In this document: in pieces, positions 1 through 55,049 of the stretch | How positions within the stretch are numbered: position 1 is the first letter of the stretch | Layout of the letters: each line of letters starts with the position of its first letter | Source of the DNA: Solirubrobacterales bacterium | Lineage (GTDB): Bacteria > Actinomycetota > Thermoleophilia > Solirubrobacterales > 70-9 | Assembly (NCBI GenBank): GCA_020438425.1 | Contig: JAGQUQ010000006.1 | Location: 1-55,049, forward strand | Length of the DNA: 55,049 bases | Reading direction: 5' to 3' | Program-made: the position numbers and the translations under genes | The notes under the pieces: model-generated | What the model was told of the DNA's origin: nothing | The model's database searches: none | What the model saw: the letters and a program-made list of their open reading frames with translations, nothing else

Positions 1-335
1 TCGACCGTCGCCCCCGGCAGCGTCGCGGTCCTGGTCCCCGACTCGGTGGCGCGTTTGCGGGAGGCGGTGTGTGAGAGCGACTGGACGGTCGGTGCCAGCA
101 GCACATCGGCCGCGACCATCGCGTCGGCAACGGTGGCCGGCGGTTCACCGGCATGGGACTCCCGTTCGTTCATCACCGCCAGCACCGCCTCGGCCCCGGC
201 TGATTCGGCTTCGGAGCGCAGGGCATCCCCGAGCTCGCGGGTGGCCGGATTGCAGACGACCAGCACCTCTTCGCCCGGCTTCACCCCCATGCAGTCGTGA
301 ACGACCGTTTCAACCGCCTTCTGAAGATCACTCAT
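1..335 (-). CDS. Aminopeptidase, M29-like (N-terminal part; runs off the window)
   Basis: The reverse strand reads from ATG at 335 to the window edge without a stop, about 111 residues, so only the N-terminus is present. It begins MSDLQKAVETVVHDCMGVKPGEEVLVV and contains the segment TVQSLSHTASRKRATESGTR followed by TATLPG, which is typical of metal-dependent M29-type aminopeptidases (thermophilic aminopeptidase / leucyl aminopeptidase). The metal ligands lie further downstream and cannot be seen. It is divergent from the VOC gene at 415, with about 80 bp between the starts. The family is fairly clear from the ALRSEAESAGAEAVLAVM and SLSHT blocks; the substrate is unknown. Confidence 0.7.
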   Translation of the reverse strand, partial: MSDLQKAVETVVHDCMGVKPGEEVLVVCNPATRELGDALRSEAESAGAEAVLAVMNERESHAGEPPATVADAMVAADVLLAPTVQSLSHTASRKRATESGTRTATLPGATV

Positions 336-414
336 ACGGGGAACCTAGTGGTAGCGGAACCTCGGCGGGGCTAGTCTGGACCTACAGGCAATTCACCAGT
401 CCAAGGAGGTAACC

Positions 415-798
415 ATGAGCCTGAGCGAATGCAGGATTGCTGCGGTCGCGGCAGTCTCGGATCTGGACCGGGCCCGGAGCTTTTTCGAGGGAACCCTGGG
501 CCTCTCGCCAGTCGATTCCGGGGCCGGCGGCGAAGAGGTCGTTTACGCCTGCGGGGAAGGAACCGGTCTGATGGTGTATCCATCTCCCGCGAACGCGGGC
601 ACCGGGTCGGCCACTCTCGGATGCTGGTCCGTCAAGGACCTTGGCTCCGAGATGGAGGCCCTGAAGGCCCGGGGAGTCGAGTTCGAGCGCTACGAAGGTT
701 TCGATCAGGACGAGAACGGAATTCTCGATATGGGCGACGGCCGGGTCGCCTGGTTCACGGATCCCGACGGCAACACTTTCGCCCTCGCCGAAGGGTGA
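415..798 (+). CDS. VOC (glyoxalase/bleomycin-resistance) family protein
   Basis: A 127-residue single-module vicinal-oxygen-chelate protein. The start has a near-perfect Shine-Dalgarno AAGGAGGT at 403-410, four bases before ATG. The N-terminal ISDLDRA-like block (AAVSDLDRARSFFEGTLGL) and the C-terminal GRVAWFTDPDGNTFALAE block are diagnostic of the beta-alpha-beta-beta-beta fold. VOC proteins act as metal-dependent lyases, isomerases or dioxygenases, or as drug-binding proteins, usually as dimers. The usual metal ligands are not all evident: the DPDGN motif is followed by F rather than the common E position. Enzymatic activity therefore cannot be asserted. It stands alone between an aminopeptidase and a membrane-protein gene. 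Confidence 0.85.
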   Translation: MSLSECRIAAVAAVSDLDRARSFFEGTLGLSPVDSGAGGEEVVYACGEGTGLMVYPSPANAGTGSATLGCWSVKDLGSEMEALKARGVEFERYEGFDQDENGILDMGDGRVAWFTDPDGNTFALAEG

Positions 799-855
799 TC
801 GGGCCGGTCTCCGCCCGGGCCCGTCGTTTCGGGGCCGGGCGGGTACCTTCCGTCC

Positions 856-1443
856 ATGAAATCCTGGCAGCCACCGGCCATTCTGCTTGCGGTGATCTTC
901 CCGGCGGCGGCCGGGTTCGCGGTCGGCGGCCCGGGCCTCGGGATCTCGATCGCCGGCCTTTCCCTGGTTGCCCTCGCCGTAGTCGCGATGCTGGTCGTTC
1001 CCCGGGACCCGATCGGGCGCAAACCGCATCCGGAAGTGGCGCGGCGTCTCCTCGTTGTGACCACCTTCCCGATCGAGGACGAGCGCTCGATCCAGCGTGT
1101 GGCCGACGAGGTGAGGCTCGGCTTCGACGAGAACGATTCCGAGGTTCGGATCCTGACCCCGGCTGCGAACACACTTCTTCGACGCTGGGCCACCGACCTT
1201 GAACGGTCGCGCGACCGGGCCCAGCGGGACCTGGTCGTTTCGGTCGCATCGCTGACCCTGGCCGGGGTCGAGGCGACCGCAAGGGTCGGCGACGAGGACC
1301 TGGTCCAGGCGGTCGAAGACGAGCTGGCCACCTTCAACGCCACCGAAGTCTTCCTGCTGACCCGCGGATCTCCGGATTCGCCCGCCGCGGACCAGTTGCG
1401 GGATCGGCTCCTGCCCCGCTTTCATCACGTCGACCTGCGCTAG
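856..1443 (+). CDS. Two-TM membrane protein with cytosolic alpha/beta domain, function unknown
   Basis: A 195-residue protein starting MKSWQPPAILLAV. Two hydrophobic segments (about residues 6-25 and 29-48) form an N-terminal hairpin. They are followed by VPRDPIGRKPHPEVARR and a soluble domain whose first strand is LLVVTTFPI, with later strands VRILTP and EVFLLTRG. The alternation of strands and helices resembles a small Rossmann-like or universal-stress-like domain, but no nucleotide motif is visible. It lies 9 bp before the ABC ATPase gene and may be co-transcribed with the exporter. I do not recognise a named family. Confidence 0.6.
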   Translation: MKSWQPPAILLAVIFPAAAGFAVGGPGLGISIAGLSLVALAVVAMLVVPRDPIGRKPHPEVARRLLVVTTFPIEDERSIQRVADEVRLGFDENDSEVRILTPAANTLLRRWATDLERSRDRAQRDLVVSVASLTLAGVEATARVGDEDLVQAVEDELATFNATEVFLLTRGSPDSPAADQLRDRLLPRFHHVDLR

Positions 1444-1452
1444 CTTTCGACC

Positions 1453-2184
1453 ATGGAAAAGGTGATCGAAGTCGAGGGCCTGATCAAGACCTTCGGTGAG
1501 ACGCGGGCTCTCGACGGGCTCGACCTCACCGTGGAACCGGGCCAGGTCCACGGCTTTCTCGGGCCCAACGGATCCGGCAAGTCGACGACAATCCGGATCC
1601 TGCTCGGCTTGATCCGCTCTTCCGGCGGCAGCGCACGCCTGTTCGGCGAGGATCCCTGGAAGAACGCGGTGGCCCTCCACCGGCGGCTGGCCTATGTGCC
1701 GGGTGACGTCAATCTCTGGCCCAACCTGACCGGCGGCGAGACGATCGACATGCTCGGCTCCCTTCGCGGCGGGCTCGATCCGAAGCGCCGCCAGGAACTC
1801 GTCGATCGATTCGAGCTCGACCTGACCAAGAAGGCGCAGGCCTACTCGAAGGGAAACCGCCAGAAAGTCGCACTGATCGCGGCGCTTGCAACCGACGCGG
1901 AACTCTTCATCTTCGACGAGCCGACCTCCGGCCTGGACCCGCTCAAGGAAGCGGTGTTCCAGGAATGCGTGAAGGAGATAACCGGCCGTGGCCACACGAT
2001 CCTGCTCTCCAGCCACATTCTCGGGCAACTCGAACATCTCGCGAACACCTTCACGATCATCCGCAACGGCAAGACGGTGGAAACCGGGACGCTCGGGCAC
2101 CTGCGGAAGCTCGCCGCGAGCGCCGGGCGAGACCCCGATTCGATGAGTCTCGAGGATCTCTTCCTGAGCGTGTACGCGAACTGA
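1453..2184 (+). CDS. ABC-2 type exporter, ATP-binding protein
   Basis: A 243-residue cytosolic ATPase. Walker A is [10 protein letters not shown] (about residues 37-46), the signature is the exporter-type [12 protein letters not shown], and Walker B is [13 protein letters not shown] with catalytic Glu; the H-loop is in LLSSHIL. This layout matches DrrA/CcmA-like subunits of ABC-2 drug or antibiotic exporters. The stop overlaps the start of the permease gene by one base (TGATG at 2182-2186), so the two are translationally coupled. The substrate cannot be inferred. No regulator gene is adjacent. Confidence 0.92.
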
Positions 2185-3764
2185 TGACCGGTTTCGCCGG
2201 GACCGGGGAAGCGATCCGCTTCGCGCTGAAGCGTGACCGGCTGATCCTGCCTCTGTGCCTGGCCGGGCTAATCGGCTGGATGGCGGTCTACGTGGTCAGC
2301 TATAGCGGCCTCTATGCGACGCAGGCCGAGCTGAACGCGCTCTACAAGAGCGTGGCCGGCAACCCGGCCCTGATCGCCATGACCGGTCCGACCGGCGGCC
2401 TTCGGACCCTTGGCGGAGCAACCGCCTGGGAGAGCCTTCCGGTCGTTTCGATTCTCAGCGGGGTCTTCGCGATGTTCAGCGTGATCCGGCACAGCCGGGC
2501 CGAAGAGGAGGACGGCCGCACCGAACTGTTGCTTGCTTCCGGGTCGGGCCGTTTCGCCCCGCTTGCCGCAGCCTTGATCGTCACCTCGGCCGCCCTGATG
2601 CTCGCCGCAGTCGGCAATGTCGCGGTCCTCGCGATTGCCGACTACGAGGTCGGCCCCTCGATCCTGCTCTCGCTGGCGATTCTCGGTTTCGGTCTGGTCA
2701 TCACCGGCACCACGGCGGTCTTCGCCCAGGTCACCGGAAAGGCGAGGGCGGCGCGTGGACTGGTCGGGATCGTGATCGGAATCTCGTGGCTCCTCAGGGC
2801 GATCGGCGATACCGGCGACGGCACCCTGACCTGGCTTTCGCCGCTGGGCTGGGCTCAGCAGACGAAGCCGTTCTGGGAGGACCACTGGTGGCCGCTGCTC
2901 ATGCTCCTCGCCGCGACGGCGATCACCATCTCGTTTGCTTTCCGGCTTCTGGCCAGGCGTGACATCGGCAGTGGCCTGATCCAGCCTCGCCCGGGACCGG
3001 CCCGGGCTTCGCCTTCGATCCTGCATCCGCTGGGTTTCTCATTCCGGCTGCAGCGCGGTTCGATCGTCGGCTGGACGGCGATGCTCTTCATCTACGGTTT
3101 CGCGGTTGGCGCGGTAGGCGACAACATCGAGAGCCTTCTCGAGTCGAGCCCCACTTTCACGGAGGCTTTCGCCTCGGCTTCCGGTGACCTGATCGACTCG
3201 TACTTCGCTTCGATCCTGACCGTGATCGCGGTCATGGGGGCCGGATTCACGATCGCCGCGGTCCTGCGCCCCCATTCGGAAGAGAGCCGCGGCCGGGCCG
3301 ACCTGCTGCTCACGGCACCGCTGGGCAAAGTGCGATGGGTCTCGGGGCATGTCCTGATCGCCTACATCGCGAGCGCGGCGATGATCGGCCTGACCGGCCT
3401 TGGCCTGGGGATCGGGCTCGGGGTGGCGACCGGCGATTACGGCGAGGTCGGAAAGCTCTTCGCTTCCGGGTTTGCCCAGGTTCCCGCGATGTGGCTCACC
3501 GGCAGCCTCGCCCTGCTCCTCTTTGGGATTTCCTCCCGCCTCGCCCCGGTCGCCTGGGGCCTCCTCGCCACTTTCATCCTGATCTGGACGCTGGCCTCTT
3601 TCGGCGACATCCCCCAGTGGATCATCGACCTCTCCCCCTTCTCCCACACGCCCGCGGTCCCGGCGGTCTCCCTCGACCTCACGCCACTCCTGGTGATGAC
3701 CGCCATCTCGGCCGTCGTCACCTTCGCCGGTCTCGTTCTCTGGCGCCGCCGCGACCTGCTCTGA
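2184..3764 (+). CDS. ABC-2 type exporter, permease (tandem TM domains)
   Basis: A 526-residue polytopic membrane protein beginning [19 protein letters not shown]. The frame is open further upstream, but the ATG at 2184 overlapping the ATPase stop is the natural coupled start. There are about twelve hydrophobic segments in two similar halves. Each half carries an RAEEEDGRTELLLASG or SEESRGRADLLLTAPLG motif after the second TM segment, characteristic of the actinobacterial two-half ABC-2 permeases (tetronasin/TnrB3-like). With the ATPase at 1453 it should form a complete exporter. A Rho-independent terminator follows at 3783. The transported compound is unknown. Confidence 0.85.
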   Translation: MTGFAGTGEAIRFALKRDRLILPLCLAGLIGWMAVYVVSYSGLYATQAELNALYKSVAGNPALIAMTGPTGGLRTLGGATAWESLPVVSILSGVFAMFSVIRHSRAEEEDGRTELLLASGSGRFAPLAAALIVTSAALMLAAVGNVAVLAIADYEVGPSILLSLAILGFGLVITGTTAVFAQVTGKARAARGLVGIVIGISWLLRAIGDTGDGTLTWLSPLGWAQQTKPFWEDHWWPLLMLLAATAITISFAFRLLARRDIGSGLIQPRPGPARASPSILHPLGFSFRLQRGSIVGWTAMLFIYGFAVGAVGDNIESLLESSPTFTEAFASASGDLIDSYFASILTVIAVMGAGFTIAAVLRPHSEESRGRADLLLTAPLGKVRWVSGHVLIAYIASAAMIGLTGLGLGIGLGVATGDYGEVGKLFASGFAQVPAMWLTGSLALLLFGISSRLAPVAWGLLATFILIWTLASFGDIPQWIIDLSPFSHTPAVPAVSLDLTPLLVMTAISAVVTFAGLVLWRRRDLL

Positions 3765-3782
3765 CCCTGGCCCGGGCCGAGA

Positions 3783-3813
3783 TGGCCAAAGGGAGCGCTA
3801 TTTGGCCACTTTT
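3783..3813 (+). terminator. Rho-independent terminator after the ABC-2 exporter
   Basis: Perfect 8-bp stem TGGCCAAA (3783-3790) and TTTGGCCA (3801-3808), with a 10-base loop and a CTTTT run immediately after. It lies 18 bp beyond the permease stop and before the tRNA gene, so it separates the exporter transcript from the tRNA. Confidence 0.75.
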
Positions 3814-3883
3814 CCCTTCTCGTTCATCCCATCCGGGGAAGGAATCGAAGGACGCCCACAACCTTTAGACTCCTCGGTCCCCT

Positions 3884-3957
3884 GCCGGGGTAGCTCAGCT
3901 GGTTAGAGCAGCGGAATCATAATCCGCGTGTCGGGGGTTCGAGTCCCTCCCCCGGTA
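3884..3957 (+). tRNA. tRNA-Met (anticodon CAT), probably elongator
   Basis: The cloverleaf folds completely. The acceptor is GCCGGGG / CCCCGGT with a G1.U72 wobble, the D-arm is GCTC..GAGC, the anticodon stem is GCGGA / TCCGC with loop ATCATAA (anticodon CAT), and the T-arm is GGGGG-TTCGAGT-CCCTC. The discriminator is A, and CCA is not encoded (CTT follows). The anticodon stem lacks the three G-C pairs of initiator tRNA, which argues against fMet. A CAT anticodon could also belong to a lysidine-modified tRNA-Ile2; sequence alone does not settle this. Confidence 0.9.
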
Positions 3958-3960
3958 CTT

Positions 3961-5616
3961 CTATTTCCTGACGGTCAGGCGTCTCTTGGCGGTTTTTTTC
4001 GTGGCGTTGGCTGAGGTCACTGTGAACGTGATCCTGGGTTTGCCTGATCGCTTCGGCCTGAATCTGACGTTGAGGGTCCTGGCACTGCCGGCCGGGATTT
4101 GTCCGACCGTGGTGCTGAAGCGGACGCCCTTGCCTTCGACCTTGAGCTGCACTCGCCTGGCGTCGTCATCGCCCGGGTTGGAGATCCTGACCCGGTAGGC
4201 CACCCGCTTGCCCTTCCTGGCCTTCGCCGGACCCTTGACCTTCAGCGCAAGCTTCGCGGTTCCGGGGTCCGGGGGATCGGGATCTCCGGCCTTGAGTTCC
4301 GCGTCGATGCCGGACAGATCCTGCCCGTCCGCAAGGGCGATGGGCACCGCCTCTTCGAAACTGGTCTTGTCGTCGTAGAACTCAGGGACGACCTTTGACT
4401 CCGGATCGAGGCAATCACTGAACTTCAGTATGAAAGTGCCGGCGGTGAACTGGTCGATCGCGTAGCTGCCGTCCGGGCCGGTCCGCACGGAGCCCCGAGG
4501 GACTTCCTGGCTGTCGAATGTGTCGACGCAGATGTCGGCCAGGGGATTGCCCTTCTCGTCGGTGACCCTGCCCGAGATCGAGGCACCACCGTCCTGAAGG
4601 ATGTTGATTCCCGGCCTGGCCGATCCCTTGGTCACGTGAATCGGAGTCGCGTCGGCGAGCGAATCCTTGCCGCGGTAGAAGGCGGTCTCGCTGTAGCCCA
4701 TCCCGAAATCCAGTTCGCCCATGCACTGGAAGTCGTAGCCAACCCGGTAATCACCGGTCTCCAGCCGGTCGAAGACATAGTTACCCCCCGCTCCGGTGCC
4801 GGCCGGGAAACCGATGGATTCCAGCTGTTCACCATCCGAGTCGTAGATCGAGAGGGAGCCGCCACAAAACACGGGTGCAACAGGTGACTCGACCTGGTAC
4901 CTGCCGGAAATCGACCCGCCCGCAGCCAGTTCCCCGTCGATATCCGGGGTTTCAGAACCTGCCGTCACCGGGACCAGCGCGGCATCGTCGCTGTTGGTCT
5001 TGTCCGGATAGAACTCGCTGATCACGTTGTCCAGACTGTTGCAGCGACGGAACTCGACCGTGTAGTCACCCGACACCAGTCCAATCACCCGGTAGTTGCC
5101 GTCGGCGTCGGTCCGGCCAGTCCCGTACCCGTCTTCGGATTCTGCCCTGACGCATGTGTCCTGATGGGGTCCGCCCGGGCCGTTCAGGACCGTGCCCGAG
5201 ATCGAGCCGCCCGCCGCCAGCTGGGCGTTGATCCCGGGGGTGTTGGCGCCGTTGGTGGCCGCCACAAGGGTGGCTTCCTCGCGGGTCTGCGCGTCGTCGT
5301 ACCACTCGTCGAGAACGTTGCTTTCACTGCCGCATCGCGAGAACTGGATCCGGTAGTCCCTGCTCTCCAGGAATCCGACCGAGTAGTTGCCGTTTTCGTC
5401 TGTGTAGTTGCCGCTTCCGTTCCCGTCCGAATTGGTCGCCGAAACGCAGGCGCCGACAACCGGATTGTTCGAAGCGTCGGTGACCCTGCCCGAGATCGTG
5501 CCGGTTCCCGCCGCACCGGCCGGAGAGGGCGAGAAGGCAAGAAGAAAGGCGATCGCTGCGAAGAGGAACAGTGACCAGCCGGCGATCGGTTGAATTTGCG
5601 GGTTGGCGCCCTTCAA
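3961..5616 (-). CDS. Secreted repeat protein (carboxypeptidase-regulatory-like domains plus CARDB-like C-terminus)
   Basis: About 551 residues. TTG at 5616 is chosen because AGGAG (5620-5624) precedes it by five bases; GTG at 5631 would add five residues. A signal peptide (SLFLFAAIAFLLAF..PAGAAG) is followed by four ~95-residue repeats starting GTISGRVTD, SISGTVLNG, SISGRYQVE and ASISGRVTD. Each carries a GNY/GSYAI block, an RDYRIQF-like strand, a WYDD/FYPD/FYDD block and two cysteines that could pair. The last ~95 residues (LALKVKGPAKARKGKRVAYR onward) form a CARDB-like beta-sandwich with IPAGSARTLNV. It is the last gene of a three-gene operon and a paralogue of the protein at 6096-8060. A cell-surface or secreted structural/adhesive role is inferred. 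Confidence 0.8.
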   Translation of the reverse strand: MKGANPQIQPIAGWSLFLFAAIAFLLAFSPSPAGAAGTGTISGRVTDASNNPVVGACVSATNSDGNGSGNYTDENGNYSVGFLESRDYRIQFSRCGSESNVLDEWYDDAQTREEATLVAATNGANTPGINAQLAAGGSISGTVLNGPGGPHQDTCVRAESEDGYGTGRTDADGNYRVIGLVSGDYTVEFRRCNSLDNVISEFYPDKTNSDDAALVPVTAGSETPDIDGELAAGGSISGRYQVESPVAPVFCGGSLSIYDSDGEQLESIGFPAGTGAGGNYVFDRLETGDYRVGYDFQCMGELDFGMGYSETAFYRGKDSLADATPIHVTKGSARPGINILQDGGASISGRVTDEKGNPLADICVDTFDSQEVPRGSVRTGPDGSYAIDQFTAGTFILKFSDCLDPESKVVPEFYDDKTSFEEAVPIALADGQDLSGIDAELKAGDPDPPDPGTAKLALKVKGPAKARKGKRVAYRVRISNPGDDDARRVQLKVEGKGVRFSTTVGQIPAGSARTLNVRFRPKRSGKPRITFTVTSANATKKTAKRRLTVRK

Positions 5617-5632
5617 TGGATCTCCTGCCACA

Positions 5633-6085
5633 TCAGTTGGTCTGGCAGGCGTCCTTGTAAAGCGAGGACGGAACTTCGGAGCTCTTCGCGTTCTTGCCGC
5701 AGACCTGGCTGCGGTCCTTGGGAATCCAGAACTGGCCTTCCGCTTCGAATACGGCGGTCACCGTTACTTCGGCCTCTCCCGATCCGACGTTCGGGAAAGC
5801 CACCGCCCAGCCATCAGCGCATTTGAAGCTCTCTGAACCGGACGGAAGCGTCGCCTTGCCCCCACCGTTGATCTTCGACCAGGACTGAAGCGCTTCCTGA
5901 ATCGAATCGCTGTCGCACTTGGCTGAGCCGGTGACGATCGCCTGACCGTCACCCGATGATTCGGTCCCGGAATCGTCATCGCTCCCGCAGCCGAAAAGGA
6001 GAGTTGCCGAAGCCGCCGCTGCGAGGATCACCGCCAGAAGAAGCTTCAGACTGCGATCGACCTGAAACCCGCTTCCGGAACTCAT
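5633..6085 (-). CDS. Secreted lipoprotein, function unknown
   Basis: 150 residues; ATG at 6085 is preceded by GGGGAG. The leader LLLAVILAAAASATLLFGC has a lipobox (LFGC), so the protein should be lipid-anchored outside the membrane, followed by an acidic Asp/Ser/Gly linker. The globular part has cysteines in AKCDSDS, FKCADGWAVAF, QVCGKNAK and KDACQTN, likely two disulfides, and strands around EVTVTAVFEAEGQFWIP. It is sandwiched between two paralogous repeat proteins with 10 bp and essentially 0 bp spacing, so the three are probably made together. No family name is recognised. Confidence 0.7.
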   Translation of the reverse strand: MSSGSGFQVDRSLKLLLAVILAAAASATLLFGCGSDDDSGTESSGDGQAIVTGSAKCDSDSIQEALQSWSKINGGGKATLPSGSESFKCADGWAVAFPNVGSGEAEVTVTAVFEAEGQFWIPKDRSQVCGKNAKSSEVPSSLYKDACQTN

Positions 6086-6095
6086 GGCGACTCCC

Positions 6096-8060
6096 CTATC
6101 TCCCGACCGTGACGTTCTGTTTGACGATCTTGCCGCCGGCGTTTGACGAAATGACTCTGAAAGTCAGCCTGGTCCTGCCGGTCTTCTTCGGCTTCACTTT
6201 CACCTTGACCACTTTGGTTTCACCGGCAGGGATGCCTCCGACCGAGGCCGCGAAGTTCACGCCGCCGCCCCTGACCCAGAGTCCGGTTCCGTTGGCCCGA
6301 ATGTTGCCGGAGTTGGTGATCCGGACCCGGAAGGTCGCCTTCCTGCCCTTCTTGACCCTGGCCGGGCCTTTGACGGTCACCTTGCCGATCGCCGCCTTGT
6401 AGACGGTGGTGTCAACCGTGAACGTGCGGGTGGCCGGGGTCGGATCCTGGTTCCCGAACGAATCCTCGGCCCTGAAGGCGACGGTGTGTTCACCTTCACT
6501 CAGGTCCGAGAAAGTCTCCGGTGATGAACAGTCCTCAAATGCCCCGGAGTCGATGCTGCATTGGATGTACGGGGTGATCCAATCCGGCTCGGTCGAGTGG
6601 AAGGTGAAGGTCGCCTCGTTGGTGGTGATGGTCCCGGAAGGCCCGGAATCGATCACCGTGTCGGGCGGAGTCAGGTCGGTGTAGCCCTGGGTCGCCAGTT
6701 CGGCGTCGATGAACGGCGTTCCTTCTTCCCCGGCCTCGATGGTCACCGGCGTGGCTTCTTCCAGCGAAGTCTTGTCCTCGTAGAACTCGAAACCGTCCGG
6801 GTAGATGTAGAAATCGCCACAGTCTTCGAACTTGAGTCTGTAATCGCCCGGCTTGAGCCGGTCCAGCACGTAGTAACCCTGGGTGCCGGTCACGCCGAAG
6901 GCCTGCTCGTTTCCGACGGCGTCGTACGCCCGCACGCAGATCGCCTTGAGCGGGGATCCGGACTCGTTCCTGACCGTGCCCGAAATCCACTTGCCGAAAT
7001 GTGGACCGGTGTAGGCGTCGATCCCGGGAACGTCGGAGCCCGCGGTGACCACGATCTCCGTGGCGTCGGCGAAGGTCTGAGCCTCTTCCCAGTAGGTGAC
7101 GTTCGGCGAGGGAACGGACACGCCTGGATCAGCGCCCATGCAGCCGGAATGGAACTTGACCTTGTAGGTCCCCGTCCTCAACTGGTCGACCGTGTACTCG
7201 CCGGTGTTTGAGTCAGCCATTTCCGAGGCCACGTACTCGCCATTCAGGTCGTAGACGGTTGCGCTCGACAGGCAGTAGTAGCCCTCGCCCCAGCTCGCGC
7301 CGCCCGCGATTCCAGAGATCGAGCCGCCGGTCGCCAGTTCGACATCAACATCCGGCGTGTCGGCTCCTGCGGTGACCGCAACCGGGGTCGCTTCGGCGAG
7401 TGATGCCTGGTCGTTGTAGTACTCGGGAGCAACGTTCTGGTCGGGGTAAGCGCAGTCCCGGTACCTGAGGCGGTAGTCACCGGTCGCGAGGCCGATCACC
7501 GTGTAGCTGCCATCGGCAGCGGAGAAGTCATACCCGGCGCGATCTCCATTTGAGTCGTATGCGTCCACGCAGATGTCCTCGAGAGGGCCGATCGAACCGT
7601 TGGTGACCGTTCCCGAAACAGTGCCACCGGTGGCGAGCTCGGCATTGATGCCCGGAGTGTCCACCCCATCGGTAACCGAGACCGCGTTGGCGCTCGCGAG
7701 ACTGGTCTGGTTGTCGTAGTACTCGCTGATCAGGTTGTTGGTCGACCCGCACCGGCGGAATGCCACGCGGTAATCGCCGCTCCCCAGTTCCTCGAGTTTG
7801 TAGGTGCCGTCCGGCTTAGACTTGGCGGCACTGACCTCTTTCCCACCGGAATCGAAGGCTTCGACACAGAAGTAGTTGACGGGATTGCTTCCGGCGTCGG
7901 TAAGAGCCCCCGAAATCGAGCCGGTTCCGCTGGCGGCCGATGCGGCGGGAGCCACCGCGAGCATCGCGACTCCGGCCAGGAAGAACAGCATCAGGCTGCG
8001 CAAGTGATCCCGCCCCGATTCTCCATGAAGTCCTGCCCGCCTCTCACTGAATCCATTCAC
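6096..8060 (-). CDS. Secreted repeat protein (carboxypeptidase-regulatory-like repeats, Ig-like domain, CARDB-like C-terminus)
   Basis: 654 residues; the start at 8060 has GGGAAG upstream. The signal sequence is SLMLFFLAGVAMLAVAPAASA. Four ~95-residue repeats follow (GSISGALTD, GTVSGTVTN, GSISGIAGG, KWISGTVRN), each with a GDYRL/GDYRV strand, an EYYDN/EYYND/FYEDK block, an ATPVAVTAG-like block and paired cysteines. Next comes a domain starting PPDTVIDSGPSGTITTNEAT with C-x-IDSGAFEDCSSP and HTVAFRAEDSFGNQDPTPA, common in actinobacterial surface proteins, and finally a CARDB-like domain. It heads the operon ending at 3961. A surface matrix or adhesion role is inferred. Confidence 0.8.
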   Translation of the reverse strand: MNGFSERRAGLHGESGRDHLRSLMLFFLAGVAMLAVAPAASAASGTGSISGALTDAGSNPVNYFCVEAFDSGGKEVSAAKSKPDGTYKLEELGSGDYRVAFRRCGSTNNLISEYYDNQTSLASANAVSVTDGVDTPGINAELATGGTVSGTVTNGSIGPLEDICVDAYDSNGDRAGYDFSAADGSYTVIGLATGDYRLRYRDCAYPDQNVAPEYYNDQASLAEATPVAVTAGADTPDVDVELATGGSISGIAGGASWGEGYYCLSSATVYDLNGEYVASEMADSNTGEYTVDQLRTGTYKVKFHSGCMGADPGVSVPSPNVTYWEEAQTFADATEIVVTAGSDVPGIDAYTGPHFGKWISGTVRNESGSPLKAICVRAYDAVGNEQAFGVTGTQGYYVLDRLKPGDYRLKFEDCGDFYIYPDGFEFYEDKTSLEEATPVTIEAGEEGTPFIDAELATQGYTDLTPPDTVIDSGPSGTITTNEATFTFHSTEPDWITPYIQCSIDSGAFEDCSSPETFSDLSEGEHTVAFRAEDSFGNQDPTPATRTFTVDTTVYKAAIGKVTVKGPARVKKGRKATFRVRITNSGNIRANGTGLWVRGGGVNFAASVGGIPAGETKVVKVKVKPKKTGRTRLTFRVISSNAGGKIVKQNVTVGR

Positions 8061-8163
8061 TTCCCGGTCGATGGGACTGCGAGTAATTACAGACTACATT
8101 GGGCCGGTTACGAGGTTCGGAATGGTTCTCGGAGAACCTTTTCCATCGAGCTCCTGCGCAGGG

Positions 8164-8346
8164 TCAGCCGGCGAAAACGACCACGGCCACAACTGCGACG
8201 ATCAACAGGTCGGCGATGATCACCCACTTGATCCAGGGCGGCATGCGGTCCCGGGTCGGCGCCGACTCGAGGCCTGAATCGACCGAGGACTCGGCCTGTT
8301 CGAACTCCTCGAATTCCCGCTTCAGATCTTCGGAGGATTCAGCCAT
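8164..8346 (-). CDS. Small tail-anchored membrane protein
   Basis: 60 residues: an acidic, helical N-terminal half (SSEDLKREFEEFEQAESSVD) and one C-terminal membrane segment (WVIIADLLIVAVVAVVVFAG) running to the last residue. This is a tail-anchored topology with the soluble part probably in the cytosol. The start lies 6 bp after the stop of the DUF4333 gene, so the two are likely co-transcribed. Function unknown. Confidence 0.6.
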   Translation of the reverse strand: MAESSEDLKREFEEFEQAESSVDSGLESAPTRDRMPPWIKWVIIADLLIVAVVAVVVFAG

Positions 8347-8352
8347 CCGGAC

Positions 8353-8721
8353 CTACTTGGGAGCGTTGGCCCCGTTCGGCACGTCCAGGGTCTTCAGGTC
8401 ACCGACCTGGATGTTGAACTTTGCGTTGCCGCCTTCGTCGACCGAGGTGATGGTGATCGTCATGTCATATGTCCCGCCCTGCTGGTCTTCCAGCGAGCAG
8501 ATTTCGCGTTCCCCGACTTCCGCTTTCAGGTCCTCGGGGCAGCTGACCGAAGCCGGCTTCTGACCGAACTCCTTGGTCAGAGAGTTCGAGGCCTCGGTCT
8601 CGAGGTTGGACGCGCTGATCGTGTCATCGCCGGTCGACACTTCAGCCTCACAGGCAGTGAGGGCCAAAGCCGATCCGAGAACGGCGACCAGAGCTAGAAA
8701 GCGACGGGGGGACGAGTTCAT
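8353..8721 (-). CDS. DUF4333 lipoprotein
   Basis: 122 residues; ATG at 8721 is preceded by GGGTGAG. The lipoprotein leader has an LTAC lipobox (LALTACEAEV). The mature part carries the DUF4333 pattern: a helix with SLTKEFGQKPASVSCPEDLK, then ICSLEDQQGGTYDMTITI and TSVDEGGNAKFNIQV, with two conserved cysteines expected to pair. The family is common in actinobacterial envelopes and has no established function. Followed by the tail-anchored peptide gene. Confidence 0.85.
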   Translation of the reverse strand: MNSSPRRFLALVAVLGSALALTACEAEVSTGDDTISASNLETEASNSLTKEFGQKPASVSCPEDLKAEVGEREICSLEDQQGGTYDMTITITSVDEGGNAKFNIQVGDLKTLDVPNGANAPK

Positions 8722-8801
8722 GCGCTCACCCTACCGCCCTTACAGGCGGTCGAAAGGCCGCCATTTCGGCCAGTATCCACCTCGGGGTTTAGTGTCAGAG
8801 C

Positions 8802-9554
8802 ATGTTCGGGGAATCCGAAGGAACGGTCAGGCTGCTCGATGCCGAGCCTTCGCTTGCCCGAGGGATCGAGCGCCGGATCCTCGACCAGGCCCGCGAAAGC
8901 CTGATCGCCGAAGTCAGGCGGGTCGAACCCGGTGAATGGGAAGAGGCCCGCAAAGTCCCTTCAAGCCCGCTATTTCTCGGCTACCTGATTCTCGAAGGCG
9001 CCTTCACGAGAGAAATCATGGTTTCCGGCCGACCCTCGCTGGAGTTACTCGGACCCGGCGACCTGATTCGCCCCTGGGTGGTGCCGCGGGCACTGGAGGT
9101 GATGCATGTGACCGACGAGTGGAGCCTGATCTCCACCGGCCACGTCGCGATCATCAACGAAGACTTTCACCAGCAGGCCCAGGAATTCCCGAGCATCCTC
9201 ACGGTCCTGATGGACCGGGTCGTTGCCCGGGCCCGCTGGCTTGGGTTTCAGGTGGCGCTATCGCAATTGACCCGGATAGACCACCGTCTGCTGCTCACCT
9301 TTCGTTATGTGGCGGAACGATGGGGCGTTGAAAGCCCGCGGGGCGTACGCATCCCGATCCGCCTGAGCCACCGCAATCTGGCCGCGATGATCGGGGCTCG
9401 AAGGCCGAAAGTCTCGACCGCACTCACCGCCCTCAGCGAGAAGGGCCTGATCGAGCAGGACAAGGACGGAAGCTGGACATTCTTCGCCGCCGATATCGAT
9501 CCGATGGCCGTCCTGGCTGACATCGACGACATTTCCGAAAGGATCGGTGCCTGA
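8802..9554 (+). CDS. Crp/Fnr family transcriptional regulator
   Basis: 250 residues. The N-terminal half is a cupin-like effector domain (GYLILEGAFTREIMVSGRPS, LELLGPGDLIRPW). A dimerisation helix spans roughly 130-170, and the C-terminal winged helix has the HTH_Crp pattern IRLSHRNLAAMIGARRPKVSTALTALSEKGLIEQ. The cAMP-contact RxS of true CRP is not evident, and there are no cysteines for an iron-sulfur cluster, so the ligand is unknown. Divergent from the DUF4333 gene (80 bp between starts), it may regulate that pair; this is inferred from position only. Confidence 0.88.
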   Translation: MFGESEGTVRLLDAEPSLARGIERRILDQARESLIAEVRRVEPGEWEEARKVPSSPLFLGYLILEGAFTREIMVSGRPSLELLGPGDLIRPWVVPRALEVMHVTDEWSLISTGHVAIINEDFHQQAQEFPSILTVLMDRVVARARWLGFQVALSQLTRIDHRLLLTFRYVAERWGVESPRGVRIPIRLSHRNLAAMIGARRPKVSTALTALSEKGLIEQDKDGSWTFFAADIDPMAVLADIDDISERIGA

Positions 9555-9603
9555 TCGGGCAATCCGCTCGTTTGCCGGTTCCCGGGGCGGGTAGATTTCG
9601 GGC

Positions 9604-9960
9604 ATGATCACAGGCCTCGATTTCATCGGCATCCCATCCACCGACGCGGACCGATCGCGGACGTTCTATCTGGAGACTCTCGGTCTGAAACAGGACGAGA
9701 ACTCCGAGTACGAGTTCTGGGTGGATCAAACCTGCTTCGGGATCTGGGAGCCGGCCAGGCAGGGCATGGAGTTCGCGCCGCAAAAGAACGGCCATCTCGC
9801 CTTGCGGGTCGATGACGTCGAAGCGGCCAGGGCCGAACTCGAGGCCAAGGGCGTCAAGTTCGCCGGCGATACCTTCGACACCGGGGTCTGCTTCATGGCA
9901 CTTTTCACCGACCCGGACGGCAACGATCTGATGCTTCACCAGCGCTACGCCCCTCACTGA
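9604..9960 (+). CDS. VOC (glyoxalase) family protein
   Basis: 118 residues starting MITGLDFIGIPSTDADRSRTFY, with C-terminal VCFMALFTDPDGNDLMLHQRY. The pattern matches the two-motif VOC fold, and a possible metal-ligand His is seen in the last strand (LMLHQRY). It follows the Crp/Fnr gene by 49 bp on the same strand and may be co-transcribed. It is distinct in sequence from the VOC protein at 415. Substrate unknown. Confidence 0.82.
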   Translation: MITGLDFIGIPSTDADRSRTFYLETLGLKQDENSEYEFWVDQTCFGIWEPARQGMEFAPQKNGHLALRVDDVEAARAELEAKGVKFAGDTFDTGVCFMALFTDPDGNDLMLHQRYAPH

Positions 9961-10264
9961 GAGCACTTTTTCCGCGAAATTCAGTCCGCCCGCGCAACAC
10001 TTGCGTACAGTGATGTCTCTTTTGTGAAATCCTCTGTTTCCCGCTTGTTGCGCCAAATAGTGGCCTCTGAAACCTAGCGGCAGAGCCACTTTTTGAACGA
10101 TCCTCGGAAACTTAAGACTTTCTTTAGGTTTCGGATACTGGACAGTTCACCATCCCGTGCCTACGGTTTCCCCGAACGATCAGGCACCACTGCACGACTC
10201 TCCCGATCGAGAGTTCCAGGGCAGCACTCCGGAGGGGCACTCCTCCAGAAAGCGAGGCTGAACG
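9961..10264. other. Intergenic leader before the sigma-factor gene
   Basis: The only gap of about 300 bp in the window. It is less GC-rich than its surroundings. It holds small hairpins, for example ACTCTC (10198-10203 region) pairing with GAGAGT, and a GGAG/CTCC hairpin just before the ribosome-binding site. The region reads TTGTGAAAT and ACTTTTTGAACG with no clear -35/-10 pair. I looked for a sigma-B type GTTT-N13..17-GGGTA promoter and found none. No convincing short gene was seen. Confidence 0.5.
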
Positions 10265-11059
10265 ATGGCAAGCAAGGTTCTAGACAGGGTGGAAAAGGAA
10301 ACTCCGATGGGCTCCTCGATCATGGGGCTGGCCGACGAAGCCGAGCTCTGGGCCCGGCGGGACAGCGACCCTCAGGCACGGGAAGAGCTGGTCAACCGGT
10401 ACCTGGCCTTCGCCAAGAGCGTGGCAGTGCGTTACCGCAGTCAGGCCGAGTCGCTGGATGACCTGATTCAGGTGGCCAGCCTGGGGCTGGTCAACGCGGT
10501 CAACCGCTTCGACCCCGAACGCGGGATCCCGTTCATCGCCTTCGCCTCACCCACGATCACCGGGGAACTCAAGCGGCACTTCCGGGACCGGACCTCGGCC
10601 ATGCGCCTTCCCCGCAGCCTGTACGACAGGATCGGCCAGATCGACATCGTGGTCTCCGACCTGACCAGCCGGCTCAACCGCGAACCCTCAAGCGCCGAGA
10701 TCGCAGCCGAGATGCGATGCCCCGAGGAAGAGATCATCGAGGCCTTCGAGGCTGGCGGCAACCGTCATCCGATCTCGCTGGATCAGGGTCCTTCATCGCC
10801 CGACGACGGCTCGACTTCCCCGTCCGAATGGCTCGGACGGGATGACTCCCGCTTCGAGACCGCCGAACACCGGATCATGCTCAAGGCCGCGATGACGGAT
10901 CTGAGCCGCGAGGAACGCATGGTGATCAGCCTGCGGTTCCGGGACGAACTGACCCAGTCGGAGATTGCCGAAAAGATCGGTCACTCGCAGATGCATGTCT
11001 CCCGCATGCTCCGCCGGATCCTCGACCGGATGGGTGACCGCCTGCCGGCCGCAGCCTGA
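10265..11059 (+). CDS. RNA polymerase sigma factor, SigB/SigF/SigG type
   Basis: 264 residues. Region 2 is at about 35-105 (ELVNRYLAFAKSVAVRYR, LDDLIQVASLGLVNAVNRFD, FIAFASPTITGELKRHFRD), region 3 around 110-165 (RLPRSLYDRIGQI, EPSSAEIAAEM), and region 4 at about 205-258 (LSREERMVISLRFRDELTQS, EIAEKIGHSQMHVSRMLRRI). This is the stress/sporulation-type group 3 layout. ATG at 10265 is used; an in-frame ATG lies at 10310. No anti-sigma or anti-anti-sigma gene is adjacent, so control must be encoded elsewhere. A bidirectional hairpin ends the gene. Confidence 0.9.
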   Translation: MASKVLDRVEKETPMGSSIMGLADEAELWARRDSDPQAREELVNRYLAFAKSVAVRYRSQAESLDDLIQVASLGLVNAVNRFDPERGIPFIAFASPTITGELKRHFRDRTSAMRLPRSLYDRIGQIDIVVSDLTSRLNREPSSAEIAAEMRCPEEEIIEAFEAGGNRHPISLDQGPSSPDDGSTSPSEWLGRDDSRFETAEHRIMLKAAMTDLSREERMVISLRFRDELTQSEIAEKIGHSQMHVSRMLRRILDRMGDRLPAAA

Positions 11060-11096
11060 CTTCAGGACTTCCCTCCCGCTCCCCCAAGAAGGACAC

Positions 11097-11131
11097 GGAC
11101 CGGACCGGCACCCCCCTTGCCGGTTCGGTCC
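11097..11131. terminator. Bidirectional terminator hairpin between convergent genes
   Basis: A 14-bp stem: GGACCGGACCGGCA (11097-11110) with TGCCGGTTCGGTCC (11118-11131), containing one G.T pair and a 7-base loop. It sits between the sigma-factor stop (11059) and the oxidoreductase stop (11135), which converge. No T-run follows on either strand, so it is a strong hairpin rather than a textbook intrinsic terminator. Confidence 0.6.
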
Positions 11132-11134
11132 TGT

Positions 11135-12238
11135 TCAACCGGAATCGAAGATCGCCTCGCCGAGACGATCCTCGGGACGGAAGCCGGCTTCGACCGACCC
11201 GGCATCAACCGACCCGGCCAGGACGGTTCCCAGCGCCGGAGCGAGTTTGAACAGATTGTGACCGGCGATGAAGTAGGCATCGCCGGCCTGCCAGATCGCG
11301 AGGCCGTCCGAGGCCCAGGGCAGCTCGGTGATCCAGCGCTGAAAGGAAACGGCCCCGCTCATCTCGAGACCGGGCATTGCCCGCTCGACGTAGGCAGACG
11401 TGCGCCTGGTCAGTTCGCCCAGCTGGCCGGAGTCACCTGCCGGATCGATCTCGGCGCTGAGGGCGAGTCCCACCGCGTACCCGGCGTTGCCGTCGACCGG
11501 AGAACCGTAGGCAGCCGCCTCGCCAAAGGCTCCCGACGAATCCTGCAGGCAGGCGAGTCTGGCCGGCAGCGGGGAGCGGGAGGAGAGCGGCAAAGTGAGG
11601 CGCATGTGAGCCTGTGGAGACGAAGGAATCTCGATCCCGGCCGAACCCGCCAGCCTGGCTGTCCCGGTGCCGGCGGCGACAACGGCGGCATCAAAGACCC
11701 GGGGGCCGAAGTTGCTGAGCACATTGACTCCGCCACCTTCCCGCGGTGTGACTGACTCGACTTTCTCCGGCACGAGATTCAGCCCCGCGGCGGCAATCAG
11801 GTTGGCGATCGTCAGCCCTGACCGGATCGCACCGGCGGCATCGTCAATCAGCGCCGGACCGTCGAAGTCGGCCAGGATCGGCAACGCCTCCCTGACTTCG
11901 ATCCGGCTCAGTTCGCGCACCTCCGAGTCGGGATCATCGGCGTATCTGGAGAGTCTGGCCACCCCTTCGTCGCCGATCACCATCGCCCCGTCATCGGTGA
12001 TCAACCGGACTCCGAACTCCTGCTCCCATTCCCGCCAGCCCCGACGCGACAGTACCGCGAGCTCGAACTGCCGCGGATCGTCGTGGGCGTGCCGGAAGAT
12101 CCGCGACTCCCCCGCCGACTGTCCGCCCCCGGGTGCGCCCTGTTCGAAGACGAGGCAGGCGTAGCCAAGGCGTTCGAGTGCCCAGGCGGTGGCCAGGCCG
12201 ACCACTCCCGCTCCGATTACAGCGACCCTGGTTGCCAT
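11135..12238 (-). CDS. FAD-dependent oxidoreductase, DAO / monomeric sarcosine oxidase-like
   Basis: 367 residues. The N-terminal Rossmann motif VAVIGAGVVGLATAWALE binds FAD ADP. It is followed by SAGESRIFRHAHDD, matching the SxxxSRxxR block of monomeric sarcosine and N-methyl-tryptophan oxidases. The C-terminal FIAGHNLFKLAPALG is the family's second FAD contact (G-H-x-F-K). Members oxidise N-methyl or secondary amino acids, releasing H2O2. Covalent flavinylation usually uses a Cys near the C-terminus; none is seen here, since the block reads GHNLFKLAP. Substrate unknown. Monocistronic, convergent with the sigma gene. Confidence 0.85.
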   Translation of the reverse strand: MATRVAVIGAGVVGLATAWALERLGYACLVFEQGAPGGGQSAGESRIFRHAHDDPRQFELAVLSRRGWREWEQEFGVRLITDDGAMVIGDEGVARLSRYADDPDSEVRELSRIEVREALPILADFDGPALIDDAAGAIRSGLTIANLIAAAGLNLVPEKVESVTPREGGGVNVLSNFGPRVFDAAVVAAGTGTARLAGSAGIEIPSSPQAHMRLTLPLSSRSPLPARLACLQDSSGAFGEAAAYGSPVDGNAGYAVGLALSAEIDPAGDSGQLGELTRRTSAYVERAMPGLEMSGAVSFQRWITELPWASDGLAIWQAGDAYFIAGHNLFKLAPALGTVLAGSVDAGSVEAGFRPEDRLGEAIFDSG

Positions 12239-12302
12239 CTATTGCTCAAGTTACCCCCAGTTCCTGGTCCAGAACCGGGAACGCGAAAATTCGGGGACGG
12301 GC

Positions 12303-14204
12303 TCAGGGTTCGATGATCGGGAACCAGAGGTCGAAGTCATCCAGATGCTCGCCAATCTGCCTGAAGATCTCGAGGCCCGGGCCCTCCTCGAGCTCCCCGG
12401 CGGCGATCGCCTCGTCCAGCTTGATCTCCTGGGCGACCAGGCGGTTGAGCAGGTCGCGGGAAATCGCAAGGACCGGCGCCTCCGGCTCCCGGTCCACCAT
12501 CGAGTGACTGAGCGTGCCGTTCGAGATCCTCAGGACCGCTTTTTCGCCGGTGTCCGTCACATCGACGTTGAGGTCGATCTCGAGATCGGCCGCATTCACA
12601 CCGTGAAGCTTGATCGCGTAGAAGTTGAAGATCATCGGCAAGGTCATCGCCTTGACCGCATCGACGCTTGCCGTGCTGCCGATCGGATAGTTCGGGGTCC
12701 CGTGCCGGAGTTCCTGGGCACCCATCAGGTAGGCGTTTCTCCAGGTGGTCGATTCGGTCTGGTACCCCAGCTGCTCGAAGGCATCGGCCTGGAGCTCCCG
12801 GGCTTCCTGGTTGGCGGGGTCGGCGAAGACCACATGCCCGACGACCTCGGCCACCCACCGGTACTCGCCGGCCTCGAATGATTCCCGGGCTTTCTCGATC
12901 ACGTTCTCCGCCCCGCCCATGAACTCGACGTACCTCTTGCCGGACTCGACCGGAACCAGGGGATCGAGGTTTGCCGGGTTGGCGTCATACCAGCCGAGGT
13001 AGCGGGTGTAGGTCGCCTTGACGTTGTGGCTGATCGTTCCGTAGTAGCTGCGCACATGCCAGTGCCTGGCCAGCGAGTCCGGGAACTCGACCTCCTCGGC
13101 AATCTCTCTCGGGGTCAGACCGTGATTGGCGAGTCGAAGCGTCTCGTCATGGACGTAGCGGTAGGCGTCACGGGCCTTCTCGATCATTTCCCGGACCCGG
13201 TCGCTGCCCCAGACCGGCCAGTGATGCATGCCGTACATGACGTCGGATTCCTTCGCCCAGCGGTCGATCGTGTCGTTCAGGTACATCGACCAGGCAAGCG
13301 GATCACGGACCTGGGCGCCCCGGATCGGGTAGGTGTTGTGGAGCGTATGGCTGCAGTTCTCGGCGGTGGTCAGGGCCCGGAGCTCGGGGATGTACCAATG
13401 CATCTCGGCCGGAGCTTCGGTGTCCGGGGTCATCATGAACTCGAAGGTGAGACCGTCGATCTCGCGGGTTTCACCGGTGAAGGTGATGCTGTCGGTCGGC
13501 GGGATCAGGGTGATGGTGCCGAGCGAAGTCCCGATGCCGAGACCGCAGCCGACCGTACCCTGGGGATCCGGCGGCAGCAGAATGCCGAACTGGTACATCG
13601 CCCGGCGGGTCATCACGTTGCCGGCGGCGACATTCTCGGATACCGCCGCCTCGAGGAAACCCTCGGGTGCGATGATCGGCACCGCACCCGAATCGACCTC
13701 CTCCTGGGTCACGACCCCGCGAACCCCGCCGTAATGGTCGACGTGGCTGTGCGAGTGGATCACCGCGACCACCTTGCGATCGCCGCGGTGTTCCCGGTAG
13801 AGCTTCAGCGCGGCCGCCGCGACCTCGGTCGAAATCAGCGGGTCGACCACGATCACCCCGGTGTCACCTTCGATGAAGGTGATGTTCGAGATGTCGAGGC
13901 TGCGCACCTGATAGATCCGGTCGCAGACCTCGAAGAGACCGCCGATCGAGCAAAGCCGGGCCTGACGCCAGAGACTTGGATTGACGGTTTCCGGCAGTTC
14001 CGGATCGCCAGAGGCGAAAGCGAGCCGGGCCGGGTCGAAGACGAACTCGCCCGCCTCACTGAGAATCTGACCTTCGGGGGGCGGGGCGATCAGACCGCGG
14101 CGCGCGTCCTCGAATGACTGCTCGTCCTCGAAGTCGAGGCAACCGACGCCGTGGTTGTGAGCCTCCCGGGTAAACCCGGTTGCGCCCTTGCGATCGATGC
14201 TCAT
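12303..14204 (-). CDS. Alkyl sulfatase (SdsA1/BDS1-type metallo-beta-lactamase)
   Basis: 633 residues, the normal family length. The metallo-beta-lactamase motif is H152-S-H154-V-D156-H157 within VIHSHSHVDHYGG. A preceding FIEGDTGVIVVDPLIS block, ELRALTTAENCSHTLHN and YGMHHWPVWG are hallmark alkyl-sulfatase segments. An alkyl-sulfatase dimerisation domain and a C-terminal SCP2-like lipid-binding domain (about 510-633) follow. The enzyme hydrolyses primary alkyl sulfates such as dodecyl sulfate. No signal peptide is visible, unlike secreted SdsA1, so a cytosolic location is likely. Its start overlaps the stop of the upstream methyltransferase by four bases. Confidence 0.92.
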   Translation of the reverse strand: MSIDRKGATGFTREAHNHGVGCLDFEDEQSFEDARRGLIAPPPEGQILSEAGEFVFDPARLAFASGDPELPETVNPSLWRQARLCSIGGLFEVCDRIYQVRSLDISNITFIEGDTGVIVVDPLISTEVAAAALKLYREHRGDRKVVAVIHSHSHVDHYGGVRGVVTQEEVDSGAVPIIAPEGFLEAAVSENVAAGNVMTRRAMYQFGILLPPDPQGTVGCGLGIGTSLGTITLIPPTDSITFTGETREIDGLTFEFMMTPDTEAPAEMHWYIPELRALTTAENCSHTLHNTYPIRGAQVRDPLAWSMYLNDTIDRWAKESDVMYGMHHWPVWGSDRVREMIEKARDAYRYVHDETLRLANHGLTPREIAEEVEFPDSLARHWHVRSYYGTISHNVKATYTRYLGWYDANPANLDPLVPVESGKRYVEFMGGAENVIEKARESFEAGEYRWVAEVVGHVVFADPANQEARELQADAFEQLGYQTESTTWRNAYLMGAQELRHGTPNYPIGSTASVDAVKAMTLPMIFNFYAIKLHGVNAADLEIDLNVDVTDTGEKAVLRISNGTLSHSMVDREPEAPVLAISRDLLNRLVAQEIKLDEAIAAGELEEGPGLEIFRQIGEHLDDFDLWFPIIEP

Positions 14205-15052
14205 TCGTTCTCCTCGCTGCTCGTCATGGTGATGGTCACAGCGGCTGTCACCGCGGTTTTCGGCCCCAAACCCTCGATTAGTTGATCCATGTCAACTTCA
14301 TCCATTCTACCGGCACTGGGCCCCATGTTCACGAGGTCCCGAACCTGATCCCGACCAAGTTTCATCTCCCACTCAAGCTCGCGAGATCCGGTCCCCTCTG
14401 CCAACGGTCCGAGCGAGCGTTCGAGCCGCTCGCCCTTGTCGGGGTCGACCGAGATCATTCCGAACCGGCCGATCAGCTCGGCCAGGTGCCCGGTTTGCGG
14501 GGTGACCACGATCAGGGTTCCGCCGGGAGCCAGGATCCGCCCCATCTCTTCCCCGTTGCGAGGCGAGAAGACGTTCAACATCAGGCTGGCCGCATCATCG
14601 GCTATCGGCAAGTCGTCCCAGATGTCCGCCACGATCGCAGTCGCGCGTTCGTGGCATTTCGCGGTCCTGCGGGCGGCGAACTTCGAGTTGTCCACGCCGA
14701 TTCCGACCTGGCCGGGAAGCGCATCGAGAACTGCGGAAAGGCAGTGCCCCGTGCCGGAACCAAGGTCGATTACCGCGCCGCTCCCTTCCGCAACCCCTGC
14801 CTCTCGGGCGGCTTCGGCAATTGCCTCGACCAGCGGCCGGAAGGCTCCCGAATCGAGGAACCGCCCCCGGGCGGCGATCATTTCGGCCGAGTCGGCAGTG
14901 TGGGTTCCGGCATCCCGGCCCAGCAGGCTGACGTAGCCCTGCCGGGCGATGTTCTGGGTGTGACCCCTGGAGCAAATCAGCGAGCCACCGTTCTCGCGCA
15001 GATCACCCCCGCAATGCGGGCAGATCAGAAGTTCAACCGCAGCCTTGTCCAC
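14201..15052 (-). CDS. RlmA-like 23S rRNA (guanine-N1) methyltransferase
   Basis: 283 residues from GTG at 15052. The N-terminal zinc-binding segment is CPHCGGDL..LICSRGH, then GYVSLLGRD and TADSAEMIAARGRFLDSGAF, which together are the RlmA/TlrB signature. The SAM-binding core has VIDLGSGTGHCLSAVLD, and NVFSPRNGEEMGRIL with GGTLIVVTPQ. The family methylates N1 of G745 or G748 in 23S rRNA helix 35; in some producers it gives tylosin-type macrolide resistance. Which guanine is modified here cannot be told. Downstream alkyl sulfatase overlaps by ATGA, and the exporter operon is divergent. Confidence 0.85.
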   Translation of the reverse strand: MDKAAVELLICPHCGGDLRENGGSLICSRGHTQNIARQGYVSLLGRDAGTHTADSAEMIAARGRFLDSGAFRPLVEAIAEAAREAGVAEGSGAVIDLGSGTGHCLSAVLDALPGQVGIGVDNSKFAARRTAKCHERATAIVADIWDDLPIADDAASLMLNVFSPRNGEEMGRILAPGGTLIVVTPQTGHLAELIGRFGMISVDPDKGERLERSLGPLAEGTGSRELEWEMKLGRDQVRDLVNMGPSAGRMDEVDMDQLIEGLGPKTAVTAAVTITMTSSEENE

Positions 15053-15093
15053 GGGAGCACTCTAGCCGCGAGTACCTTGCCACGCCCCTGAGC

Positions 15094-15138
15094 CGAGATG
15101 CGTCTTTTTGCATCATGCGTGCCAATAACTGCATCTCG
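15094..15138. repeat. Inverted repeat in the methyltransferase/exporter divergent region
   Basis: CGAGATGC (15094-15101) and GCATCTCG (15131-15138) form an 8-bp inverted repeat with 29 bases between. ATGCGT also occurs twice between the arms, at 15098 and around 15115. It lies in the 127-bp divergent control region. It may be an operator or a leader hairpin for either gene. Confidence 0.4.
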
Positions 15139-15153
15139 ATCTTTCGGGGGCCA

Positions 15154-15176
15154 ATACTTCATTTTGTATAGTGAAG
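15154..15176 (+). promoter_or_regulatory. Probable -10 box and overlapping palindromes before the exporter operon
   Basis: TATAGT at 15167-15172 resembles a -10 box and would start transcription at about 15179, directly at the ATG (15180), giving a leaderless mRNA. Overlapping it are CTTCA-N10-TGAAG (15157-15176) and ATAC-N8-GTAT (15154-15169). These are placed as a repressor operator would be. No regulator gene is adjacent and the -35 box is unclear. Confidence 0.4.
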
Positions 15177-15179
15177 GGG

Positions 15180-16933
<1,754 letters not shown>

Positions 16934-16937
<4 letters not shown>

Positions 16938-18706
16938 GCCCGCGCGAGGAACGAAGGGCCATAACTGCCGGGAGAGGCCGGAAGATCCGCTGGACGCTCG
17001 GGCTCCTCAGGCCGTACCGGGCCCGGATCTTCTTCATGGCCCTGGCGGTGATCATCTCGACCGCGAGTGCCCTGGCCCCGCCCTATCTTGCCGGGCGGGC
17101 TATCGACGCCGGCATCGAGGCAGACAATCTCACCGCGCTGAACGTCACCGTCGCCCTGTTCGTGATCGCGATCGCCGCCAATGCCGTCACCTCCTGGCTC
17201 CAGACCTGGCTCGTCGGCTGGATCGGAATCAGGGTTCTGCAGGACCTGCGCGAACAGGTTTTCAAGCACGTCCAGCGGATGTCGATCGGCTTCTTCAACC
17301 GCAATCGCCCGGGCACCCTGATCTCCCGAATGACCAACGACATCGAAGCGCTGAATCAGCTGATCAGCGAGGGCATAGTCACCCTCTTCGCCAACATGCT
17401 GACCCTGGTCGGGGTGGTGGCGATCATGCTGCTGCTGGACTGGCGGCTGGCCCTGGTCACCTTCGCCGTGCTGCCGCTCCTGCTGGTCACCAGCCTGGTC
17501 TTCCGCCGGTACTCGGCCGGAGCTTTCCGCGAGACCCGGGAGCGGATCGCCGAGATCACCGCCCACCTCCAGGAGACCCTCAGCGGGGTGCGCGTGGTCC
17601 GGGCCTTCGCCCAGGAAGAACGCCACATCACGAAGATGACCGAGCTGAACGAGGCCAACCGCCGGGCCAACATGACCACGGTCTACCTCAACGCCAGCTA
17701 CTTCCCGGCAACCGAACTGCTGACCGCGATCGGCACTGCCGCGATCCTCCTGTTCGGCGGCTGGCAGGTGATCGAGGGCAACATCATGGTCGGCGTCGTG
17801 ATCTCCTTCATCGGCTACCTCCAGCTCTTCTTCGACCCGATCCAGCAGCTCTCGCAGCTCTACGCGACCTACCAGCAGGGCATGGCCGCGCTCGACAAGA
17901 TCTTCACCCTGCTCGACACCGAAGCCGAGATCGTCGACTCGCCCGAGGCGATCGACCCACCGCCGCTCGAGGGCAGAATCACTTTCGACCAGGTCTCTTT
18001 CAGCTACGAAGACGGCGGACCCTGGGCCACCCGGGACCTCAGCCTCGAAGTGAGTCCCGGCGAGACGATTGCCCTGGTCGGCAGCACCGGGGCCGGCAAG
18101 TCGACCCTGGCCAAGCTGATCACCAGGTTCCACGATCCGCAGCAGGGGCGCATCCTGATCGACGGCAGGCCGCTCTCCGACTACCGGCAGCGCTCCCTGC
18201 GAGGCCAGATGGGCATTGTCCCGCAGGAGGGCTTCCTCTTCTCCGGTTCGATCGCCGAGAACATTGCCTTCGGCCGGCCGGAAGCATCGATCGAGGACAT
18301 CGCGGCGGCGGCCGACGCGGTCGGAGCCACCCCGTTCATCGAACGGCTCAGTGACGGACTCGAGACCGAGGTCGGCGAGCGCGGGGTCCAGCTCTCATCG
18401 GGCCAGCGCCAGCTGGTCGCATTCGCCCGCGTGATCCTGGCTGAACCGCGCATCCTGATCCTCGACGAGGCGACCTCTGCGGTTGACACCCGAACCGAGA
18501 AGGTGATCGAAAGGGCCCTCGACGAGGTTCTCGAAGGTCGCACCGCCGTCGTCATCGCCCACCGTCTCTCGACGATCCGCCGGGCCGACCGGATCGTCGT
18601 CCTCGACCAGGGCCGGATCATCGAATCCGGAAGCCACGACGAACTCCTCGCCGCCGGTGGCCGCTACGCGAGCCTCTACGGCTCCTGGACCAGCGCTGTC
18701 AGCTAA
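16934..18706 (+). CDS. ABC exporter half-transporter B (canonical Walker B)
   Basis: 590 residues from GTG at 16934, preceded by GAGGAGGT. A six-helix TM domain is at about 30-320. The NBD has Walker A GSTGAGKST, signature LSSGQRQL, Walker B ILILDEATSAVD with catalytic Glu, and H-loop IAHRLST. The signature carries Ser in place of the first Gly of LSGGQ. In the dimer this signature faces the Asp-bearing Walker B of subunit A, so both deviations fall in the same composite ATP site. Coupled to subunit A by a 4-base overlap; the stop overlaps the convergent lipoprotein gene. Confidence 0.92.
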
Positions 18707-19368
18707 CCCGGGCCGATTCCGCCGCTGCTACCACCACCGGTGCTGGGTGTGGTCGGCGTGGAGGGCGTGGTCGGTGCCACGCCACCGCCGGGAGGCGGGG
18801 TGTAAGTCTCGGTCGGCGGGGTGTAAGTCTCTTCGGGAACGGTGGTCGGCGGGACATATGTCTCGGTCGATTCGGTCCCGGTCGAGCTCTCGGTGCCGGA
18901 TGATTCGGTCGGGTAAGAGGCCGCTTCCGGAGCTTCGGCGCAGTCGCTGAACCCGTACTCGGTGGCTGCGGTCTGGAAAGCGGTGATGTCGGTCGAGCCG
19001 TCGGCGAGATCCTGGGCGGCGGCGATCACTTCGGTTGGCGGATCACCGTCGCTGGGGGTGCCGAGTTCACCAAGCTGCTGGGCGATGCCGTCGTAGATGT
19101 CCGAGATCTGGCTCGACTTCGTCGTCTCGTCGGCGGTCGATGCCTCGATCGATCCGAGGGCCGAGTTCGCCTCGGCACAGATCTCGTCACCCTGGTCGAT
19201 CAGATCCTGCTGGGTCAGGGCCACCGTCTCTTCGGTGGTCGTGGTGGTGACCGGAGCAGGCTCGTCTCCGCCGTCATCGCCTCCGCAGGCGGCTATTCCG
19301 ACGCCAAGAGCAGCGGTGGCCAGGAAAACGGCAGCGAAGCGTGAGAAGGCAATTCGATTGGTGGGCAC
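18703..19368 (-). CDS. Secreted lipoprotein with Thr/Pro/Gly-rich C-terminal tail
   Basis: About 221 residues from GTG at 19368; an upstream in-frame start at 19410 would add 14. The leader FAAVFLATAALGVGIAAC has lipobox IAAC. After a TTTTTEE linker there is a helical domain of about 110 residues (DLIDQGDEICAEANSALGSI, DIYDGIAQQLGELGTP) with two cysteines. The tail, about 75 residues, is repetitive: TESS/TEST, PPTTVPEETYTPPTETYTPP and TPSTPTTPSTGGGSS. This looks like a wall-spanning linker. Such helical lipoproteins are common in Solirubrobacterales, with no known function. It ends inside the last codons of the ABC gene on the other strand. Confidence 0.72.
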   Translation of the reverse strand: MPTNRIAFSRFAAVFLATAALGVGIAACGGDDGGDEPAPVTTTTTEETVALTQQDLIDQGDEICAEANSALGSIEASTADETTKSSQISDIYDGIAQQLGELGTPSDGDPPTEVIAAAQDLADGSTDITAFQTAATEYGFSDCAEAPEAASYPTESSGTESSTGTESTETYVPPTTVPEETYTPPTETYTPPPGGGVAPTTPSTPTTPSTGGGSSGGIGPG

Positions 19369-19446
19369 GAGATTCAAGGTAACAGACCTCACGGTCGCCC
19401 TGGACTGCACTTCCGGGGCCGCGTCGTTATCCTTCGGGTCAGCCGC

Positions 19447-19517
19447 TGCGGGATAGAATAATGGTAATTCGTGCGGTTCTGGTCCGTGAAATCGGGGTTC
19501 GAGTCCCTGTCCCGCAG
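19447..19517 (+). tRNA. tRNA-Gln (anticodon CTG)
   Basis: Acceptor TGCGGGA (19447-19453) pairs fully with TCCCGCA (19510-19516). The D-arm is GAAT-AATGGTA-ATTC, the anticodon stem is TGCGG / CCGTG (two G.U pairs) with loop TTCTGGT (CTG at 19479-19481), and the T-arm is CGGGG-TTCGAGT-CCCTG. The discriminator is G, as expected for glutamine, and CCA is not encoded. It is 71 nt long with a 4-base variable loop. An intrinsic terminator follows nine bases later. The weak D and anticodon stems make it easy to overlook. Confidence 0.9.
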
Positions 19518-19525
19518 CCTTTCAG

Positions 19526-19549
19526 CCCGGCCTTCGAGCCGGGTTTTTT
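19526..19549 (+). terminator. Intrinsic terminator of tRNA-Gln
   Basis: Stem CCCGGC (19526-19531) and GCCGGG (19538-19543) with a 6-base loop and a run of six T (19544-19549). It lies eight bases after the tRNA and ends a single-gene tRNA transcript. Confidence 0.9.
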
Positions 19550-19584
19550 CACGCACCGTGCATGAAAATCAGATGTCGATGACC

Positions 19585-20244
19585 TCAGCCGGAGGTGAAG
19601 ATGGACTTGAGGTCCTCTTCCCGGTTCGGGTCGAGGACGGCGAGGATGTCATCCCCGGCCTCGAACACGGTGCTCGCGTTGGGAACCATGCCGTGGCCGT
19701 CGCGGATGATCGCGATAACCAGGGTGTTGTCCGGTGTGTTGAGCTCCCCCACCGTGCGGCCGACCACCGGTGATTTGTCGTCGAGCCGGATCTCGATGAT
19801 CTCGATTTCCTCTTCCTCGAGATCGAGCAGGTGGACCAGGTTGTGGTGGGGAACTTCGTGTTCCAGCAGCCGCAGGATCAGCTCGGTCGCCGAGACCACC
19901 GGTTTGATCCCGAGCAGGTCGAAGTGGGCCCGGTTGCTCGGGTTGTTGACCCGGGCGATGATCCGGTCGATCCCGTACTTCTCTTTCGCCACCTGGCAGA
20001 TCAGGATGTTGTCCTCGTCATCGCCGGTGACCGCGATCACCATGTCGGCCCTTTCGATGCCGGCCCGTTCCAGCACCCATAGCTCGGAGGCATCGCCATA
20101 GAGCACGTTGTGCTCGAGCAACTGCTCGACGCCGAGATAGCGTTGACGGCGATTCTCGATCAGGGTCACTTCATGACCCTGGCCCAGCAGCTCCTGGGTC
20201 AGGTTGACACCGACCTTGCCGGCACCGGTCACGATCACGTACAT
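19585..20244 (-). CDS. TrkA-family (RCK) protein with N and C domains
   Basis: 219 residues. The N-terminal RCK_N Rossmann domain has VIVTGAGKVGVNLTQELL, HEVTLIENRR, VLYGDASELWVLERAGI and MVIAVTGDDEDNILICQVAK. A C-terminal RCK_C/TrkA_C domain (about 140-215) has IIEIRLDDKSPVVGRTVGEL, IRDGHGMVPNASTVFEAGDD and ILAVLDP. Such proteins bind NAD(H) or ATP and, through RCK_C, often c-di-AMP, and gate K+ transporters from the cytosol. No Trk/Ktr pore gene is in the window; the neighbours are APC permeases. Abuts the other RCK gene with zero spacing. Confidence 0.88.
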   Translation of the reverse strand: MYVIVTGAGKVGVNLTQELLGQGHEVTLIENRRQRYLGVEQLLEHNVLYGDASELWVLERAGIERADMVIAVTGDDEDNILICQVAKEKYGIDRIIARVNNPSNRAHFDLLGIKPVVSATELILRLLEHEVPHHNLVHLLDLEEEEIEIIEIRLDDKSPVVGRTVGELNTPDNTLVIAIIRDGHGMVPNASTVFEAGDDILAVLDPNREEDLKSIFTSG

Positions 20245-20757
20245 CTACTCGCCTCCCCCGGCGTTGGCATCGGCGGGCGGGGCCGGCGGAGTATCCGCGT
20301 ACTCGGCAGTGCCGGCGTCGAGCGAAGTCGGGTTGGCGACGCTGCGCAGCTTGTCTTCCAGCATCTCGATCGCCACCTTGGTCGGGCAGATTGTCCGCAG
20401 ACCCTGCTCGCGATACCACTCGGCCCGAAGCGGATCGAGGATGCGGGCGATCACCGTGTCGACCTCGTAACGCCGCTGGGCGATCTGGGCGATCACGATG
20501 TTGGTGTTGTCACCGTTGGTCGCCGCGACGAAGGCATCGGCCTTGACGATCCCGGCCTCTTCGAGTGCCTGGGTTTCCAGCGCGGTGCCCACGGTGAACT
20601 GCCCTCCGGCTTCTTCCCAGGAGCAGTCGAGGCCGACCTCGAGGCGCGCATGCGACTCGGGGTCCTGGTCGAGACAGGAAACGGTGTGGCCATCGGCAAG
20701 CATCGAAAGCGCCAGGCTGGAACCGACCCGCCCGCATCCGACAATCAAAACGAACAT
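20245..20757 (-). CDS. TrkA-family protein, RCK_N domain only
   Basis: 170 residues. The Rossmann motif is VLIVGCGRVGSSLALSML, with TVSCLDQD, FTVGTALETQALEEAGI and AFVAATNGDNTNIVIAQIA. The remaining ~40 residues are a Pro/Ala-rich tail ending PADANAGGGE, so the ligand-binding RCK_C domain is missing. This pairs with the two-domain protein immediately downstream: an N-only plus an N+C subunit, a common actinobacterial arrangement that suggests a hetero-oligomeric gating ring. The structured repeat at 20766-20860 separates it from the APC permease upstream. Confidence 0.87.
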   Translation of the reverse strand: MFVLIVGCGRVGSSLALSMLADGHTVSCLDQDPESHARLEVGLDCSWEEAGGQFTVGTALETQALEEAGIVKADAFVAATNGDNTNIVIAQIAQRRYEVDTVIARILDPLRAEWYREQGLRTICPTKVAIEMLEDKLRSVANPTSLDAGTAEYADTPPAPPADANAGGGE

Positions 20758-20765
20758 TCGGGAAG

Positions 20766-20860
20766 CTTAACTGCAGTCGCGCCGGTCTACGCCGGCGCTC
20801 CAATTTCAACCCGCCCCTCCCACTCGAAGAAACGAATGGATGGGAGGGGCTCAGTTTGGA
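20766..20860. repeat. Two-hairpin structured repeat, copy 1
   Basis: Starts CTTAACTGCAGTC. Hairpin 1 is GCGCCGG (20779-20785) and CCGGCGC (20792-20798) with a 6-base loop. A 14-base spacer TCCAATTTCAACCC follows, then hairpin 2, GCCCCTCCCA (20813-20822) and TGGGAGGGGC (20841-20850), with an 18-base loop containing GAAGAAA. Copy 2 is at 44413-44508 with the same stem, loop and spacer lengths. It lies between the minus-strand APC permease stop (20864) and the next RCK gene. There is no T-run. It could be a REP-like element, an mRNA-stabilising structure or an attenuator. Confidence 0.8.
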
Positions 20861-20863
20861 ATC

Positions 20864-22804
20864 TCACGCTGAGCGGGGGGCCGTGAGCAGGACTCGGCAG
20901 GGGGCTCTTTTGAGGACGTAGGCGGTGATTGGTCCGATCTCGTCCGGCCGGTAGTCACCGATCCCGCCCAGGCGGGCACCGCCCTTGATCGGACTGGGCG
21001 GTTCCGCTCCCATCACGATCGCATCGACGCCAAGCCGGCGGGCGGCGAAAACGATGCCGGTCCCCTTCTTCCTGACCCGCTCGATCTCGACCCGGACCTC
21101 AACCCCTCCGTACTCCTCGGCCACTTCCCTGGCCCGCTTGGTGGCCCGCTGGGCCTCGTCGGCAACTTCCTCCGGCAGCGGATCCTTGATACCCCGGGCC
21201 AGGGGAATCTCGATCAGGTAGAGAATCGTCATCACGGCATGGGCGTCCTGCTCCTCCGGATCGCCCTCGGCCGCCATCCGGCCCGCCGTGGAAACGATGT
21301 CGTCATCGATCCGGGTGCCGAAGATCGGGACCAGGATGTTGTGGAAGTCGATCGACACCCTGGGCCGGGTCAGGGCCCGGGCTTCGACCGTGACCTGCCG
21401 GGTGAGGCTGATCTGCTCGACACCCTTGCGGTAGATCACGTACCCGACCAGACCAACCGCAAGCCAGCCCAGCCCGACCCATCGGGCCGAGTCATGAAAC
21501 ACCAGTACCGAAGCCAGGGCCAGGCTGCTGAGGACCGCCCCAACGACTGCGGTCAGTGGCCGGGAGGCACCAAGCACCGGCAGGTTGAGCGGCGCCCGGA
21601 ATGGACGTTCGGTTTCCGGTTGGCTCTTTCGAAGTTTCAGGACCGAGAGATGGGCAATCGTGATCGCCAGGGTTGCGCCGAAGGCGTAGATCCCGGCCAG
21701 GGCTTCGACGTCCCCGGTCATCGCCAGGCCGAAGACGGCCAGCGCGCAAAGAATGATCGCCTTGTAGGGGACCTCGTAGCGCCGCCCCAGTTGCCCCAGC
21801 CAGCTCGGGATCTGACGGTTGACCGCGAGGGTGTAGGTGTGCCGGGAAACCCCGAGCATGGCTGTATTGGCGGCCCATACCAGGGTGCCGGACGCGACGA
21901 TCGCGACCAGCCACTGCAGAGCATCCGACAGCCAGTCGGGGTCGAAAGCCTCGACCACCCCCAGTACCGGGGCTTCGATGAAGGTCGACCCGAGCTCGGT
22001 TTCCGGTCCCTGGGGACCGACGAAGACGGGTACCGCCATCAATGCCACCGCCGCCATCGCCGCGTAGAGCAGCGGAACGATCCAGATCGCCCTGGTCACC
22101 ACCCGGGTGAACTGCCGGGCGTTCAGATCGAGGTCGGGCACCAGGTTCGACACCGCTTCGATCCCGGCGTAGGCGAGCATCGCAAGCACTGTCGCGTAGA
22201 TCACATCGGTGGTCTCCGGCGTCACTCCGAGGTCTATGTGCCGGGTCAGCGCTTCCGGGTCCATCACCACGAAGAGGCCGATCACGATCACCAGAAGCTG
22301 GGTGAGCAGGTCGATCGCGGCGAGCCCGAGCAGAAACCGGGGTCGCCGGCGGGCTGGCACGTCAAGCGTGTTCAGGACCGTGATGTAGATGACTACGGCG
22401 GCGATTATCACCGGCACCCAGATCGTGTCGTGAATGTCGCCGGTGACCGGTCGCAGGTAATGCGGCACCGAAAGCACTGCCAGGGCGATCACGATCAGGT
22501 AATCGAGCAGGATCACCCAGCCGGCGACGAAGGCGACCAGTTCATTGAAGGCATGCCGCGCGTAGGAGGAGGAGCCTCCCCGTTCCTTCAGCATTGCGCT
22601 GCCCTCGAAGTAGGTGAAGATGGTCAGCACGAAGAGGACACCGGCCGCGACGAAGATCAGCGGTGTGAGCCCCAGCCCCTTCTTGGCGACCACGCCGAGA
22701 GCGAAGTAGATCGAGAAGCCGACCGCGGCGTAGGTCACGATCAGCAGCCACAAAGCTCCTGACTGGGGCGCCTTGTCCGGGATCCGCACATCGCGCATCT
22801 TCAT
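20864..22804 (-). CDS. APC-superfamily permease with C-terminal USP-like domain (second copy)
   Basis: 646 residues. Twelve or so TM segments occupy residues 1-470 (start LWLLIVTYAAVGFSIYFALG; APC block LKERGGSSSYARHAFNEL). Residues about 485-646 are a cytosolic universal-stress-protein-like domain with ILVPIFGTRIDDDIVSTAG and IVMGAEPPSPIKGGARLGGI. The TM1 unwound region (AVGFSIYFALG) and GGSSSYARHAF match the amino-acid/polyamine/organocation fold. It is a paralogue of the 634-residue permease at 23001. Co-transcription with two RCK proteins suggests cation coupling or K+ homeostasis, but the substrate is unproven. Confidence 0.85.
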   Translation of the reverse strand: MKMRDVRIPDKAPQSGALWLLIVTYAAVGFSIYFALGVVAKKGLGLTPLIFVAAGVLFVLTIFTYFEGSAMLKERGGSSSYARHAFNELVAFVAGWVILLDYLIVIALAVLSVPHYLRPVTGDIHDTIWVPVIIAAVVIYITVLNTLDVPARRRPRFLLGLAAIDLLTQLLVIVIGLFVVMDPEALTRHIDLGVTPETTDVIYATVLAMLAYAGIEAVSNLVPDLDLNARQFTRVVTRAIWIVPLLYAAMAAVALMAVPVFVGPQGPETELGSTFIEAPVLGVVEAFDPDWLSDALQWLVAIVASGTLVWAANTAMLGVSRHTYTLAVNRQIPSWLGQLGRRYEVPYKAIILCALAVFGLAMTGDVEALAGIYAFGATLAITIAHLSVLKLRKSQPETERPFRAPLNLPVLGASRPLTAVVGAVLSSLALASVLVFHDSARWVGLGWLAVGLVGYVIYRKGVEQISLTRQVTVEARALTRPRVSIDFHNILVPIFGTRIDDDIVSTAGRMAAEGDPEEQDAHAVMTILYLIEIPLARGIKDPLPEEVADEAQRATKRAREVAEEYGGVEVRVEIERVRKKGTGIVFAARRLGVDAIVMGAEPPSPIKGGARLGGIGDYRPDEIGPITAYVLKRAPCRVLLTAPRSA

Positions 22805-23004
22805 CCCGAATCACCTCCGGTCACCTTGCGCTGGACCATGTACCGGCCCACGCCGATCCCGATGAAGGCGAGCCCGATCAGGAAACCGATCGAAAGCGGA
22901 CCACCACCCTTGATCAGGGTCAGGACCAGGACCGCCACTCCGATCACGACATAGACCGCCGAGAAGACCCTGATCGAGCGGTCGTATGCCCCACCGCGCT
23001 TCAA
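22801..23004 (-). CDS. Small two-TM membrane protein between two APC permeases
   Basis: 67 residues with two hydrophobic segments (VFSAVYVVIGVAVLVLTLI and LSIGFLIGLAFIGIGVG) joined by KGGGP, and basic ends (MKRGGAYDR, MVQRKVTGG). It overlaps both neighbours by four bases, so expression is tightly coupled to the permeases. It may be an accessory subunit of one of them. No named family is recognised. Confidence 0.7.
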   Translation of the reverse strand: MKRGGAYDRSIRVFSAVYVVIGVAVLVLTLIKGGGPLSIGFLIGLAFIGIGVGRYMVQRKVTGGDSG

Positions 23005-24905
23005 TTCAGCTCCGCTTCCCGCACCGGGGCGCTTTCGACCGGACCAGGGTCCTCGGAAACCACGATAACCCGGCAGGGTCGTTCGCGAAGAACGGTTTCG
23101 AGCGTCTTTCCGTACTGGGGAACGCCGCCCCGGGAGCTCAGGCCGATCACGATCGCCGCCGCATTCGAGGTCCTCGCCTGCCGGGAGAGGAAGTAGCCCT
23201 CCTGGCCCGGACGAACCCGCTCCACCCGGCCGGAAACGCGAAGTCCGGCGATCAGCTTGGCCCGCTCGATCTTGCTCTGCGCCCGCTTCTCCTCTTCGAC
23301 CATCGAGCTCTCGAGTGGCAAGTGGGTCGGCACGGTGAGCAGCGCGGTGATGTGGATTCCGCGTCGACGGTCGGAGGTGAGCTTTGCCGCGGTAGCCATG
23401 ATGTCCTCCGAAAACGGCTGGTCAGCCGGAAAGGCAACGATCACGGACTTGTACTCGATCTCCTCGACCCCGAGCGGTTCCGGCAACAGCACCTTGACGG
23501 TGCCGGTCAGGGGCAGTTCCTGATGCCGCCGGTAGACCATGTATCCGACCAGACCAATCGCCAGCCAGACCAGGCCGACCCCGAGGGTTACGGGGTTCAG
23601 CGCCATGACCACCAGCCAGGCGAGGAAAGTACCCAGGCCGCCGAAGATCGCGGTTAGCGGAATCAGGGCGCCACGGAAGCGGAAATTCCCCCGGGGCATC
23701 CAGGCGCGTTCCTTGTCGGGCTGCTTCTGTCGCAGCCGGATCACCGCCGCGTGGGCGATGGTGAAGGAAAGCATGGCACCGAACGAGTACATGGTCGCCA
23801 GAAACGAAGCCTGACCGGGCAGCAGGGTGATGATCGCCAGGACCGCGAAGAAGATGATCGCGATGTACGGCGTCCGGTAGGTCGGGTGGATCTGCCGGAT
23901 CGCTTCCGGCAGCTGCCGGTACTGGCCCATCGAGTAACTGAGCCGGGACACACCGATCAGACCCGCATTTGTCGCGATAACCAGGATCACGGCCGCAAGC
24001 ACGCCGACATAGACCCTGAGCAGGTCGGTTAATCCGGTGGATAATCCGAGGTTCTCCACAATCCCCAGGATCGGATCGTCAGCGAAGGTCGTTCCCAGTT
24101 CGGTCACGTACTCACCGGCCTGGTTCATCTCGACCGGCATTGCGGAGAGGGCGACGATCGGAATGAACAGGTAAAGCCCCAGCACCGCAACGACGACCAG
24201 GGCCACCCCCTGGGGCACCGATCTGGCCGCGTCCTTCGCCTCTTCCGACATGTTGGAGATCGTTTCGATCCCGGTGTAGGCGATCATGCCGACCGCGATG
24301 CCCAGCGCGAAATCGGGCCAGGTCGGGGCAACTCCGATGTGAACGTTCGAGATCAGGACGTCGGTGTTGAAGACGAGGAACATTCCGATCGCCACCAGGA
24401 TCACCTGGGTCGCGAGGTCGGCGACGGCGAGGATGATGTTCAGCCGGGCCGACTCCTGGCCACCCCGGATGTTGAGCCAGGCGAGAAACACGATCACCGC
24501 AGCGCCGCCGATGATGTCACCGGGAGCGTGGCCGAGGGCCGGCCAGAAGACCGCCAGGTAATGCGGCACGAAGTAGGCCGAGATGGCGACCGTGATCGTG
24601 TAGTTCAGCATCTGCGCCCAGGCGGCGATGAAGCTGACCAGTTCGTTGAAGGCGTGCCGGCCGAAAGATGAGGATCCGCCGGCCTCCGGGTACATGACCG
24701 TCGCCTCGGCGTAGGTCGCGGCGGTGCAGATGAAGATCAGGCCGGCGATCATGAAGGCGACCGGAGTCAGCCCCAAAGCGAATGCCGCCGTGACCCCGAG
24801 CGCGTAGTAGATCGAGGAGCCGACGTTGCCATATGCGGCAGCGAAAAGGGCACCTGAGCCATGGATCCGGCTCAGGCTCTGATCACGCGGAATTCGTTCA
24901 GCCAA
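23001..24905 (-). CDS. APC-superfamily permease with C-terminal USP-like domain (first copy)
   Basis: 634 residues. TTG at 24905 is the only start after an in-frame stop just upstream. TM domain 1-470 has AAAYGNVGSSIYYALGVTAA and PEAGGSSSFGRHAFNELVSF. The cytosolic part has YKSVIVAFPADQPFSEDIMA, KRAQSKIERAKLIAGLRVSG and VIGLSSRGGVPQYGKTLETV, a USP-like fold. The G-S-S motif in TM1 and the tandem paralogue at 20864 suggest duplication. The operon also holds two RCK proteins. Substrate unknown; amino acid or cation. Confidence 0.85.
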   Translation of the reverse strand: MAERIPRDQSLSRIHGSGALFAAAYGNVGSSIYYALGVTAAFALGLTPVAFMIAGLIFICTAATYAEATVMYPEAGGSSSFGRHAFNELVSFIAAWAQMLNYTITVAISAYFVPHYLAVFWPALGHAPGDIIGGAAVIVFLAWLNIRGGQESARLNIILAVADLATQVILVAIGMFLVFNTDVLISNVHIGVAPTWPDFALGIAVGMIAYTGIETISNMSEEAKDAARSVPQGVALVVVAVLGLYLFIPIVALSAMPVEMNQAGEYVTELGTTFADDPILGIVENLGLSTGLTDLLRVYVGVLAAVILVIATNAGLIGVSRLSYSMGQYRQLPEAIRQIHPTYRTPYIAIIFFAVLAIITLLPGQASFLATMYSFGAMLSFTIAHAAVIRLRQKQPDKERAWMPRGNFRFRGALIPLTAIFGGLGTFLAWLVVMALNPVTLGVGLVWLAIGLVGYMVYRRHQELPLTGTVKVLLPEPLGVEEIEYKSVIVAFPADQPFSEDIMATAAKLTSDRRRGIHITALLTVPTHLPLESSMVEEEKRAQSKIERAKLIAGLRVSGRVERVRPGQEGYFLSRQARTSNAAAIVIGLSSRGGVPQYGKTLETVLRERPCRVIVVSEDPGPVESAPVREAELN

Positions 24906-24916
24906 AGCGCATCAAC

Positions 24917-25378
24917 TCAGCCTGCGCTGGTGGCAGACCTTCCCCAGGCCCATTCAAGGACCACCTTCAGTGAACCGTCCGGTGCCGTGTCAACCGTGAT
25001 CGGCACCGGCATCGCCCTTCGCATCTCGCTGATCAGATCACCGCCGTCCTCGGTTTCGAGCACGAAGGTGGCCTGGTCATTGGATCGCTCGACCGAGACG
25101 ACCTTGCGGACCGACTGAAGCCCGCGCAAAGCGGTTTCGGCCACCGCAGCCATCGCAAGCTCCGGCAACGGTGAAACGCTGACACCGACCTCTCCCCTTG
25201 ACGCGGACACCGGGGGCACGTCGGGAGCGCTTGCGGGCCGGGGCGCAAGGGCTTCGACCGCGGACACCAGTTCCTGGACCCGATCGGCCAGGGCCTGGAC
25301 CTCGAGACTGACCCGGCCTACTGAAGCACGCAGGTCATCGATGACGGCTGGATCCGTCTGTTCGGATTCTGAGCCCAT
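24917..25378 (-). CDS. Coiled-coil protein with a C-terminal domain shared with the protein at 34326
   Basis: 153 residues. The N-terminal coiled coil (DDLRASVGRVSLEVQALADR, VQELVSAVEAL) is followed by a Pro/Ala linker and a ~75-residue domain from VSPLPELAMAAVAETALRGL through LISEMRRAMPVPITV. The same pattern (PL-x-[ED]L, E-x-AL, LIS-x-[ML]RR-x-x-P) closes the protein at 34326-34859, so the two are homologous. The predicted alternation helix-strand-strand-helix-strand suggests a ferredoxin-like fold. First gene of the six-gene APC/RCK operon, 11 bp before the first permease. Function unknown. Confidence 0.65.
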   Translation of the reverse strand: MGSESEQTDPAVIDDLRASVGRVSLEVQALADRVQELVSAVEALAPRPASAPDVPPVSASRGEVGVSVSPLPELAMAAVAETALRGLQSVRKVVSVERSNDQATFVLETEDGGDLISEMRRAMPVPITVDTAPDGSLKVVLEWAWGRSATSAG

Positions 25379-25450
25379 GAGCGCATCTTACCCCGCCTGA
25401 CGGAGCCGGCCAATCCATTGTTTGAATCTGTTGGCTGGCGGGTTTCTGTT

Positions 25451-25474
25451 GTCATCCGGCGGAGACCGGATGAC
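25451..25474. terminator. Terminator-like hairpin after the secreted beta-rich protein gene
   Basis: Perfect 9-bp stem GTCATCCGG (25451-25459) and CCGGATGAC (25466-25474) with a 6-base loop. It lies 13 bases beyond the stop at 25488 and before the start region of the APC/RCK operon. No T-run is present on the minus strand. Confidence 0.5.
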
Positions 25475-25487
25475 GTGCAGATGAAGC

Positions 25488-27104
25488 TTACGAAGGGCTG
25501 TAGATCTGCGCGGAGGTCACGCACCAGTTGTTGGAAGCAACCGGGTCGTTGACCTTCCAGCGTGACGAAACCAGGATCCGGTCACCGTTGTCGAGCTGGA
25601 TGAAGAGCATGCCGTTGTTCGGCAGGCGCATGACCAGCGGGCCGGTTCCCTGATTGACCTTGAAGTCTTCCGAACCCTCGCGCGTGTAAACGCTGCCACC
25701 GACCGCCGAATCCACGATCAGGCGGCGGTAGCCGTTCGGACCGGCCTGGCAGATGGCCTGGACGTTGCCGAGATCGGGGAAGTCGACGTTACTCACCGTG
25801 TTGGCCGGAGTGGCGTTGGCCTCGCCCCGCCAGACGACCTGGACCGAACGCGCCATCGGGTCGGTCAACTGGTCGGTCTGGGTGCGGAAGGTCGCCTTCA
25901 CGTGGCAGTAGGAACTGCCGGGCCGGCTGAAGTCCCAGACCCAGTCAAGATCGAAAGTCGTCGGAGGTGCGAGGGAATCGCCACCCGGACCATCGATCGG
26001 TCCGCGGTCGGAGATGATGCCCTGGAAGGTGCCGGTCGAGTACTTCTCGGTCGGACCGAACTTGTTCATTCCCTCGCGGAAATCCGGGCCGGAACCTTCG
26101 GTGTACTTGGCCTCACGAACCGCCTTCTCCCAGCCCTTGTCGTGATCCCAGTTCTTGTAAGTCCAGGTCATCATCGCGCTCTCGCGGCTGACATCCGACG
26201 GGTAGAAACGCACCCACTGCTGATAGGGGCTGCAGACAACTTCGCCGTAACCGATCCCGGGGGCGATGAATCCGCCGACCTGGCGTCCATCCCACTTGCC
26301 GCCGGTCCAGTCGACCGCGATCTTCTGGGTCAGCTGTCCGGTGGTCTCGACCGGCTTGGCGTTGCCGCCGCCACGACCGAAAGTCCAGTTCTGGACCGAG
26401 TACCTGTAAAGGCCCGTGGAGAGTTCCTGTCCGTTGAGGCGGACCCGGTACTTGCCGGGCCGGAGCTTGCCCTTGATCGGCAACTCGGCGAGGATCTGCT
26501 TGCTGCCGATTGAGGAAATCACCTGCTGGCTGATCACGCTGCCGCCGGGACCGATCAGAGAAACCCTGGTCCGGCCAACCTTGGCACGACGGACGGGGCG
26601 AAGGGCAAACCTCACCACTCCGACGTTGTCATTGACCCGGGTGCTGACCGGGATCGCCTTCAGCGGAAGGCTCGGGGTCGTGAACCTCCAGGTCTTCGAC
26701 TTCGAGACCCTCCGGTTGCAGCGACCGGGCTTGCTCGCGGTCACCTTCACCTGGTACTTCCCGGACGTCATCCTCCGGTGAACGTTCATCCGGATCAGGG
26801 TTGTGCGACCGGAAGCCATCTTGCCGACGATCCGACCCCTGGCAAAGGTCTTGTTGCCGCGCATCACCCGGACCATGGCCCCACGGACGGAACCCTTCGG
26901 GTTCACGTAGATCCAGGCGTAGCCGTCCTCGAGCAATCCGGTCGGGTCATGGCTGCTCAACTTGATGTTGATCGGCAGGGTCGAGCAGGGTCCTTGACGC
27001 TTCTTCTTGCCCGCGGCGCCCGAAGCAGCCGGCATCGCGGCCAGGGAAACACCCAGACCGACGATCAAAAGGGCTGTCGCTATGCGTCGAAACACAGGAA
27101 ACAT
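25488..27104 (-). CDS. Secreted beta-rich protein, function unknown
   Basis: 538 residues from ATG at 27104, chosen because AGGTGAG precedes it; an in-frame ATG at 27140 has no such site. The signal peptide is FRRIATALLIVGLGVSLAAMPAASGAAG. Residues ~30-240 read as two or three beta-sandwich domains with lysine/arginine-rich strands (SGRTTLIRMNVHRRMTSGKY; GKLRPGKYRVRLNGQELSTG). The C-terminal ~300 residues have many aromatic residues and three or four cysteines (VCSPYQQWVRFYPSDVS, YCHVKATFRTQ, NWCVTSAQIY). It follows the glycan operon after 74 bp on the same strand and may be part of it. No family recognised. Confidence 0.65.
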   Translation of the reverse strand: MFPVFRRIATALLIVGLGVSLAAMPAASGAAGKKKRQGPCSTLPINIKLSSHDPTGLLEDGYAWIYVNPKGSVRGAMVRVMRGNKTFARGRIVGKMASGRTTLIRMNVHRRMTSGKYQVKVTASKPGRCNRRVSKSKTWRFTTPSLPLKAIPVSTRVNDNVGVVRFALRPVRRAKVGRTRVSLIGPGGSVISQQVISSIGSKQILAELPIKGKLRPGKYRVRLNGQELSTGLYRYSVQNWTFGRGGGNAKPVETTGQLTQKIAVDWTGGKWDGRQVGGFIAPGIGYGEVVCSPYQQWVRFYPSDVSRESAMMTWTYKNWDHDKGWEKAVREAKYTEGSGPDFREGMNKFGPTEKYSTGTFQGIISDRGPIDGPGGDSLAPPTTFDLDWVWDFSRPGSSYCHVKATFRTQTDQLTDPMARSVQVVWRGEANATPANTVSNVDFPDLGNVQAICQAGPNGYRRLIVDSAVGGSVYTREGSEDFKVNQGTGPLVMRLPNNGMLFIQLDNGDRILVSSRWKVNDPVASNNWCVTSAQIYSPS

Positions 27105-27178
27105 GATCTCACCTGGCTCTAAACCCATTATCAAGGCCAAGTAGCGGCCAAATCGAATCGGGCGGGGAGTGAATCCGG

Positions 27179-28609
27179 CTACTCGCCACTGGCCGAATCG
27201 GCCTGCTGCTCGGTTCCGACTTCGGGAGCGGCACCGGACTGGTAGAAGATGACATCCGGCTCGGAGGTCCCGTTCAGCCAGGCGAGCTCGGTCGCCTGAG
27301 TCTCATCCGGGAGCGGCACCAGGGCCACGTTCTCGGCCAGTTCCTGGGAGCGGGAGAGGCTCTGGACCAGGAATTCATTGATGTCCTGATCCTTCATGTT
27401 CTTGTAGTTGATGGTCAGCAGCAGCTGACGGGCCAGCGGGTAGGTGGCGTTGGTGACCGTCGCCTGCGAGGGGAAGATGCATTCCGGCCTTGCGAAATCG
27501 TTCGAGGCGCTCACTTCCATCGGTCGCAACTGCTCTTCGAAGGCTTCGTAGTAGGAAAAGCGGAAGAGTCCGAGCGTGCCGCGCATCTCGGCCAGACGGC
27601 GCAGGGCCGCCCGGTTCTGGTTCACGTAGCGGCGGGCTGCGGGCAGCGACTTCTCGAGGTTCTCGAGGTTCTTCTCGGCCTTGGCCAGCTTGGCGCGGTC
27701 GCGGGCCTGGTCTTCCGGCGGACGTTCGTCGGCGATGCCCTTGGCCACCTCTGCCCTGGCGTCACGAACGGCCCGGCGGTTCTCCGCCAGGGAGTCGAGA
27801 ATGCCCTGGTAGACCTGCCTCGAGCGCTCGAACTGGGCCGCAGCGCGGAAGTCCCGGTTACTGCCGACCACCGCGCGCCTCACACCGGCGTCGTCGGGGT
27901 AAGCCTGATAGTCGCTGCGGAAGGAGAGCATGGTCGGCTCGGGATCGCCGAGCACGTACTGGCCGAAGAAGCTGAAGAGATTCGAGTCCTCGTCGGGGCC
28001 GGCGACCTTCATCCGCGGCTCGTTGAGGTCACCGCCAAGGTCATGCCCGTAACCGACCTGGCTCCAGCTGTTGATGTCCGAACCGGCCCGGAAGATGTTC
28101 CGGACTTCTTCGAAGCTGAGGCAGTCGGTTCCGACATCGGTTTCGTTCTTGATTGCCAGAACGACGGCATCCGAGGCAATCTGGAACTGAACCGGCTGGA
28201 TCCCGTTGGCGATGCACTTGCGGTACTCGGCTTCTGAAATCGGCCGGGCCGAATCGACTATGTCGGCGTTGCCGGCGCAGAACTCCTCGAAAGCCTGGTT
28301 CTCTCCCTGCTCTTCGACGGTGATTGTGGCGGTGCCGCCGGCACCGTTATACGCCTTGACCAGACTCGGGGTGAGAGATCCCTGGGCCTTGCCGACGACG
28401 CGGATCGTGCCGGCTTCGCGCGGAGTGGGCTTGGTGTTCTGTTTCGATGACTTGCCCGACTCCGGCGGTACGAAGATTGCCTCGGAGCCTGACGCACCGG
28501 CCGATTCGGGGGCTTCGTCGGGATTCACGCCACAGCCGGTTACGAGCAAGGCAATGATCGCCGCTCCGCAGGCGAGTCCGGCACCCTTCTTCACGAAAAC
28601 ACGGCTCAC
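27179..28609 (-). CDS. PstS-like substrate-binding lipoprotein with a coiled-coil insertion
   Basis: 476 residues from GTG at 28609. Lipobox VTGC is at about 23-26. The phosphate-binding-protein fold is seen in GTIRVVGKAQGSLTPSLVKAY, CAGNADIVDSARPISEAEYR, DAVVLAIKN, FEEVRNIFRAGSDINSWSQV and TYPLARQLLLTINYKN. Residues ~255-341 are a charged helical hairpin (EVAKGIADERPPEDQARDRA, KNLENLEKSLPAARRYVNQN) inserted just before the GTLGLFRFSYYEA strand, where PstS normally continues directly. No pst transporter genes are nearby. Its place as last gene of the glycan operon suggests a surface-assembly or ligand-sensing role rather than phosphate import. Confidence 0.8.
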   Translation of the reverse strand: MSRVFVKKGAGLACGAAIIALLVTGCGVNPDEAPESAGASGSEAIFVPPESGKSSKQNTKPTPREAGTIRVVGKAQGSLTPSLVKAYNGAGGTATITVEEQGENQAFEEFCAGNADIVDSARPISEAEYRKCIANGIQPVQFQIASDAVVLAIKNETDVGTDCLSFEEVRNIFRAGSDINSWSQVGYGHDLGGDLNEPRMKVAGPDEDSNLFSFFGQYVLGDPEPTMLSFRSDYQAYPDDAGVRRAVVGSNRDFRAAAQFERSRQVYQGILDSLAENRRAVRDARAEVAKGIADERPPEDQARDRAKLAKAEKNLENLEKSLPAARRYVNQNRAALRRLAEMRGTLGLFRFSYYEAFEEQLRPMEVSASNDFARPECIFPSQATVTNATYPLARQLLLTINYKNMKDQDINEFLVQSLSRSQELAENVALVPLPDETQATELAWLNGTSEPDVIFYQSGAAPEVGTEQQADSASGE

Positions 28610-29871
28610 AGTCCACCTCCGACGGTATTGCCAGCGGCACTGCCGGACTGGACCTGGGCGTTGTCGCCACCGGTCTCCGGACCTTCGAGTCCGACCTGGC
28701 TGAGCGGCGGATCCTTGTAGATCTGGGGCAGTGAAATCACTTCGAAGTCATCGAGATTGAGCCAGTCGAGTTCGTCCCCCCGAATCAGCTTGGGTGAGGT
28801 ACCAAGCGGCGCGTAAAGGCTGGGCACAGCGGCCCGGTCGACCACGATCGCCCCGTAGGTCCGGAGTGCGGTGAGGATCGCGTCAGCGGAGCGGCGGCGC
28901 TGCCCCTTCAGGCTGCGGATCTTCTTCTCGTTGATGGTCACATCGGCACGCAGGCGGATCCTCGCTCCGGCCGGGAGCGACTTGCGGTCGCCGACTCCGT
29001 CGGTGACCGAGGCGGGCTGGACGAAATTGCGGCGTGCCAGGCCGGGAATCGAGATCGCCAGGGCATGGCTGATCTCGCCCCGCTCCAGCTCTTCCGGGCC
29101 GACCACTCCGGCAAACAGCGGCAGCCCCGAGCCACGCGCACCAACCGCCCGCTCCGGGTCGATGCTGACCGGATTGCTGAAGCCGGGTCCATCAAGGGTC
29201 CAGGCCTTGCCGAACTGGTAGGAGATCGTGCCGTCGCCCTCGCGGCGGGCCCGCCAGAAGTCGTATCCCATGCCGTTCTCACGGTCGATCACGCTGAGCC
29301 AGCCGTCATAGCGCGGGTCGGGAGTGGTGTTGGCGGGAATGTTCAGGCTTCCCGGTACCTTGGGGTCGGCCGAACCGCACTTGGACTGGCGGCAGACCAG
29401 CTTCGTTGTGACCGAATCATTGGTATTGGCCGCGACGATCAGCGGAGCCCAGACCTGGGAGTTGATGAAGATGCCGTCGTCGACGATCTTGCGAGTGAAG
29501 GTGACCACGCCTTCCCGGTCCGGCACCTCGTTCACGGCGCGTCGCTGGGTGGCCAGTTCGAGCATCCGGTCGGAGTTGTCAGCCACCGGCAGGCCCTCGG
29601 CGGTCGTATTCCAGGGGCTGTCGGCCGAGAAAAGCCGGCCTTCGGCGACCGGATCGGTGCCGGCGGTCACGGCCGAGCCGGTCCCCGGTTCTGTTTCTCC
29701 GGTGGTTTCATTGGCCGTTGCCACCGTGTCTCCGGTGGCGCCGGTCTCCCCCGTCGTCGATTTGGCCTGGTTGTCACCCGAGTTGCCGTTGTCGGAATCG
29801 TTCGAACCGCAGGCGGCAACCAGCAGGCCGAGCATGGCCGTGAAGGCGACAACGAGCAACCAGCGCTTCAT
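28606..29871 (-). CDS. Secreted lipoprotein of the glycan operon, function unknown
   Basis: About 421 residues from ATG at 29871 (MKRWLLVVAF); a start at 29886 is possible. The lipobox is VAAC. A Ser/Thr/Gly/Asp-rich linker of ~60 residues is followed by a globular domain beginning GRLFSADSPWNTTAEGLPVA, with VCRQSKCGSADPKVPGSLNI, RYDGWLSVIDRENGMGYDFW, GLPLFAGVVGPEELERGEIS and ILTALRTYGAIVVDRA. The SPWN start and the DRENGMGYDFW block recur in actinobacterial secreted proteins near polysaccharide genes, as far as I recall. A glycan-binding or glycan-modifying role is inferred. It overlaps the next gene by GTGA. Confidence 0.65.
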   Translation of the reverse strand: MKRWLLVVAFTAMLGLLVAACGSNDSDNGNSGDNQAKSTTGETGATGDTVATANETTGETEPGTGSAVTAGTDPVAEGRLFSADSPWNTTAEGLPVADNSDRMLELATQRRAVNEVPDREGVVTFTRKIVDDGIFINSQVWAPLIVAANTNDSVTTKLVCRQSKCGSADPKVPGSLNIPANTTPDPRYDGWLSVIDRENGMGYDFWRARREGDGTISYQFGKAWTLDGPGFSNPVSIDPERAVGARGSGLPLFAGVVGPEELERGEISHALAISIPGLARRNFVQPASVTDGVGDRKSLPAGARIRLRADVTINEKKIRSLKGQRRRSADAILTALRTYGAIVVDRAAVPSLYAPLGTSPKLIRGDELDWLNLDDFEVISLPQIYKDPPLSQVGLEGPETGGDNAQVQSGSAAGNTVGGGL

Positions 29872-29885
29872 CCCGCCCTCAGGCA

Positions 29886-31844
29886 CTACTCGCCCTCCAG
29901 AGTCGGGGCCGATGAGCTGCCGTCATTCGGCTCCACCGTGCTGCCGCTATTCGAAGGTGTGGGTGAAACCGGGGTGACGTCGGTCTCCGATTGAGACGGA
30001 GTGGTCAGGTCGGGCCCGTTCGGGTTGAGCGGAGCCGTCGGAGTGACCGGGTTCGGGCTGGTCCGGGGCTGGTTCGATTCCTGCTCATCGCCTTCATCGG
30101 GTGGCTTGGTCTCGGAGATCTCAACCAGGACGTAACGGTCGGTGCGGAAGATCGGCTGGAGCCCGGCTTCACCGCCCTCGACGGCGGTCGGCCACTTCTT
30201 GGCGATCTGATCGCCGGCCCGGCTGGTGGTGATCAGCATGTAGCGAATCTGATCGTCCGGGTTTTCTGCGTTCCAGGTCCACGGATCGTCAATCGCCGAC
30301 TGCCAGTCGTCTTCGCCGGCGTCCACCCGGTCAAAGAAGTTCTGGGGGCGGCCGGAAGTGATCATCACTCCATAGTTGAAGTTCTGATCGACGGCAATTG
30401 ACCTTTCGTTCTGCGGAATTTCGTTGTTCACGTATCTGGCCATGGCCAGCTCCGGATCGATTCCGACGGTGTAACCACCGATGGAGCTGGTTCCTTCCTG
30501 ACTGTCACGGGTGTCAACCCATCGGGTGAACGCCTCTGCCTGGTTCTGAAACCGGTAGTCCTGCATGGCATTCCACGAAAGCGGGATCGCGACAAGCAGT
30601 CCGATCACCGCGATAACCGAGGCAACCACTCCCCATCCATCACGGCCAAACCACGCCACAGCGGCGAGGGCGAAAACTGCGAACACGATTCCGTAAGCGA
30701 GGTCGAAGAGGTTTGCCTGATCCGCAATCACGGCTCTTCCCACCGGTGTTGCGGCAATGACTATGCCTACGGCAAGAAGTGCCCAGGCAGTCGAGTCCCC
30801 CTTGACAAAGCCGCCGACGACCAGAAGAACCAGAGCGACGAAGGCAAGAGGGGCAACGCCGAGGGTGACCTCGAACAGATCGCCCATGCTTCCCCAGAAG
30901 TCAGCCTGAATTGCCTGCAAAGCCCCGGTCGTGTTGACCTGGATGACCCCGTCCTGAAGAGATACCCAGGCAAACGGATCACCCAGGAGCACCCAGTTCA
31001 TCAGACACCAGAACAACAGGGCGTAAACGAACGGGGTGAGAAAGAGAAGCAACGTCGAGCGGATCTTCAACCCGTCATGAATCTTGGTTGCACTCAGAAT
31101 CAGGAACCCGATGACGAACCCGAGCCCGATCACCATGTACCCGTAGTCGACCATGACGGCCAGTCCCACCGCCAGACCAGCCCCGGCAAGATAGCGGGTC
31201 TGCTCGGTGGCGGACCAGGAAATCATCGATGAAAGTGCCACACCCAACATCACCAGACCCAGAATCTCGGTCGATCCGTTACAGGCGTAGTAGACGAACA
31301 TCGGGTTGAGGCCGAAAAGAACCAGCACCACAATGCGGAACGCGAGGTTGAAATCACAATTGCGCATCATGGTGTTCAGCGAAGCCATCAACAAGCCGGC
31401 GCTGAACGCGCTTAGAACCGGTATGGCAACAAGCGAAGTCGCAAGCGGCTTGACCAGTGTCAGCGGCATGTACATGATCGACACGAAGGTGCCCGCATCC
31501 AGACCGACCGCCGCAAGACGCGGCGGATCGTTCCAGAAGACCATGTAGGCATCGTTCAGCTTGTTGAGGGCGACGAAGTTGACGATCCGTCCATCGGTCA
31601 GGAGGAAATAGCCGATCACGCCATACACCAGCGCGAAGAGGGCGAAGACAATCGTGCTTTCCCAGGTTGCCCTCGGGGCTTCGGGGCTGAAAGGACGGGG
31701 CTCGGGCGGAACCTCGTTGATGTAGGAGGCGATCTCGGGGTCTACATAGGTCCGACGAACCTGCCGGGTCCTCACCTCTTCCCTGACTGCGGCCGTGCCG
31801 CCGTCCTCGATGACCGGGTTCACGTCTACACGTTCGTCGGCCAT
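29886..31844 (-). CDS. Polytopic membrane protein, GT-C glycosyltransferase-like
   Basis: 652 residues. A ~65-residue cytosolic N-terminus (RRTYVDPEIASYINEVPPEP) precedes about ten to twelve TM segments (70-440) and an extracytoplasmic domain (440-560: FTRWVDTRDSQEGTSSIGGY, QNEKSIAVDQ-like block, RYMLITTSRAGDQIAKKW). The last ~80 residues are a disordered Pro/Asn/Thr tail. The arrangement of a long first loop with acidic residues (LNDAYMVFWNDPPRL) resembles GT-C-fold transferases using lipid-linked sugars, but the catalytic Asp is not certain. Its start overlaps the MshEN-GT2 stop by one base (TGATG), implying the two work together. Confidence 0.7.
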   Translation of the reverse strand: MADERVDVNPVIEDGGTAAVREEVRTRQVRRTYVDPEIASYINEVPPEPRPFSPEAPRATWESTIVFALFALVYGVIGYFLLTDGRIVNFVALNKLNDAYMVFWNDPPRLAAVGLDAGTFVSIMYMPLTLVKPLATSLVAIPVLSAFSAGLLMASLNTMMRNCDFNLAFRIVVLVLFGLNPMFVYYACNGSTEILGLVMLGVALSSMISWSATEQTRYLAGAGLAVGLAVMVDYGYMVIGLGFVIGFLILSATKIHDGLKIRSTLLLFLTPFVYALLFWCLMNWVLLGDPFAWVSLQDGVIQVNTTGALQAIQADFWGSMGDLFEVTLGVAPLAFVALVLLVVGGFVKGDSTAWALLAVGIVIAATPVGRAVIADQANLFDLAYGIVFAVFALAAVAWFGRDGWGVVASVIAVIGLLVAIPLSWNAMQDYRFQNQAEAFTRWVDTRDSQEGTSSIGGYTVGIDPELAMARYVNNEIPQNERSIAVDQNFNYGVMITSGRPQNFFDRVDAGEDDWQSAIDDPWTWNAENPDDQIRYMLITTSRAGDQIAKKWPTAVEGGEAGLQPIFRTDRYVLVEISETKPPDEGDEQESNQPRTSPNPVTPTAPLNPNGPDLTTPSQSETDVTPVSPTPSNSGSTVEPNDGSSSAPTLEGE

Positions 31845-34063
31845 CAGGCGGAACCCGCTCTCTTCGGAGTCGAAGAATGGGCGTGTTCGGCACCGCCGCC
31901 GAGGTCAAGCCCGTGCTCGGTCTTCTCCCAGTAGAAGGGATTCGTAATCAGTTGGCCAAAGCCCTTCCAGGCGGCGACAGACATCAATCCCCAGTAAAAG
32001 GGCAAGAACAGCGCGTAGGGGGCGAGGCCGTAATCACCGCGCCGGACCGAGGCGGCGAGCCCCAGATAGACGAAGACAAAATTGCCCAGAAAGAGCTGAG
32101 CCGCGGCAAGGAAGTACACCCACCCCGGAAAGAAATCCTGGATGATCCCGAGCTGGGTCAACGCGAACGCGGTGGTCAGGAACCAGAAGATCGGGTTGAT
32201 CAGGAACATGAAAGTTCCCCCGATCAGCAACTGGAACGAAAGAAAGCCCTTGAGGCCCACGTTGGAGAGGAAACGGAACGGGTTCCGCATGTAGACCAGC
32301 CAGGTCTGGAGGTAGCCCTTGATCCAGCGGGACCGCTGACGGATCCAGTTGGGGATGCTGGTATTCGCCTCCTCGTAAGTGGTCGAATCCATCATCGTGG
32401 TGCGATAACCGGCCTGGTGGAGCCGCACGCCGAGGTCGGCGTCCTCGGTCACGTTGTAGGGATCCCAGCCGCCCACTTCGACCAGTTCGTCACGCTTGAT
32501 GTGGTTTGAGGTGCCGCCCAGCGGGATCGGATCGCGGCGGGCGTCGAGCCCGGGCAGGACCAGGTCGAAGAGCATCGAGTACTCGATCGAGAACCAGCGG
32601 GTGAGGATGTTGGTCTGCTGGTTGAAGAAGTTGAGCTTCGACTGGATGCAGACGATCGAATCGTCCATGTTGTCGAACATGTGGACGGCCTTCTTCAACT
32701 GGAGCGGGTCCGGCCGGTCTTCGGCGTCATAGATGACGACATACTCGCCCTTGGCGCCGAGCAGACCGAAGTTGCATGCCTTTGGCTTGGTCTGCGGCTG
32801 CGAAGGAGGCACGACGATCGCATTGAAGTGAGGCGGAAGATCCAGATCCAGGATCGCCTGGATCGTTTCCTCATCGTCTTCCTCGCAGAGCAGGCGAACG
32901 TCGAGCTTGGTCTTCGGGTAGTCGAGCGACTCGATGCCGGCGACCAGGTACGGGATAACCGCGGCCTCGCGGTAGACCGGGACCAGCACGGTGTAGACCG
33001 GCAGGCTGCGTTCGTCCATCGCGGCGAGAGTTTCTTCGTCGGTGGGCACCATGTACCGGTGGCCGAGAGCCGCGTATCCGGCGATCAGCTTGTAGGCCGA
33101 GGTCAGGGTGTAGAAGATCGCGAGGATCGCGAACACGACTACCATTGTTGAAACCGGCTTCCAGATCAGGAATACGAGGAAGACCACCGCCAGCAGAATC
33201 AGGAAGAACTTCTGCCCTCCGCTCAAGACCTGATGGGCCGAACTGTCGGGGAACCGTTCCCGCAGACCAAGGGTCGCCGTCTCGGTGTAGCGCTCCTGGT
33301 TGATCTGGCGCTGAAGGCGGGAGATGTCGTTACCGGTCGCCAGGAACTGCTGGACCTTGCGCCCGGTGTAACTCTCTACTTCAGCTTCACCCTCGACCAG
33401 ACGGTCAGCCACGGCGAGGTAGATGCTCTCACCGTCGATCGCGATCGGGACGCAGTGGAGCCGGTGACACATCTCGTCCGGAAGCACGTCCCGGGGAGCC
33501 CGATCGGCGTCGTAATCGCTGAGATCCACGGTCGGCAGGTCCATCTGCTCGGAGAGAACCCGCAGCAGCTCGGTTTCCTCGAGCGCTCCACCATGAACCA
33601 GGACTTCACCGATCCGGCTTCCGGTGCGGTTCTGCTCGGCCACAGCGTCGGCAAGCTGTTCTTCGGTGACCAGTCCGCGGCTGGCGAGACTCTCACCCAG
33701 GCGGGGCGGAACGGCAAGACCGTGCTTGAGCAGGTCGTCGGCCGAGAATTCTGTTCCTTCCGGCCGGCCGTTGCCGGCAAAGAGCCGGTCGATCGCCAGG
33801 TCGAGTTCGGTCTGGTCGGCGAAGAGCCACCGGGTGTCGTATCCGGTCTGTTCACGAACCGCGCGATCGGCTGCCGGGTTGAAGGAAACCGGCCCGGCCA
33901 TCGTGATCAGCCCGCGGTCGAACTCGATCGGAACGATGTGGTACCGACGGCAGATCTCTACCGGCAGAAGGTGAGCCACCGCCGAGCTGAGCGTGACCAT
34001 GCGTTCGCTGACTCCGCTTGTGGAATCACGAACGAGCAACCTCTGGGCGACTGCTGTTGCCAT
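31844..34063 (-). CDS. MshEN-domain / family-2 glycosyltransferase fusion, c-di-GMP-responsive glycan synthase
   Basis: 739 residues. Residues ~30-95 resemble the C-terminal half of a GspE-N domain. Residues 121-144 (RLGESLASRG..EQ) and 150-173 (RIGEVLVHGG..EQ) are two 24-residue RLGxx..G..L..Q motifs five residues apart, the exact c-di-GMP-binding layout of MshEN. Two TM helices (~286-325) precede a GT2 domain with VLVPVYREAAVI, DAED (446-449), TED (539-541) and QRSRW (576-580), then four or so TM helices (~595-700). This is the BcsA/NfrB-like processive synthase plan with sensor and catalyst in one chain. A diguanylate cyclase gene is at 34942. The polymer made is unknown. Confidence 0.88.
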   Translation of the reverse strand: MATAVAQRLLVRDSTSGVSERMVTLSSAVAHLLPVEICRRYHIVPIEFDRGLITMAGPVSFNPAADRAVREQTGYDTRWLFADQTELDLAIDRLFAGNGRPEGTEFSADDLLKHGLAVPPRLGESLASRGLVTEEQLADAVAEQNRTGSRIGEVLVHGGALEETELLRVLSEQMDLPTVDLSDYDADRAPRDVLPDEMCHRLHCVPIAIDGESIYLAVADRLVEGEAEVESYTGRKVQQFLATGNDISRLQRQINQERYTETATLGLRERFPDSSAHQVLSGGQKFFLILLAVVFLVFLIWKPVSTMVVVFAILAIFYTLTSAYKLIAGYAALGHRYMVPTDEETLAAMDERSLPVYTVLVPVYREAAVIPYLVAGIESLDYPKTKLDVRLLCEEDDEETIQAILDLDLPPHFNAIVVPPSQPQTKPKACNFGLLGAKGEYVVIYDAEDRPDPLQLKKAVHMFDNMDDSIVCIQSKLNFFNQQTNILTRWFSIEYSMLFDLVLPGLDARRDPIPLGGTSNHIKRDELVEVGGWDPYNVTEDADLGVRLHQAGYRTTMMDSTTYEEANTSIPNWIRQRSRWIKGYLQTWLVYMRNPFRFLSNVGLKGFLSFQLLIGGTFMFLINPIFWFLTTAFALTQLGIIQDFFPGWVYFLAAAQLFLGNFVFVYLGLAASVRRGDYGLAPYALFLPFYWGLMSVAAWKGFGQLITNPFYWEKTEHGLDLGGGAEHAHSSTPKRAGSA

Positions 34064-34329
34064 CAGGACTTGAACTCCCTCACTTCAGTCGTGGTCTCGA
34101 CGACCTCGACTGTCTCCTGCCTGTCAACTCTGGCATTGCCGTTGCCATTGCCGTTGCCATTGCCGTTGCCGTTAGCGTCTCCCCGGCGGCGATCGCTGAC
34201 CAGCATCACGACTATGCCAGCCAGGAAAATGAAGAACGGAACGATCAGGAAGAACCCGAACATGATCGCGAATGCGATCAGAATGCCGACCACGAAGATC
34301 AGCGCGCCGAATACTCCTCCTCCGTTCAC
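34063..34329 (-). CDS. Small membrane protein with an Asn-Gly repeat
   Basis: 88 residues: two adjoining hydrophobic segments (VFGALIFVVGILIAFAIMFG and FLIVPFFIFLAGIVVMLV), then DRRRGDA, a low-complexity run of about six Gly-Asn dipeptides and an acidic tail ending EVVETTTEVREFKS. The GN run is encoded by an alternating GGCAAC/GGCAAT six-base repeat (about 34135-34175), so its length could vary by slippage. It overlaps the gene upstream by four bases and the synthase downstream by one. Probably an accessory membrane subunit of the glycan synthase; no family recognised. Confidence 0.65.
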   Translation of the reverse strand: MNGGGVFGALIFVVGILIAFAIMFGFFLIVPFFIFLAGIVVMLVSDRRRGDANGNGNGNGNGNGNARVDRQETVEVVETTTEVREFKS

Positions 34330-34859
34330 AGACCCGTGGGAGCGGCCACGCCGCTCTCGCGTCCGCCCATAGGTTGGGCCAGCGCGATCGTCACCGAGTC
34401 ACTTGAAGACTCGGTGACGTCAAATGCCACCGGCAGCTTGCGCCGGAGAGAGGAAATCAGTGAAACCCCTTCCCCGACCTTCGTGTCGATGGTTGCGGAA
34501 TCGCCGCGAAGTTCGCGAAGCGATGCCTCTTCCACCCCGTCAGTATTTGCCAGCGCGTCCTCGACGACGCGGGCAAGGCTGAGATCGTGAAGCGGACGGA
34601 CGATCACTCTGACGTCGCCACCGGTAGGCAGCTCGAAGTTCTCGTGCGTCGTCACAGTGTCCGAAACCGGAATGCCGGAACTGTTGACCGGGATTCCGGG
34701 CAGGGAGGCACCAGGCAACGTCGAAGCCTGAAAACCGGAACCCGGGTCCGAAAAGCTGCTGCCTCCGCTTCGAGCCTCCAGGGCATCGAGACGGGCGGAC
34801 AACTCCTCCCTCAAACTCCGAATTTCCTTGAGAATTTCTTTTGAACGGTCTTTTGCCAC
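34326..34859 (-). CDS. Coiled-coil protein with C-terminal domain shared with the protein at 24917
   Basis: 177 residues from GTG at 34859, chosen because GGGAG lies four bases before it. A longer frame to 35006 would overlap the divergent cyclase gene. The N-terminal coiled coil is DRSKEILKEIRSLREELSAR; a Ser/Gly/Pro linker follows. A ~75-residue domain runs VRPLHDLSLARVVEDALANT, ATIDTKVGEGVSLISSLRRK and LPVAFDV, homologous to the C-terminus of the protein at 24917-25378. First gene of the glycan operon. The domain is probably a small alpha/beta fold. A regulatory or scaffolding role is a guess from its position. Confidence 0.65.
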   Translation of the reverse strand: MAKDRSKEILKEIRSLREELSARLDALEARSGGSSFSDPGSGFQASTLPGASLPGIPVNSSGIPVSDTVTTHENFELPTGGDVRVIVRPLHDLSLARVVEDALANTDGVEEASLRELRGDSATIDTKVGEGVSLISSLRRKLPVAFDVTESSSDSVTIALAQPMGGRESGVAAPTGL

Positions 34860-34866
34860 CAGGCTC

Positions 34867-34879
34867 CCGATATTATCGG
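34867..34879. promoter_or_regulatory. Palindrome at the ribosome-binding site of the glycan operon
   Basis: CCGAT-ATT-ATCGG is a perfect 5-bp inverted repeat. On the minus strand its last bases run into the GGGAG ribosome-binding site of the GTG start at 34859. It may be an operator or a small hairpin that controls translation of the first operon gene. Confidence 0.4.
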
Positions 34880-34922
34880 CAAGTGCAGGATCTTCGAACG
34901 CTGAATGGTAAGCGCCTGCCGC

Positions 34923-34937
34923 AGTGAGTGGCTCACT
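34923..34937. promoter_or_regulatory. Palindrome between the diguanylate cyclase and the glycan operon
   Basis: AGTGAG-TGG-CTCACT is a perfect 6-bp inverted repeat with a 3-base centre. It is followed by CTATAG, a weak -10-like sequence for the cyclase gene starting at 34942. Its position between divergent genes suits a shared operator. Confidence 0.45.
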
Positions 34938-34941
34938 ATAG

Positions 34942-36060
34942 GTGAGGAACGGGAGAACCGTCAAGTACGAAAACCTGAGAATCCGGCCGTTCGGCATGCA
35001 CCCCACCCACCGGGGCTACCGGGACGTGACTCACTACCGGAAGAATCAGATCCGTTACGGGTTGGCGTTCGTGGCGATCACCGCTATCTGCTTCGCGGCA
35101 ACCCTGATCTCGTCCCCGGACACCGACTGGGCGCTTTACGCGGCAGGATGGGCGGTCGCCCTGGCCAGCGTCGGGCTCGCCCTCACCCATCCGGCCCTCT
35201 GGCTCGCGGCTCCCTTCGGCGCCCTGGGAGGAGCGATCCTGGTCCGCGCCGGCACCGACGGACTCGATGAAGGAATCGGCCCGTTGCTGCTGATCCCGGT
35301 TCTGGCGGTGGCCGTGTACGGATCCCGAAAGGCTCTGGTCGCGGTGATCGTCTGCGTGGTGGCGGCGGTCGTGGTCGCGCAGATAGCGACTGCCGAGGGC
35401 GAGGTCGGGCTGAATCCGGTCTGGAGGCAGGATCTTGTTCTGGCGGTCATGGCGACCGTGCTCGGAGTCGTAATCCAGGACCTGGTCACCCGCATGCGTC
35501 GCGAACGAAACCTTGCCGAGGAGCGGGGCCGGATCATCGAGGAGCTCGCCCTGACCGATCCCCTGACCGGAATTGACAATCGCCGCGGCTGGGAACGGGC
35601 GATCCAGCGATCGGTGGGCCAGGCCCGCCGCCACTCGCAGCCGCTCAGCCTGGCGATGCTTGATCTGGACCACTTCAAGAAGTACAACGACGCCCACGGC
35701 CATCAGGCCGGGGATGACTTCCTCCGCAGGATCGCCCTGAACTGGGAGGAGATGACCCGCATCGAAGACCACATCGCCCGCTACGGCGGCGAGGAGTTCG
35801 TGGTCACCCTCCCCAACACCGACCTCGAAGGCGCCAGGGTGATCGTCGACCGGCTCCGCGCCTCCCTGCCGCAGGAGCCGGAAGGGGATTCCGGCCGGCC
35901 GATCACCTGCTCGGCCGGAATTGCCGAGTGGAACGGCTCGGAAACGGTTCGCGAACTGGTCGGCCGGGCCGATCAGGCCCTGTACGCCGCGAAGGATGCC
36001 GGCCGGGACCGGACCGTGGTCCTGGAAACGCCGGAATCGCGGGCCGGATTCGCCGGCTGA
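34942..36060 (+). CDS. Membrane-bound diguanylate cyclase (GGDEF)
   Basis: 372 residues from GTG at 34942; ATG at 34996 is an alternative, and neither has a clear ribosome-binding site. About six TM helices lie within residues 36-182. A short helix (LVTRMRRERNLAEERGRIIE) connects to a GGDEF domain: LTDPLTGIDNRRGWE, MLDLDHFKKYNDAHGHQAGD, active site YGGEEF (G282-F286). R273-I-E-D276 five residues before it is an intact I-site for product inhibition. No EAL or HD-GYP domain. It should make c-di-GMP at the membrane. Divergent from the glycan operon, whose synthase carries the c-di-GMP-binding MshEN motif. Confidence 0.92.
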   Translation: MRNGRTVKYENLRIRPFGMHPTHRGYRDVTHYRKNQIRYGLAFVAITAICFAATLISSPDTDWALYAAGWAVALASVGLALTHPALWLAAPFGALGGAILVRAGTDGLDEGIGPLLLIPVLAVAVYGSRKALVAVIVCVVAAVVVAQIATAEGEVGLNPVWRQDLVLAVMATVLGVVIQDLVTRMRRERNLAEERGRIIEELALTDPLTGIDNRRGWERAIQRSVGQARRHSQPLSLAMLDLDHFKKYNDAHGHQAGDDFLRRIALNWEEMTRIEDHIARYGGEEFVVTLPNTDLEGARVIVDRLRASLPQEPEGDSGRPITCSAGIAEWNGSETVRELVGRADQALYAAKDAGRDRTVVLETPESRAGFAG

Positions 36061-36064
36061 ACTT

Positions 36065-36502
36065 TCAGCTGCCGGGAGTCCAGAGTTTCGAAGGACCCTG
36101 GGAACCCGGACCCTGTGGCCCGCCCGAATCCGTTCCGCCGCTCTCCTGCCCCGCTGCTTTGCCTTCTTCCGCAGCTCCGCTCTCACCACTTTTCTGGGCG
36201 TAGAGCAGCTGGACCTGGCTCAGCGGGTCGGCGATCGCCTGTCCGACTTCCGGCGGCAACAGATCGACGATCGCCCGCACCGCCTCGATCCCGATGCGCG
36301 CCTGCTCAAGGTCGACTTCATCCTCCTTGACGATGCGCCGGGCCGAGAGGTTAAGCACGCTGGCCACGGTCTGGGTCAGCAGATCCTCGACCCGGATCTC
36401 CTTCATCTGGGCTTCGAGCATGGCCCGCTCCTCATCGGTCAGAGGAGGCGGACCTCCTGCCTCGGGGTCTTCGGGAGTCGGCTGGTTCTGTTCCTCGGTC
36501 AT
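36065..36502 (-). CDS. DUF1844-like protein
   Basis: 145 residues. The central part (EIRVEDLLTQTVASVLNLSA, VDLEQARIGIEAVRAIVDLL) has the pattern of DUF1844 proteins. An acidic, Pro-rich N-terminus and a Gly/Ser/Pro tail flank it, so only ~80 residues are folded. Helical, soluble, with no catalytic motif. It is the last gene of the tsaB-to-ybdK operon, 9 bp after ybdK. Function of the family is unknown. Confidence 0.7.
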   Translation of the reverse strand: MTEEQNQPTPEDPEAGGPPPLTDEERAMLEAQMKEIRVEDLLTQTVASVLNLSARRIVKEDEVDLEQARIGIEAVRAIVDLLPPEVGQAIADPLSQVQLLYAQKSGESGAAEEGKAAGQESGGTDSGGPQGPGSQGPSKLWTPGS

Positions 36503-36511
36503 GCCTTCACC

Positions 36512-37660
36512 CTAACTGGCGAAGGTGCGGGAGGTTTCGGCCACACCGTCCCTGAAGATGTCCTCGATTGTCTTGCCGCCTTCGCACTCGTTTCGCATGC
36601 GCTGGGAACCGTTTTTCTCCGGCAGGTCGACCTCGATCCCCAGGCTGCTGCGCGCGGGCTCGGTCCACTCGATCACTTCCTCCAGCATCTGGCGGGTCTC
36701 GATCTCCCGGCGGGCGCGGAAGTCGACCATCTTGCCGTCCATCCCATAGCGGATCGCCCGCCACAGGTTCTCCTCGATCTGGCGTCCGCGCAGGGGCTCT
36801 CCGTCCACCCGGCCCTCGTCAAGGTCCACCGCCGTCTGGGCGACCGTTGCGGCGATCAGCCCGGCCAGGGCTGTCGATTCCCGGCCAGTGGTCTGGGCGT
36901 CGCAGATGCGGACCTCGACCGTGCCGAAAGCGTGGTGGGGCCGCACGCTCCACCAGAGCTGGGTGGCTTCTACGATCGAACCGAGTTCCCGCAGGTCGTC
37001 AACGAACCGGGCGTACTCTTCCCAGTCGCGGAAAGTGCCCGGCACGCCGCAGCGCGGAAAGGTCCGGGTGAAGATCTCGCTGCGGATCGAGGCCAGCCCG
37101 GAATCCTGGCGATCGAGAAAGATCGAGTTGGCGGAAGTGGCAAGCAGGATCGGCAGCATCTCCCGCATCCGGTCGCAAACGGCAATCGCCCGATCGGCCC
37201 CGTTTATTCCGACGTGAACGTGGAGGCTCCAGGTGTTGTTCCGCCGCGCCACGTAGCCGAGATCCTTCTTCAGCCGCTGGTAGTGAGGCGTGTCGATGAT
37301 CTCCTGGTCCAGATAGTTGGCCCAGGGATGGGTTCCCGTCGAAGCGAGTGCCACTCCGTGCCGCTCGGCCAGGGCAAAAAGGTGCCGACGCCGCTCAGCC
37401 TGCCGCTCGTTCGCCTCGTTCATCGAGCTCGAACGGCCCGAACGGATCTCGATCTCGGAAGCGATCAGTTCGCCGGCGGCCGACTCTGCCAGCACCGGGT
37501 CCTCGCGGGCGGCGGCGTAGAGCTCGGGGAAGCGATCGACCAGTTCGAGTGATTCGGGATCGACGATCGCGAACTCCTCTTCCAGCCCGATCGTGAAATC
37601 GGTCGAGGCCTCGAAGACCTCCCGCACCGCATCCATTTCAAGCAGACCGTGGTCGGACAA
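36512..37660 (-). CDS. ybdK: Carboxylate-amine ligase, YbdK-type (GCS2 family)
   Basis: 382 residues. FTIGLEEEFAIVDPES is the GCS2 N-terminal ATP/Glu-binding strand. ELIASEIEIRSG, ALASTGTHPWANY, NTWSLHVHVGIN, LPILLATSANSIFLDRQDSG and AFGTVEVRICDAQTT follow in the usual order. The family has glutamate-cysteine ligase activity in vitro in some members, but many actinobacterial homologues have unknown acceptors. It lies two bases after rex and is co-transcribed with a glutaredoxin-like gene, which points to thiol or redox metabolism. Cytosolic. Confidence 0.88.
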   Translation of the reverse strand: MSDHGLLEMDAVREVFEASTDFTIGLEEEFAIVDPESLELVDRFPELYAAAREDPVLAESAAGELIASEIEIRSGRSSSMNEANERQAERRRHLFALAERHGVALASTGTHPWANYLDQEIIDTPHYQRLKKDLGYVARRNNTWSLHVHVGINGADRAIAVCDRMREMLPILLATSANSIFLDRQDSGLASIRSEIFTRTFPRCGVPGTFRDWEEYARFVDDLRELGSIVEATQLWWSVRPHHAFGTVEVRICDAQTTGRESTALAGLIAATVAQTAVDLDEGRVDGEPLRGRQIEENLWRAIRYGMDGKMVDFRARREIETRQMLEEVIEWTEPARSSLGIEVDLPEKNGSQRMRNECEGGKTIEDIFRDGVAETSRTFAS

Positions 37661-37662
37661 TC

Positions 37663-38331
37663 TCAGGACAGATAGAAGTAAAGGGCGTAGAGCAGGTCGA
37701 CGGCAGGGCTTGAAGTGTGGACCGTGACCTCGGGAGGAACCTGGAGCAGCTGCTCCGTGTAGTTGAAGATCACGGTCACGCCGGCTTCGACCAGCCCGTC
37801 GGCGACCTCCTGGGCGGCTGCCGATGGCACCGCAAGCACACCGACCACGATTGCCTCCTCTTCGACCGCGTCGCCAAGCTCGGCGAAATCGCGGACGGTG
37901 AGCTGGCCGACCTGCTTGCCGATCATTTCCGGGTCGACGTCAAAGAGCGAGACGATCGTGAAGCCGTGGTCGGCGAAGACATCCGAGCCGGCGATGGCCT
38001 GACCCAGCTTGCCGGCCCCGAAGAGGGCGATGTTGTGCTGGCCGGCCGTCCGCATGATCTTGCGGATCTCTTCGATCAGGTAATCGATCCGGTAACCGAC
38101 CCCGCGCTTTCCGAACTTTCCGAAACCGGACAGATCGCGCCGGATCTGGGTCGGATTGATGTGGGTGTACTCGGAGAGCTCCTGCGAGCTGATCGTCTCC
38201 CGACCCATCTTGCGCGCCTGAATCAGAACCTGGAGGTACCTGGAAAGCCGCGCGGCAACGCCGAGGGCCAGGCGTTCTCCCTCGCCGACGAGCAACGGAT
38301 TGACAGAGCGGGACTTGGGAGTTTGTGACAT
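37663..38331 (-). CDS. rex: Redox-sensing transcriptional repressor Rex
   Basis: 222 residues. An N-terminal winged helix (LSRYLQVLIQARKMGRETIS, SQELSEYTHINPTQIRRDLS, GKFGKRGVGYRIDYL) is followed by a Rossmann domain with IALFGAGKLGQAIAG, FTIVSLFDVDPEMIGKQVG and a C-terminal swap helix (SPAVDLLYALYFYLS). Rex senses the NADH/NAD+ ratio and represses respiratory and fermentative genes when NADH is low. Its own start codon lies within a sequence resembling half of a Rex site (38323-38341). Placed between glutaredoxin and ybdK genes. Confidence 0.95.
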   Translation of the reverse strand: MSQTPKSRSVNPLLVGEGERLALGVAARLSRYLQVLIQARKMGRETISSQELSEYTHINPTQIRRDLSGFGKFGKRGVGYRIDYLIEEIRKIMRTAGQHNIALFGAGKLGQAIAGSDVFADHGFTIVSLFDVDPEMIGKQVGQLTVRDFAELGDAVEEEAIVVGVLAVPSAAAQEVADGLVEAGVTVIFNYTEQLLQVPPEVTVHTSSPAVDLLYALYFYLS

Positions 38332-38341
38332 CTGGCTACAA
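38323..38341. promoter_or_regulatory. Possible Rex operator over the rex start
   Basis: TTGTGACATCTGGCTACAA resembles the Rex consensus TTGTGAA-N4-TTCACAA: the left half is good, the right half has one mismatch and the total length is one base longer. It covers the rex start codon at 38331, so binding would be autoregulatory. Weak evidence. Confidence 0.25.
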
Positions 38342-38352
38342 GCGTACCCGTC

Positions 38353-38619
38353 TCAGCCCGCGCCCTCTGACCGGTCGGAAAAAGCCGCCTCGAAGAGCTC
38401 ACTGTCGAATGCCAAGTCAGAGATGTCCCGGCCATCGATTCGAATCACGGGAATCCGCTCCAGATAGCGGCGGTGAAGTTCATCGTCCTTTTCGATATCG
38501 ATCAGTTCGACCTCGATCCGGGGCTCCTCCGGCAACCGTTCCCCCAGCCACTCCCGCAGTTCGCCGATCGCCTCCTCGCAGAGGTGACAACCGGGACGGG
38601 TCAGGACCGAAACGTTCAA
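38353..38619 (-). CDS. Glutaredoxin-like thiol-disulfide protein
   Basis: 88 residues. The redox motif is C-H-L-C in VLTRPGCHLCEEAIGELREW. The fold ends with RIPVIRIDGRDISDLAFDSE, containing the cis-Pro V-P equivalent (IPVI). This matches the DUF836/glutaredoxin-2-like family. It probably reduces protein disulfides in the cytosol. It overlaps tsaD by four bases and precedes rex by 21 bp, so redox sensing and thiol repair are expressed together. Confidence 0.85.
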   Translation of the reverse strand: MNVSVLTRPGCHLCEEAIGELREWLGERLPEEPRIEVELIDIEKDDELHRRYLERIPVIRIDGRDISDLAFDSELFEAAFSDRSEGAG

Positions 38620-39620
38620 CGGCTGCCCCGCGGGCCGGTCGCGAAAGCATCGAAACCGACGTATTCCGGGTACGGGAGGGCCCGGGTGAACCGGGCGGCG
38701 CTGCCGATCATCGCCGCGTTGTCGGTGCAGAGCTCCCGGCTGACTTCCTTGAAGGGAATTCCCCGCTCCCGGCAGAGCGTGGCGACCGCTTCACGCAGGG
38801 GTCCGTTCGCCGCGACACCGCCACCCAATGCCACCGCCGGCCAATCACCGTCATCAAGCGCCCGACCGAGCTTGGTCACGAGCTGGTTCACGATTGCCGC
38901 CTGGAAGCCGGCCGCCAGATCTGCCGCCCGCTCCGCGACTCCCTCCTCCCCCAGGTCCCGGCCGATGTAGACCAGCGCCGTCTTCAATCCGCTGAAGCTG
39001 AAATCGAGTCCGGGGTCACGACTCATCGCCACCGGAAAGGTGAAGGCGCCAGGATCGCCTGTGGCGGCCAGCCGCTCGAGTCCGGGGCCTCCCGGGAAGC
39101 CCAGTCCCAGCATCCGGGCGGCCTTGTCGATCGCTTCCCCGGCCGCGTCGTCCAGGGTTTCCCCCAGCACTTCGAAACCCGCGTGATCCCTGACCCCGGC
39201 CAGCATCGTGTGACCGCCCGAAGCGATCAGGCAGAGGAACGGGGGCTCGAGCGGATCCGGTTCCAGGAAATTTGCGGCAACGTGACCGTGCAGGTGATCG
39301 GTGGGGATCAGGGGAATCCGGCGTGGTGCCGCGATTGCCTTGGCGGTGCTGAGCCCGACCAGGAGGGCACCGATGAGTCCGGGGCCGGCGGTGACAGCGA
39401 CCGAGTCCAGATCATCCATGCCTGTTTCCGCCCCGGCGAGGGCCGCCTCGACGACCGGCACCACCAGGTCTAGGTGGTGCCGGGAAGCGACTTCGGGGAC
39501 GACTCCCCCGTACCGCTCGTGATCGGCCTGCGAGGAGATCACGTTCGAAAGCACGACCGGGCCGTCGAGAACGGCCGCACAGGTGTCGTCGCAGGAAGTC
39601 TCGATTGCCAGCTGGGGCAT
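38616..39620 (-). CDS. tsaD: tRNA N6-adenosine threonylcarbamoyltransferase TsaD
   Basis: 334 residues, normal length. The ASKHA N-terminus is LAIETSCDDTCAAVL. The metal-binding motif is HLHGH (TDHLHGHVAANF). It has ASGGHTML, ETLDDAAGEAIDKAARMLGL, DFSFSGLKTALV, ALGGGVAANGPLREA and CTDNAAMIG. TsaD transfers the threonylcarbamoyl group to A37 of ANN-decoding tRNAs, working with TsaB and TsaE. tsaB and rimI lie immediately upstream in the same operon. Confidence 0.97.
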   Translation of the reverse strand: MPQLAIETSCDDTCAAVLDGPVVLSNVISSQADHERYGGVVPEVASRHHLDLVVPVVEAALAGAETGMDDLDSVAVTAGPGLIGALLVGLSTAKAIAAPRRIPLIPTDHLHGHVAANFLEPDPLEPPFLCLIASGGHTMLAGVRDHAGFEVLGETLDDAAGEAIDKAARMLGLGFPGGPGLERLAATGDPGAFTFPVAMSRDPGLDFSFSGLKTALVYIGRDLGEEGVAERAADLAAGFQAAIVNQLVTKLGRALDDGDWPAVALGGGVAANGPLREAVATLCRERGIPFKEVSRELCTDNAAMIGSAARFTRALPYPEYVGFDAFATGPRGSR

Positions 39621-40171
39621 CAGCCGACGGGAACACCGGCCCGGGCCGGGTCACCCTTCCACATGATCAGCGCGTCCTCGCCATTGTCCGGGTAGTAGGC
39701 CTTGCGGAGGCCAAAGGAGCGGAACCCGAGTCGCTCGTAAAGCTCGATCGCGGACCGGTTGGTGGGTCGAACCTCGAGCGTGACGGGATCCCGTCCGATC
39801 CGGTCCAGCGCTTCCGTAATCAGCCGGGAAGCGATTCCGCGGCGACGCTGCTCGGGGGCGATAGCGATGTTCATCAGGTGCCAGGCCCGGTCAAACCGGG
39901 ACATCACCAGGTAACCGACGACCCTGGTGTCTTCGACCGCGGCCAGCCCGATCGTGTCCGGCTTCGACAACTCCAGGGCAAACATGCCGACCGACCACGG
40001 ACTCGGAAACGAACGACGTTCGATCGAGATGACCGGAGGCAGGTCGGGGTAGTCGAGTTCGCGGACCTCGATCGAGTCGTACCCGGCCCCGAAGAAGCCG
40101 GGCTCATCCTCGGCCGGAGGTGCCTGTTCTGTGGTCGGTCTTGCCGTCTCGTTCAAGCCAGAGTTGGGCAT
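39620..40171 (-). CDS. rimI: Ribosomal protein S18 alanine N-acetyltransferase-like GNAT
   Basis: 183 residues. The GNAT core has VISIERRSFPSPWSVGMFA, VVGYLVMSRFDRAWHLMNIA, the acetyl-CoA loop Q-R-R-R-G-I-A (IAPEQRRRGIASRLITEALD), and LEVRPTNRSAIELYERLGFR. The order and its place between tsaB and tsaD identify RimI. The first ~25 residues (ETARPTTEQAPPAEDEPGFF) are an unusual disordered leader that overlaps the tsaB C-terminus by 68 bases; no later start codon is in frame before the domain. S18 as the substrate is inferred by family. Confidence 0.9.
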   Translation of the reverse strand: MPNSGLNETARPTTEQAPPAEDEPGFFGAGYDSIEVRELDYPDLPPVISIERRSFPSPWSVGMFALELSKPDTIGLAAVEDTRVVGYLVMSRFDRAWHLMNIAIAPEQRRRGIASRLITEALDRIGRDPVTLEVRPTNRSAIELYERLGFRSFGLRKAYYPDNGEDALIMWKGDPARAGVPVG

Positions 40172-40865
40172 CGGGGATTCGCAGGTAGAGGGGTTTGAGG
40201 GTTTCCGGTCCGGTCGCTTCCAGACTCGCTCCCAGTTCGCAGAGGGAGCGCCCGGCCAACCGGTGGACCGGTGATCCGTCCGGCTCTGTTTCTAACCCGG
40301 CCCGGAGCAATTCGCTTCGGAATCGTATCGCCCCCGGTCCGGCGGAAATCGGGAGTGACCTCCGCGAGGCGATCTCCTGCAGCCGCTCGACCAGTTCGAC
40401 CGGACCGCAGACGAAGGGGTCTTCGAGCGGGTTTCCCTCACCGTCGTGGAGTCCGCCGAAGACCTCGCCGCGCCGGGCATCGATCAGGGGCATCACCATG
40501 CCGGCACCGGCGATGGCGGCGCCGATCGAGCGGGCAAGTGCCGAAAGGGTCGGGACCCCGACCGGCGTGATCCCGGTCGAAGCAGCCAGTCCGGCGGCGG
40601 TTGCCACTCCGATCCGGATGCCGGTGAATGTGCCCGGGCCGATTCCTGCCGCGATCCTTTCCACCCTGTCCCAGCCACCAAGCGACTCCGCCGCCTCCCC
40701 CGCCGCTCCCAGCAGGGCCTGGCTGTGCACCGGGCGCCCGTCCGGCGGGAACACCCGTTCGAAGACGATCCGGCCGGCATCGGCCGCCGCCACGACGGTG
40801 TCATCAGTCGCGGTGTCGAAGCCAACCACTCTCAAAGCGAACCCCGATAGGCTGGCCTCACCCAA
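40104..40865 (-). CDS. tsaB: tRNA threonylcarbamoyladenosine biosynthesis protein TsaB
   Basis: 253 residues. The N-terminal VVGFDTATDDTVVAAADAGR is the TsaB version of the ASKHA strand. RPVHSQALLGAAGEAAESLG, IGPGTFTGIRIGVATAAGLA and MPLIDARRGEVFGGLHDG are characteristic. TsaB is the inactive TsaD paralogue that forms the TsaBD scaffold for t6A synthesis. It heads the operon tsaB-rimI-tsaD-grx-rex-ybdK-DUF1844. Its start is divergent from the small lipoprotein at 40902, with 36 bp between. Confidence 0.94.
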   Translation of the reverse strand: MGEASLSGFALRVVGFDTATDDTVVAAADAGRIVFERVFPPDGRPVHSQALLGAAGEAAESLGGWDRVERIAAGIGPGTFTGIRIGVATAAGLAASTGITPVGVPTLSALARSIGAAIAGAGMVMPLIDARRGEVFGGLHDGEGNPLEDPFVCGPVELVERLQEIASRRSLPISAGPGAIRFRSELLRAGLETEPDGSPVHRLAGRSLCELGASLEATGPETLKPLYLRIPDAQLWLERDGKTDHRTGTSGRG

Positions 40866-40901
40866 GAGGAGTCCACCGCAGTAACAACGACTGGAGAAAG
40901 A

Positions 40902-41240
40902 TTGATGATCGGAAACAGGAAACTCGGCACGACTTTGGCCATTCTCGCAGTAGCGGGACTCGGTGTTTTCGCCGCCGGCTGCGGTGACTCGAACGAGGAC
41001 CAGGTCAACGAGGCGCTCGACAACGTGAACAAGCAGCTCGAAGAGGCCAACCAGAACACCCAGGAAGCCCTCGACCAGGCGAACGAGCAGCTCGACCAGG
41101 CCGGCCAGAACGCCCAGGACCAGCTCGATCAGGCCCAGAAGCAGCTTGATGAAGCGAACGCGCAGGGCAAGGTCGATGACGCCCAGAAGCAGCTCGACGA
41201 TATTCAGAAGCAGGTCGAAGACGCGATGAACGGGCAGTAG
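40902..41240 (+). CDS. Small coiled-coil lipoprotein
   Basis: 112 residues from ATG ATG at 40902/40905, with GGAG upstream. The leader is KLGTTLAILAVAGLGVFAAGC with lipobox AAGC. The mature ~80 residues are almost entirely Ala/Gln/Asn/Asp/Leu: repeated LDQA, Q-x-x-LDxA units with a near 11-residue period (ANEQLDQAGQN, AQDQLDQAQKQ, LDEANAQGKV, DDAQKQLDDIQKQ). This suggests a long coiled coil, as in Lpp-like outer-surface rods. It sits on the opposite strand between tsaE and tsaB. Function unknown; a structural envelope role is inferred. Confidence 0.75.
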   Translation: MMIGNRKLGTTLAILAVAGLGVFAAGCGDSNEDQVNEALDNVNKQLEEANQNTQEALDQANEQLDQAGQNAQDQLDQAQKQLDEANAQGKVDDAQKQLDDIQKQVEDAMNGQ

Positions 41241-41263
41241 TCCGGACCCCGAACGACCGGCGG

Positions 41264-41725
41264 TCAGGACTCGATTCTGATCCTCCGGCTTTCCGAATCG
41301 ATGTGATCGATGGCCACCCGGAAGACCCGGGTGGCCATTTCACTTAATTCGTAGCTTGCTCCGCCCGGCCACTCGACGAAGCTGACCCGGTCGGGACCGA
41401 AATACTCGGCCAGCAGCCCCGGATCTTCGTCTTCGAGCCCGCCGAGTCGGTAGAGGTCAAGGTGGGCAACCGGCATTCGCTGGGCCGGACCTTCGTAAAG
41501 CCGCCCGATCGTGAAGGTCGGCGAGGGAATCGCCCCGGCCACGCCCAGTTCACGCATCGCCGCCCTGATCAGGGTCGACTTGCCGGCCCCCACCTCTCCG
41601 TTGACCAGGACGAGGTCACCGGGCGCAAGGCGGGAAGCGAGATCCCGGCCGGTCGCCTCGGTCGCCTCCGACCCCTTGGCGGTGACCTCCCCGGCTCTGT
41701 GACGCATTTCCGGGTCGCCCGACAT
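41264..41725 (-). CDS. tsaE: tRNA threonylcarbamoyladenosine biosynthesis ATPase TsaE
   Basis: 153 residues. P-loop GEVGAGKSTLIRA (the TsaE G-x-x-G-x-GKTT-like motif), PSPTFTIGRLYEG, HLDLYRLGGLEDE and VSFVEWPGG are in family order. TsaE drives the TsaBD complex through ATP hydrolysis during t6A synthesis. ATG at 41725 lies within the perfect palindrome CCGACATGTCGG (41719-41730). It is separated from tsaB by the divergent lipoprotein gene, so it probably has its own promoter. Confidence 0.93.
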   Translation of the reverse strand: MSGDPEMRHRAGEVTAKGSEATEATGRDLASRLAPGDLVLVNGEVGAGKSTLIRAAMRELGVAGAIPSPTFTIGRLYEGPAQRMPVAHLDLYRLGGLEDEDPGLLAEYFGPDRVSFVEWPGGASYELSEMATRVFRVAIDHIDSESRRIRIES

Positions 41726-41741
41726 GTCGGCAGCCTATAAT
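41719..41741 (+). promoter_or_regulatory. Pantothenate operon promoter with overlapping palindrome
   Basis: A perfect -10 box TATAAT at 41736-41741 faces the pan genes. A 12-bp palindrome CCGACATGTCGG (41719-41730) overlaps the expected -35/spacer region and the tsaE start codon on the other strand. A factor bound there could control both directions. The -35 hexamer is not clear. Confidence 0.55.
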
Positions 41742-41848
41742 TGCTGTTGGCCGCCACCCGTACTGCGGGGGTGGACCTGACAGCAGGAACGCAGCAGACA
41801 ACCGACTCGATCCGTCTGGTATCGCCGAAAGGGAACTGGAACGGCAAC
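41742..41848 (+). promoter_or_regulatory. Structured leader upstream of the pantothenate operon
   Basis: About 100 bases between the TATAAT and the ATG at 41849. Hairpins: CCACCC (41754-41759) with GGGTGG (41769-41774), enclosed by TGCTGT (41742-41747) with ACAGCA (41780-41785), then CAGAC (41795-41799) with GTCTG (41814-41818). The outer arm starts before the likely transcription start (~41748), so only the inner stems would be in RNA from this promoter. It does not match a riboswitch class I know. Confidence 0.35.
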
Positions 41849-42610
41849 ATGAAAGCTTCAGACAGAGCGCCAGGTGCGCCCGTGCTCATCGGCCCGGGCC
41901 GGGTCGGTATGTCCCTGACCGCTGCCGGACGCGGTTCGGGTCTCGATTTCGAGTTGCGGGATCGCTCCGCCGGCCTCGGAGACCTTGCCGGACGAACCGT
42001 ACTGCTCTGCGTTCCGGATTCGGAGATCGCCCCGCTCGCCGGGCAGATCGGCAGGAGCGGCGCTTCCCCGGCCCTGATCGGACACACCAGCGGTGCCACG
42101 GCCCTGAGCTCACTTTCCGGGGCCGGTGCCGGGGGAACTTTTTCCGTTCATCCGCTCCAGACAGTTCCGGACGGCAGGACGGACCTGACCGGTTGTCCGG
42201 CCGCGATCGCCGGTAGCACTCCGGAGGCACTTGAAATGGCCGGACGATTGGCGACAATGACCGGCATGAGTCCCTTCACGATTTCCGAAGAGGACCGGGC
42301 CACCTACCACGCGGCGGCCAGCATCGCATCCAATTTCCTGGTGACGATCGAAGAGACGGCAGCGGAGGTTCTCGGCGGGATTGAAGTCGAGAACCCGCGT
42401 GAAGTGCTCGAGCCGCTGATCCGGCGCAGCCTCGACAACTGGATCGCCCGGGGACCGGAGGCGCTGACCGGACCGATCGCCCGGGGTGACGAGGCCACGG
42501 TGGAGGCCCACCGCGAAGCCTTGTCCGCATCCCGGCCCGACCTGCTCTCTTTCTACGACGCGCTCGCCGAGCGGACCCGGGCGGTAGCGGCCGGAAGGAC
42601 GCGGGCATGA
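41849..42610 (+). CDS. DUF2520 / Rossmann-like oxidoreductase of the pan operon
   Basis: 253 residues from ATG at 41849, with AAGGGA upstream; the frame is open further 5'. The Rossmann-like start is APVLIGPGRVGMSLTAAG, followed by TVLLCVPDSEIAPLAGQIG, ALIGHTSGATALSSL and FSVHPLQTVPDG. The C-terminal helical DUF2520 domain includes YHAAASIASNFLVTIEETAA and ALTGPIARGDEATVEAHREA. The fold is that of ketopantoate reductase or pyrroline-5-carboxylate reductase. Overlapping panC by four bases, it may supply a ketopantoate-reductase-type step; this is inferred from context, not shown. Confidence 0.8.
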   Translation: MKASDRAPGAPVLIGPGRVGMSLTAAGRGSGLDFELRDRSAGLGDLAGRTVLLCVPDSEIAPLAGQIGRSGASPALIGHTSGATALSSLSGAGAGGTFSVHPLQTVPDGRTDLTGCPAAIAGSTPEALEMAGRLATMTGMSPFTISEEDRATYHAAASIASNFLVTIEETAAEVLGGIEVENPREVLEPLIRRSLDNWIARGPEALTGPIARGDEATVEAHREALSASRPDLLSFYDALAERTRAVAAGRTRA

Positions 42611-43479
42611 AGGTCCTCCGCACACCAGGCGAGATGCACGACCTCCGCGAATGGTTCCGGGACCAGCCGGAAACCGTGGGACTGGTTCCGACCATGGGTT
42701 ACCTGCACGAGGGCCACAACTCGCTTCTCAAGGCCGCCCGGGAAGAGAACGGGTTCGTGGTCATGAGCCTCTTCGTCAATCCGACCCAGTTCAAGGCCGG
42801 CGAGGATCTCAGCACCTACCCCCGGGACGAGGAACGCGACCTGGTGATTGCCGAAAGCTCCGGGGTTGACTTCATCTACGCCCCGGCACCCGATGACATC
42901 TATCCGTCGGGCTTCGCGACGAAAGTTGAAGTGGAGGGCCTGACCGAAGTTCTCTGCGGCAGCGAGACCAGCCGCGGCCCCGGACACTTCGCGGGAGTCA
43001 CCACGATCGTGGCCAAGCTGCTCAACGCGGTTGATCCGGATGTCGCGTACTTCGGCCAGAAGGACGCCCAGCAGGCGACCGTGATCCGGCGCATGGCCGA
43101 GGACCTGGAGTTCAGGACCAGGATCGTCATCCTGCCCACGGTCCGGGAGCGGGACGGTCTGGCGATGAGTTCGCGGAATGCCTACCTCAGCCCCGAGTCC
43201 CGCGAAAGGGCGACCGCAATCTGGTCCTCGCTGCTCGAGACCGAATCCGTCTTCGCGGAGCAGGGACTTGACGCGGCCCTCGACGCCGGAAGGCGACACC
43301 TTGAACTGGCCGGAATCACCCCCGAATACTTTGAAGCCCGGTACCCGGGCACCCTCGATCCAGCCGATGGAAACGGGACCGATCCGGTCCTGGTGGCCGT
43401 CGCCGCCAACGTGGACGGAACCCGGCTGATCGACAACATCCTGATCGAACCATCAAGCACTCACAGGAGGACAAAATGA
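42607..43479 (+). CDS. panC: Pantothenate synthetase (pantoate-beta-alanine ligase) PanC
   Basis: 290 residues. VGLVPTMGYLHEGHNSLL is the ATP/HIGH-like motif (P-T-M-G-x-L-H-x-G-H). MSLFVNPTQF, YPRDEERDL, GHFAGVTTIVAKLLN, AYFGQKDAQQATVIRRM and RERDGLAMSSRNAYLS complete the active site (KDAQQ, SSRN). It joins pantoate and beta-alanine through a pantoyl-adenylate in the cytosol. Overlaps panB by ATGA, and the DUF2520 gene by ATGA. Confidence 0.97.
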   Translation: MKVLRTPGEMHDLREWFRDQPETVGLVPTMGYLHEGHNSLLKAAREENGFVVMSLFVNPTQFKAGEDLSTYPRDEERDLVIAESSGVDFIYAPAPDDIYPSGFATKVEVEGLTEVLCGSETSRGPGHFAGVTTIVAKLLNAVDPDVAYFGQKDAQQATVIRRMAEDLEFRTRIVILPTVRERDGLAMSSRNAYLSPESRERATAIWSSLLETESVFAEQGLDAALDAGRRHLELAGITPEYFEARYPGTLDPADGNGTDPVLVAVAANVDGTRLIDNILIEPSSTHRRTK

Positions 43480-44417
43480 GCTCCGGAATCCGCAAAGATG
43501 GCGAGGAACGCCGCCCCGTGACCCTTACCCGGCTGGCCGAAATGCATGAAGCCGGTGAGCCGATCGCGATGATCACCGCCTACGACTTCCCCTCGGCCGA
43601 AGTGATCGAGGAGGCCGGAGCCGACATCGTGCTGGTCGGCGATTCGGCCGCCAACTGCGTGCTCGGATACGACTCGACCGTCCCGGTGGGCATGGACGAG
43701 ATGACGATGCTGGCCAAGGCCGTCCGACGGGGCCTGAAGACCCCGTTCCTGGTCGGCGACCTGCCCTTCGGCTCCTACGAAGGATCGAACGAACTGGCCA
43801 TCGCCAGCGCCCAGCGTCTGGTCAAGGAAGCCGGCTGCGACGCGGTAAAGCTGGAAGGCGGCGGCACCTCGGTCGAGCGGGCCCGGGCGATCATTGACGC
43901 CGGCATCCCGGTGATGGGTCATGTCGGTCTCACCCCCCAGACCGCGACTGCGCTGGGCGGGATGAAGGCCCAGGGACGCACCGCGCAGCAGGCGATTCGG
44001 GTGGCCGAGGATGCTGTCGCGCTCGATCAGGCCGGCTGCTTCGCGATCGTGATCGAGGCCGTCCCGGAAGCCGTGGCGGAGATGATCGTGGCCAAACTGG
44101 ACGCTCCCACGATCGGGATCGGTGCCGGCAACGCAACGGCCGGGCAGGTTCTGGTCCTTCACGATCTGGTCGGGATCAACCACGGCCACGTGGCCAAGTT
44201 CGTCAAGCGTTACTCGGACGTCCGCTCCGAGATGCTGCGCGGAGTCGAGGCCTACATCGACGAGGTCAGGAGCAGGAGCTTCCCCGCCCCTGAGCACGTT
44301 TACGCAGTCGACCCCTCCGAGCTCGAACCGCTCCGTCAGCGACTCAACCGGGAAGACCTCGAGCACCACTCCTACTTCGAGTCAAACTCGGGCTGGGACT
44401 GGGAACCCCTGTCTTAA
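43476..44417 (+). CDS. panB: 3-methyl-2-oxobutanoate hydroxymethyltransferase PanB
   Basis: 313 residues. MITAYDFPSAEVIEEAGADI, VGDSAANCVLGYDSTVPVGM, PFLVGDLPFGSY, AVKLEGGG, VMGHVGLTPQTA and GIGAGNATAGQVLVLHDLVG are PanB hallmarks. D in VGDS and in VGDLPFG bind Mg2+. The enzyme adds a hydroxymethyl group from 5,10-methylene-THF to ketoisovalerate. C-terminal residues extend ~40 beyond the core (ELEPLRQRLNREDLEHHS), common in actinobacteria. The stop codon TAA falls inside the structured repeat (44413-44508). Confidence 0.96.
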   Translation: MSSGIRKDGEERRPVTLTRLAEMHEAGEPIAMITAYDFPSAEVIEEAGADIVLVGDSAANCVLGYDSTVPVGMDEMTMLAKAVRRGLKTPFLVGDLPFGSYEGSNELAIASAQRLVKEAGCDAVKLEGGGTSVERARAIIDAGIPVMGHVGLTPQTATALGGMKAQGRTAQQAIRVAEDAVALDQAGCFAIVIEAVPEAVAEMIVAKLDAPTIGIGAGNATAGQVLVLHDLVGINHGHVAKFVKRYSDVRSEMLRGVEAYIDEVRSRSFPAPEHVYAVDPSELEPLRQRLNREDLEHHSYFESNSGWDWEPLS

Positions 44418-44508
44418 CTGCAAGTCGGGCGGGGTCCGACCCGCCCTCCCAGTTCAACCCGCCCCTCCCACTTGAAGAAAATGATGGTTGGGAGGGGCTC
44501 TGGCCGGA
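44413..44508. repeat. Two-hairpin structured repeat, copy 2
   Basis: Starts CTTAACTGCAAGTC, which includes the panB stop. Hairpin 1 is GGGCGGG (44427-44433) and CCCGCCC (44440-44446), 6-base loop. A 14-base spacer TCCCAGTTCAACCC follows, then hairpin 2, GCCCCTCCCA (44461-44470) and TGGGAGGGGC (44489-44498), 18-base loop. Compared with copy 1, two base pairs of hairpin 1 are exchanged in a compensatory way while hairpin 2 stems are identical. It lies between convergent panB and the acyltransferase gene. Confidence 0.8.
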
Positions 44509-44511
44509 GGT

Positions 44512-45102
44512 TCATTCGGAGAGGAACTCGACTTTTCGGATTGGTTTGGCGGGTGAGCCGGCGGCGATCGTCTGATCGGGAATGTCGGTGGTGACCACCG
44601 AGTTGGCCCCGATCACGCAGTGGTCTCCGATCGTCACGCCGGAGGTGACCACGACGTTGACTCCCAGCCAGACGTTGGAGCCGATTCGGACCGGTCCCTT
44701 GCTGGTGAAGCCCTGCCAGGTGATCGGCAGGTCGGGGTCGTCGAAACGGTGGCTGGCGTCACCTATGAAGCAGCCGTTGGCAAACATCACGTGGTCACCG
44801 ACGGTCACTTCGTTCTCGGCCGCCAGCATCACGTTCCGGTTCATCCAGACATCGTCGCCGAGGGTGACTTTCGCGTGGTCCGACATGGTGAACCAGCAGC
44901 CCGGTTCGAAGTGGCATCCCTGGCCGATCGTCAGCTGACCCGAGCGCAGGGCACCGAGCACGTCGCCTTCGATCGGATGCCGGACGTAGGAGCCGTGCCG
45001 GGCCATTTCCCGGTCCAGCATCAGGCGTCGCAGCGGACGGTGCGTGCGTTCGTACCAGCGACGTTTCTGCCACCACATTTTCCATCCGCGCTGGTCGCTC
45101 AT
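44512..45102 (-). CDS. Hexapeptide-repeat acyltransferase (left-handed beta-helix)
   Basis: 196 residues. About nine hexapeptide turns run from LTIGQGCHFEPG to GVTIGDHCVIGANSVVTTDI, with the loop CFIGDASHRFDDPDLPITWQ between them and C-terminal IAAGSPAKPIRKVEF. This is the Maa/NodL/CatB-type trimeric acyltransferase fold; the His in GDASHRFDD is a plausible catalytic base. Substrates in the family are sugars, nodulation factors, chloramphenicol or lipid intermediates; which applies is unknown. The basic Trp-rich N-terminus (WKMWWQKRRWYERTHRPLRR) may bind membranes. Monocistronic. Confidence 0.87.
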   Translation of the reverse strand: MSDQRGWKMWWQKRRWYERTHRPLRRLMLDREMARHGSYVRHPIEGDVLGALRSGQLTIGQGCHFEPGCWFTMSDHAKVTLGDDVWMNRNVMLAAENEVTVGDHVMFANGCFIGDASHRFDDPDLPITWQGFTSKGPVRIGSNVWLGVNVVVTSGVTIGDHCVIGANSVVTTDIPDQTIAAGSPAKPIRKVEFLSE

Positions 45103-45162
45103 GCCAATACATTGCCAGAGGTGGATAGGGTGCGGCCATGACGGCGTTCAAGGGATTCATTG

Positions 45163-46851
45163 ATGCTCAGGCGTAGTGACGACCAGCCGGAGGGATCGGC
45201 GTCCGACACCGAAGGGACGGAAGTCCCTCCCGAAGCCGCCGGGGAGCCCGCGATCTCGACCGAACCCGAGTCGTCTCCGGAACCCGAGTCTTCTCCCGAA
45301 CCCGCGCCCGAGCCAACCGCGGAATCCACGCCCGAGCCAGTTGCCGAATCCGGCCTCGCGCCCGAACCCGAAGCCGAAGTCGAACCCGAGGTCCCGGCCG
45401 CTCCGGCCCCGCCCCAGGTTCCCCCCGCCCCGGGACCGGTCGCCCAGCATTCGCCGGAGCCGCAGACCGCTGCCGAGCGCCTGACCGAGCAGCAGCGGAC
45501 AGCCCATGAAACTGTCGCCCCGATTTCGAAGGCCGAGATGAAGGACCGCCGGGAAGCTTCCCGGCTGCAGCGCAAGGCCGACAAGGCGGACCGCAAGGCA
45601 GCCAGAAAGGCCGCCAAGGACGCCCGCAAGGCCCGTCGCCGGGGCGACCAGAGCGAAGCTCTCTCCCTCGACCCGCTCTCGCCAACCACTCCCGGACCGG
45701 TCGCTCCCCAACGACCCCCCAACCCTCCCGATGGTTCTCCGGCCGCGGGCATCGCCACCGCCGCGGCCGAAACCGAAGCCGAGTCCGCTCCGCCCGCCGG
45801 GAAGCCGGACCTGCCTCCGATCACCCCGCCGGGTGCCTTTCACGGCCGGGCCTCGAGGCGAACGGCAGCCCTGATCGGCGGCATCGATCTCGGAGGAACC
45901 AAGATCGCTGCCGCCGTGCTCGACGAGAACCACGAGGTGGTCGCCTACCGGCGTCGGCCGACCCCCGATCGCGGTGGCCCGGCCGACGTGGTGCGGGCGA
46001 TGACCACAACCATGCAGGAAGCGGCGATCGATGCCGGCACCGAAGCTCACCGGCTGCTTGCGGTCGGGGTTGGCTCTCCCGGATCCGTGAACGCCAAGAC
46101 CGGCGCGGTCAGCGGTGCCGGAAACCTTCCCGACTGGGACGGAACTTTCCAGCTCGGCATGGCGCTGCGGGAAGAACTGGGTACCGAGGTCAGGGTCGGC
46201 AACGATGTGCAGGTCGGCACCCGGGGCGAGTATGAGCTCGGTGCCGGCGTCGGTTACTCGAGCCTGCTCGGGGTCTTCTGGGGCACCGGGGTCGGCGGTG
46301 GAATCATCATCAACGGAGAACCGTGGCTCGGTCGCGGCCGGGCCGGCGAGATCGGGCACACCCTGGTTCGCCGGGGCGGCGCCAAAGGCCTGAACGGCCT
46401 CAACGGAACGGTCGAAGCCTACGCCGGCCGCAAAGCGATGGAAGAGAAGGCCCTGCGCGAAGTCAAGAAGGGCCGCAAGACCAAGCTCTTCAAGCTGATG
46501 AAGAAGCACGAGAAGACCCACCTCACCAGCGCGATCTGGCAGCGGGCCCTCGATGACGGCGACGAACTGGCGGAGGATCTCCTCAACCGGGCCGTCGGAG
46601 CCTTGTCGGCCGGTATTGCTTCGGCCGTAAACCTGCTCGATCCCGAAGCGGTCGTGATCGGTGGCGGGCTCGGTGTGCGCTTCGCCGACACGCTGGTCCC
46701 GGAGATCATCTCGGGCATGGACCAGTACCTGCTGAACAAGGACAACCCGCCGGATGTGAAAGTCGCCGCGCTCGGCGACGAGGGTGGTGTGATCGGAGCA
46801 TCACTCCTGGTCAAGGACATTCTCGACGCGAACCGGGCGCCGTCCACCTGA
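45163..46851 (+). CDS. ROK-family kinase with long disordered N-terminus and no zinc motif
   Basis: 562 residues from ATG at 45163, seven bases after AAGGGA; TTG at 45160 adds one residue. Residues 1-115 are Glu/Pro/Ala/Ser-rich (repeats of EPESSPEP), and 120-162 form a basic helix (LQRKADKADRKAARKAAKDA). From ~236 a ROK sugar-kinase domain runs: GGIDLGGTKIAAAVLDE, VGVGSPGSVNAKTGAVSGAG, VRVGNDVQVGTRGEYELGAG, GTGVGGGIIINGEPW and GEIGHTLVRRGG. The usual zinc motif CxCGxxGCxE after EIGH is absent and replaced by AKGLNGLNGTVEAYAGRKAM. Glucokinase or a related sugar kinase is likely. A spacer-like extension is unusual for ROK proteins, normally ~310 residues. Confidence 0.82.
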   Translation: MLRRSDDQPEGSASDTEGTEVPPEAAGEPAISTEPESSPEPESSPEPAPEPTAESTPEPVAESGLAPEPEAEVEPEVPAAPAPPQVPPAPGPVAQHSPEPQTAAERLTEQQRTAHETVAPISKAEMKDRREASRLQRKADKADRKAARKAAKDARKARRRGDQSEALSLDPLSPTTPGPVAPQRPPNPPDGSPAAGIATAAAETEAESAPPAGKPDLPPITPPGAFHGRASRRTAALIGGIDLGGTKIAAAVLDENHEVVAYRRRPTPDRGGPADVVRAMTTTMQEAAIDAGTEAHRLLAVGVGSPGSVNAKTGAVSGAGNLPDWDGTFQLGMALREELGTEVRVGNDVQVGTRGEYELGAGVGYSSLLGVFWGTGVGGGIIINGEPWLGRGRAGEIGHTLVRRGGAKGLNGLNGTVEAYAGRKAMEEKALREVKKGRKTKLFKLMKKHEKTHLTSAIWQRALDDGDELAEDLLNRAVGALSAGIASAVNLLDPEAVVIGGGLGVRFADTLVPEIISGMDQYLLNKDNPPDVKVAALGDEGGVIGASLLVKDILDANRAPST

Positions 46852-46862
46852 CGAGTTCCCGT

Positions 46863-46901
46863 TTGCATTGGGGCTCGGACCCGCCTAGATTGATCTCAAT
46901 C
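46863..46901 (+). promoter_or_regulatory. Promoter and palindromic operator of the repeat surface protein gene
   Basis: TTGCAT (46863-46868), a 17-base spacer and TAGATT (46886-46891) form a good -35/-10 pair upstream of the gene at 46940. A perfect palindrome GATTGA-TC-TCAATC (46888-46901) overlaps the -10 box and the transcription start, placed to act as a repressor site. Confidence 0.55.
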
Positions 46902-46939
46902 GTTCAAGAGCCCTGCGGGGCAAGGGGAAAGGTCCGGGG

Positions 46940-47623
46940 ATGAAGAAATTACGGGAACAAATGTCACCCGCGCTGGCAATCAGCCTGTTGGCGCTGTTCG
47001 TGGCTCTGGGGGGCGGCGCCTACGCCGCTATCGGGGCGAACACCGTCGGCACCGCACAGTTGAAGAACAACGCGGTCAAGGAAGCGAAGATCTACAAGTA
47101 CTCGGTCACAAACACGAAGCTGGGTACCGGAGCGGTGACCACCAGCAAGATCAGGAATGGCCAGGTCACGAGGCCAGACATCAAGGCCGGTGCGATCGGC
47201 CCCGAGAAGATCGCCATCGACGCGGTCACCACCGAAAAACTGCCGAATGGAGCGGTCACCGCGAACAAACTCGCGAGCGGGATCGGAAGGGTCGTCGCCT
47301 ACGCGGAGGTCAAGTCCGACGGAACGATCGCTCCGGCCAATTCGAGCGGAATCCAGAATTCGGATATCGGCACCTACGGGACATCGATCTACTGCCTCTC
47401 GGACCTGCCGGATTTCAACACGATGACCGTGACCCCCGGGATCGGATTGACCGAGTTCGACGGAATAGTCTCGGCGAATGCCGACAAGGCTCCCTTCGAT
47501 GAAGGTCTTTGCGGATCCTTCCCCGAAGCACAGGTAGCGGTGATCACCTACTACGACGACTTTTTCGGATCGATCGCCCCGGTCCAGTCGAAGAAGCCGT
47601 TCACGATCGTCCTTTTCGAGTAA
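46940..47623 (+). CDS. Surface/secreted protein with decapeptide repeats
   Basis: 227 residues; AAGGGGAAAGG lies upstream of the ATG. The N-terminal LAISLLALFVALGGGAYAAI is the signal-type segment recurrent in Solirubrobacterales surface proteins. Residues ~36-115 are eight decapeptides of the form x-x-x-K-[IL]-x-x-G-x-V (TNTKLGTGAV, TTSKIRNGQV, TTEKLPNGAV), with Lys or Asp at exactly every tenth position from 50 to 110. A globular C-terminal domain of ~110 residues has two Cys (IYCLSDLPDF, EGLCGSFPEA). Likely exported and surface-attached. The repeats may fold as a beta-solenoid. Function unknown. Confidence 0.72.
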   Translation: MKKLREQMSPALAISLLALFVALGGGAYAAIGANTVGTAQLKNNAVKEAKIYKYSVTNTKLGTGAVTTSKIRNGQVTRPDIKAGAIGPEKIAIDAVTTEKLPNGAVTANKLASGIGRVVAYAEVKSDGTIAPANSSGIQNSDIGTYGTSIYCLSDLPDFNTMTVTPGIGLTEFDGIVSANADKAPFDEGLCGSFPEAQVAVITYYDDFFGSIAPVQSKKPFTIVLFE

Positions 47624-48589
47624 TCAGGGCCTGAGCGCGAGTTTGTGGCCGGGGCTTCGGGACTGTCGGTCCCAGGCCTCGGCCACATCTTCGAGCGGCA
47701 GGACTTCGACCTCGATCTCGAGGTCGCCGCTGACCGCCAGCGAGCACATCCGCTGGAAGGCCTCGACGCGAACCTCGCGTGGTGGCCAGAAGTTCCTGAA
47801 GCCGCGGATCGAAGCCGAACTGCCGCGAATGTGGCCGGCGGTGACCGGCGCTTCCGTGCCGGCGGAGTTGCCCACCTGAACCAGCCTCCCGAAAGGCTTC
47901 ATCGTCTGCAGGGTCGCGGCTGCGGGCAGCCCCCAGAGACCGTCCAGCACCAGGTCTGCCCCGCCCCCGGTCGCCTCGAAGATGCTGGCCTTCAGCTCGT
48001 CGATGTTGCCTTCGGAACCGATTGCCGCATCCGCTCCGAGGTCCAGCACCTTCTGCCGGCCGGCTTCGCTTCGGGCCATGCCCACTACTCGTCCCGCACC
48101 CATCATGCGGGCGGCCTGAACCGCGATCTGACCCACCGAACCGCTCGCGCCGAGGATCAGCACGGTCTCGCCGTCCTTCAGCTCGCCCCGCCAATCGAGT
48201 GACATCCACGCCGCAAGCCCGGCCACCCCGAATGCGATGGCCTGCTCCGGATTGATGCCCGGCGGCAAGGTGATTCCACCCCCTTCGGTGATCACGGCCC
48301 GTTCCGCCATCGAACCCCAGGGGAAGTGTGAACCGTCGAACCAGACGATCTCCCCGTCGGCCATGCGGCCGATTCCTTCGGTCCCCGGGACGTATGGCAG
48401 CGGCGGCGCGCCGGCATCGAACTTGCCGGAAGCGATCGCCAGATCCACCGGATTGATTCCGGCGATCAGGACTTCCACGACTTCGGCCGGGCCCGCTACG
48501 GAATCTGCGTAGGGCCCCGCCTCTGCCGGCGGCTCGATTTCGACCAGTTCGGGAGGTTCACCGTAGGCGGTGATCCGGGCGGCTTTCAT
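47624..48589 (-). CDS. Zinc-independent medium-chain dehydrogenase/quinone oxidoreductase
   Basis: 321 residues. The GroES-like N-domain is [20 protein letters not shown] and [23 protein letters not shown] binding is at [20 protein letters not shown] (GxxGxxG) and [20 protein letters not shown]. The zinc ligands of alcohol dehydrogenases are missing, as in quinone oxidoreductases (QOR/zeta-crystallin type). It probably reduces quinones or enones using NADPH. The ATG overlaps the uvrA stop by four bases, so it is co-expressed with uvrA from the SOS-controlled transcript. Confidence 0.87.
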
Positions 48590-51423
48590 GCAGCCAAAGC
48601 TACCGGCTCGAGCACGCCGCGCAGGAAGTCTCCGGTGTAGGAACCGGGCACTTCGGCGACCGCTTCGGGAGTTCCGGTGGCGACGATGTGCCCACCGCCG
48701 TCGCCGCCTTCGGGTCCGAGATCGACGATCCAGTCGGCGCTCTTGATCACGTCGAGGTCATGTTCGATCACAACCACGGTGTTGCCCGCGTCGACCAGCC
48801 GGCCAAGCACTTCAAGCAGGCGACGAACATCCCCGAAATGGAGACCCGTGGTCGGCTCATCGAGGATGTAGAGCGTGTTGCCGGTCGCGACCTTCGAAAG
48901 CTCGGCGGCCAGCTTGATCCGCTGGGCCTCGCCGCCCGAAAGCGTGGTCGCCGGCTGCCCGAGACGCACGTAGCCGAGGCCGACGTCGTTCAGGGTCTTG
49001 AGCCGGCGCGCCACCTTGGGAATCGACTCGAAGAACGGGTAAGCCTCCTCGATCGACATCGCGAGGACGTCGGCGATCGACTTGCCCTTGAAGCGGACCT
49101 CCAGGGTCTCCCGGTTGTAGCGGGCCCCGTGGCACTGCTCGCAGGGCACATAGACATCCGGCAGGAAGTGCATCTCGATCTTGATCTGGCCGTCGCCCTT
49201 GCAGACCTCGCAGCGACCGCCCTTGACGTTGAAGCTGAAGCGACCGGGTTTGTAGCCGCGGGCGCGGGATTCCTGGGTGGCGGCGAAGAGCTGCCTGATC
49301 TGATCGAAGACCCCGGTGTAGGTGGCCGGGTTCGAACGCGGGGTGCGGCCGATCGGGGACTGGTCGATGTTGATGATCTTGTCGATCTTCTCCATGCCGT
49401 CGATTCCGTCGTGGGGACCGGGCCGCAGTTTCGCCTTGTGGAGCCGGTTGGCAACGGCCGGGTAAAGCGTCTCATTGACCAGGGTCGATTTCCCGGATCC
49501 GGAAACCCCGGTCACGCAGGTCAGGACCCCGAGCGGGAACTCGACATCGACCCCGGTCAGGTTGTGCTGACGGGCACCCTTAACGGTCAGGGCTTCATCC
49601 CAGCTTCGCCTCGTCTCCGGCACGGCGATCTTTTCCGAGCCGACCAGGTAGGCGCCGGTCAGTGAATCCGGGTTGGCCGAGACTTCAACCGGGGTGCCGG
49701 CCGCGACCACGTCTCCCCCGTGTTCGCCCGCGCCGGGCCCGAGATCAACCAGATAGTCCGCCGCCCGCATCGTGCCTTCGTCATGTTCGACCACGATCAC
49801 CGTGTTGCCGAGATCACGCAGACGCTCCAGGGTCGCGATCAACTTCTCGTTGTCACGCTGGTGAAGGCCGATCGAGGGTTCGTCCAGCACGTACATGACT
49901 CCGACCAGGCTGGAGCCAATCTGGGTGGCGAGCCGGATCCGCTGGGCCTCTCCACCGGAAAGCGTCCGCGCCGATCGGGCCAGCGAGAGGTACCCGATGC
50001 CGACGTTGACGAGGAAGGAGAGCCTCTCCTCGACTTCGCGCACGATCAGCCGGGCGATCGCCCGCTCCGTGGTCGTCAGGTCCAGGTCACCGATCCATTC
50101 GCGGGCGGCGGTCGCCGACATGTCGGTGAAGTCACGGATCGAAAGCCCCCCGACCGTCACCGCGAGGCTTTCCGGGCGCAGCCGGGCCCCGTGACAGCTC
50201 GGGCAGGGCTGCTCGGCCATGTAGTCCTCGATCTTTTCGCGGACCGCTTCCGAGTCGGATTCCTGGAACCGGCGCTCCAGGTTGTTGACCAGCCCCTCGA
50301 ACTTCACCTGGTAGCTGCGCTGGCGACCGGCCCGGCTCTTGGTGCGAATCGTGTGGCGTTCGGCACCGGTGCCGTAGAGAAAGACGTCTCTCTCTTTCTG
50401 GGTCAGTTCCTGCCAGGGGGTGTCAATGTCGATGTCGTAGGTCTCGGCAACCGACTTGTTCAGCCGGCGCCAGTAGCCGGAGTACCCGGAGCGCCAGGGC
50501 TGCAGCGCACCTTCGGCCACCGAGAGGGTCGGATCCGGAACCACCAGTTCAGGATCGATGACCTTCTTGAACCCGAGGCCGGTGCAGGTCGGGCAGGCCC
50601 CGTGGGGAGCGTTGAACGAGAAGATCCGGGGTTCGAGCTCAGGCATCGAAGTGCCGCACTCGAGACAGGCGAAGTTCTCAGAGAAAGTCTGGCGTTCACC
50701 GTCGATCACCTCGACCTCGACCAGCCCTTCGGCCAGCGAGGCAGCGGCTTCGACCGACTCCGAGAGCCGGCGGCGGAGATCGGTCTTCATGACCAGGCGA
50801 TCGACGACCAGCGAGATGTCGTGCTTGTACTTCTTGTCGAGGACGATCTCTTCCTCGAGCATCCGCATCTCGCCATCCACCTCGACCCGCGAGTAGCCGT
50901 CGGCCCGGAACTGTTCGAAGAGCTTGCCGTACTCGCCCTTGCGACCGCGTACCACCGGGGCCAGGACCATGAAGCGGGTTCCGTCCTCCATCGTCATCAG
51001 CTGATCGGTGATCTGCTCCTGGGTCTGGCCGGTGATCGGCTTGCCGCATTTCGGGCAGTGGGGATGGCCGATCCTCGCCCAGAGCAGTCGCAGGTAATCG
51101 TAGATCTCGGTAACCGTGCCTACCGTGGATCGTGGGTTGCGCGAGGTCGTCTTCTGGTCGATCGAGATCGCCGGCGAAAGGCCCTCGATCGAGTCGACGT
51201 CGGGTTTCTCCATCAGCCCGAGGAACTGCCGGGCATAGGCCGAGAGGGACTCGACATAGCGGCGCTGACCCTCCGCGTAGATCGTGTCGAAAGCGAGGCT
51301 CGACTTGCCGGAACCGGACAGGCCGGTGACCACGATCAGGGCATCGCGGGGAAGGTCGAGGTCGATGCCCTTGAGGTTGTGCTCACGGGCCCCGGTGATC
51401 AGGATTCGCTCGGAACGGGTCAC
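48586..51423 (-). CDS. uvrA: Excinuclease ABC subunit A
   Basis: 945 residues from GTG at 51423. NBD I has Walker [19 protein letters not shown] has [12 protein letters not shown]. Zinc modules are CPKCG..., CLECGTSM...[11 protein letters not shown] and CEVCKGDG...CEQCHG. ABC signatures are [14 protein letters not shown] and [14 protein letters not shown], with [14 protein letters not shown] and [14 protein letters not shown]. It recognises bulky DNA damage and loads UvrB. An SOS box (51444-51457) lies 21 bp upstream of the start. Unlike a uvrBA operon, four kb and three unrelated genes separate it from uvrB. Confidence 0.98.
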
Positions 51424-51443
51424 TCACTCCCATTCTAGGGAAC

Positions 51444-51457
51444 CGAACACACGTTCG
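51444..51457. promoter_or_regulatory. SOS box (LexA site) of uvrA
   Basis: CGAAC-ACAC-GTTCG is a perfect match to the Gram-positive/actinobacterial LexA dyad GAAC-N4-GTTC. It is centred about 28 bp upstream of the uvrA GTG at 51423. TAGAAT at about 51434-51439 on the minus strand may be the -10 box, just downstream of the dyad. Confidence 0.85.
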
Positions 51458-51493
51458 TTTGTCCACAAGGTCCGAAAACCCGGAACTGTGGGT

Positions 51494-51522
51494 CGATTAA
51501 CCCTGTATTGCGGGGTTAATCG
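51494..51522. terminator. Hairpin between the DivIVA-like gene and uvrA
   Basis: Perfect 10-bp stem CGATTAACCC (51494-51503) and GGGTTAATCG (51513-51522) with a 9-base loop. It is 13 bases downstream of the stop at 51536 on the minus strand and upstream of the uvrA promoter. It probably ends the preceding transcript, though no T-run follows. Confidence 0.55.
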
Positions 51523-51535
51523 GTACAGAGACGGT

Positions 51536-51922
51536 TCAGGTCAGGCGGGCGAGGACGTCGTCGACCAGGGCGGCCGGATTGGCGACGTCGTGTGTCGCGG
51601 CCACCTGCATCACGATCGTGTCACGGCTGGTCCCTCCCATTGCCAGCTTCGAGGCCAGCAGCCGGGCCGCGACTTCGCCTTCGTCAGCCGCTTCCGGCTC
51701 CTTCGGGTCCGGCATGCCGGTCGGGCCTGACTGATGCTCTCTGGCATCACGGAGCTGTTCGCGAAGCTTGTCCCGTTCCAATTCGAGGGATGTGATCCTC
51801 GCCTCGAGCGCCGCGGCGTGGGCCGCGACCGCCGCCAGGTGGGCGCCGACCGAGTCGACGTCAAAACCCTCCGCGCCGCGGGCCAGGGGAAAGTCGTTTC
51901 GCACCAGATGCTCTCGCTCCAT
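51536..51922 (-). CDS. DivIVA-like coiled-coil protein
   Basis: 128 residues. The N-terminal NDFPLARGAEGFDVDSVGAH resembles the DivIVA membrane-targeting motif (F-x-x-x-x-x-G-[YF]-x-x-x-x-V), followed by a coiled coil (AALEARITSLELERDKLREQ). A linker and a C-terminal helical part (GEVAARLLASKLAMGGTSRD) end the protein. DivIVA-domain proteins localise to curved membranes or poles. Short for the family. Separated from uvrA by a hairpin. Confidence 0.55.
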   Translation of the reverse strand: MEREHLVRNDFPLARGAEGFDVDSVGAHLAAVAAHAAALEARITSLELERDKLREQLRDAREHQSGPTGMPDPKEPEAADEGEVAARLLASKLAMGGTSRDTIVMQVAATHDVANPAALVDDVLARLT

Positions 51923-51946
51923 GTGGCGGAGCCTAGCGGGAGTCGC

Positions 51947-53527
51947 TCACTTCCAATAGCCGGGGATGGTGCGGCCCTTTACCCAGCGCTTTCTGACCTT
52001 GCCGTTCCTGCCCCTGATCTTCTTCCAGTGGCCCCTGATCCGCTTCGGCTTCACCCAGACCGGCTTGCCCGCCCGGAGTTCGACGCTGTGTTTGCCCTTC
52101 GGCACCTTGACCTGGACCCGGAAGCCCCGGATGTTCACCTTGTCCGTCTTGAAAACCTTGGGAAGGAGCGTTGCTTTGACCCGTTTGCCGTCGACGAAGG
52201 CGCGGATCAGTGGTTGGGCGATCAGGCTCGCGCCGCCCTTATAGACGATCGTTCCCGACCAGAGCCGGGCGGTTCCACCCTTGCCGCTGGCCACGGTCGT
52301 CAGTTTGCCATCGGCGAATCCGGTCGAAACGATCTGCCCGGGGATCCGGTCGGCATGCGGCTGGGAGAGCATCTGGGCCCGCATCGAGTCATCTCGCAGG
52401 CTGCCGTCCTCGTTGACTGTGTGCCAGTTGTAGAAACCGGATTTCTGCTTCCACATCCAGAATGCCCCGCCGACCCGGTGTTCGTTTTGAAGTTCCAGTT
52501 TCAGGGCCCGCATCGATTCGGCCTTCTCGTCACTGCCGCCACCCCACTCGCCGTCTACGAACGGAGCTCCGTAAGCCTTCGCTTCCGCAACCGCCTTCTC
52601 GTACGAGGTCCGGAGCTGATCGGGACCGCCGCCATTGAAAGTGCCGGTGTAGATGTGCGGGGCATAGACCAGGTTTCCGTCATCCGAGAACTTCTCTGGC
52701 TGGCCGAGATCGAAGTCGGTGACGTCCCGAAGCATGTTCGGTTCGAACCAGATCATGCGCTTCTCTCCCTGACCTCGAAGTCCGCTGATCATCCGTTCAT
52801 AGAACGGCCAGAGCTGCTGGCGTTCGAAGTTGGGCGAGTTGGTCGAACCAGGGGTCGGCTCGTTCATGATCTCCAGGCCGAGCAGCCCCTTGTGGGAAGC
52901 AAGCCCGGCTGAAACCCTGGTCATCGCCTCGAGGTAATGCGTCTGGAGCGGCTTGCCGGCGATCACGTCGTTGTTCCAGAAGTGGTCGAGCGCCGCCACC
53001 GAACAGGGTGATGTGAAGAATGCCCCAAAAGTGCATGGTTGACCATCGGTCTCGGTCGCCCAGTCCGGGGCGCCATCGGCTTCGTCCGGCGGCCGGAGGT
53101 GCTTGTTGTAGCGGTCCTGGTGGAAGTCGACGAGCACGCTCAGCCCCTCGGCCTCGGCCCAGGTCACGATCCGGTCGATCTCGTCCAGGTAGCTCTCCGA
53201 GAACTGGTCGGGCTCGGGCTCGAGCCGGCTCCAGTTGATCGGCAGACGCAAGAAGTTGAATCCGAGCGCTGCCATCTCCCGGGCGTCGTCCCGGGTGAAC
53301 GGAATCGTCTGCTGAAAGTTGTCGGGATACTCGATCAGCGAGTTGCTGTTGATGCCCCGCAGCAGCATCTCCCGCCCCTGTCCGTCGGAAATGTATGCGC
53401 GGTCAGCCGCATGAATCACCTGCGGCACCGGAACCTTGTTCCCGGCCGCCTCGGCCGCAGTCGAGAACAGCAGGAAAACAGCGGCAACCGCCGCCACAAG
53501 AGCACAACCCCTGCGCATCATGTCCAC
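51947..53527 (-). CDS. Secreted glycoside hydrolase family 5 (endoglycoceramidase/cellulase-like)
   Basis: 526 residues from GTG at 53527; ATG at 53521 is possible. A signal peptide covers residues ~5-29. The GH5 TIM barrel (35-400) has FLRLPINWSRLEP, LSVLVDFHQDRYNK, the acid/base E223 in LEIMNEPTPGS and the nucleophile E327 in PFVDGEWGGG. The DFHQDRY block is typical of endoglycoceramidase-type GH5 enzymes. After a ~50-residue linking region, a basic C-terminal domain has strands VNIRGFRVQVKVPKGKHSVE and a Lys/Arg-rich end (IRGHWKKIRGRNGKVRKRWV) that could bind anionic wall polymer. Substrate not proven. Confidence 0.87.
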   Translation of the reverse strand: MDMMRRGCALVAAVAAVFLLFSTAAEAAGNKVPVPQVIHAADRAYISDGQGREMLLRGINSNSLIEYPDNFQQTIPFTRDDAREMAALGFNFLRLPINWSRLEPEPDQFSESYLDEIDRIVTWAEAEGLSVLVDFHQDRYNKHLRPPDEADGAPDWATETDGQPCTFGAFFTSPCSVAALDHFWNNDVIAGKPLQTHYLEAMTRVSAGLASHKGLLGLEIMNEPTPGSTNSPNFERQQLWPFYERMISGLRGQGEKRMIWFEPNMLRDVTDFDLGQPEKFSDDGNLVYAPHIYTGTFNGGGPDQLRTSYEKAVAEAKAYGAPFVDGEWGGGSDEKAESMRALKLELQNEHRVGGAFWMWKQKSGFYNWHTVNEDGSLRDDSMRAQMLSQPHADRIPGQIVSTGFADGKLTTVASGKGGTARLWSGTIVYKGGASLIAQPLIRAFVDGKRVKATLLPKVFKTDKVNIRGFRVQVKVPKGKHSVELRAGKPVWVKPKRIRGHWKKIRGRNGKVRKRWVKGRTIPGYWK

Positions 53528-53534
53528 GATTCTA

Positions 53535-53559
53535 GAACTCCGGGAAGGCCCCGGAGTTC
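53535..53559. terminator. Hairpin between the PPC-like gene and the GH5 gene, covering a GGAG
   Basis: Perfect 10-bp stem GAACTCCGGG (53535-53544) and CCCGGAGTTC (53550-53559) with a 5-base loop. On the minus strand the second arm contains GGAG, ending seven bases before the GH5 GTG start at 53527, so the hairpin may either end the upstream transcript or hide the GH5 ribosome-binding site. Confidence 0.5.
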
Positions 53560-53575
53560 CGTCGCCGACCAGCTG

Positions 53576-54016
53576 CTACTTGTTCACCCCAAAGAGGAAC
53601 CTGCCCCCCGGGCAGCTCGAATCCTGTCTCAGGACGAAGTAGTGGGTTCCCTTATCCAGGGTCTTCTTCATGACCTTCCTAGGGCGCGAGTTGGGATTCC
53701 CGTCCAGCTCACCGAAACCGAGCGTCCGTCTTCCCTTGAAGAGTTCAACTTCTGCGTCGCAGAACTTCTCCGAACCCACGAACTGAAAGACGAGCGTCAT
53801 CTGGAACCTGCGCCCCAGCTTGAACTTGAACCAGTCCCGGTCGTTACTGGTTTCGAACTGGGTCCCGTAAAGGGTGTTGAACTTGATTGGCCCGTACGCC
53901 TGGTAGCGGAAGTCATTGAACTCGTAGCTTCCAGCGCTCATCGCGCTCGATGGACCCGCAAGCGCCAAGATCACGAACACCAGCAAAGCGCCAATCCAAC
54001 CCCGAACAAGCTTCAT
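53576..54016 (-). CDS. Secreted PPC-like beta-sandwich protein
   Basis: 146 residues; ATG at 54016 is preceded by GGGAG. The signal peptide is GWIGALLVFVILALAGPSSA. The mature domain (GPIKFNTLYGTQFETSNDRD, WFKFKLGRRFQMTLVFQF, KGTHYFVLRQDSSC) follows the bacterial pre-peptidase C-terminal (PPC) pattern: N-x-D-x-D-[WY]-[YF], then a GTYYV-like strand. Such domains usually hang on proteases; here it stands alone. Two cysteines (KFCDAEV, SSCPGG) could pair. It shares the strand with GH5 and uvrB. Confidence 0.7.
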   Translation of the reverse strand: MKLVRGWIGALLVFVILALAGPSSAMSAGSYEFNDFRYQAYGPIKFNTLYGTQFETSNDRDWFKFKLGRRFQMTLVFQFVGSEKFCDAEVELFKGRRTLGFGELDGNPNSRPRKVMKKTLDKGTHYFVLRQDSSCPGGRFLFGVNK

Positions 54017-54075
54017 GCATCTCCCTTGGTTGATTCATCGTCTAGTGCCGGACGAGCACCGTGACAACGTTTCTA

Positions 54076-55049
54076 TCAGGCCCCGGCCTTCATCGCGTCG
54101 AGGTCGCGTTTGAGTTCGCGGATCTCGTCGCGGAGGCGGGCGGCCTGTTCGAAGCGGAGGTCTTCGGCGGCGGCGTGCATTTCTTCTTCCATCTCGACGA
54201 TCGTCTTCTCCAGCTCGTCCGGGCCTTCGAACTCGTCTTCCTGGCGGCGACGGCGGCGCGACGGTGCCTTGTCCTCGATCGCCAGCAGGTTCCCTTCCTC
54301 GGCCACTCCCTTGACGATCGTGGTCGGGGTGATCTGGTGGCGCTCGTTGTAGGCAACCTGGATCGCGCGGCGACGGTCGGTCTCCGAGATCGCCGACTTC
54401 ATCGCCTCGGTTTCCTTGTCGCCGTACATCAGGACCCTTCCGGCCGTGTTGCGGGCGGCACGGCCGATCGTCTGGATCAGGCTGGTCTCGCCGCGGAGGA
54501 ACCCCTCCTTGTCGGCGTCGAGTATCGCGACCAGCGAGACCTCCGGCATGTCGAGGCCCTCGCGCAGCAGGTTCACCCCGACCAGCACGTCGTACTCACC
54601 GAGCCGCAGCTCGCGGATGATCTGGATCCGCTCGAGAGTGTCGATGTCCGAATGCAGGTAGCGGACCCGGACCCCGTGCTCGATCAGGTAGTTGGTCAGG
54701 TCCTCGGCCATCTTCTTGGTCAGGGTGGTGACCAGGGTCCGTTCGCCGGCGGCGGTGGTGGCATGGATCTCGTTCATCAGGTCGTCGATCTGGTTGGCGG
54801 TCGGTCGCAGGTCGATTTGCGGGTCGACGATGCCGGTCGGGCGCACGATCTGTTCCACCACCCGGGTCGACTCGGTGCGTTCGAACTCGCCGGGCGTGGC
54901 CGAGACGAGCACCAGCTGGTTCATCCGTTCCATGAACTCGTCGAACTTGAGCGGCCGGTTGTCGATCGCCGAGGGCAGGCGGAACCCGAAATCGACCAGC
55001 GTCTGTTTGCGGGACCGGTCGCCGAGGTACATGCCCCCGATCTGCGGGA
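54076..55049 (-). CDS. uvrB: Excinuclease ABC subunit B (C-terminal part; runs off the window)
   Basis: About 324 codons to the window edge, no start inside. It reads [117 protein letters not shown] and [12 protein letters not shown] (helicase motif VI). The C-terminal UVR motif ([20 protein letters not shown]) binds UvrC. UvrB verifies damage and recruits UvrC after UvrA. The basic linker [13 protein letters not shown] before the UVR motif is unremarkable. No promoter is visible. Confidence 0.96.

Follow-up and report, generated by a model that had tools for sequence, protein, structure and literature searches.

The repeat found twice in the window (the whole stretch of 55,049 nucleotides that was analysed) represents a real family of REP-like units with an unusual composite anatomy, for which no RAYT was detected. 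Its members are dispersed, inserted in a species-specific manner, overlap stop codons and have maintained their base pairing. We consider it probable that the repeat is a non-autonomous, dispersed unit of the REP kind, which was spread by insertion through part of one Solirubrobacterales genus, was moved in trans and was later kept at the 3' ends of genes. The source is a metagenome-assembled genome (G000; 2.57 Mb, 250 contigs, 82.8% complete) of a member of the Solirubrobacterales that belongs taxonomically to the same genus as strain 67-14.

Anatomy and members of the family

Direct reading of the window bore out two copies with the flanks, hairpins and spacer that had been described in the original prediction, and both hairpins are supported by folding. 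The features are as follows.

20766-20852, + strand: copy 1 of the repeat, core up to TC
20766-20778, + strand: left terminus of copy 1, CTTAACTGCA (20766-20775) followed by GTC
20779-20798, + strand: hairpin 1 of copy 1 (GCGCCGG-TCTACG-CCGGCGC); stem 20779-20785/20792-20798, 7 bp, 6-nt loop TCTACG
20799-20812, + strand: spacer of copy 1, TCCAATTTCAACCC, 14 nt
20813-20850, + strand: hairpin 2 of copy 1 (GCCCCTCCCA / TGGGAGGGGC); stem 20813-20822/20841-20850, 10 bp, 18-nt loop
20851-20861, + strand: right terminus TC and tail AGTTTGGAA of copy 1; right end approximate, from comparison with empty sites
44413-44500, + strand: copy 2 of the repeat, core, elements in the order of copy 1
44413-44426, + strand: left terminus of copy 2, CTTAACTGCAA followed by GTC
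44427-44446, + strand: hairpin 1 of copy 2 (GGGCGGG-GTCCGA-CCCGCCC); stem 44427-44433/44440-44446
44447-44460, + strand: spacer of copy 2, TCCCAGTTCAACCC
44461-44498, + strand: hairpin 2 of copy 2; stem 44461-44470/44489-44498
44499-44511, + strand: right terminus and tail of copy 2 (TCTGGCCGGAGGT)

The two copies share the left terminus (C)TTAACTGCA(A)GTC, a 14-nt spacer that ends in AACCC, and GGGGCTC after hairpin 2. In hairpin 1, the second and fifth pairs indeed read C-G in copy 1 versus G-C in copy 2. The conserved part reaches some 9-11 nt beyond GGGGCTC (consensus YGYCTGGTGG), in rough agreement with the end coordinates originally given. The motif GAAGAAA, which had been thought to be kept in the loop of hairpin 2, is not a feature of the family: many copies have GAAGTAA, GAAACAA or CACATTCA instead.

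The exact flank pattern occurs at three places in the 2.57-Mb genome and nowhere when read backwards, a sequence search yielded about 40 scored matches and a covariance model about 88 convincing copies; the recurrence is thus not due to chance. The model (R1) was built from 27 copies and a broader one (R2) from 104 copies; 86 copies of the source genome were kept, being the 87 listed minus one weak false match. The covariance-model search that had been proposed for the genome and its relatives also retrieved 1-81 copies in each of eight congeners, which overturns the possibility that no further copies exist and that the similarity is confined to a recent duplication. Within the genome the closest paralogues are mostly 83-91% identical, with a maximum of 95%, and therefore do not point to a recent burst.

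The consensus of the unit is (C)TTAACTGCA-GTC-[hairpin 1]-TCC-N5-AACCCG-[hairpin 2]-CTC-YGYCTGG, about 97-100 bp in total. The left terminus and the linker AACCCG are invariant, as are portions of the loop of hairpin 2 (ATGG), CTC and the tail YGYCTGG. The stem of hairpin 1 comes in the types GGGCGGG, GCGCCGG, GGTCCGG, GACGGGC, GAGCGAG, ATCCGG and others, mostly with the loop TCTKCG or GTCCGA, and that of hairpin 2 in the types CCCCTCCCA, CCGGCCCA, CCCGATCA, TCCGTTCA and others. The hairpin-1 types were found together with most of the hairpin-2 types, and this wide combination marks the unit as a mosaic. The two hairpins themselves are unlike in length, loop and flanks. REPs of the GTAG or CGTC class have GTAG or CGTC/TGTC/CCTC beside the stem; here the tag is mostly AGTC, and about 23 of the 213 copies from all carrier genomes show CGTC or TGTC. 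The AT-starting stem of the ATCCGG subtype occurs in only about 20 of the 213, and most copies have AGTC and G+C-rich stems. One tandem pair was seen (locus L008, G000:C66 11948-12098), in which the upstream copy is broken off within hairpin 2 where the next begins.

The claim that structure rather than sequence is conserved holds for the family at large. The stems vary almost freely and yet pair in 96.9% of the stem cells (87 copies), as compared to 33-59% in slid controls. In the same copies 223 both-sided stem changes were observed versus 58.7 in shuffles, and none of 500 shuffles reached 223. G-U pairs are nearly absent (9 of 1396 stem cells). A comparison between strands of G-U versus A-C gave 9 versus 20 in alignment A4 and 10 versus 25 in alignment A8, numbers that are small and derive mostly from one hairpin-1 subtype. 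The rarity of G-U points to palindromes at the level of DNA at least as much as to RNA. A third helix, between the spacer and the right tail, was also considered; it looked plausible in some copies (e.g. on contigs C211 and C195 of G000) and was unsupported over 34 or 136 copies.

Neither window copy matched an Rfam family at the gathering threshold, the best weak matches to copy 1 having an E-value of 0.12 or worse. A plasmid collection yielded partial, non-significant matches only, viral contigs contained no exact match to the pattern, and nothing relevant on repeats in Solirubrobacterales or Thermoleophilia was found in the literature covered. Together with the dispersed extragenic copies, the covariation and the location at 3' ends, the lack of an Rfam match supports the original suggestion of an undescribed REP-like or RNA element.

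Distribution and gain at orthologous sites

The family was found in nine genomes of a single genus (G000, G001, G007 and G010-G015), with 1-88 copies each. These are nine of the 18 congeners, the source genome included; no copies were found in the remaining nine or in 183 further genomes of the order. Order-wide, 9 of 201 genomes and one of 51 genera carry the family, where R1 was run over 41 genomes and R2 over all 201, under strict filters by which weak relatives may be lost. The congeners include Solirubrobacterales bacterium 67-14 (MKST01), JAIBCJ01, JAGQUT01, JAUPTY01 and JAFKLL01. The lone R1 match outside the genus (G033, E-value 0.002) is weak and not convincing. Exact matches to the pattern came from MAGs of the Solirubrobacterales and Actinomycetota, the one exception being a contig end in a Hyphomicrobiales MAG. 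The latter contig (L096:1-68, JAFKJW010000054.1) starts inside a copy that matches one in G010, the flanking gene being identical to that of G010, and is probably a mis-binned Solirubrobacterales contig.

A comparison of orthologous sites revealed differences between species. At the site of copy 1, flanked by genes for a TrkA-like protein and an amino-acid permease, none of the 11 relatives compared has a copy, the aligned gene ends being separated by 6-43 nt; copy 1 is thus a derived insertion in this species. The site of copy 2 is empty in G011, G012 and others. In G001 it is occupied by another subtype, offset by about 4 nt, which begins right after an intact TGA, whereas in the source genome the TAA of the element serves as the stop. 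Relative to G010, nine syntenic sites carry a copy in both genomes, and at 13 or more the source genome alone has one; at several of the latter the convergent genes of G010 are just 3-6 nt apart. Orthologous filled sites for which both flanking genes were matched comprise 58 pairs with the same orientation and 14 that are flipped. This pattern of gain and loss is the behaviour of a mobile element, with a polarity that is set for a few individual sites. No target-site duplication could be defined.

Some of these sites hold other repeats. The copy 2 site of G010 (L274, G010:C11 ~44058-44135) contains a second dispersed repeat (CGGGACGGTCGCGGGCGGCATTCAGCCGCC...ACCCGACCCCACGGCTAC), which is also present at G010:C11 ~639779-639855 (L195); four occurrences of its core were counted in 800 kb of G010, and similar sequence lies beside some copies of the source genome (L012, L015). 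The same intergenic site in G014 (L275, G014:C2 ~39912-40639) is occupied by a tandem array with units of about 200 nt. Near 626069-626134 of G010:C11 (site 5, with a copy in the source genome) there is a long perfect inverted repeat instead, AAGTAAGGAAAGTTGGCAA-TAG-TTGCCAACTTTCCTTACTT, preceded by a stretch of GCAGTCGG that may be left over from the element.

The copies that were retained allow a view on what happens to the hairpins in place. In 20 well-aligning orthologous pairs, 7.7% of the stem sites had changed versus 25.8% of the unpaired sites, and 16 stem pairs had switched to another Watson-Crick pair. If both sides changed independently, about two double changes of any kind would be expected, and well below one that still pairs. 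The compensatory changes in orthologous copies thus indicate that the structure was kept after insertion, which goes beyond what would be needed by a repeat that is purely selfish and decaying. The upkeep may result from selection or from correction by template switching, and the rarity of G-U fits both. A purely mutational origin of the covariation, in which intrastrand template switching corrects imperfect palindromes and structure is not selected, would account for the near-absence of G-U and of single-sided intermediates and for the many flips from G-C to C-G that bypass G-U. We nevertheless consider it quite unlikely, as it leaves the conserved termini, linkers and loop motifs and the dispersal unexplained, and the rate of change in the orthologous pairs is about threefold lower at stem sites than at unpaired ones.

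Considering the species-specific insertion, the empty and filled orthologous sites, the patchy distribution and the near-absence of G-U, a mobile DNA repeat of the REP kind has more in its favour than a free RNA gene. Against a mobile repeat stand the lack of a mobilising gene, of a target-site duplication and of a recent burst, and the upkeep of the stems by compensatory change after insertion.

Position at the 3' ends of genes

Gene calls came from a simple codon-usage caller that had been trained on the window. In the source genome a gene reads into the left end of 65 of the 86 copies, and in 54 of these 65 the stop codon lies at -10 to +4 nt relative to the start of the model. Copy 2 provides an example: the TAA at 44415-44417 in its left terminus is the stop codon of gene 43476-44417, which encodes a member of the ketopantoate hydroxymethyltransferase family (Pfam), and its tail runs directly up to the stop codon with which the convergent gene for a hexapeptide transferase ends (44512-45102, - strand).

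The preference is general. Both flanking genes were called for 203 of the 213 copies in the nine genomes (one copy of this set stems from the mis-binned contig), and 93 of these lie between convergent genes, 61 are co-directional in sense, 31 co-directional in antisense and 18 divergent. With an odds ratio of 4.5 (p ~3e-18), the convergent arrangement is strongly enriched relative to the 129 of 819 adjacent gene pairs in the window and 800 kb of G010, and within co-directional pairs sense prevails over antisense (61 versus 31, p = 0.002). The stops that abut the left end (n=134) are TAA in 76, TGA in 37 and TAG in 21 cases, whereas all genes in 800 kb of G010 (n=768) use TGA in 506, TAG in 201 and TAA in 61 cases. 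This excess of TAA (57% versus 8%, p ~3e-36) implies that the element usually supplies the stop. In 117 of 140 cases 3-16 nt separate the stop from hairpin 1, and in all eight inverted pairs the right ends face each other and the left ends point outward.

Such a placement raises the question of a function in the mRNA. The repeat could be a 3'-UTR element selected by the host, either an insulator like the ribosome termination structure (RTS) or an RNA-stability hairpin, that was spread by recombination because it is useful. The distance to the stop is near the peak reported for bacterial RTS (PMC7518266), and the excess of sense over antisense, the outward left ends of the inverted pairs and the compensatory changes that keep the stems in place agree with this proposal. 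However, 31 antisense and 18 divergent placements do not, nine sister species live without the repeat, the low number of G-U pairs is unusual for RNA, and an insulator would not need conserved termini and linkers. As an explanation of the family we hold it to be possible but on the whole unlikely; an additional role at the mRNA level at 3' ends may nevertheless exist.

A family of intrinsic transcription terminators would likewise consist of stable G+C-rich hairpins at 3' ends, often between convergent genes. Yet no U-tract follows hairpin 2 on the + strand or hairpins 1 and 2 on the - strand, the tail YGYCTGG is not U-rich, sister species do without the family, and at site 74 a classical T-tract terminator is found just downstream in the filled and the empty genome alike, all of which makes this origin improbable. 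When the regions downstream of the copies were scanned for terminators by a simple method, one of 86 gave a match; the scan also missed the site-74 terminator, which is visible by eye, and is therefore given no weight. Hairpins right after stop codons, with the left end toward the gene, are also reminiscent of integron attC sites used by a tyrosine recombinase. But the copies are dispersed singly and do not form cassette arrays, two hairpins stand against the one bulged fold of attC, and G000 and G015 each encode just two tyrosine recombinases, as would be expected for XerC/XerD, so that we regard a kinship with attC as highly improbable.

Proposed mobilisation and relation to known repeats

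The movement of REPs and REPINs is ascribed to RAYTs, which are HUH enzymes with the ability to bind single-stranded DNA in its folded form (PMC3116915, PMC8266576). The corresponding Y1 transposase (PF01797) was found in none of the nine copy-bearing genomes, several of which are incomplete MAGs, with G001, G010 and G014 being 94-96% complete; a match was obtained only in the copy-free G004, and controls were positive. Reverse transcriptases (RVT_1) and IS110 (DEDD) transposases were likewise absent from the copy-bearing genomes with positive controls, whereas the search for IS91-type (Y2) transposases gave no matches with a control that was silent too. The counts of tyrosine recombinases do not follow the copy number.

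The preferred reading of a REP-like unit moved in trans could then take the following form. The unit would have been moved, probably as folded single-stranded DNA, by an enzyme other than a detectable Y1 transposase that recognises the hairpins by their shape, as TnpA-REP does for REPs; this enzyme may have been lost since. Insertion would mostly have been into tiny intergenic gaps at the 3' ends of genes, where it would be tolerated, since the left end brings along a stop, usually TAA, in the frame of the incoming gene. Placed 3-16 nt past the stop, the hairpins may have been kept in shape as useful, or at least harmless, structures that act at the mRNA 3' end or insulate translation. The more specific notion, that a RAYT-unrelated enzyme which reads hairpin shape moved the composite unit and set its left terminus at stop codons, is rather speculative and, in our estimate, does not have the odds in its favour.

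The similarity to REPs and REPINs (PMC3116915, PMC8266576) is extensive. The units are short, high-copy, extragenic, hairpin-forming and non-autonomous, they show compensatory changes in the stems and they are patchy among related genomes. As with REPs, which come in tens to hundreds of short palindromic extragenic copies, they are numerous (about 88 in the source genome) and prefer convergent and co-directional 3' ends (93 + 92 versus 18 divergent). However, a REPIN is an inverted pair of the same REP, whereas the repeat described here has two dissimilar hairpins in a fixed order, conserved linkers and termini beyond the hairpins, and no Y1 transposase in the carrier genomes. In the last respect it resembles the CGTC-tagged REPs, which are said to have no dedicated transposase, the mobiliser being left open, and which also lie near the 3' ends of flanking genes (PMC3733652). 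More specifically, the hairpin-1 subtype CGTC/TGTC-ATCCGG-N6-CCGGAT-GAC-CA resembles their CGTC tag, A-T first pairs and CCA tail (PMC3733652), but a stem starting with A-T is restricted to the minor subtype mentioned above, and a second, unlike hairpin is always attached. The main text of that paper does not mention Actinobacteria. Another parallel exists with the GTAG-tagged REPs, the end of which gives the stop codon of the flanking ORF (PMC3733652); there it is TAG, while here it is mainly TAA, the position of which is fixed within a composite unit of greater length. Finally, in the account given in PMC12548453, the mycobacterial MIRUs are also short, mobile-looking and actinobacterial, fit gene boundaries exactly, affect the neighbours only minimally and overlap boundary codons, as the left end does with stop codons here. 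By that account, however, start codons are where MIRUs insert, and an internal ORF couples translation, whereas in our family the stop side is fixed and there are two hairpins.

If a shape-reading enzyme other than a RAYT is indeed the mover, the family would offer a first handle on the spread of REPs that lack a RAYT, such as those of the CGTC type. The even split of the genus, nine genomes with and nine without the repeat, means that a gene that tracks its presence can be sought directly. Moreover, the upkeep of the hairpins at orthologous sites helps to tell whether a repeat is purely selfish or has a role at the 3' ends of genes.

What the first reader, a model, noticed from the sequence alone, without database searches (positions are those of the whole stretch)
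25488..36060. Putative locally c-di-GMP-controlled exopolysaccharide synthesis and surface-assembly system
Seen: a membrane GGDEF cyclase with active GGEEF and an intact I-site is divergent from an operon of overlapping genes. In order these are a coiled-coil protein, a small two-TM protein, an MshEN-GT2 fusion, a polytopic GT-C-like protein, a lipoprotein, a PstS-like lipoprotein and a secreted beta-rich protein. Known: MshEN binds c-di-GMP, and GT2 synthases such as BcsA and NfrB are c-di-GMP-activated. Inferred: a dedicated cyclase feeds the adjacent synthase, and lipoproteins receive or anchor the polymer outside. I know no described system with this set of genes.
Basis: partly seen in the sequence, partly recalled or inferred. 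Interest (0 to 1): 0.85.

Follow-up and report, generated by a model that had tools for sequence, protein, structure and literature searches.

The report
Actinobacterial surface-polysaccharide synthase gene cluster
A group of soil and water bacteria shares an uncharacterised set of genes that probably makes and anchors a sugar polymer on the cell surface; in the organism of this window it looks switched on by the signal molecule c-di-GMP, but a related group of bacteria kept the genes and lost that switch.

Summary
A divergent membrane GGDEF gene faces an overlapping operon that encodes a coiled-coil protein, a small hydrophobic protein, an MshEN-GT2 fusion, a polytopic membrane protein, two lipoproteins and a secreted beta-sandwich protein. 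The operon is a real module: GT2, membrane-protein, lipoprotein, PstS-like and beta-protein genes lie in this order on one strand in 39 of 56 relatives, most others being truncated or having the last gene inverted. They span Solirubrobacterales, Patulibacter, Svornostia, Nocardioides, Aeromicrobium and Jatrophihabitans. The MshEN domain has every scored c-di-GMP-contact residue and the GT2 has processive-synthase motifs, so a c-di-GMP-activated polysaccharide synthase is the best reading here.

Two inferences weaken. The cyclase neighbour occurs only in the window's clade (plus one EAL-GGDEF neighbour in Aeromicrobium). c-di-GMP control is not intrinsic: in Nocardioides the module persists with 0-1 of 6 binding residues, and 11 of those genomes have no GGDEF hit; the tree makes this a derived loss. 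Nocardioides operons start with a GH5 cellulase-family gene, which supports a polysaccharide product. No matching system was found in the papers searched. New variant of a known kind (synthase-dependent exopolysaccharide systems), not a new category.

The parts
34942..36060 (+). Membrane diguanylate cyclase: 5-6 hydrophobic segments, then a GGDEF domain (GGEEF, RxxD I-site); start GTG 34942 or ATG 34996
   Evidence: PF00990 9.6e-42; motif read from the sequence; hydropathy; next to the operon only in the window clade
34935..34964 (-). Promoter-like site TTGACG-18-TATAGT ahead of the operon, in the divergent region
   Evidence: 10 of 12 consensus matches; 2 sites found against 1.3 expected in shuffles, so suggestive only
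34326..34859 (-). Short coiled-coil protein with a C-terminal domain of about 90 aa shared with 24917-25378; likely GTG start 34859
34063..34329 (-). Small protein (88 aa) with one long hydrophobic stretch, probably two TM helices; a similar small protein precedes GT2 in Nocardioides
31844..34063 (-). MshEN-GT2 synthase, 739 aa; MshEN region, TM pair, GT2 domain, then TM helices; DAED, TEDADL and QRSRW motifs
33545..33703 (-). The two 24-residue c-di-GMP motifs of the MshEN domain (residues 121-144 and 150-173), five-residue spacer, 6 of 6 scored residues
   Evidence: motif definition PMC5013675
29886..31844 (-). Polytopic membrane protein (about 9-11 TM) with extracytoplasmic tail; possible GT-C glycosyltransferase
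   Evidence: PMT_2 E=0.0035, below cut-off; hydropathy; weak profile match; follows GT2 in nearly all relatives
28606..29886 (-). Lipoprotein family (426 aa) without Pfam or NCBIfam entry; marker of the module
27179..28609 (-). PstS-like lipoprotein: periplasmic-binding fold split by a coiled-coil insert of about 100 aa, invariant cysteines
   Evidence: PF12849 1.5e-15; profile matches 4jwo at 2.8e-45 in two halves; alignment
25488..27140 (-). Secreted tandem beta-sandwich protein (550 aa); the C-terminal domain 270-548 is the most conserved
   Evidence: AF2 mean pLDDT 86.5; Foldseek and VIA matches to MG/Ig-like arrays
24917..25378 (-). Paralogue of the coiled-coil protein, 109 nt beyond the operon's last core gene

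Best explanation
A synthase-dependent surface-polysaccharide module. The GT2 polymerises a sugar nucleotide at the inner face of the membrane and extrudes the chain. The polytopic protein and the small hydrophobic protein work with it in the membrane, the first perhaps as a GT-C that decorates the chain from a lipid-linked sugar. The two lipoproteins and the secreted beta-sandwich protein act outside the membrane in handling, trimming or anchoring the polymer. In the window's lineage c-di-GMP binds the MshEN domain and activates the synthase, and the divergent membrane cyclase is a likely but lineage-specific source. In Nocardioides the same machine runs without c-di-GMP binding. Shown by sequence: gene set, conservation, motifs, loss of the site. 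Inferred: polymer production, activation, and the roles of the accessory proteins.
For: Conserved gene order in 39 of 56 relatives, with different flanks outside the window clade. GT2 matches BcsA structures (9e-14) and MshEN matches the c-di-GMP-bound MshE domain 5htl (8.7e-15). Processive GT2 motifs are conserved throughout. All 6 scored c-di-GMP residues are intact in the window genus and several other Solirubrobacterales. Nocardioides, Aeromicrobium and Jatrophihabitans operons open with a GH5 gene (PF00150 6.7e-12) whose two catalytic Glu are kept in most, as hydrolases accompany other polysaccharide synthases (general knowledge: BcsZ with BcsA). A sister GT2-membrane-protein cluster carries a protein with a sub-threshold BcsB match. 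Precedent: NfrB is an MshEN-GT2 activated by DgcJ in E. coli (PMC8669469).
Against: No biochemical data and the polymer is unknown. The cyclase is not conserved with the module, and one relative from the window genus has no cyclase there. Nocardioides lost the c-di-GMP site, so control cannot be essential. Three core proteins have no functional family.
Confidence: 0.7

Rival explanations
1. The GT2 and polytopic protein make and flip a lipid-linked or short glycan that decorates the lipoproteins or the secreted beta-sandwich protein, so the product is a glycoprotein surface layer and not a free exopolysaccharide.
For: The most constant partners are three exported proteins; PMT_2, the weak match of the polytopic protein, is a family of protein O-mannosyltransferases. 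The GT2-membrane-protein pair also occurs without the lipoproteins.
Against: The GT2 has QRSRW and flanking TM helices typical of processive synthases, and its best solved relatives are BcsA. A GH5 hydrolase heads the operon in one clade.
Confidence: 0.17
2. A strictly local signalling pair: the divergent cyclase physically feeds this one synthase, as DgcJ feeds NfrB (an add-on to the main explanation, not exclusive with it).
For: Only 3 GGDEF domains were found in the 2.57-Mb assembly and one is the divergent neighbour; the arrangement holds in seven genomes of the clade. An EAL-GGDEF gene follows the module by about 57 nt in Aeromicrobium stalagmiti.
Against: One clade only, where flanking genes are partly syntenic too; other relatives with an intact MshEN site lack the neighbour. 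Svornostia has a GGDEF gene upstream but about 66-70 in its genome, so that is uninformative.
Confidence: 0.3
3. The PstS-like protein makes this a phosphate-sensing or phosphate-uptake locus with incidental glycosyltransferase genes.
For: PF12849 match and homology to phosphate-binding protein 4jwo.
Against: No PstCAB-type gene in the module; score far below the PstS family cut-off (99.1 against 206.6 bits); the SGT phosphate loop is not kept and a coiled coil is inserted; two better PBP_like_2 proteins exist elsewhere in the genome.
Confidence: 0.03

Closest known systems
NfrB-NfrA-YbcH with DgcJ, Escherichia coli (PMC8669469)
   Same: Membrane GT2 fused to an MshEN domain that binds c-di-GMP; activation by a particular membrane cyclase; a cyclase gene sometimes adjacent in Pseudomonas
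   Different: MshEN is C-terminal in NfrB and N-terminal here; NfrA is an outer-membrane barrel. None of the accessory genes match, and the host here is an actinobacterium
Bacterial cellulose synthase BcsA-BcsB-BcsZ
   Same: Processive GT2 motifs; c-di-GMP control; a cellulase-family hydrolase beside the synthase in the Nocardioides version
   Different: No PilZ domain and no BcsB in the module; CelA model score 76.9 against cut-off 699
MshEN domain of MshE/PilB/PilF (PMC5013675, PDB 5htl)
   Same: Two RLG...LxxxLxxQ motifs with a five-residue spacer, all scored residues
   Different: Fused to a glycosyltransferase instead of an ATPase (a fusion type already noted in PMC5013675); degenerate in the Nocardioides members
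PstS phosphate-binding proteins (PDB 4jwo)
   Same: Lipoprotein with periplasmic-binding fold
   Different: Coiled-coil insert, extra invariant cysteines, phosphate loop not kept, no ABC transporter genes in the module

Membership tests
MshEN c-di-GMP receptor domain | Two 24-residue motifs with a five-residue spacer, with R, G and Q contact residues in both | tested here: met
   Window 6 of 6 scored residues; Pfam 2.3e-24; motif from PMC5013675
MshEN c-di-GMP receptor domain | Actual c-di-GMP binding | not testable with these tools
   Needs purified protein
Processive GT2 synthase (BcsA/NfrB type) | DxD-like, TED and Q(Q/R)xRW motifs with flanking TM helices | tested here: met
   DAED, TEDADL and QRSRW (one relative, L136, departs at DAED); hydropathy
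NfrB equivalog | Score above the curated NCBIfam cut-off; MshEN at the C-terminus | tested here: not met
   51.4 bits against 1170; MshEN is N-terminal
Cellulose synthase BcsA/CelA | CelA model cut-off and PilZ domain | tested here: not met
   76.9 against 699.1 bits; no PilZ match
Active diguanylate cyclase | GG[DE]EF catalytic motif and RxxD I-site | tested here: met
   GGEEF and RIED in the translation; PF00990 9.6e-42; activity itself not tested
Local cyclase-synthase pair (DgcJ-NfrB type) | Cyclase consistently linked to the synthase gene | tested here: not met
   Adjacent in the window clade only, plus one EAL-GGDEF neighbour in Aeromicrobium; gene linkage is not required in E. coli either
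Local cyclase-synthase pair (DgcJ-NfrB type) | Physical interaction and specific requirement | not testable with these tools
   Needs pull-down and mutants
GT-C glycosyltransferase | Recognisable GT-C domain | tested here: inconclusive
   PMT_2 18.0 bits, cut-off 26.1; one of 22 relatives matches; hhalign probability 11% over 73 columns; no PDB sequence match
PstS phosphate-binding protein | Family cut-off and phosphate loop | tested here: not met
   TIGR02136 99.1 against 206.6 bits; SGT loop not kept
MltA-like lytic transglycosylase (for the 426-aa lipoprotein) | MltA fold or profile similarity | tested here: inconclusive
   The six top VIA rows are MltA or related putative transglycosylase entries, but Z is only 3.2-4.2 with rmsd above 6 A; hhalign finds nothing against MltA or 3D domains

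The most novel reading that the evidence does not exclude
An undescribed actinobacterial exopolysaccharide system with two unclassified exported protein families, one perhaps a new glycan- or wall-acting lipoprotein fold. It moved from Solirubrobacterales-type ancestors into Nocardioidaceae and there lost its second-messenger input while keeping the receptor domain, so the MshEN domain was retained for a different purpose or left as a constitutive scaffold.
Probability: 0.35. Interest if true: 0.7.

Novelty: new variant of a known kind. Interest (0 to 1): 0.55.

Why it matters
It points to a widespread, uncharacterised surface-glycan pathway in soil and water actinobacteria, with three exported protein families whose biochemistry is unknown, and cultured hosts (Nocardioides, Patulibacter, Svornostia, Aeromicrobium) in which to test it. 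The same operon occurs with an intact and with an erased c-di-GMP site, so it offers a natural comparison for how a synthase loses second-messenger control.

Tried and rejected
Fold of the 426-aa lipoprotein: Foldseek found nothing at E below 1, VIA gave weak MltA similarity, and profile comparison with E. coli MltA and actinobacterial 3D domains was negative, so I make no MltA claim. Pfam scans of all members of the three orphan families found nothing consistent, except MG2 in 5 of 40 beta-protein members. PDB sequence profiles for the membrane, lipoprotein and beta proteins: no real hits. RNA element around the operon: none in Rfam. Enrichment of GGDEF genes near the GT2 outside the window clade: not credible, since the genomes with a nearby GGDEF are mostly rich in them. 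A degenerate GH5 in N. psychrotolerans first suggested a pseudo-enzyme, but most relatives keep both catalytic Glu. Paper searches for Nocardioides, Solirubrobacter or actinobacterial MshEN exopolysaccharide systems found no description of this gene set; the library is open-access only, so absence is not proof.

Full report
What is there. The minus strand from 34859 to 25488 holds seven genes that overlap or nearly touch, and a divergent GGDEF gene starts at 34942 or 34996. Pfam finds MshEN (2.3e-24) and GT2 domains (1.5e-21) in the 739-aa protein, a PBP_like_2 domain in the 476-aa lipoprotein, and GGDEF (9.6e-42) in the divergent gene. The cyclase has GGEEF and an RxxD I-site (read from the sequence). 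The 426-aa lipoprotein, the secreted 550-aa protein and the polytopic 652-aa protein have no accepted family assignment; the last has only a sub-threshold PMT_2 match.

Is it a unit? A search of 299 genomes of the class found GT2 relatives in 26 and lipoprotein relatives in 45; the strong lipoprotein hits mostly lie a few kilobases from the GT2. A scan of 84,980 species genomes with the lipoprotein profile gave 60 loci: Solirubrobacterales, Patulibacter, Svornostia, many Nocardioides, Aeromicrobium, Pimelobacter, Jatrophihabitans. Of the 56 that carry the module, 39 have GT2, membrane protein, lipoprotein, PstS-like and beta protein in this order on one strand; six have the beta protein inverted nearby; four have the first four genes and no detected beta protein; six are cut by contig ends and one is rearranged. 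The genes flanking the window operon are not shared outside its clade, so the module is discrete. A small hydrophobic protein precedes GT2 in Nocardioides as well.

What the synthase is. Sequence search against solved structures places residues 120-250 with MshE (structure 5htl, 8.7e-15) and PilB/PilF, and residues 294-649 with BcsA (9e-14). The catalytic motifs DAED, TEDADL and QRSRW are conserved. MshEN binds c-di-GMP through two 24-residue motifs separated by five residues (PMC5013675); the window protein has them at 121-144 and 150-173 with all six scored contact residues. NfrB, an MshEN-GT2 of E. coli, is activated by c-di-GMP from DgcJ (PMC8669469), so the regulatory idea has precedent and is not new in itself.

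Loss of the switch. I scored six contact positions in 46 relatives and the window. The window genus and three further Solirubrobacterales score 6; Svornostia and two others 5; most Patulibacter and Aeromicrobium stalagmiti 4; Nocardioides, Jatrophihabitans and one Aeromicrobium MAG 0-1. One locus with masked bases (L113) is not informative. In the genomes searched, 11 Nocardioides have no GGDEF domain at E 1e-10, while all those scoring 4 or more have 2 to 66 (rank correlation 0.55, but the genomes are related, so this is descriptive). A tree of the GT2 domain nests the Nocardioides-Aeromicrobium-Jatrophihabitans sequences inside the Solirubrobacterales ones, next to Svornostia (support 99/95), and Aeromicrobium stalagmiti branches first. 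Intact motifs in several outgroup GT2s make loss the simpler reading. Some Nocardioides with a degenerate site still encode GGDEF proteins, so the loss is not only a consequence of losing c-di-GMP.

The cyclase. The divergent cyclase is found in the window and six relatives of the same clade, two of which have a longer form with an insert. It is absent at that place in a relative whose GT2 is 72% identical (L069). Aeromicrobium stalagmiti has an EAL-GGDEF gene directly downstream. So a dedicated cyclase is plausible in the window lineage, and it is not part of the conserved module.

The product. Nocardioides-type operons open with a GH5 gene that keeps the NEP and ELG glutamates in most members. 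A sister GT2-membrane-protein cluster in other actinobacteria carries a protein with a sub-threshold BcsB match (0.00047), and another a GH3. These favour a polysaccharide, perhaps a beta-glucan, but do not identify it.

The outside proteins. The PstS-like protein keeps the binding-protein fold in two halves (4jwo, 2.8e-45) with a coiled coil of about 100 residues between them, but lacks the SGT loop and has invariant cysteines, so I read it as a scaffold or binding protein and not a phosphate importer. The beta protein is a confident tandem array of beta sandwiches like macroglobulin or Ig domains. The 426-aa lipoprotein has a confident core model (pLDDT 90 or more for 263 residues) with no clear structural match. 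Their roles are inferred from location only.

Verdict. Observation confirmed, interpretation partly supported. The finding is a conserved, apparently undescribed exopolysaccharide-type module, with c-di-GMP control intact by sequence in this lineage and lost in another.

Noticed in passing
24917-25378 and 34326-34859: Two paralogous small coiled-coil proteins bracket the operon on either side; both are present in the window genus and close relatives and were not detected in Nocardioides, which has a different coiled-coil-like gene between the membrane protein and the lipoprotein.
   Followed up: partly
51947-53527: A GH5 (cellulase-family) gene in the same window, about 16 kb from the operon, a distant homologue (about 26% identity) of the GH5 genes that head the Nocardioides operons.
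   Followed up: partly
L073 (G618) and L136, Svornostia abyssi: A genome with about 66-70 GGDEF domains in 5.1 Mb; a GGDEF gene and an OmpR-type regulator lie just upstream of the module.
   Followed up: no
L080 (G544:C81) 6373-8424 and 17102-19168: Two copies of the MshEN-GT2 gene, each followed by the membrane-protein gene, within about 13 kb of one contig; the lipoprotein lies on another contig.
   Followed up: no
L095, L098-L100, L102: A sister cluster in other actinobacteria pairs a GT2 that aligns only outside the MshEN part and the membrane protein with a protein family that in one member weakly matches BcsB; the four of these genomes that were counted have 0-2 GGDEF domains.
   Followed up: partly
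L162-L165: Distant relatives of the 426-aa lipoprotein family occur outside the module, for example in Arthrobacter and elsewhere in Svornostia, so the family is broader than this system and has no Pfam entry.
   Followed up: no
20864-24905: Two adjacent amino-acid permease-like genes, the second with a C-terminal universal-stress-protein match, directly downstream of the locus; syntenic in the window clade only.
   Followed up: no

What the first reader, a model, noticed from the sequence alone, without database searches (positions are those of the whole stretch)
33545..33703. Exact tandem MshEN c-di-GMP motif on the N-terminal side of a GT2 synthase
Residues 121-144 and 150-173 both follow R-[LI]-G-x-x-L..G..L..L-x-x-Q over 24 residues, with a 5-residue spacer, as in the MshE N-domain. 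In NfrB of E. coli the MshEN module is, as I recall, C-terminal. Here it precedes the transmembrane and catalytic part, preceded by a half GspE-N-like unit (30-95). This suggests an independent domain fusion and another way to couple ligand binding to the gate.
Basis: partly seen in the sequence, partly recalled or inferred. Interest (0 to 1): 0.7.

Follow-up and report, generated by a model that had tools for sequence, protein, structure and literature searches.

The report
c-di-GMP sensor fused to sugar-polymer synthase
This actinobacterial gene encodes a membrane sugar-polymer enzyme with a sensor for the bacterial messenger c-di-GMP at its front end; the layout proves widespread and separate in origin from the well-known E. 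coli enzyme NfrB, and many relatives keep the sensor's fold but have lost its binding site.

Summary
Residues 121-173 of a 739-aa protein (window 31844-34063, minus strand) form a full MshEN c-di-GMP module: two 24-residue motifs, 5-residue spacer, NCBIfam 56.6 bits (cut-off 38), a predicted four-helix bundle matching MshE-c-di-GMP (5htl). It precedes the membrane and GT2 parts, and a second GspE-N-like alpha/beta unit lies before it. "Exact" is slightly overstated.

The arrangement is not unique: 45 of 48 aligned relatives from several phyla carry MshEN N-terminally and form one GT2 clade; a joint origin with NfrB is rejected, so the fusion is independent. The gene heads a translationally coupled operon conserved in actinobacteria; a GT-C-like gene follows it in other phyla too. 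In this genus a GGDEF gene with intact signature motifs usually lies just upstream, and no PilZ was found.

New here: the helical bundle is conserved even where the pocket is degenerate (Nocardioides), and all ten genomes without GGDEF have degenerate pockets.

Best explanation: a c-di-GMP-gated GT2 glycan synthase, a new architectural variant of a known kind. Binding, polymer and gating are inferred, not shown.

The parts
31844..34063 (-). MshEN-GT2 membrane glycosyltransferase, 739 aa
33773..33994 (-). extra MshEN_C-like (GspE-N) alpha/beta unit, residues ~24-97, with no MshEN_N bundle of its own
   Evidence: PF05157 41.2 bits; alpha/beta fold in model
33632..33703 (-). c-di-GMP motif I, residues 121-144
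33545..33616 (-). c-di-GMP motif II, residues 150-173
33293..33541 (-). MshEN_C subdomain, residues 175-257
   Evidence: PF05157 53.2 bits
33065..33220 (-). two transmembrane helices, residues 282-333
   Evidence: AF2 secondary structure
32264..33013 (-). GT2 catalytic domain, residues ~351-600: D397, DAED 446-449, TED 539-541, QRSRW 576-580
   Evidence: Pfam; catalytic residues kept in 48/48
29886..31844 (-). GT-C/PMT_2-like integral membrane protein, 1-nt overlap with the GT2 gene
   Evidence: weak PMT_2; neighbour conserved in several phyla
28606..29886 (-). secreted lipoprotein of unknown family, conserved in the operon
   Evidence: no Pfam; AF2 model without PDB match
27179..28609 (-). 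PstS-like substrate-binding lipoprotein, conserved in the operon
   Evidence: PF12849, TIGR02136
25488..27140 (-). secreted protein of unknown family, conserved in the operon
   Evidence: no Pfam
34063..34329 (-). small membrane protein (88 aa) overlapping the GT2 start
34326..35006 (-). ORF at the head of the operon; orthologues suggest a start near residue 50 (VAKDRSKEIL)
34942..36060 (+). divergent membrane-linked GGDEF gene, with GGEEF and RxxD I-site (RIEDHIARYGGEEF)
   Evidence: PF00990 142.9 bits; sequence

Best explanation
A c-di-GMP-gated inner-membrane GT2 glycan synthase. The cytosolic N-terminus carries a degenerate extra GspE-N unit and then a complete MshEN module. Binding of one c-di-GMP across the two motifs (inferred) would reorient MshEN_N against MshEN_C. 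This would be passed through the interface helices (244-270) and TM1-2 (282-333) to the BcsA/hyaluronan-synthase-like catalytic domain and channel (inferred), switching on synthesis and export of a surface glycan. The coupled GT-C enzyme and the exported lipoproteins would then modify or bind that glycan (inferred). In this genus the divergent GGDEF protein is the likely local source of the signal (inferred from position). Shown: module, fold prediction, gene order, phylogeny, conservation. Not shown: binding, activation, product.
For: MshEN model hits and motifs. Four helices 122-128, 134-147, 151-157, 163-174 and an alpha/beta MshEN_C in a confident model, pLDDT 86.7, pTM 0.79. Foldseek match to 5htl_B, MshE with c-di-GMP, TM 0.77 on target, 2.9 A, 30% identity. 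BcsA and HAS matches for the synthase part, with catalytic D, DAED, TED, QxxRW in 48/48. Contact residues R121, Q144, R150, Q173 kept in 9, 10, 10 and 9 of 10 genus orthologues, and MshEN_N 84% identical against 64-65% in flanking units. GGDEF 3-6 per searched genus genome, EAL 1-3, no PilZ in 10 genomes. GGDEF gene beside the operon in 8 of 9 genus loci long enough to show it. All 10 GGDEF-less genomes have degenerate pockets, while intact pockets occur only with GGDEF. Precedent: NfrB binds c-di-GMP through MshEN (Kd 1 uM) and needs it for function (PMC8669469).
Against: The bundle is equally over-conserved in Nocardioides, where the pocket is degenerate (80% against 67%), so its conservation alone does not prove ligand binding; the motif positions are not significantly more invariant than the rest of the bundle (p 0.31). 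The pocket-GGDEF association rests on few independent events: 5 independent pairs, not significant. One genus member (G015) has Q173T and another (G098) R121Q. No evidence on the sugar. The model gives no inter-domain error, so coupling is not tested.
Confidence: 0.72

Rival explanations
1. The MshEN bundle is an old structural or coupling part of this GT2 family; c-di-GMP binding is a dispensable add-on, or another ligand is sensed in many members.
For: 45 of 48 members keep an MshEN domain though most lack the contact residues. Nocardioides keep an alternative set (Q121, Y/H144, P150, M/L/I173), and the bundle is as conserved as in the window genus. L126 is invariant in 48/48. GGDEF-less genomes keep the module.
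Against: In the window genus the contact residues, GGDEF and EAL genes and a neighbouring GGDEF gene all persist. For the window's own protein the canonical pocket is best explained by c-di-GMP.
Confidence: 0.3
2. The GT2 domain is not a polymer synthase but makes a lipid-linked sugar used as donor by the adjacent GT-C enzyme; c-di-GMP would control glycosylation rather than polymer export.
For: A GT-C/PMT_2-like gene directly follows or lies near the GT2 gene in several phyla, and a related GT2 is fused to a similar GT-C part in L025 (weak score). The GT2 model also matches the Pyrobaculum mannosyltransferase PcManGT, TM 0.68 on target.
Against: TED and QxxRW, marks of processive GT2s, are kept in 48/48 at the positions tested; the best fold matches are cellulose and hyaluronan synthases.
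Confidence: 0.25
3. The protein is an NfrB relative in which the MshEN domain moved from the C- to the N-terminus.
For: MshEN parts of both proteins are similar (NfrB models match residues 118-261).
Against: NfrB's GT2 scores only 23.9 bits against the family model, below BcsA (71.3) and PgaC (30.7). One clade of all MshEN-bearing GT2s is rejected, dlnL 189 (long-branch caveat). Further GT2 relatives of NfrB in the sample lack MshEN.
Confidence: 0.03

Closest known systems
NfrB of E. coli (GT2 with C-terminal MshEN)
   Same: GT2 synthase and MshEN in one membrane protein; DAED, TED and QxxRW; a diguanylate cyclase as partner (DgcJ there, adjacent GGDEF gene here)
   Different: MshEN N-terminal with an extra GspE-N unit; GT2 from a distant branch; neighbours are GT-C, two lipoproteins and a secreted protein instead of NfrA/YbcH; window motifs are closer to consensus than NfrB's own (PLG...R in motif I)
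MshE / PilB / PilF N-terminal MshEN (GSPII) domains
   Same: tandem 24-residue motifs, 5-residue spacer, four-helix bundle plus alpha/beta subdomain; serial units of which some are degenerate, as in Thermus PilF (PMC11731258)
   Different: attached to TM and GT2, not to a traffic ATPase
BcsA cellulose synthase
   Same: processive GT2 core with membrane channel; c-di-GMP control by a cytosolic receptor domain
   Different: PilZ at the C-terminus there; MshEN at the N-terminus here, and no PilZ found in 10 genus genomes

Membership tests
MshEN c-di-GMP receptor domain | two 24-residue motifs with a 5-residue spacer | tested here: met
   four conservative deviations from the strict consensus
MshEN c-di-GMP receptor domain | four-helix bundle plus MshEN_C fold | tested here: met
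   AF2 model, Foldseek to 5htl
MshEN c-di-GMP receptor domain | contact R, G and Q of both motifs present and kept in close orthologues | tested here: met
   8 of 10 genus members keep all four R/Q residues
MshEN c-di-GMP receptor domain | binds c-di-GMP | not testable with these tools
   needs ITC, DRaCALA or MST
processive membrane GT2 synthase (BcsA/HAS/PgaC type) | D, DxD-like, TED and QxxRW with TM helices on both sides | tested here: met
   the DxD position reads DAED, as in NfrB
processive membrane GT2 synthase (BcsA/HAS/PgaC type) | makes and exports a polymer | not testable with these tools
   no product data
NfrB family | MshEN C-terminal to GT2 | tested here: not met
NfrB family | GT2 groups with NfrB | tested here: not met
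NfrB family | nfrA/ybcH-like partner genes | tested here: inconclusive
   neighbours are GT-C, lipoproteins and PstS-like; no direct NfrA search was run, and presence elsewhere in the genome is unknown
BcsA cellulose synthase | PilZ domain | tested here: not met
   none in the protein or in 10 genus genomes

The most novel reading that the evidence does not exclude
In this GT2 family the MshEN bundle is a general gating module whose ligand site has been repeatedly lost or re-specified. Window-type members sense c-di-GMP, while Nocardioides-type members, some in genomes without any detected GGDEF gene, keep a conserved but altered pocket that responds to another ligand or none.
Probability: 0.3. 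Interest if true: 0.6.

Novelty: new variant of a known kind. Interest (0 to 1): 0.45.

Why it matters
MshEN-glycosyltransferase fusions are mentioned in the literature, but in the papers held only NfrB, with the opposite order, was found characterised. A widespread N-terminal version gives Solirubrobacterales, where no PilZ was found in the ten genomes searched, a candidate c-di-GMP effector. Its natural pocket-lost orthologues offer a ready comparison of how a receptor domain controls a GT2 channel and whether it can work without c-di-GMP.

Tried and rejected
A single NfrB-type origin was tested by tree and AU test and rejected. A statistical link between pocket integrity and GGDEF presence looked strong by Fisher test (p 7e-4 at 4 or more of 6; p 6e-4 at 3 or more of 4 with Arg ignored; p 0.17 when all 6 are demanded), but on the tree only 5 independent pairs remain, so it is suggestive only. 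Arg loss was not taken as proof of lost binding, since PilF GSPII-B binds without Arg (PMC11731258) and NfrB binds with P and R in motif I. Stronger conservation of MshEN_N in the window genus was first read as selection for binding; the Nocardioides control removed that argument. A fold for the operon's lipoprotein was sought and gave no PDB match. Papers on N-terminal MshEN-GT2 proteins: none found among those held. The first ORF extraction of relatives ignored strand and was redone.

Full report
What is there. The finding lies in a 739-aa ORF on the minus strand (31844-34063). Codons 121-173 are exactly window 33545-33703. Both motifs and the 5-residue spacer are as described. NCBIfam's MshE-related c-di-GMP model covers 121-173 at 56.6 bits (cut-off 38), and Pfam's MshEN profile matches twice, around residues 24-97 and 175-257. 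By composition, even one such motif is expected 0.0008 times in six frames of the window; two occur, both here. The word 'exact' is slightly strong: four hydrophobic positions deviate from the strict consensus of PMC5013675, but none of the named contact residues (R, G, Q) does.

Structure. An AlphaFold2 model from 48 family sequences (pLDDT 86.7, pTM 0.79) shows an alpha/beta unit (20-94), a four-helix bundle (122-174), a second alpha/beta unit (196-254), interface helices (244-270), two TM helices (282-333), the GT2 domain (~355-590) and further TM helices to 707. Foldseek finds cellulose and hyaluronan synthases for the synthase part, and the V. cholerae MshE-c-di-GMP complex (5htl_B, TM 0.77 on target, 2.9 A, 30% identity) for the sensor. 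The catalytic residues tested (D397, D446, D449, E540, D541, Q576, R579, W580) are kept in 48 of 48 sequences.

How widespread. A genome-collection scan gave 80 loci. Of 48 aligned members from Actinomycetota, Bacillota, Pseudomonadota, Bacteroidota, Chloroflexota, Kryptonia, Atribacterota and deltaproteobacterial groups, 45 have an MshEN domain, N-terminal to GT2. In the GT2 tree these form one group (94/90). NfrB and its C-terminal-MshEN relatives lie far away, and holding all MshEN-bearing GT2s together costs 189 log-likelihood units. The long branches call for caution, but profile scores agree: BcsA 71.3, PgaC 30.7, NfrB 23.9 bits.

Operon. The gene overlaps by one base the next gene, a GT-C/PMT_2-like membrane protein, followed by a lipoprotein, a PstS-like lipoprotein and a secreted protein. 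This order is conserved in Solirubrobacterales, Nocardioides, Aeromicrobium and Jatrophihabitans. A GT-C gene is adjacent or close in Paenibacillus, Sporolactobacillus, Kryptonia, deltaproteobacterial, Mucilaginibacter and, weakly, Erythrobacteraceae loci. A divergent GGDEF gene lies upstream in 8 of 9 genus loci where it could be seen; the window's copy has GGEEF and an I-site. The exception, G015, has PAS-like and EAL fragments nearby and also carries Q173T. The ten genus genomes have EAL genes and no PilZ; those of them searched for GGDEF have 3-6.

Pocket conservation. In ten genus orthologues R121, Q144, R150 and Q173 are kept in 9, 10, 10 and 9. Across the family they are often lost: Patulibacter has L/M..Q and R..L, Nocardioides Q..Y/H and P..M/L/I, Mucilaginibacter none. 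All ten genomes without GGDEF genes have degenerate pockets, and none with an intact pocket lacks GGDEF, but shared ancestry leaves too few independent events for significance, and some of these genomes are drafts. In Nocardioides the bundle is still 80% identical against 67% for its neighbours, nearly the same excess as in the window genus (83% against 65-69%). The bundle therefore probably has a conserved role beyond c-di-GMP binding.

Mechanism. Best reading: c-di-GMP binds MshEN, changes its subdomain arrangement, and through the following helices and TM1-2 switches the GT2 synthase on, as proposed for NfrB (PMC8669469, PMC8669472). The sign of the effect, the sugar and the role of the GT-C partner are not known. 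A lipid-linked-sugar role for GT2 feeding GT-C is a live rival.

Known or new. MshEN fused to glycosyltransferases is mentioned in PMC5013675, and NfrB is the characterised case. No held paper found describes the N-terminal arrangement, though literature in subscription journals could not be searched. This is a new architectural variant of a known kind.

Noticed in passing
window 28606-29886 (-): Lipoprotein conserved across the actinobacterial operon with many invariant residues (for example SPWN, C165/C170, GxGLPL, H274), no Pfam family and no PDB fold match; possibly an unrecognised glycan-active family.
   Followed up: partly
L025 (G079), residues ~590-901: A MshEN-free GT2 relative is fused to a C-terminal GT-C-like membrane part similar to the gene next to the window's GT2.
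   Followed up: partly
L075 and L077 (Paenibacillus), residues ~98-181: Three successive MshEN-type motifs at 29- and 28-residue steps before the GT2, suggesting a doubled bundle.
   Followed up: no
window 24917-25378 (-) and 34326-35006 (-): The genes flanking the operon seem to share a domain: the G015 orthologue of the latter matches the former at 31% identity.
   Followed up: no
L128 (G015) 9665-10012 and nearby: Where relatives have the divergent GGDEF gene, this genome has PAS-like and EAL fragments and an H+-pyrophosphatase-like gene, together with Q173T in MshEN.
   Followed up: partly
L094 (Pelagerythrobacter), ORF 7875-11231: MshEN-GT2 relative in an unusually long 1118-aa frame that continues past the GT2.
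   Followed up: no
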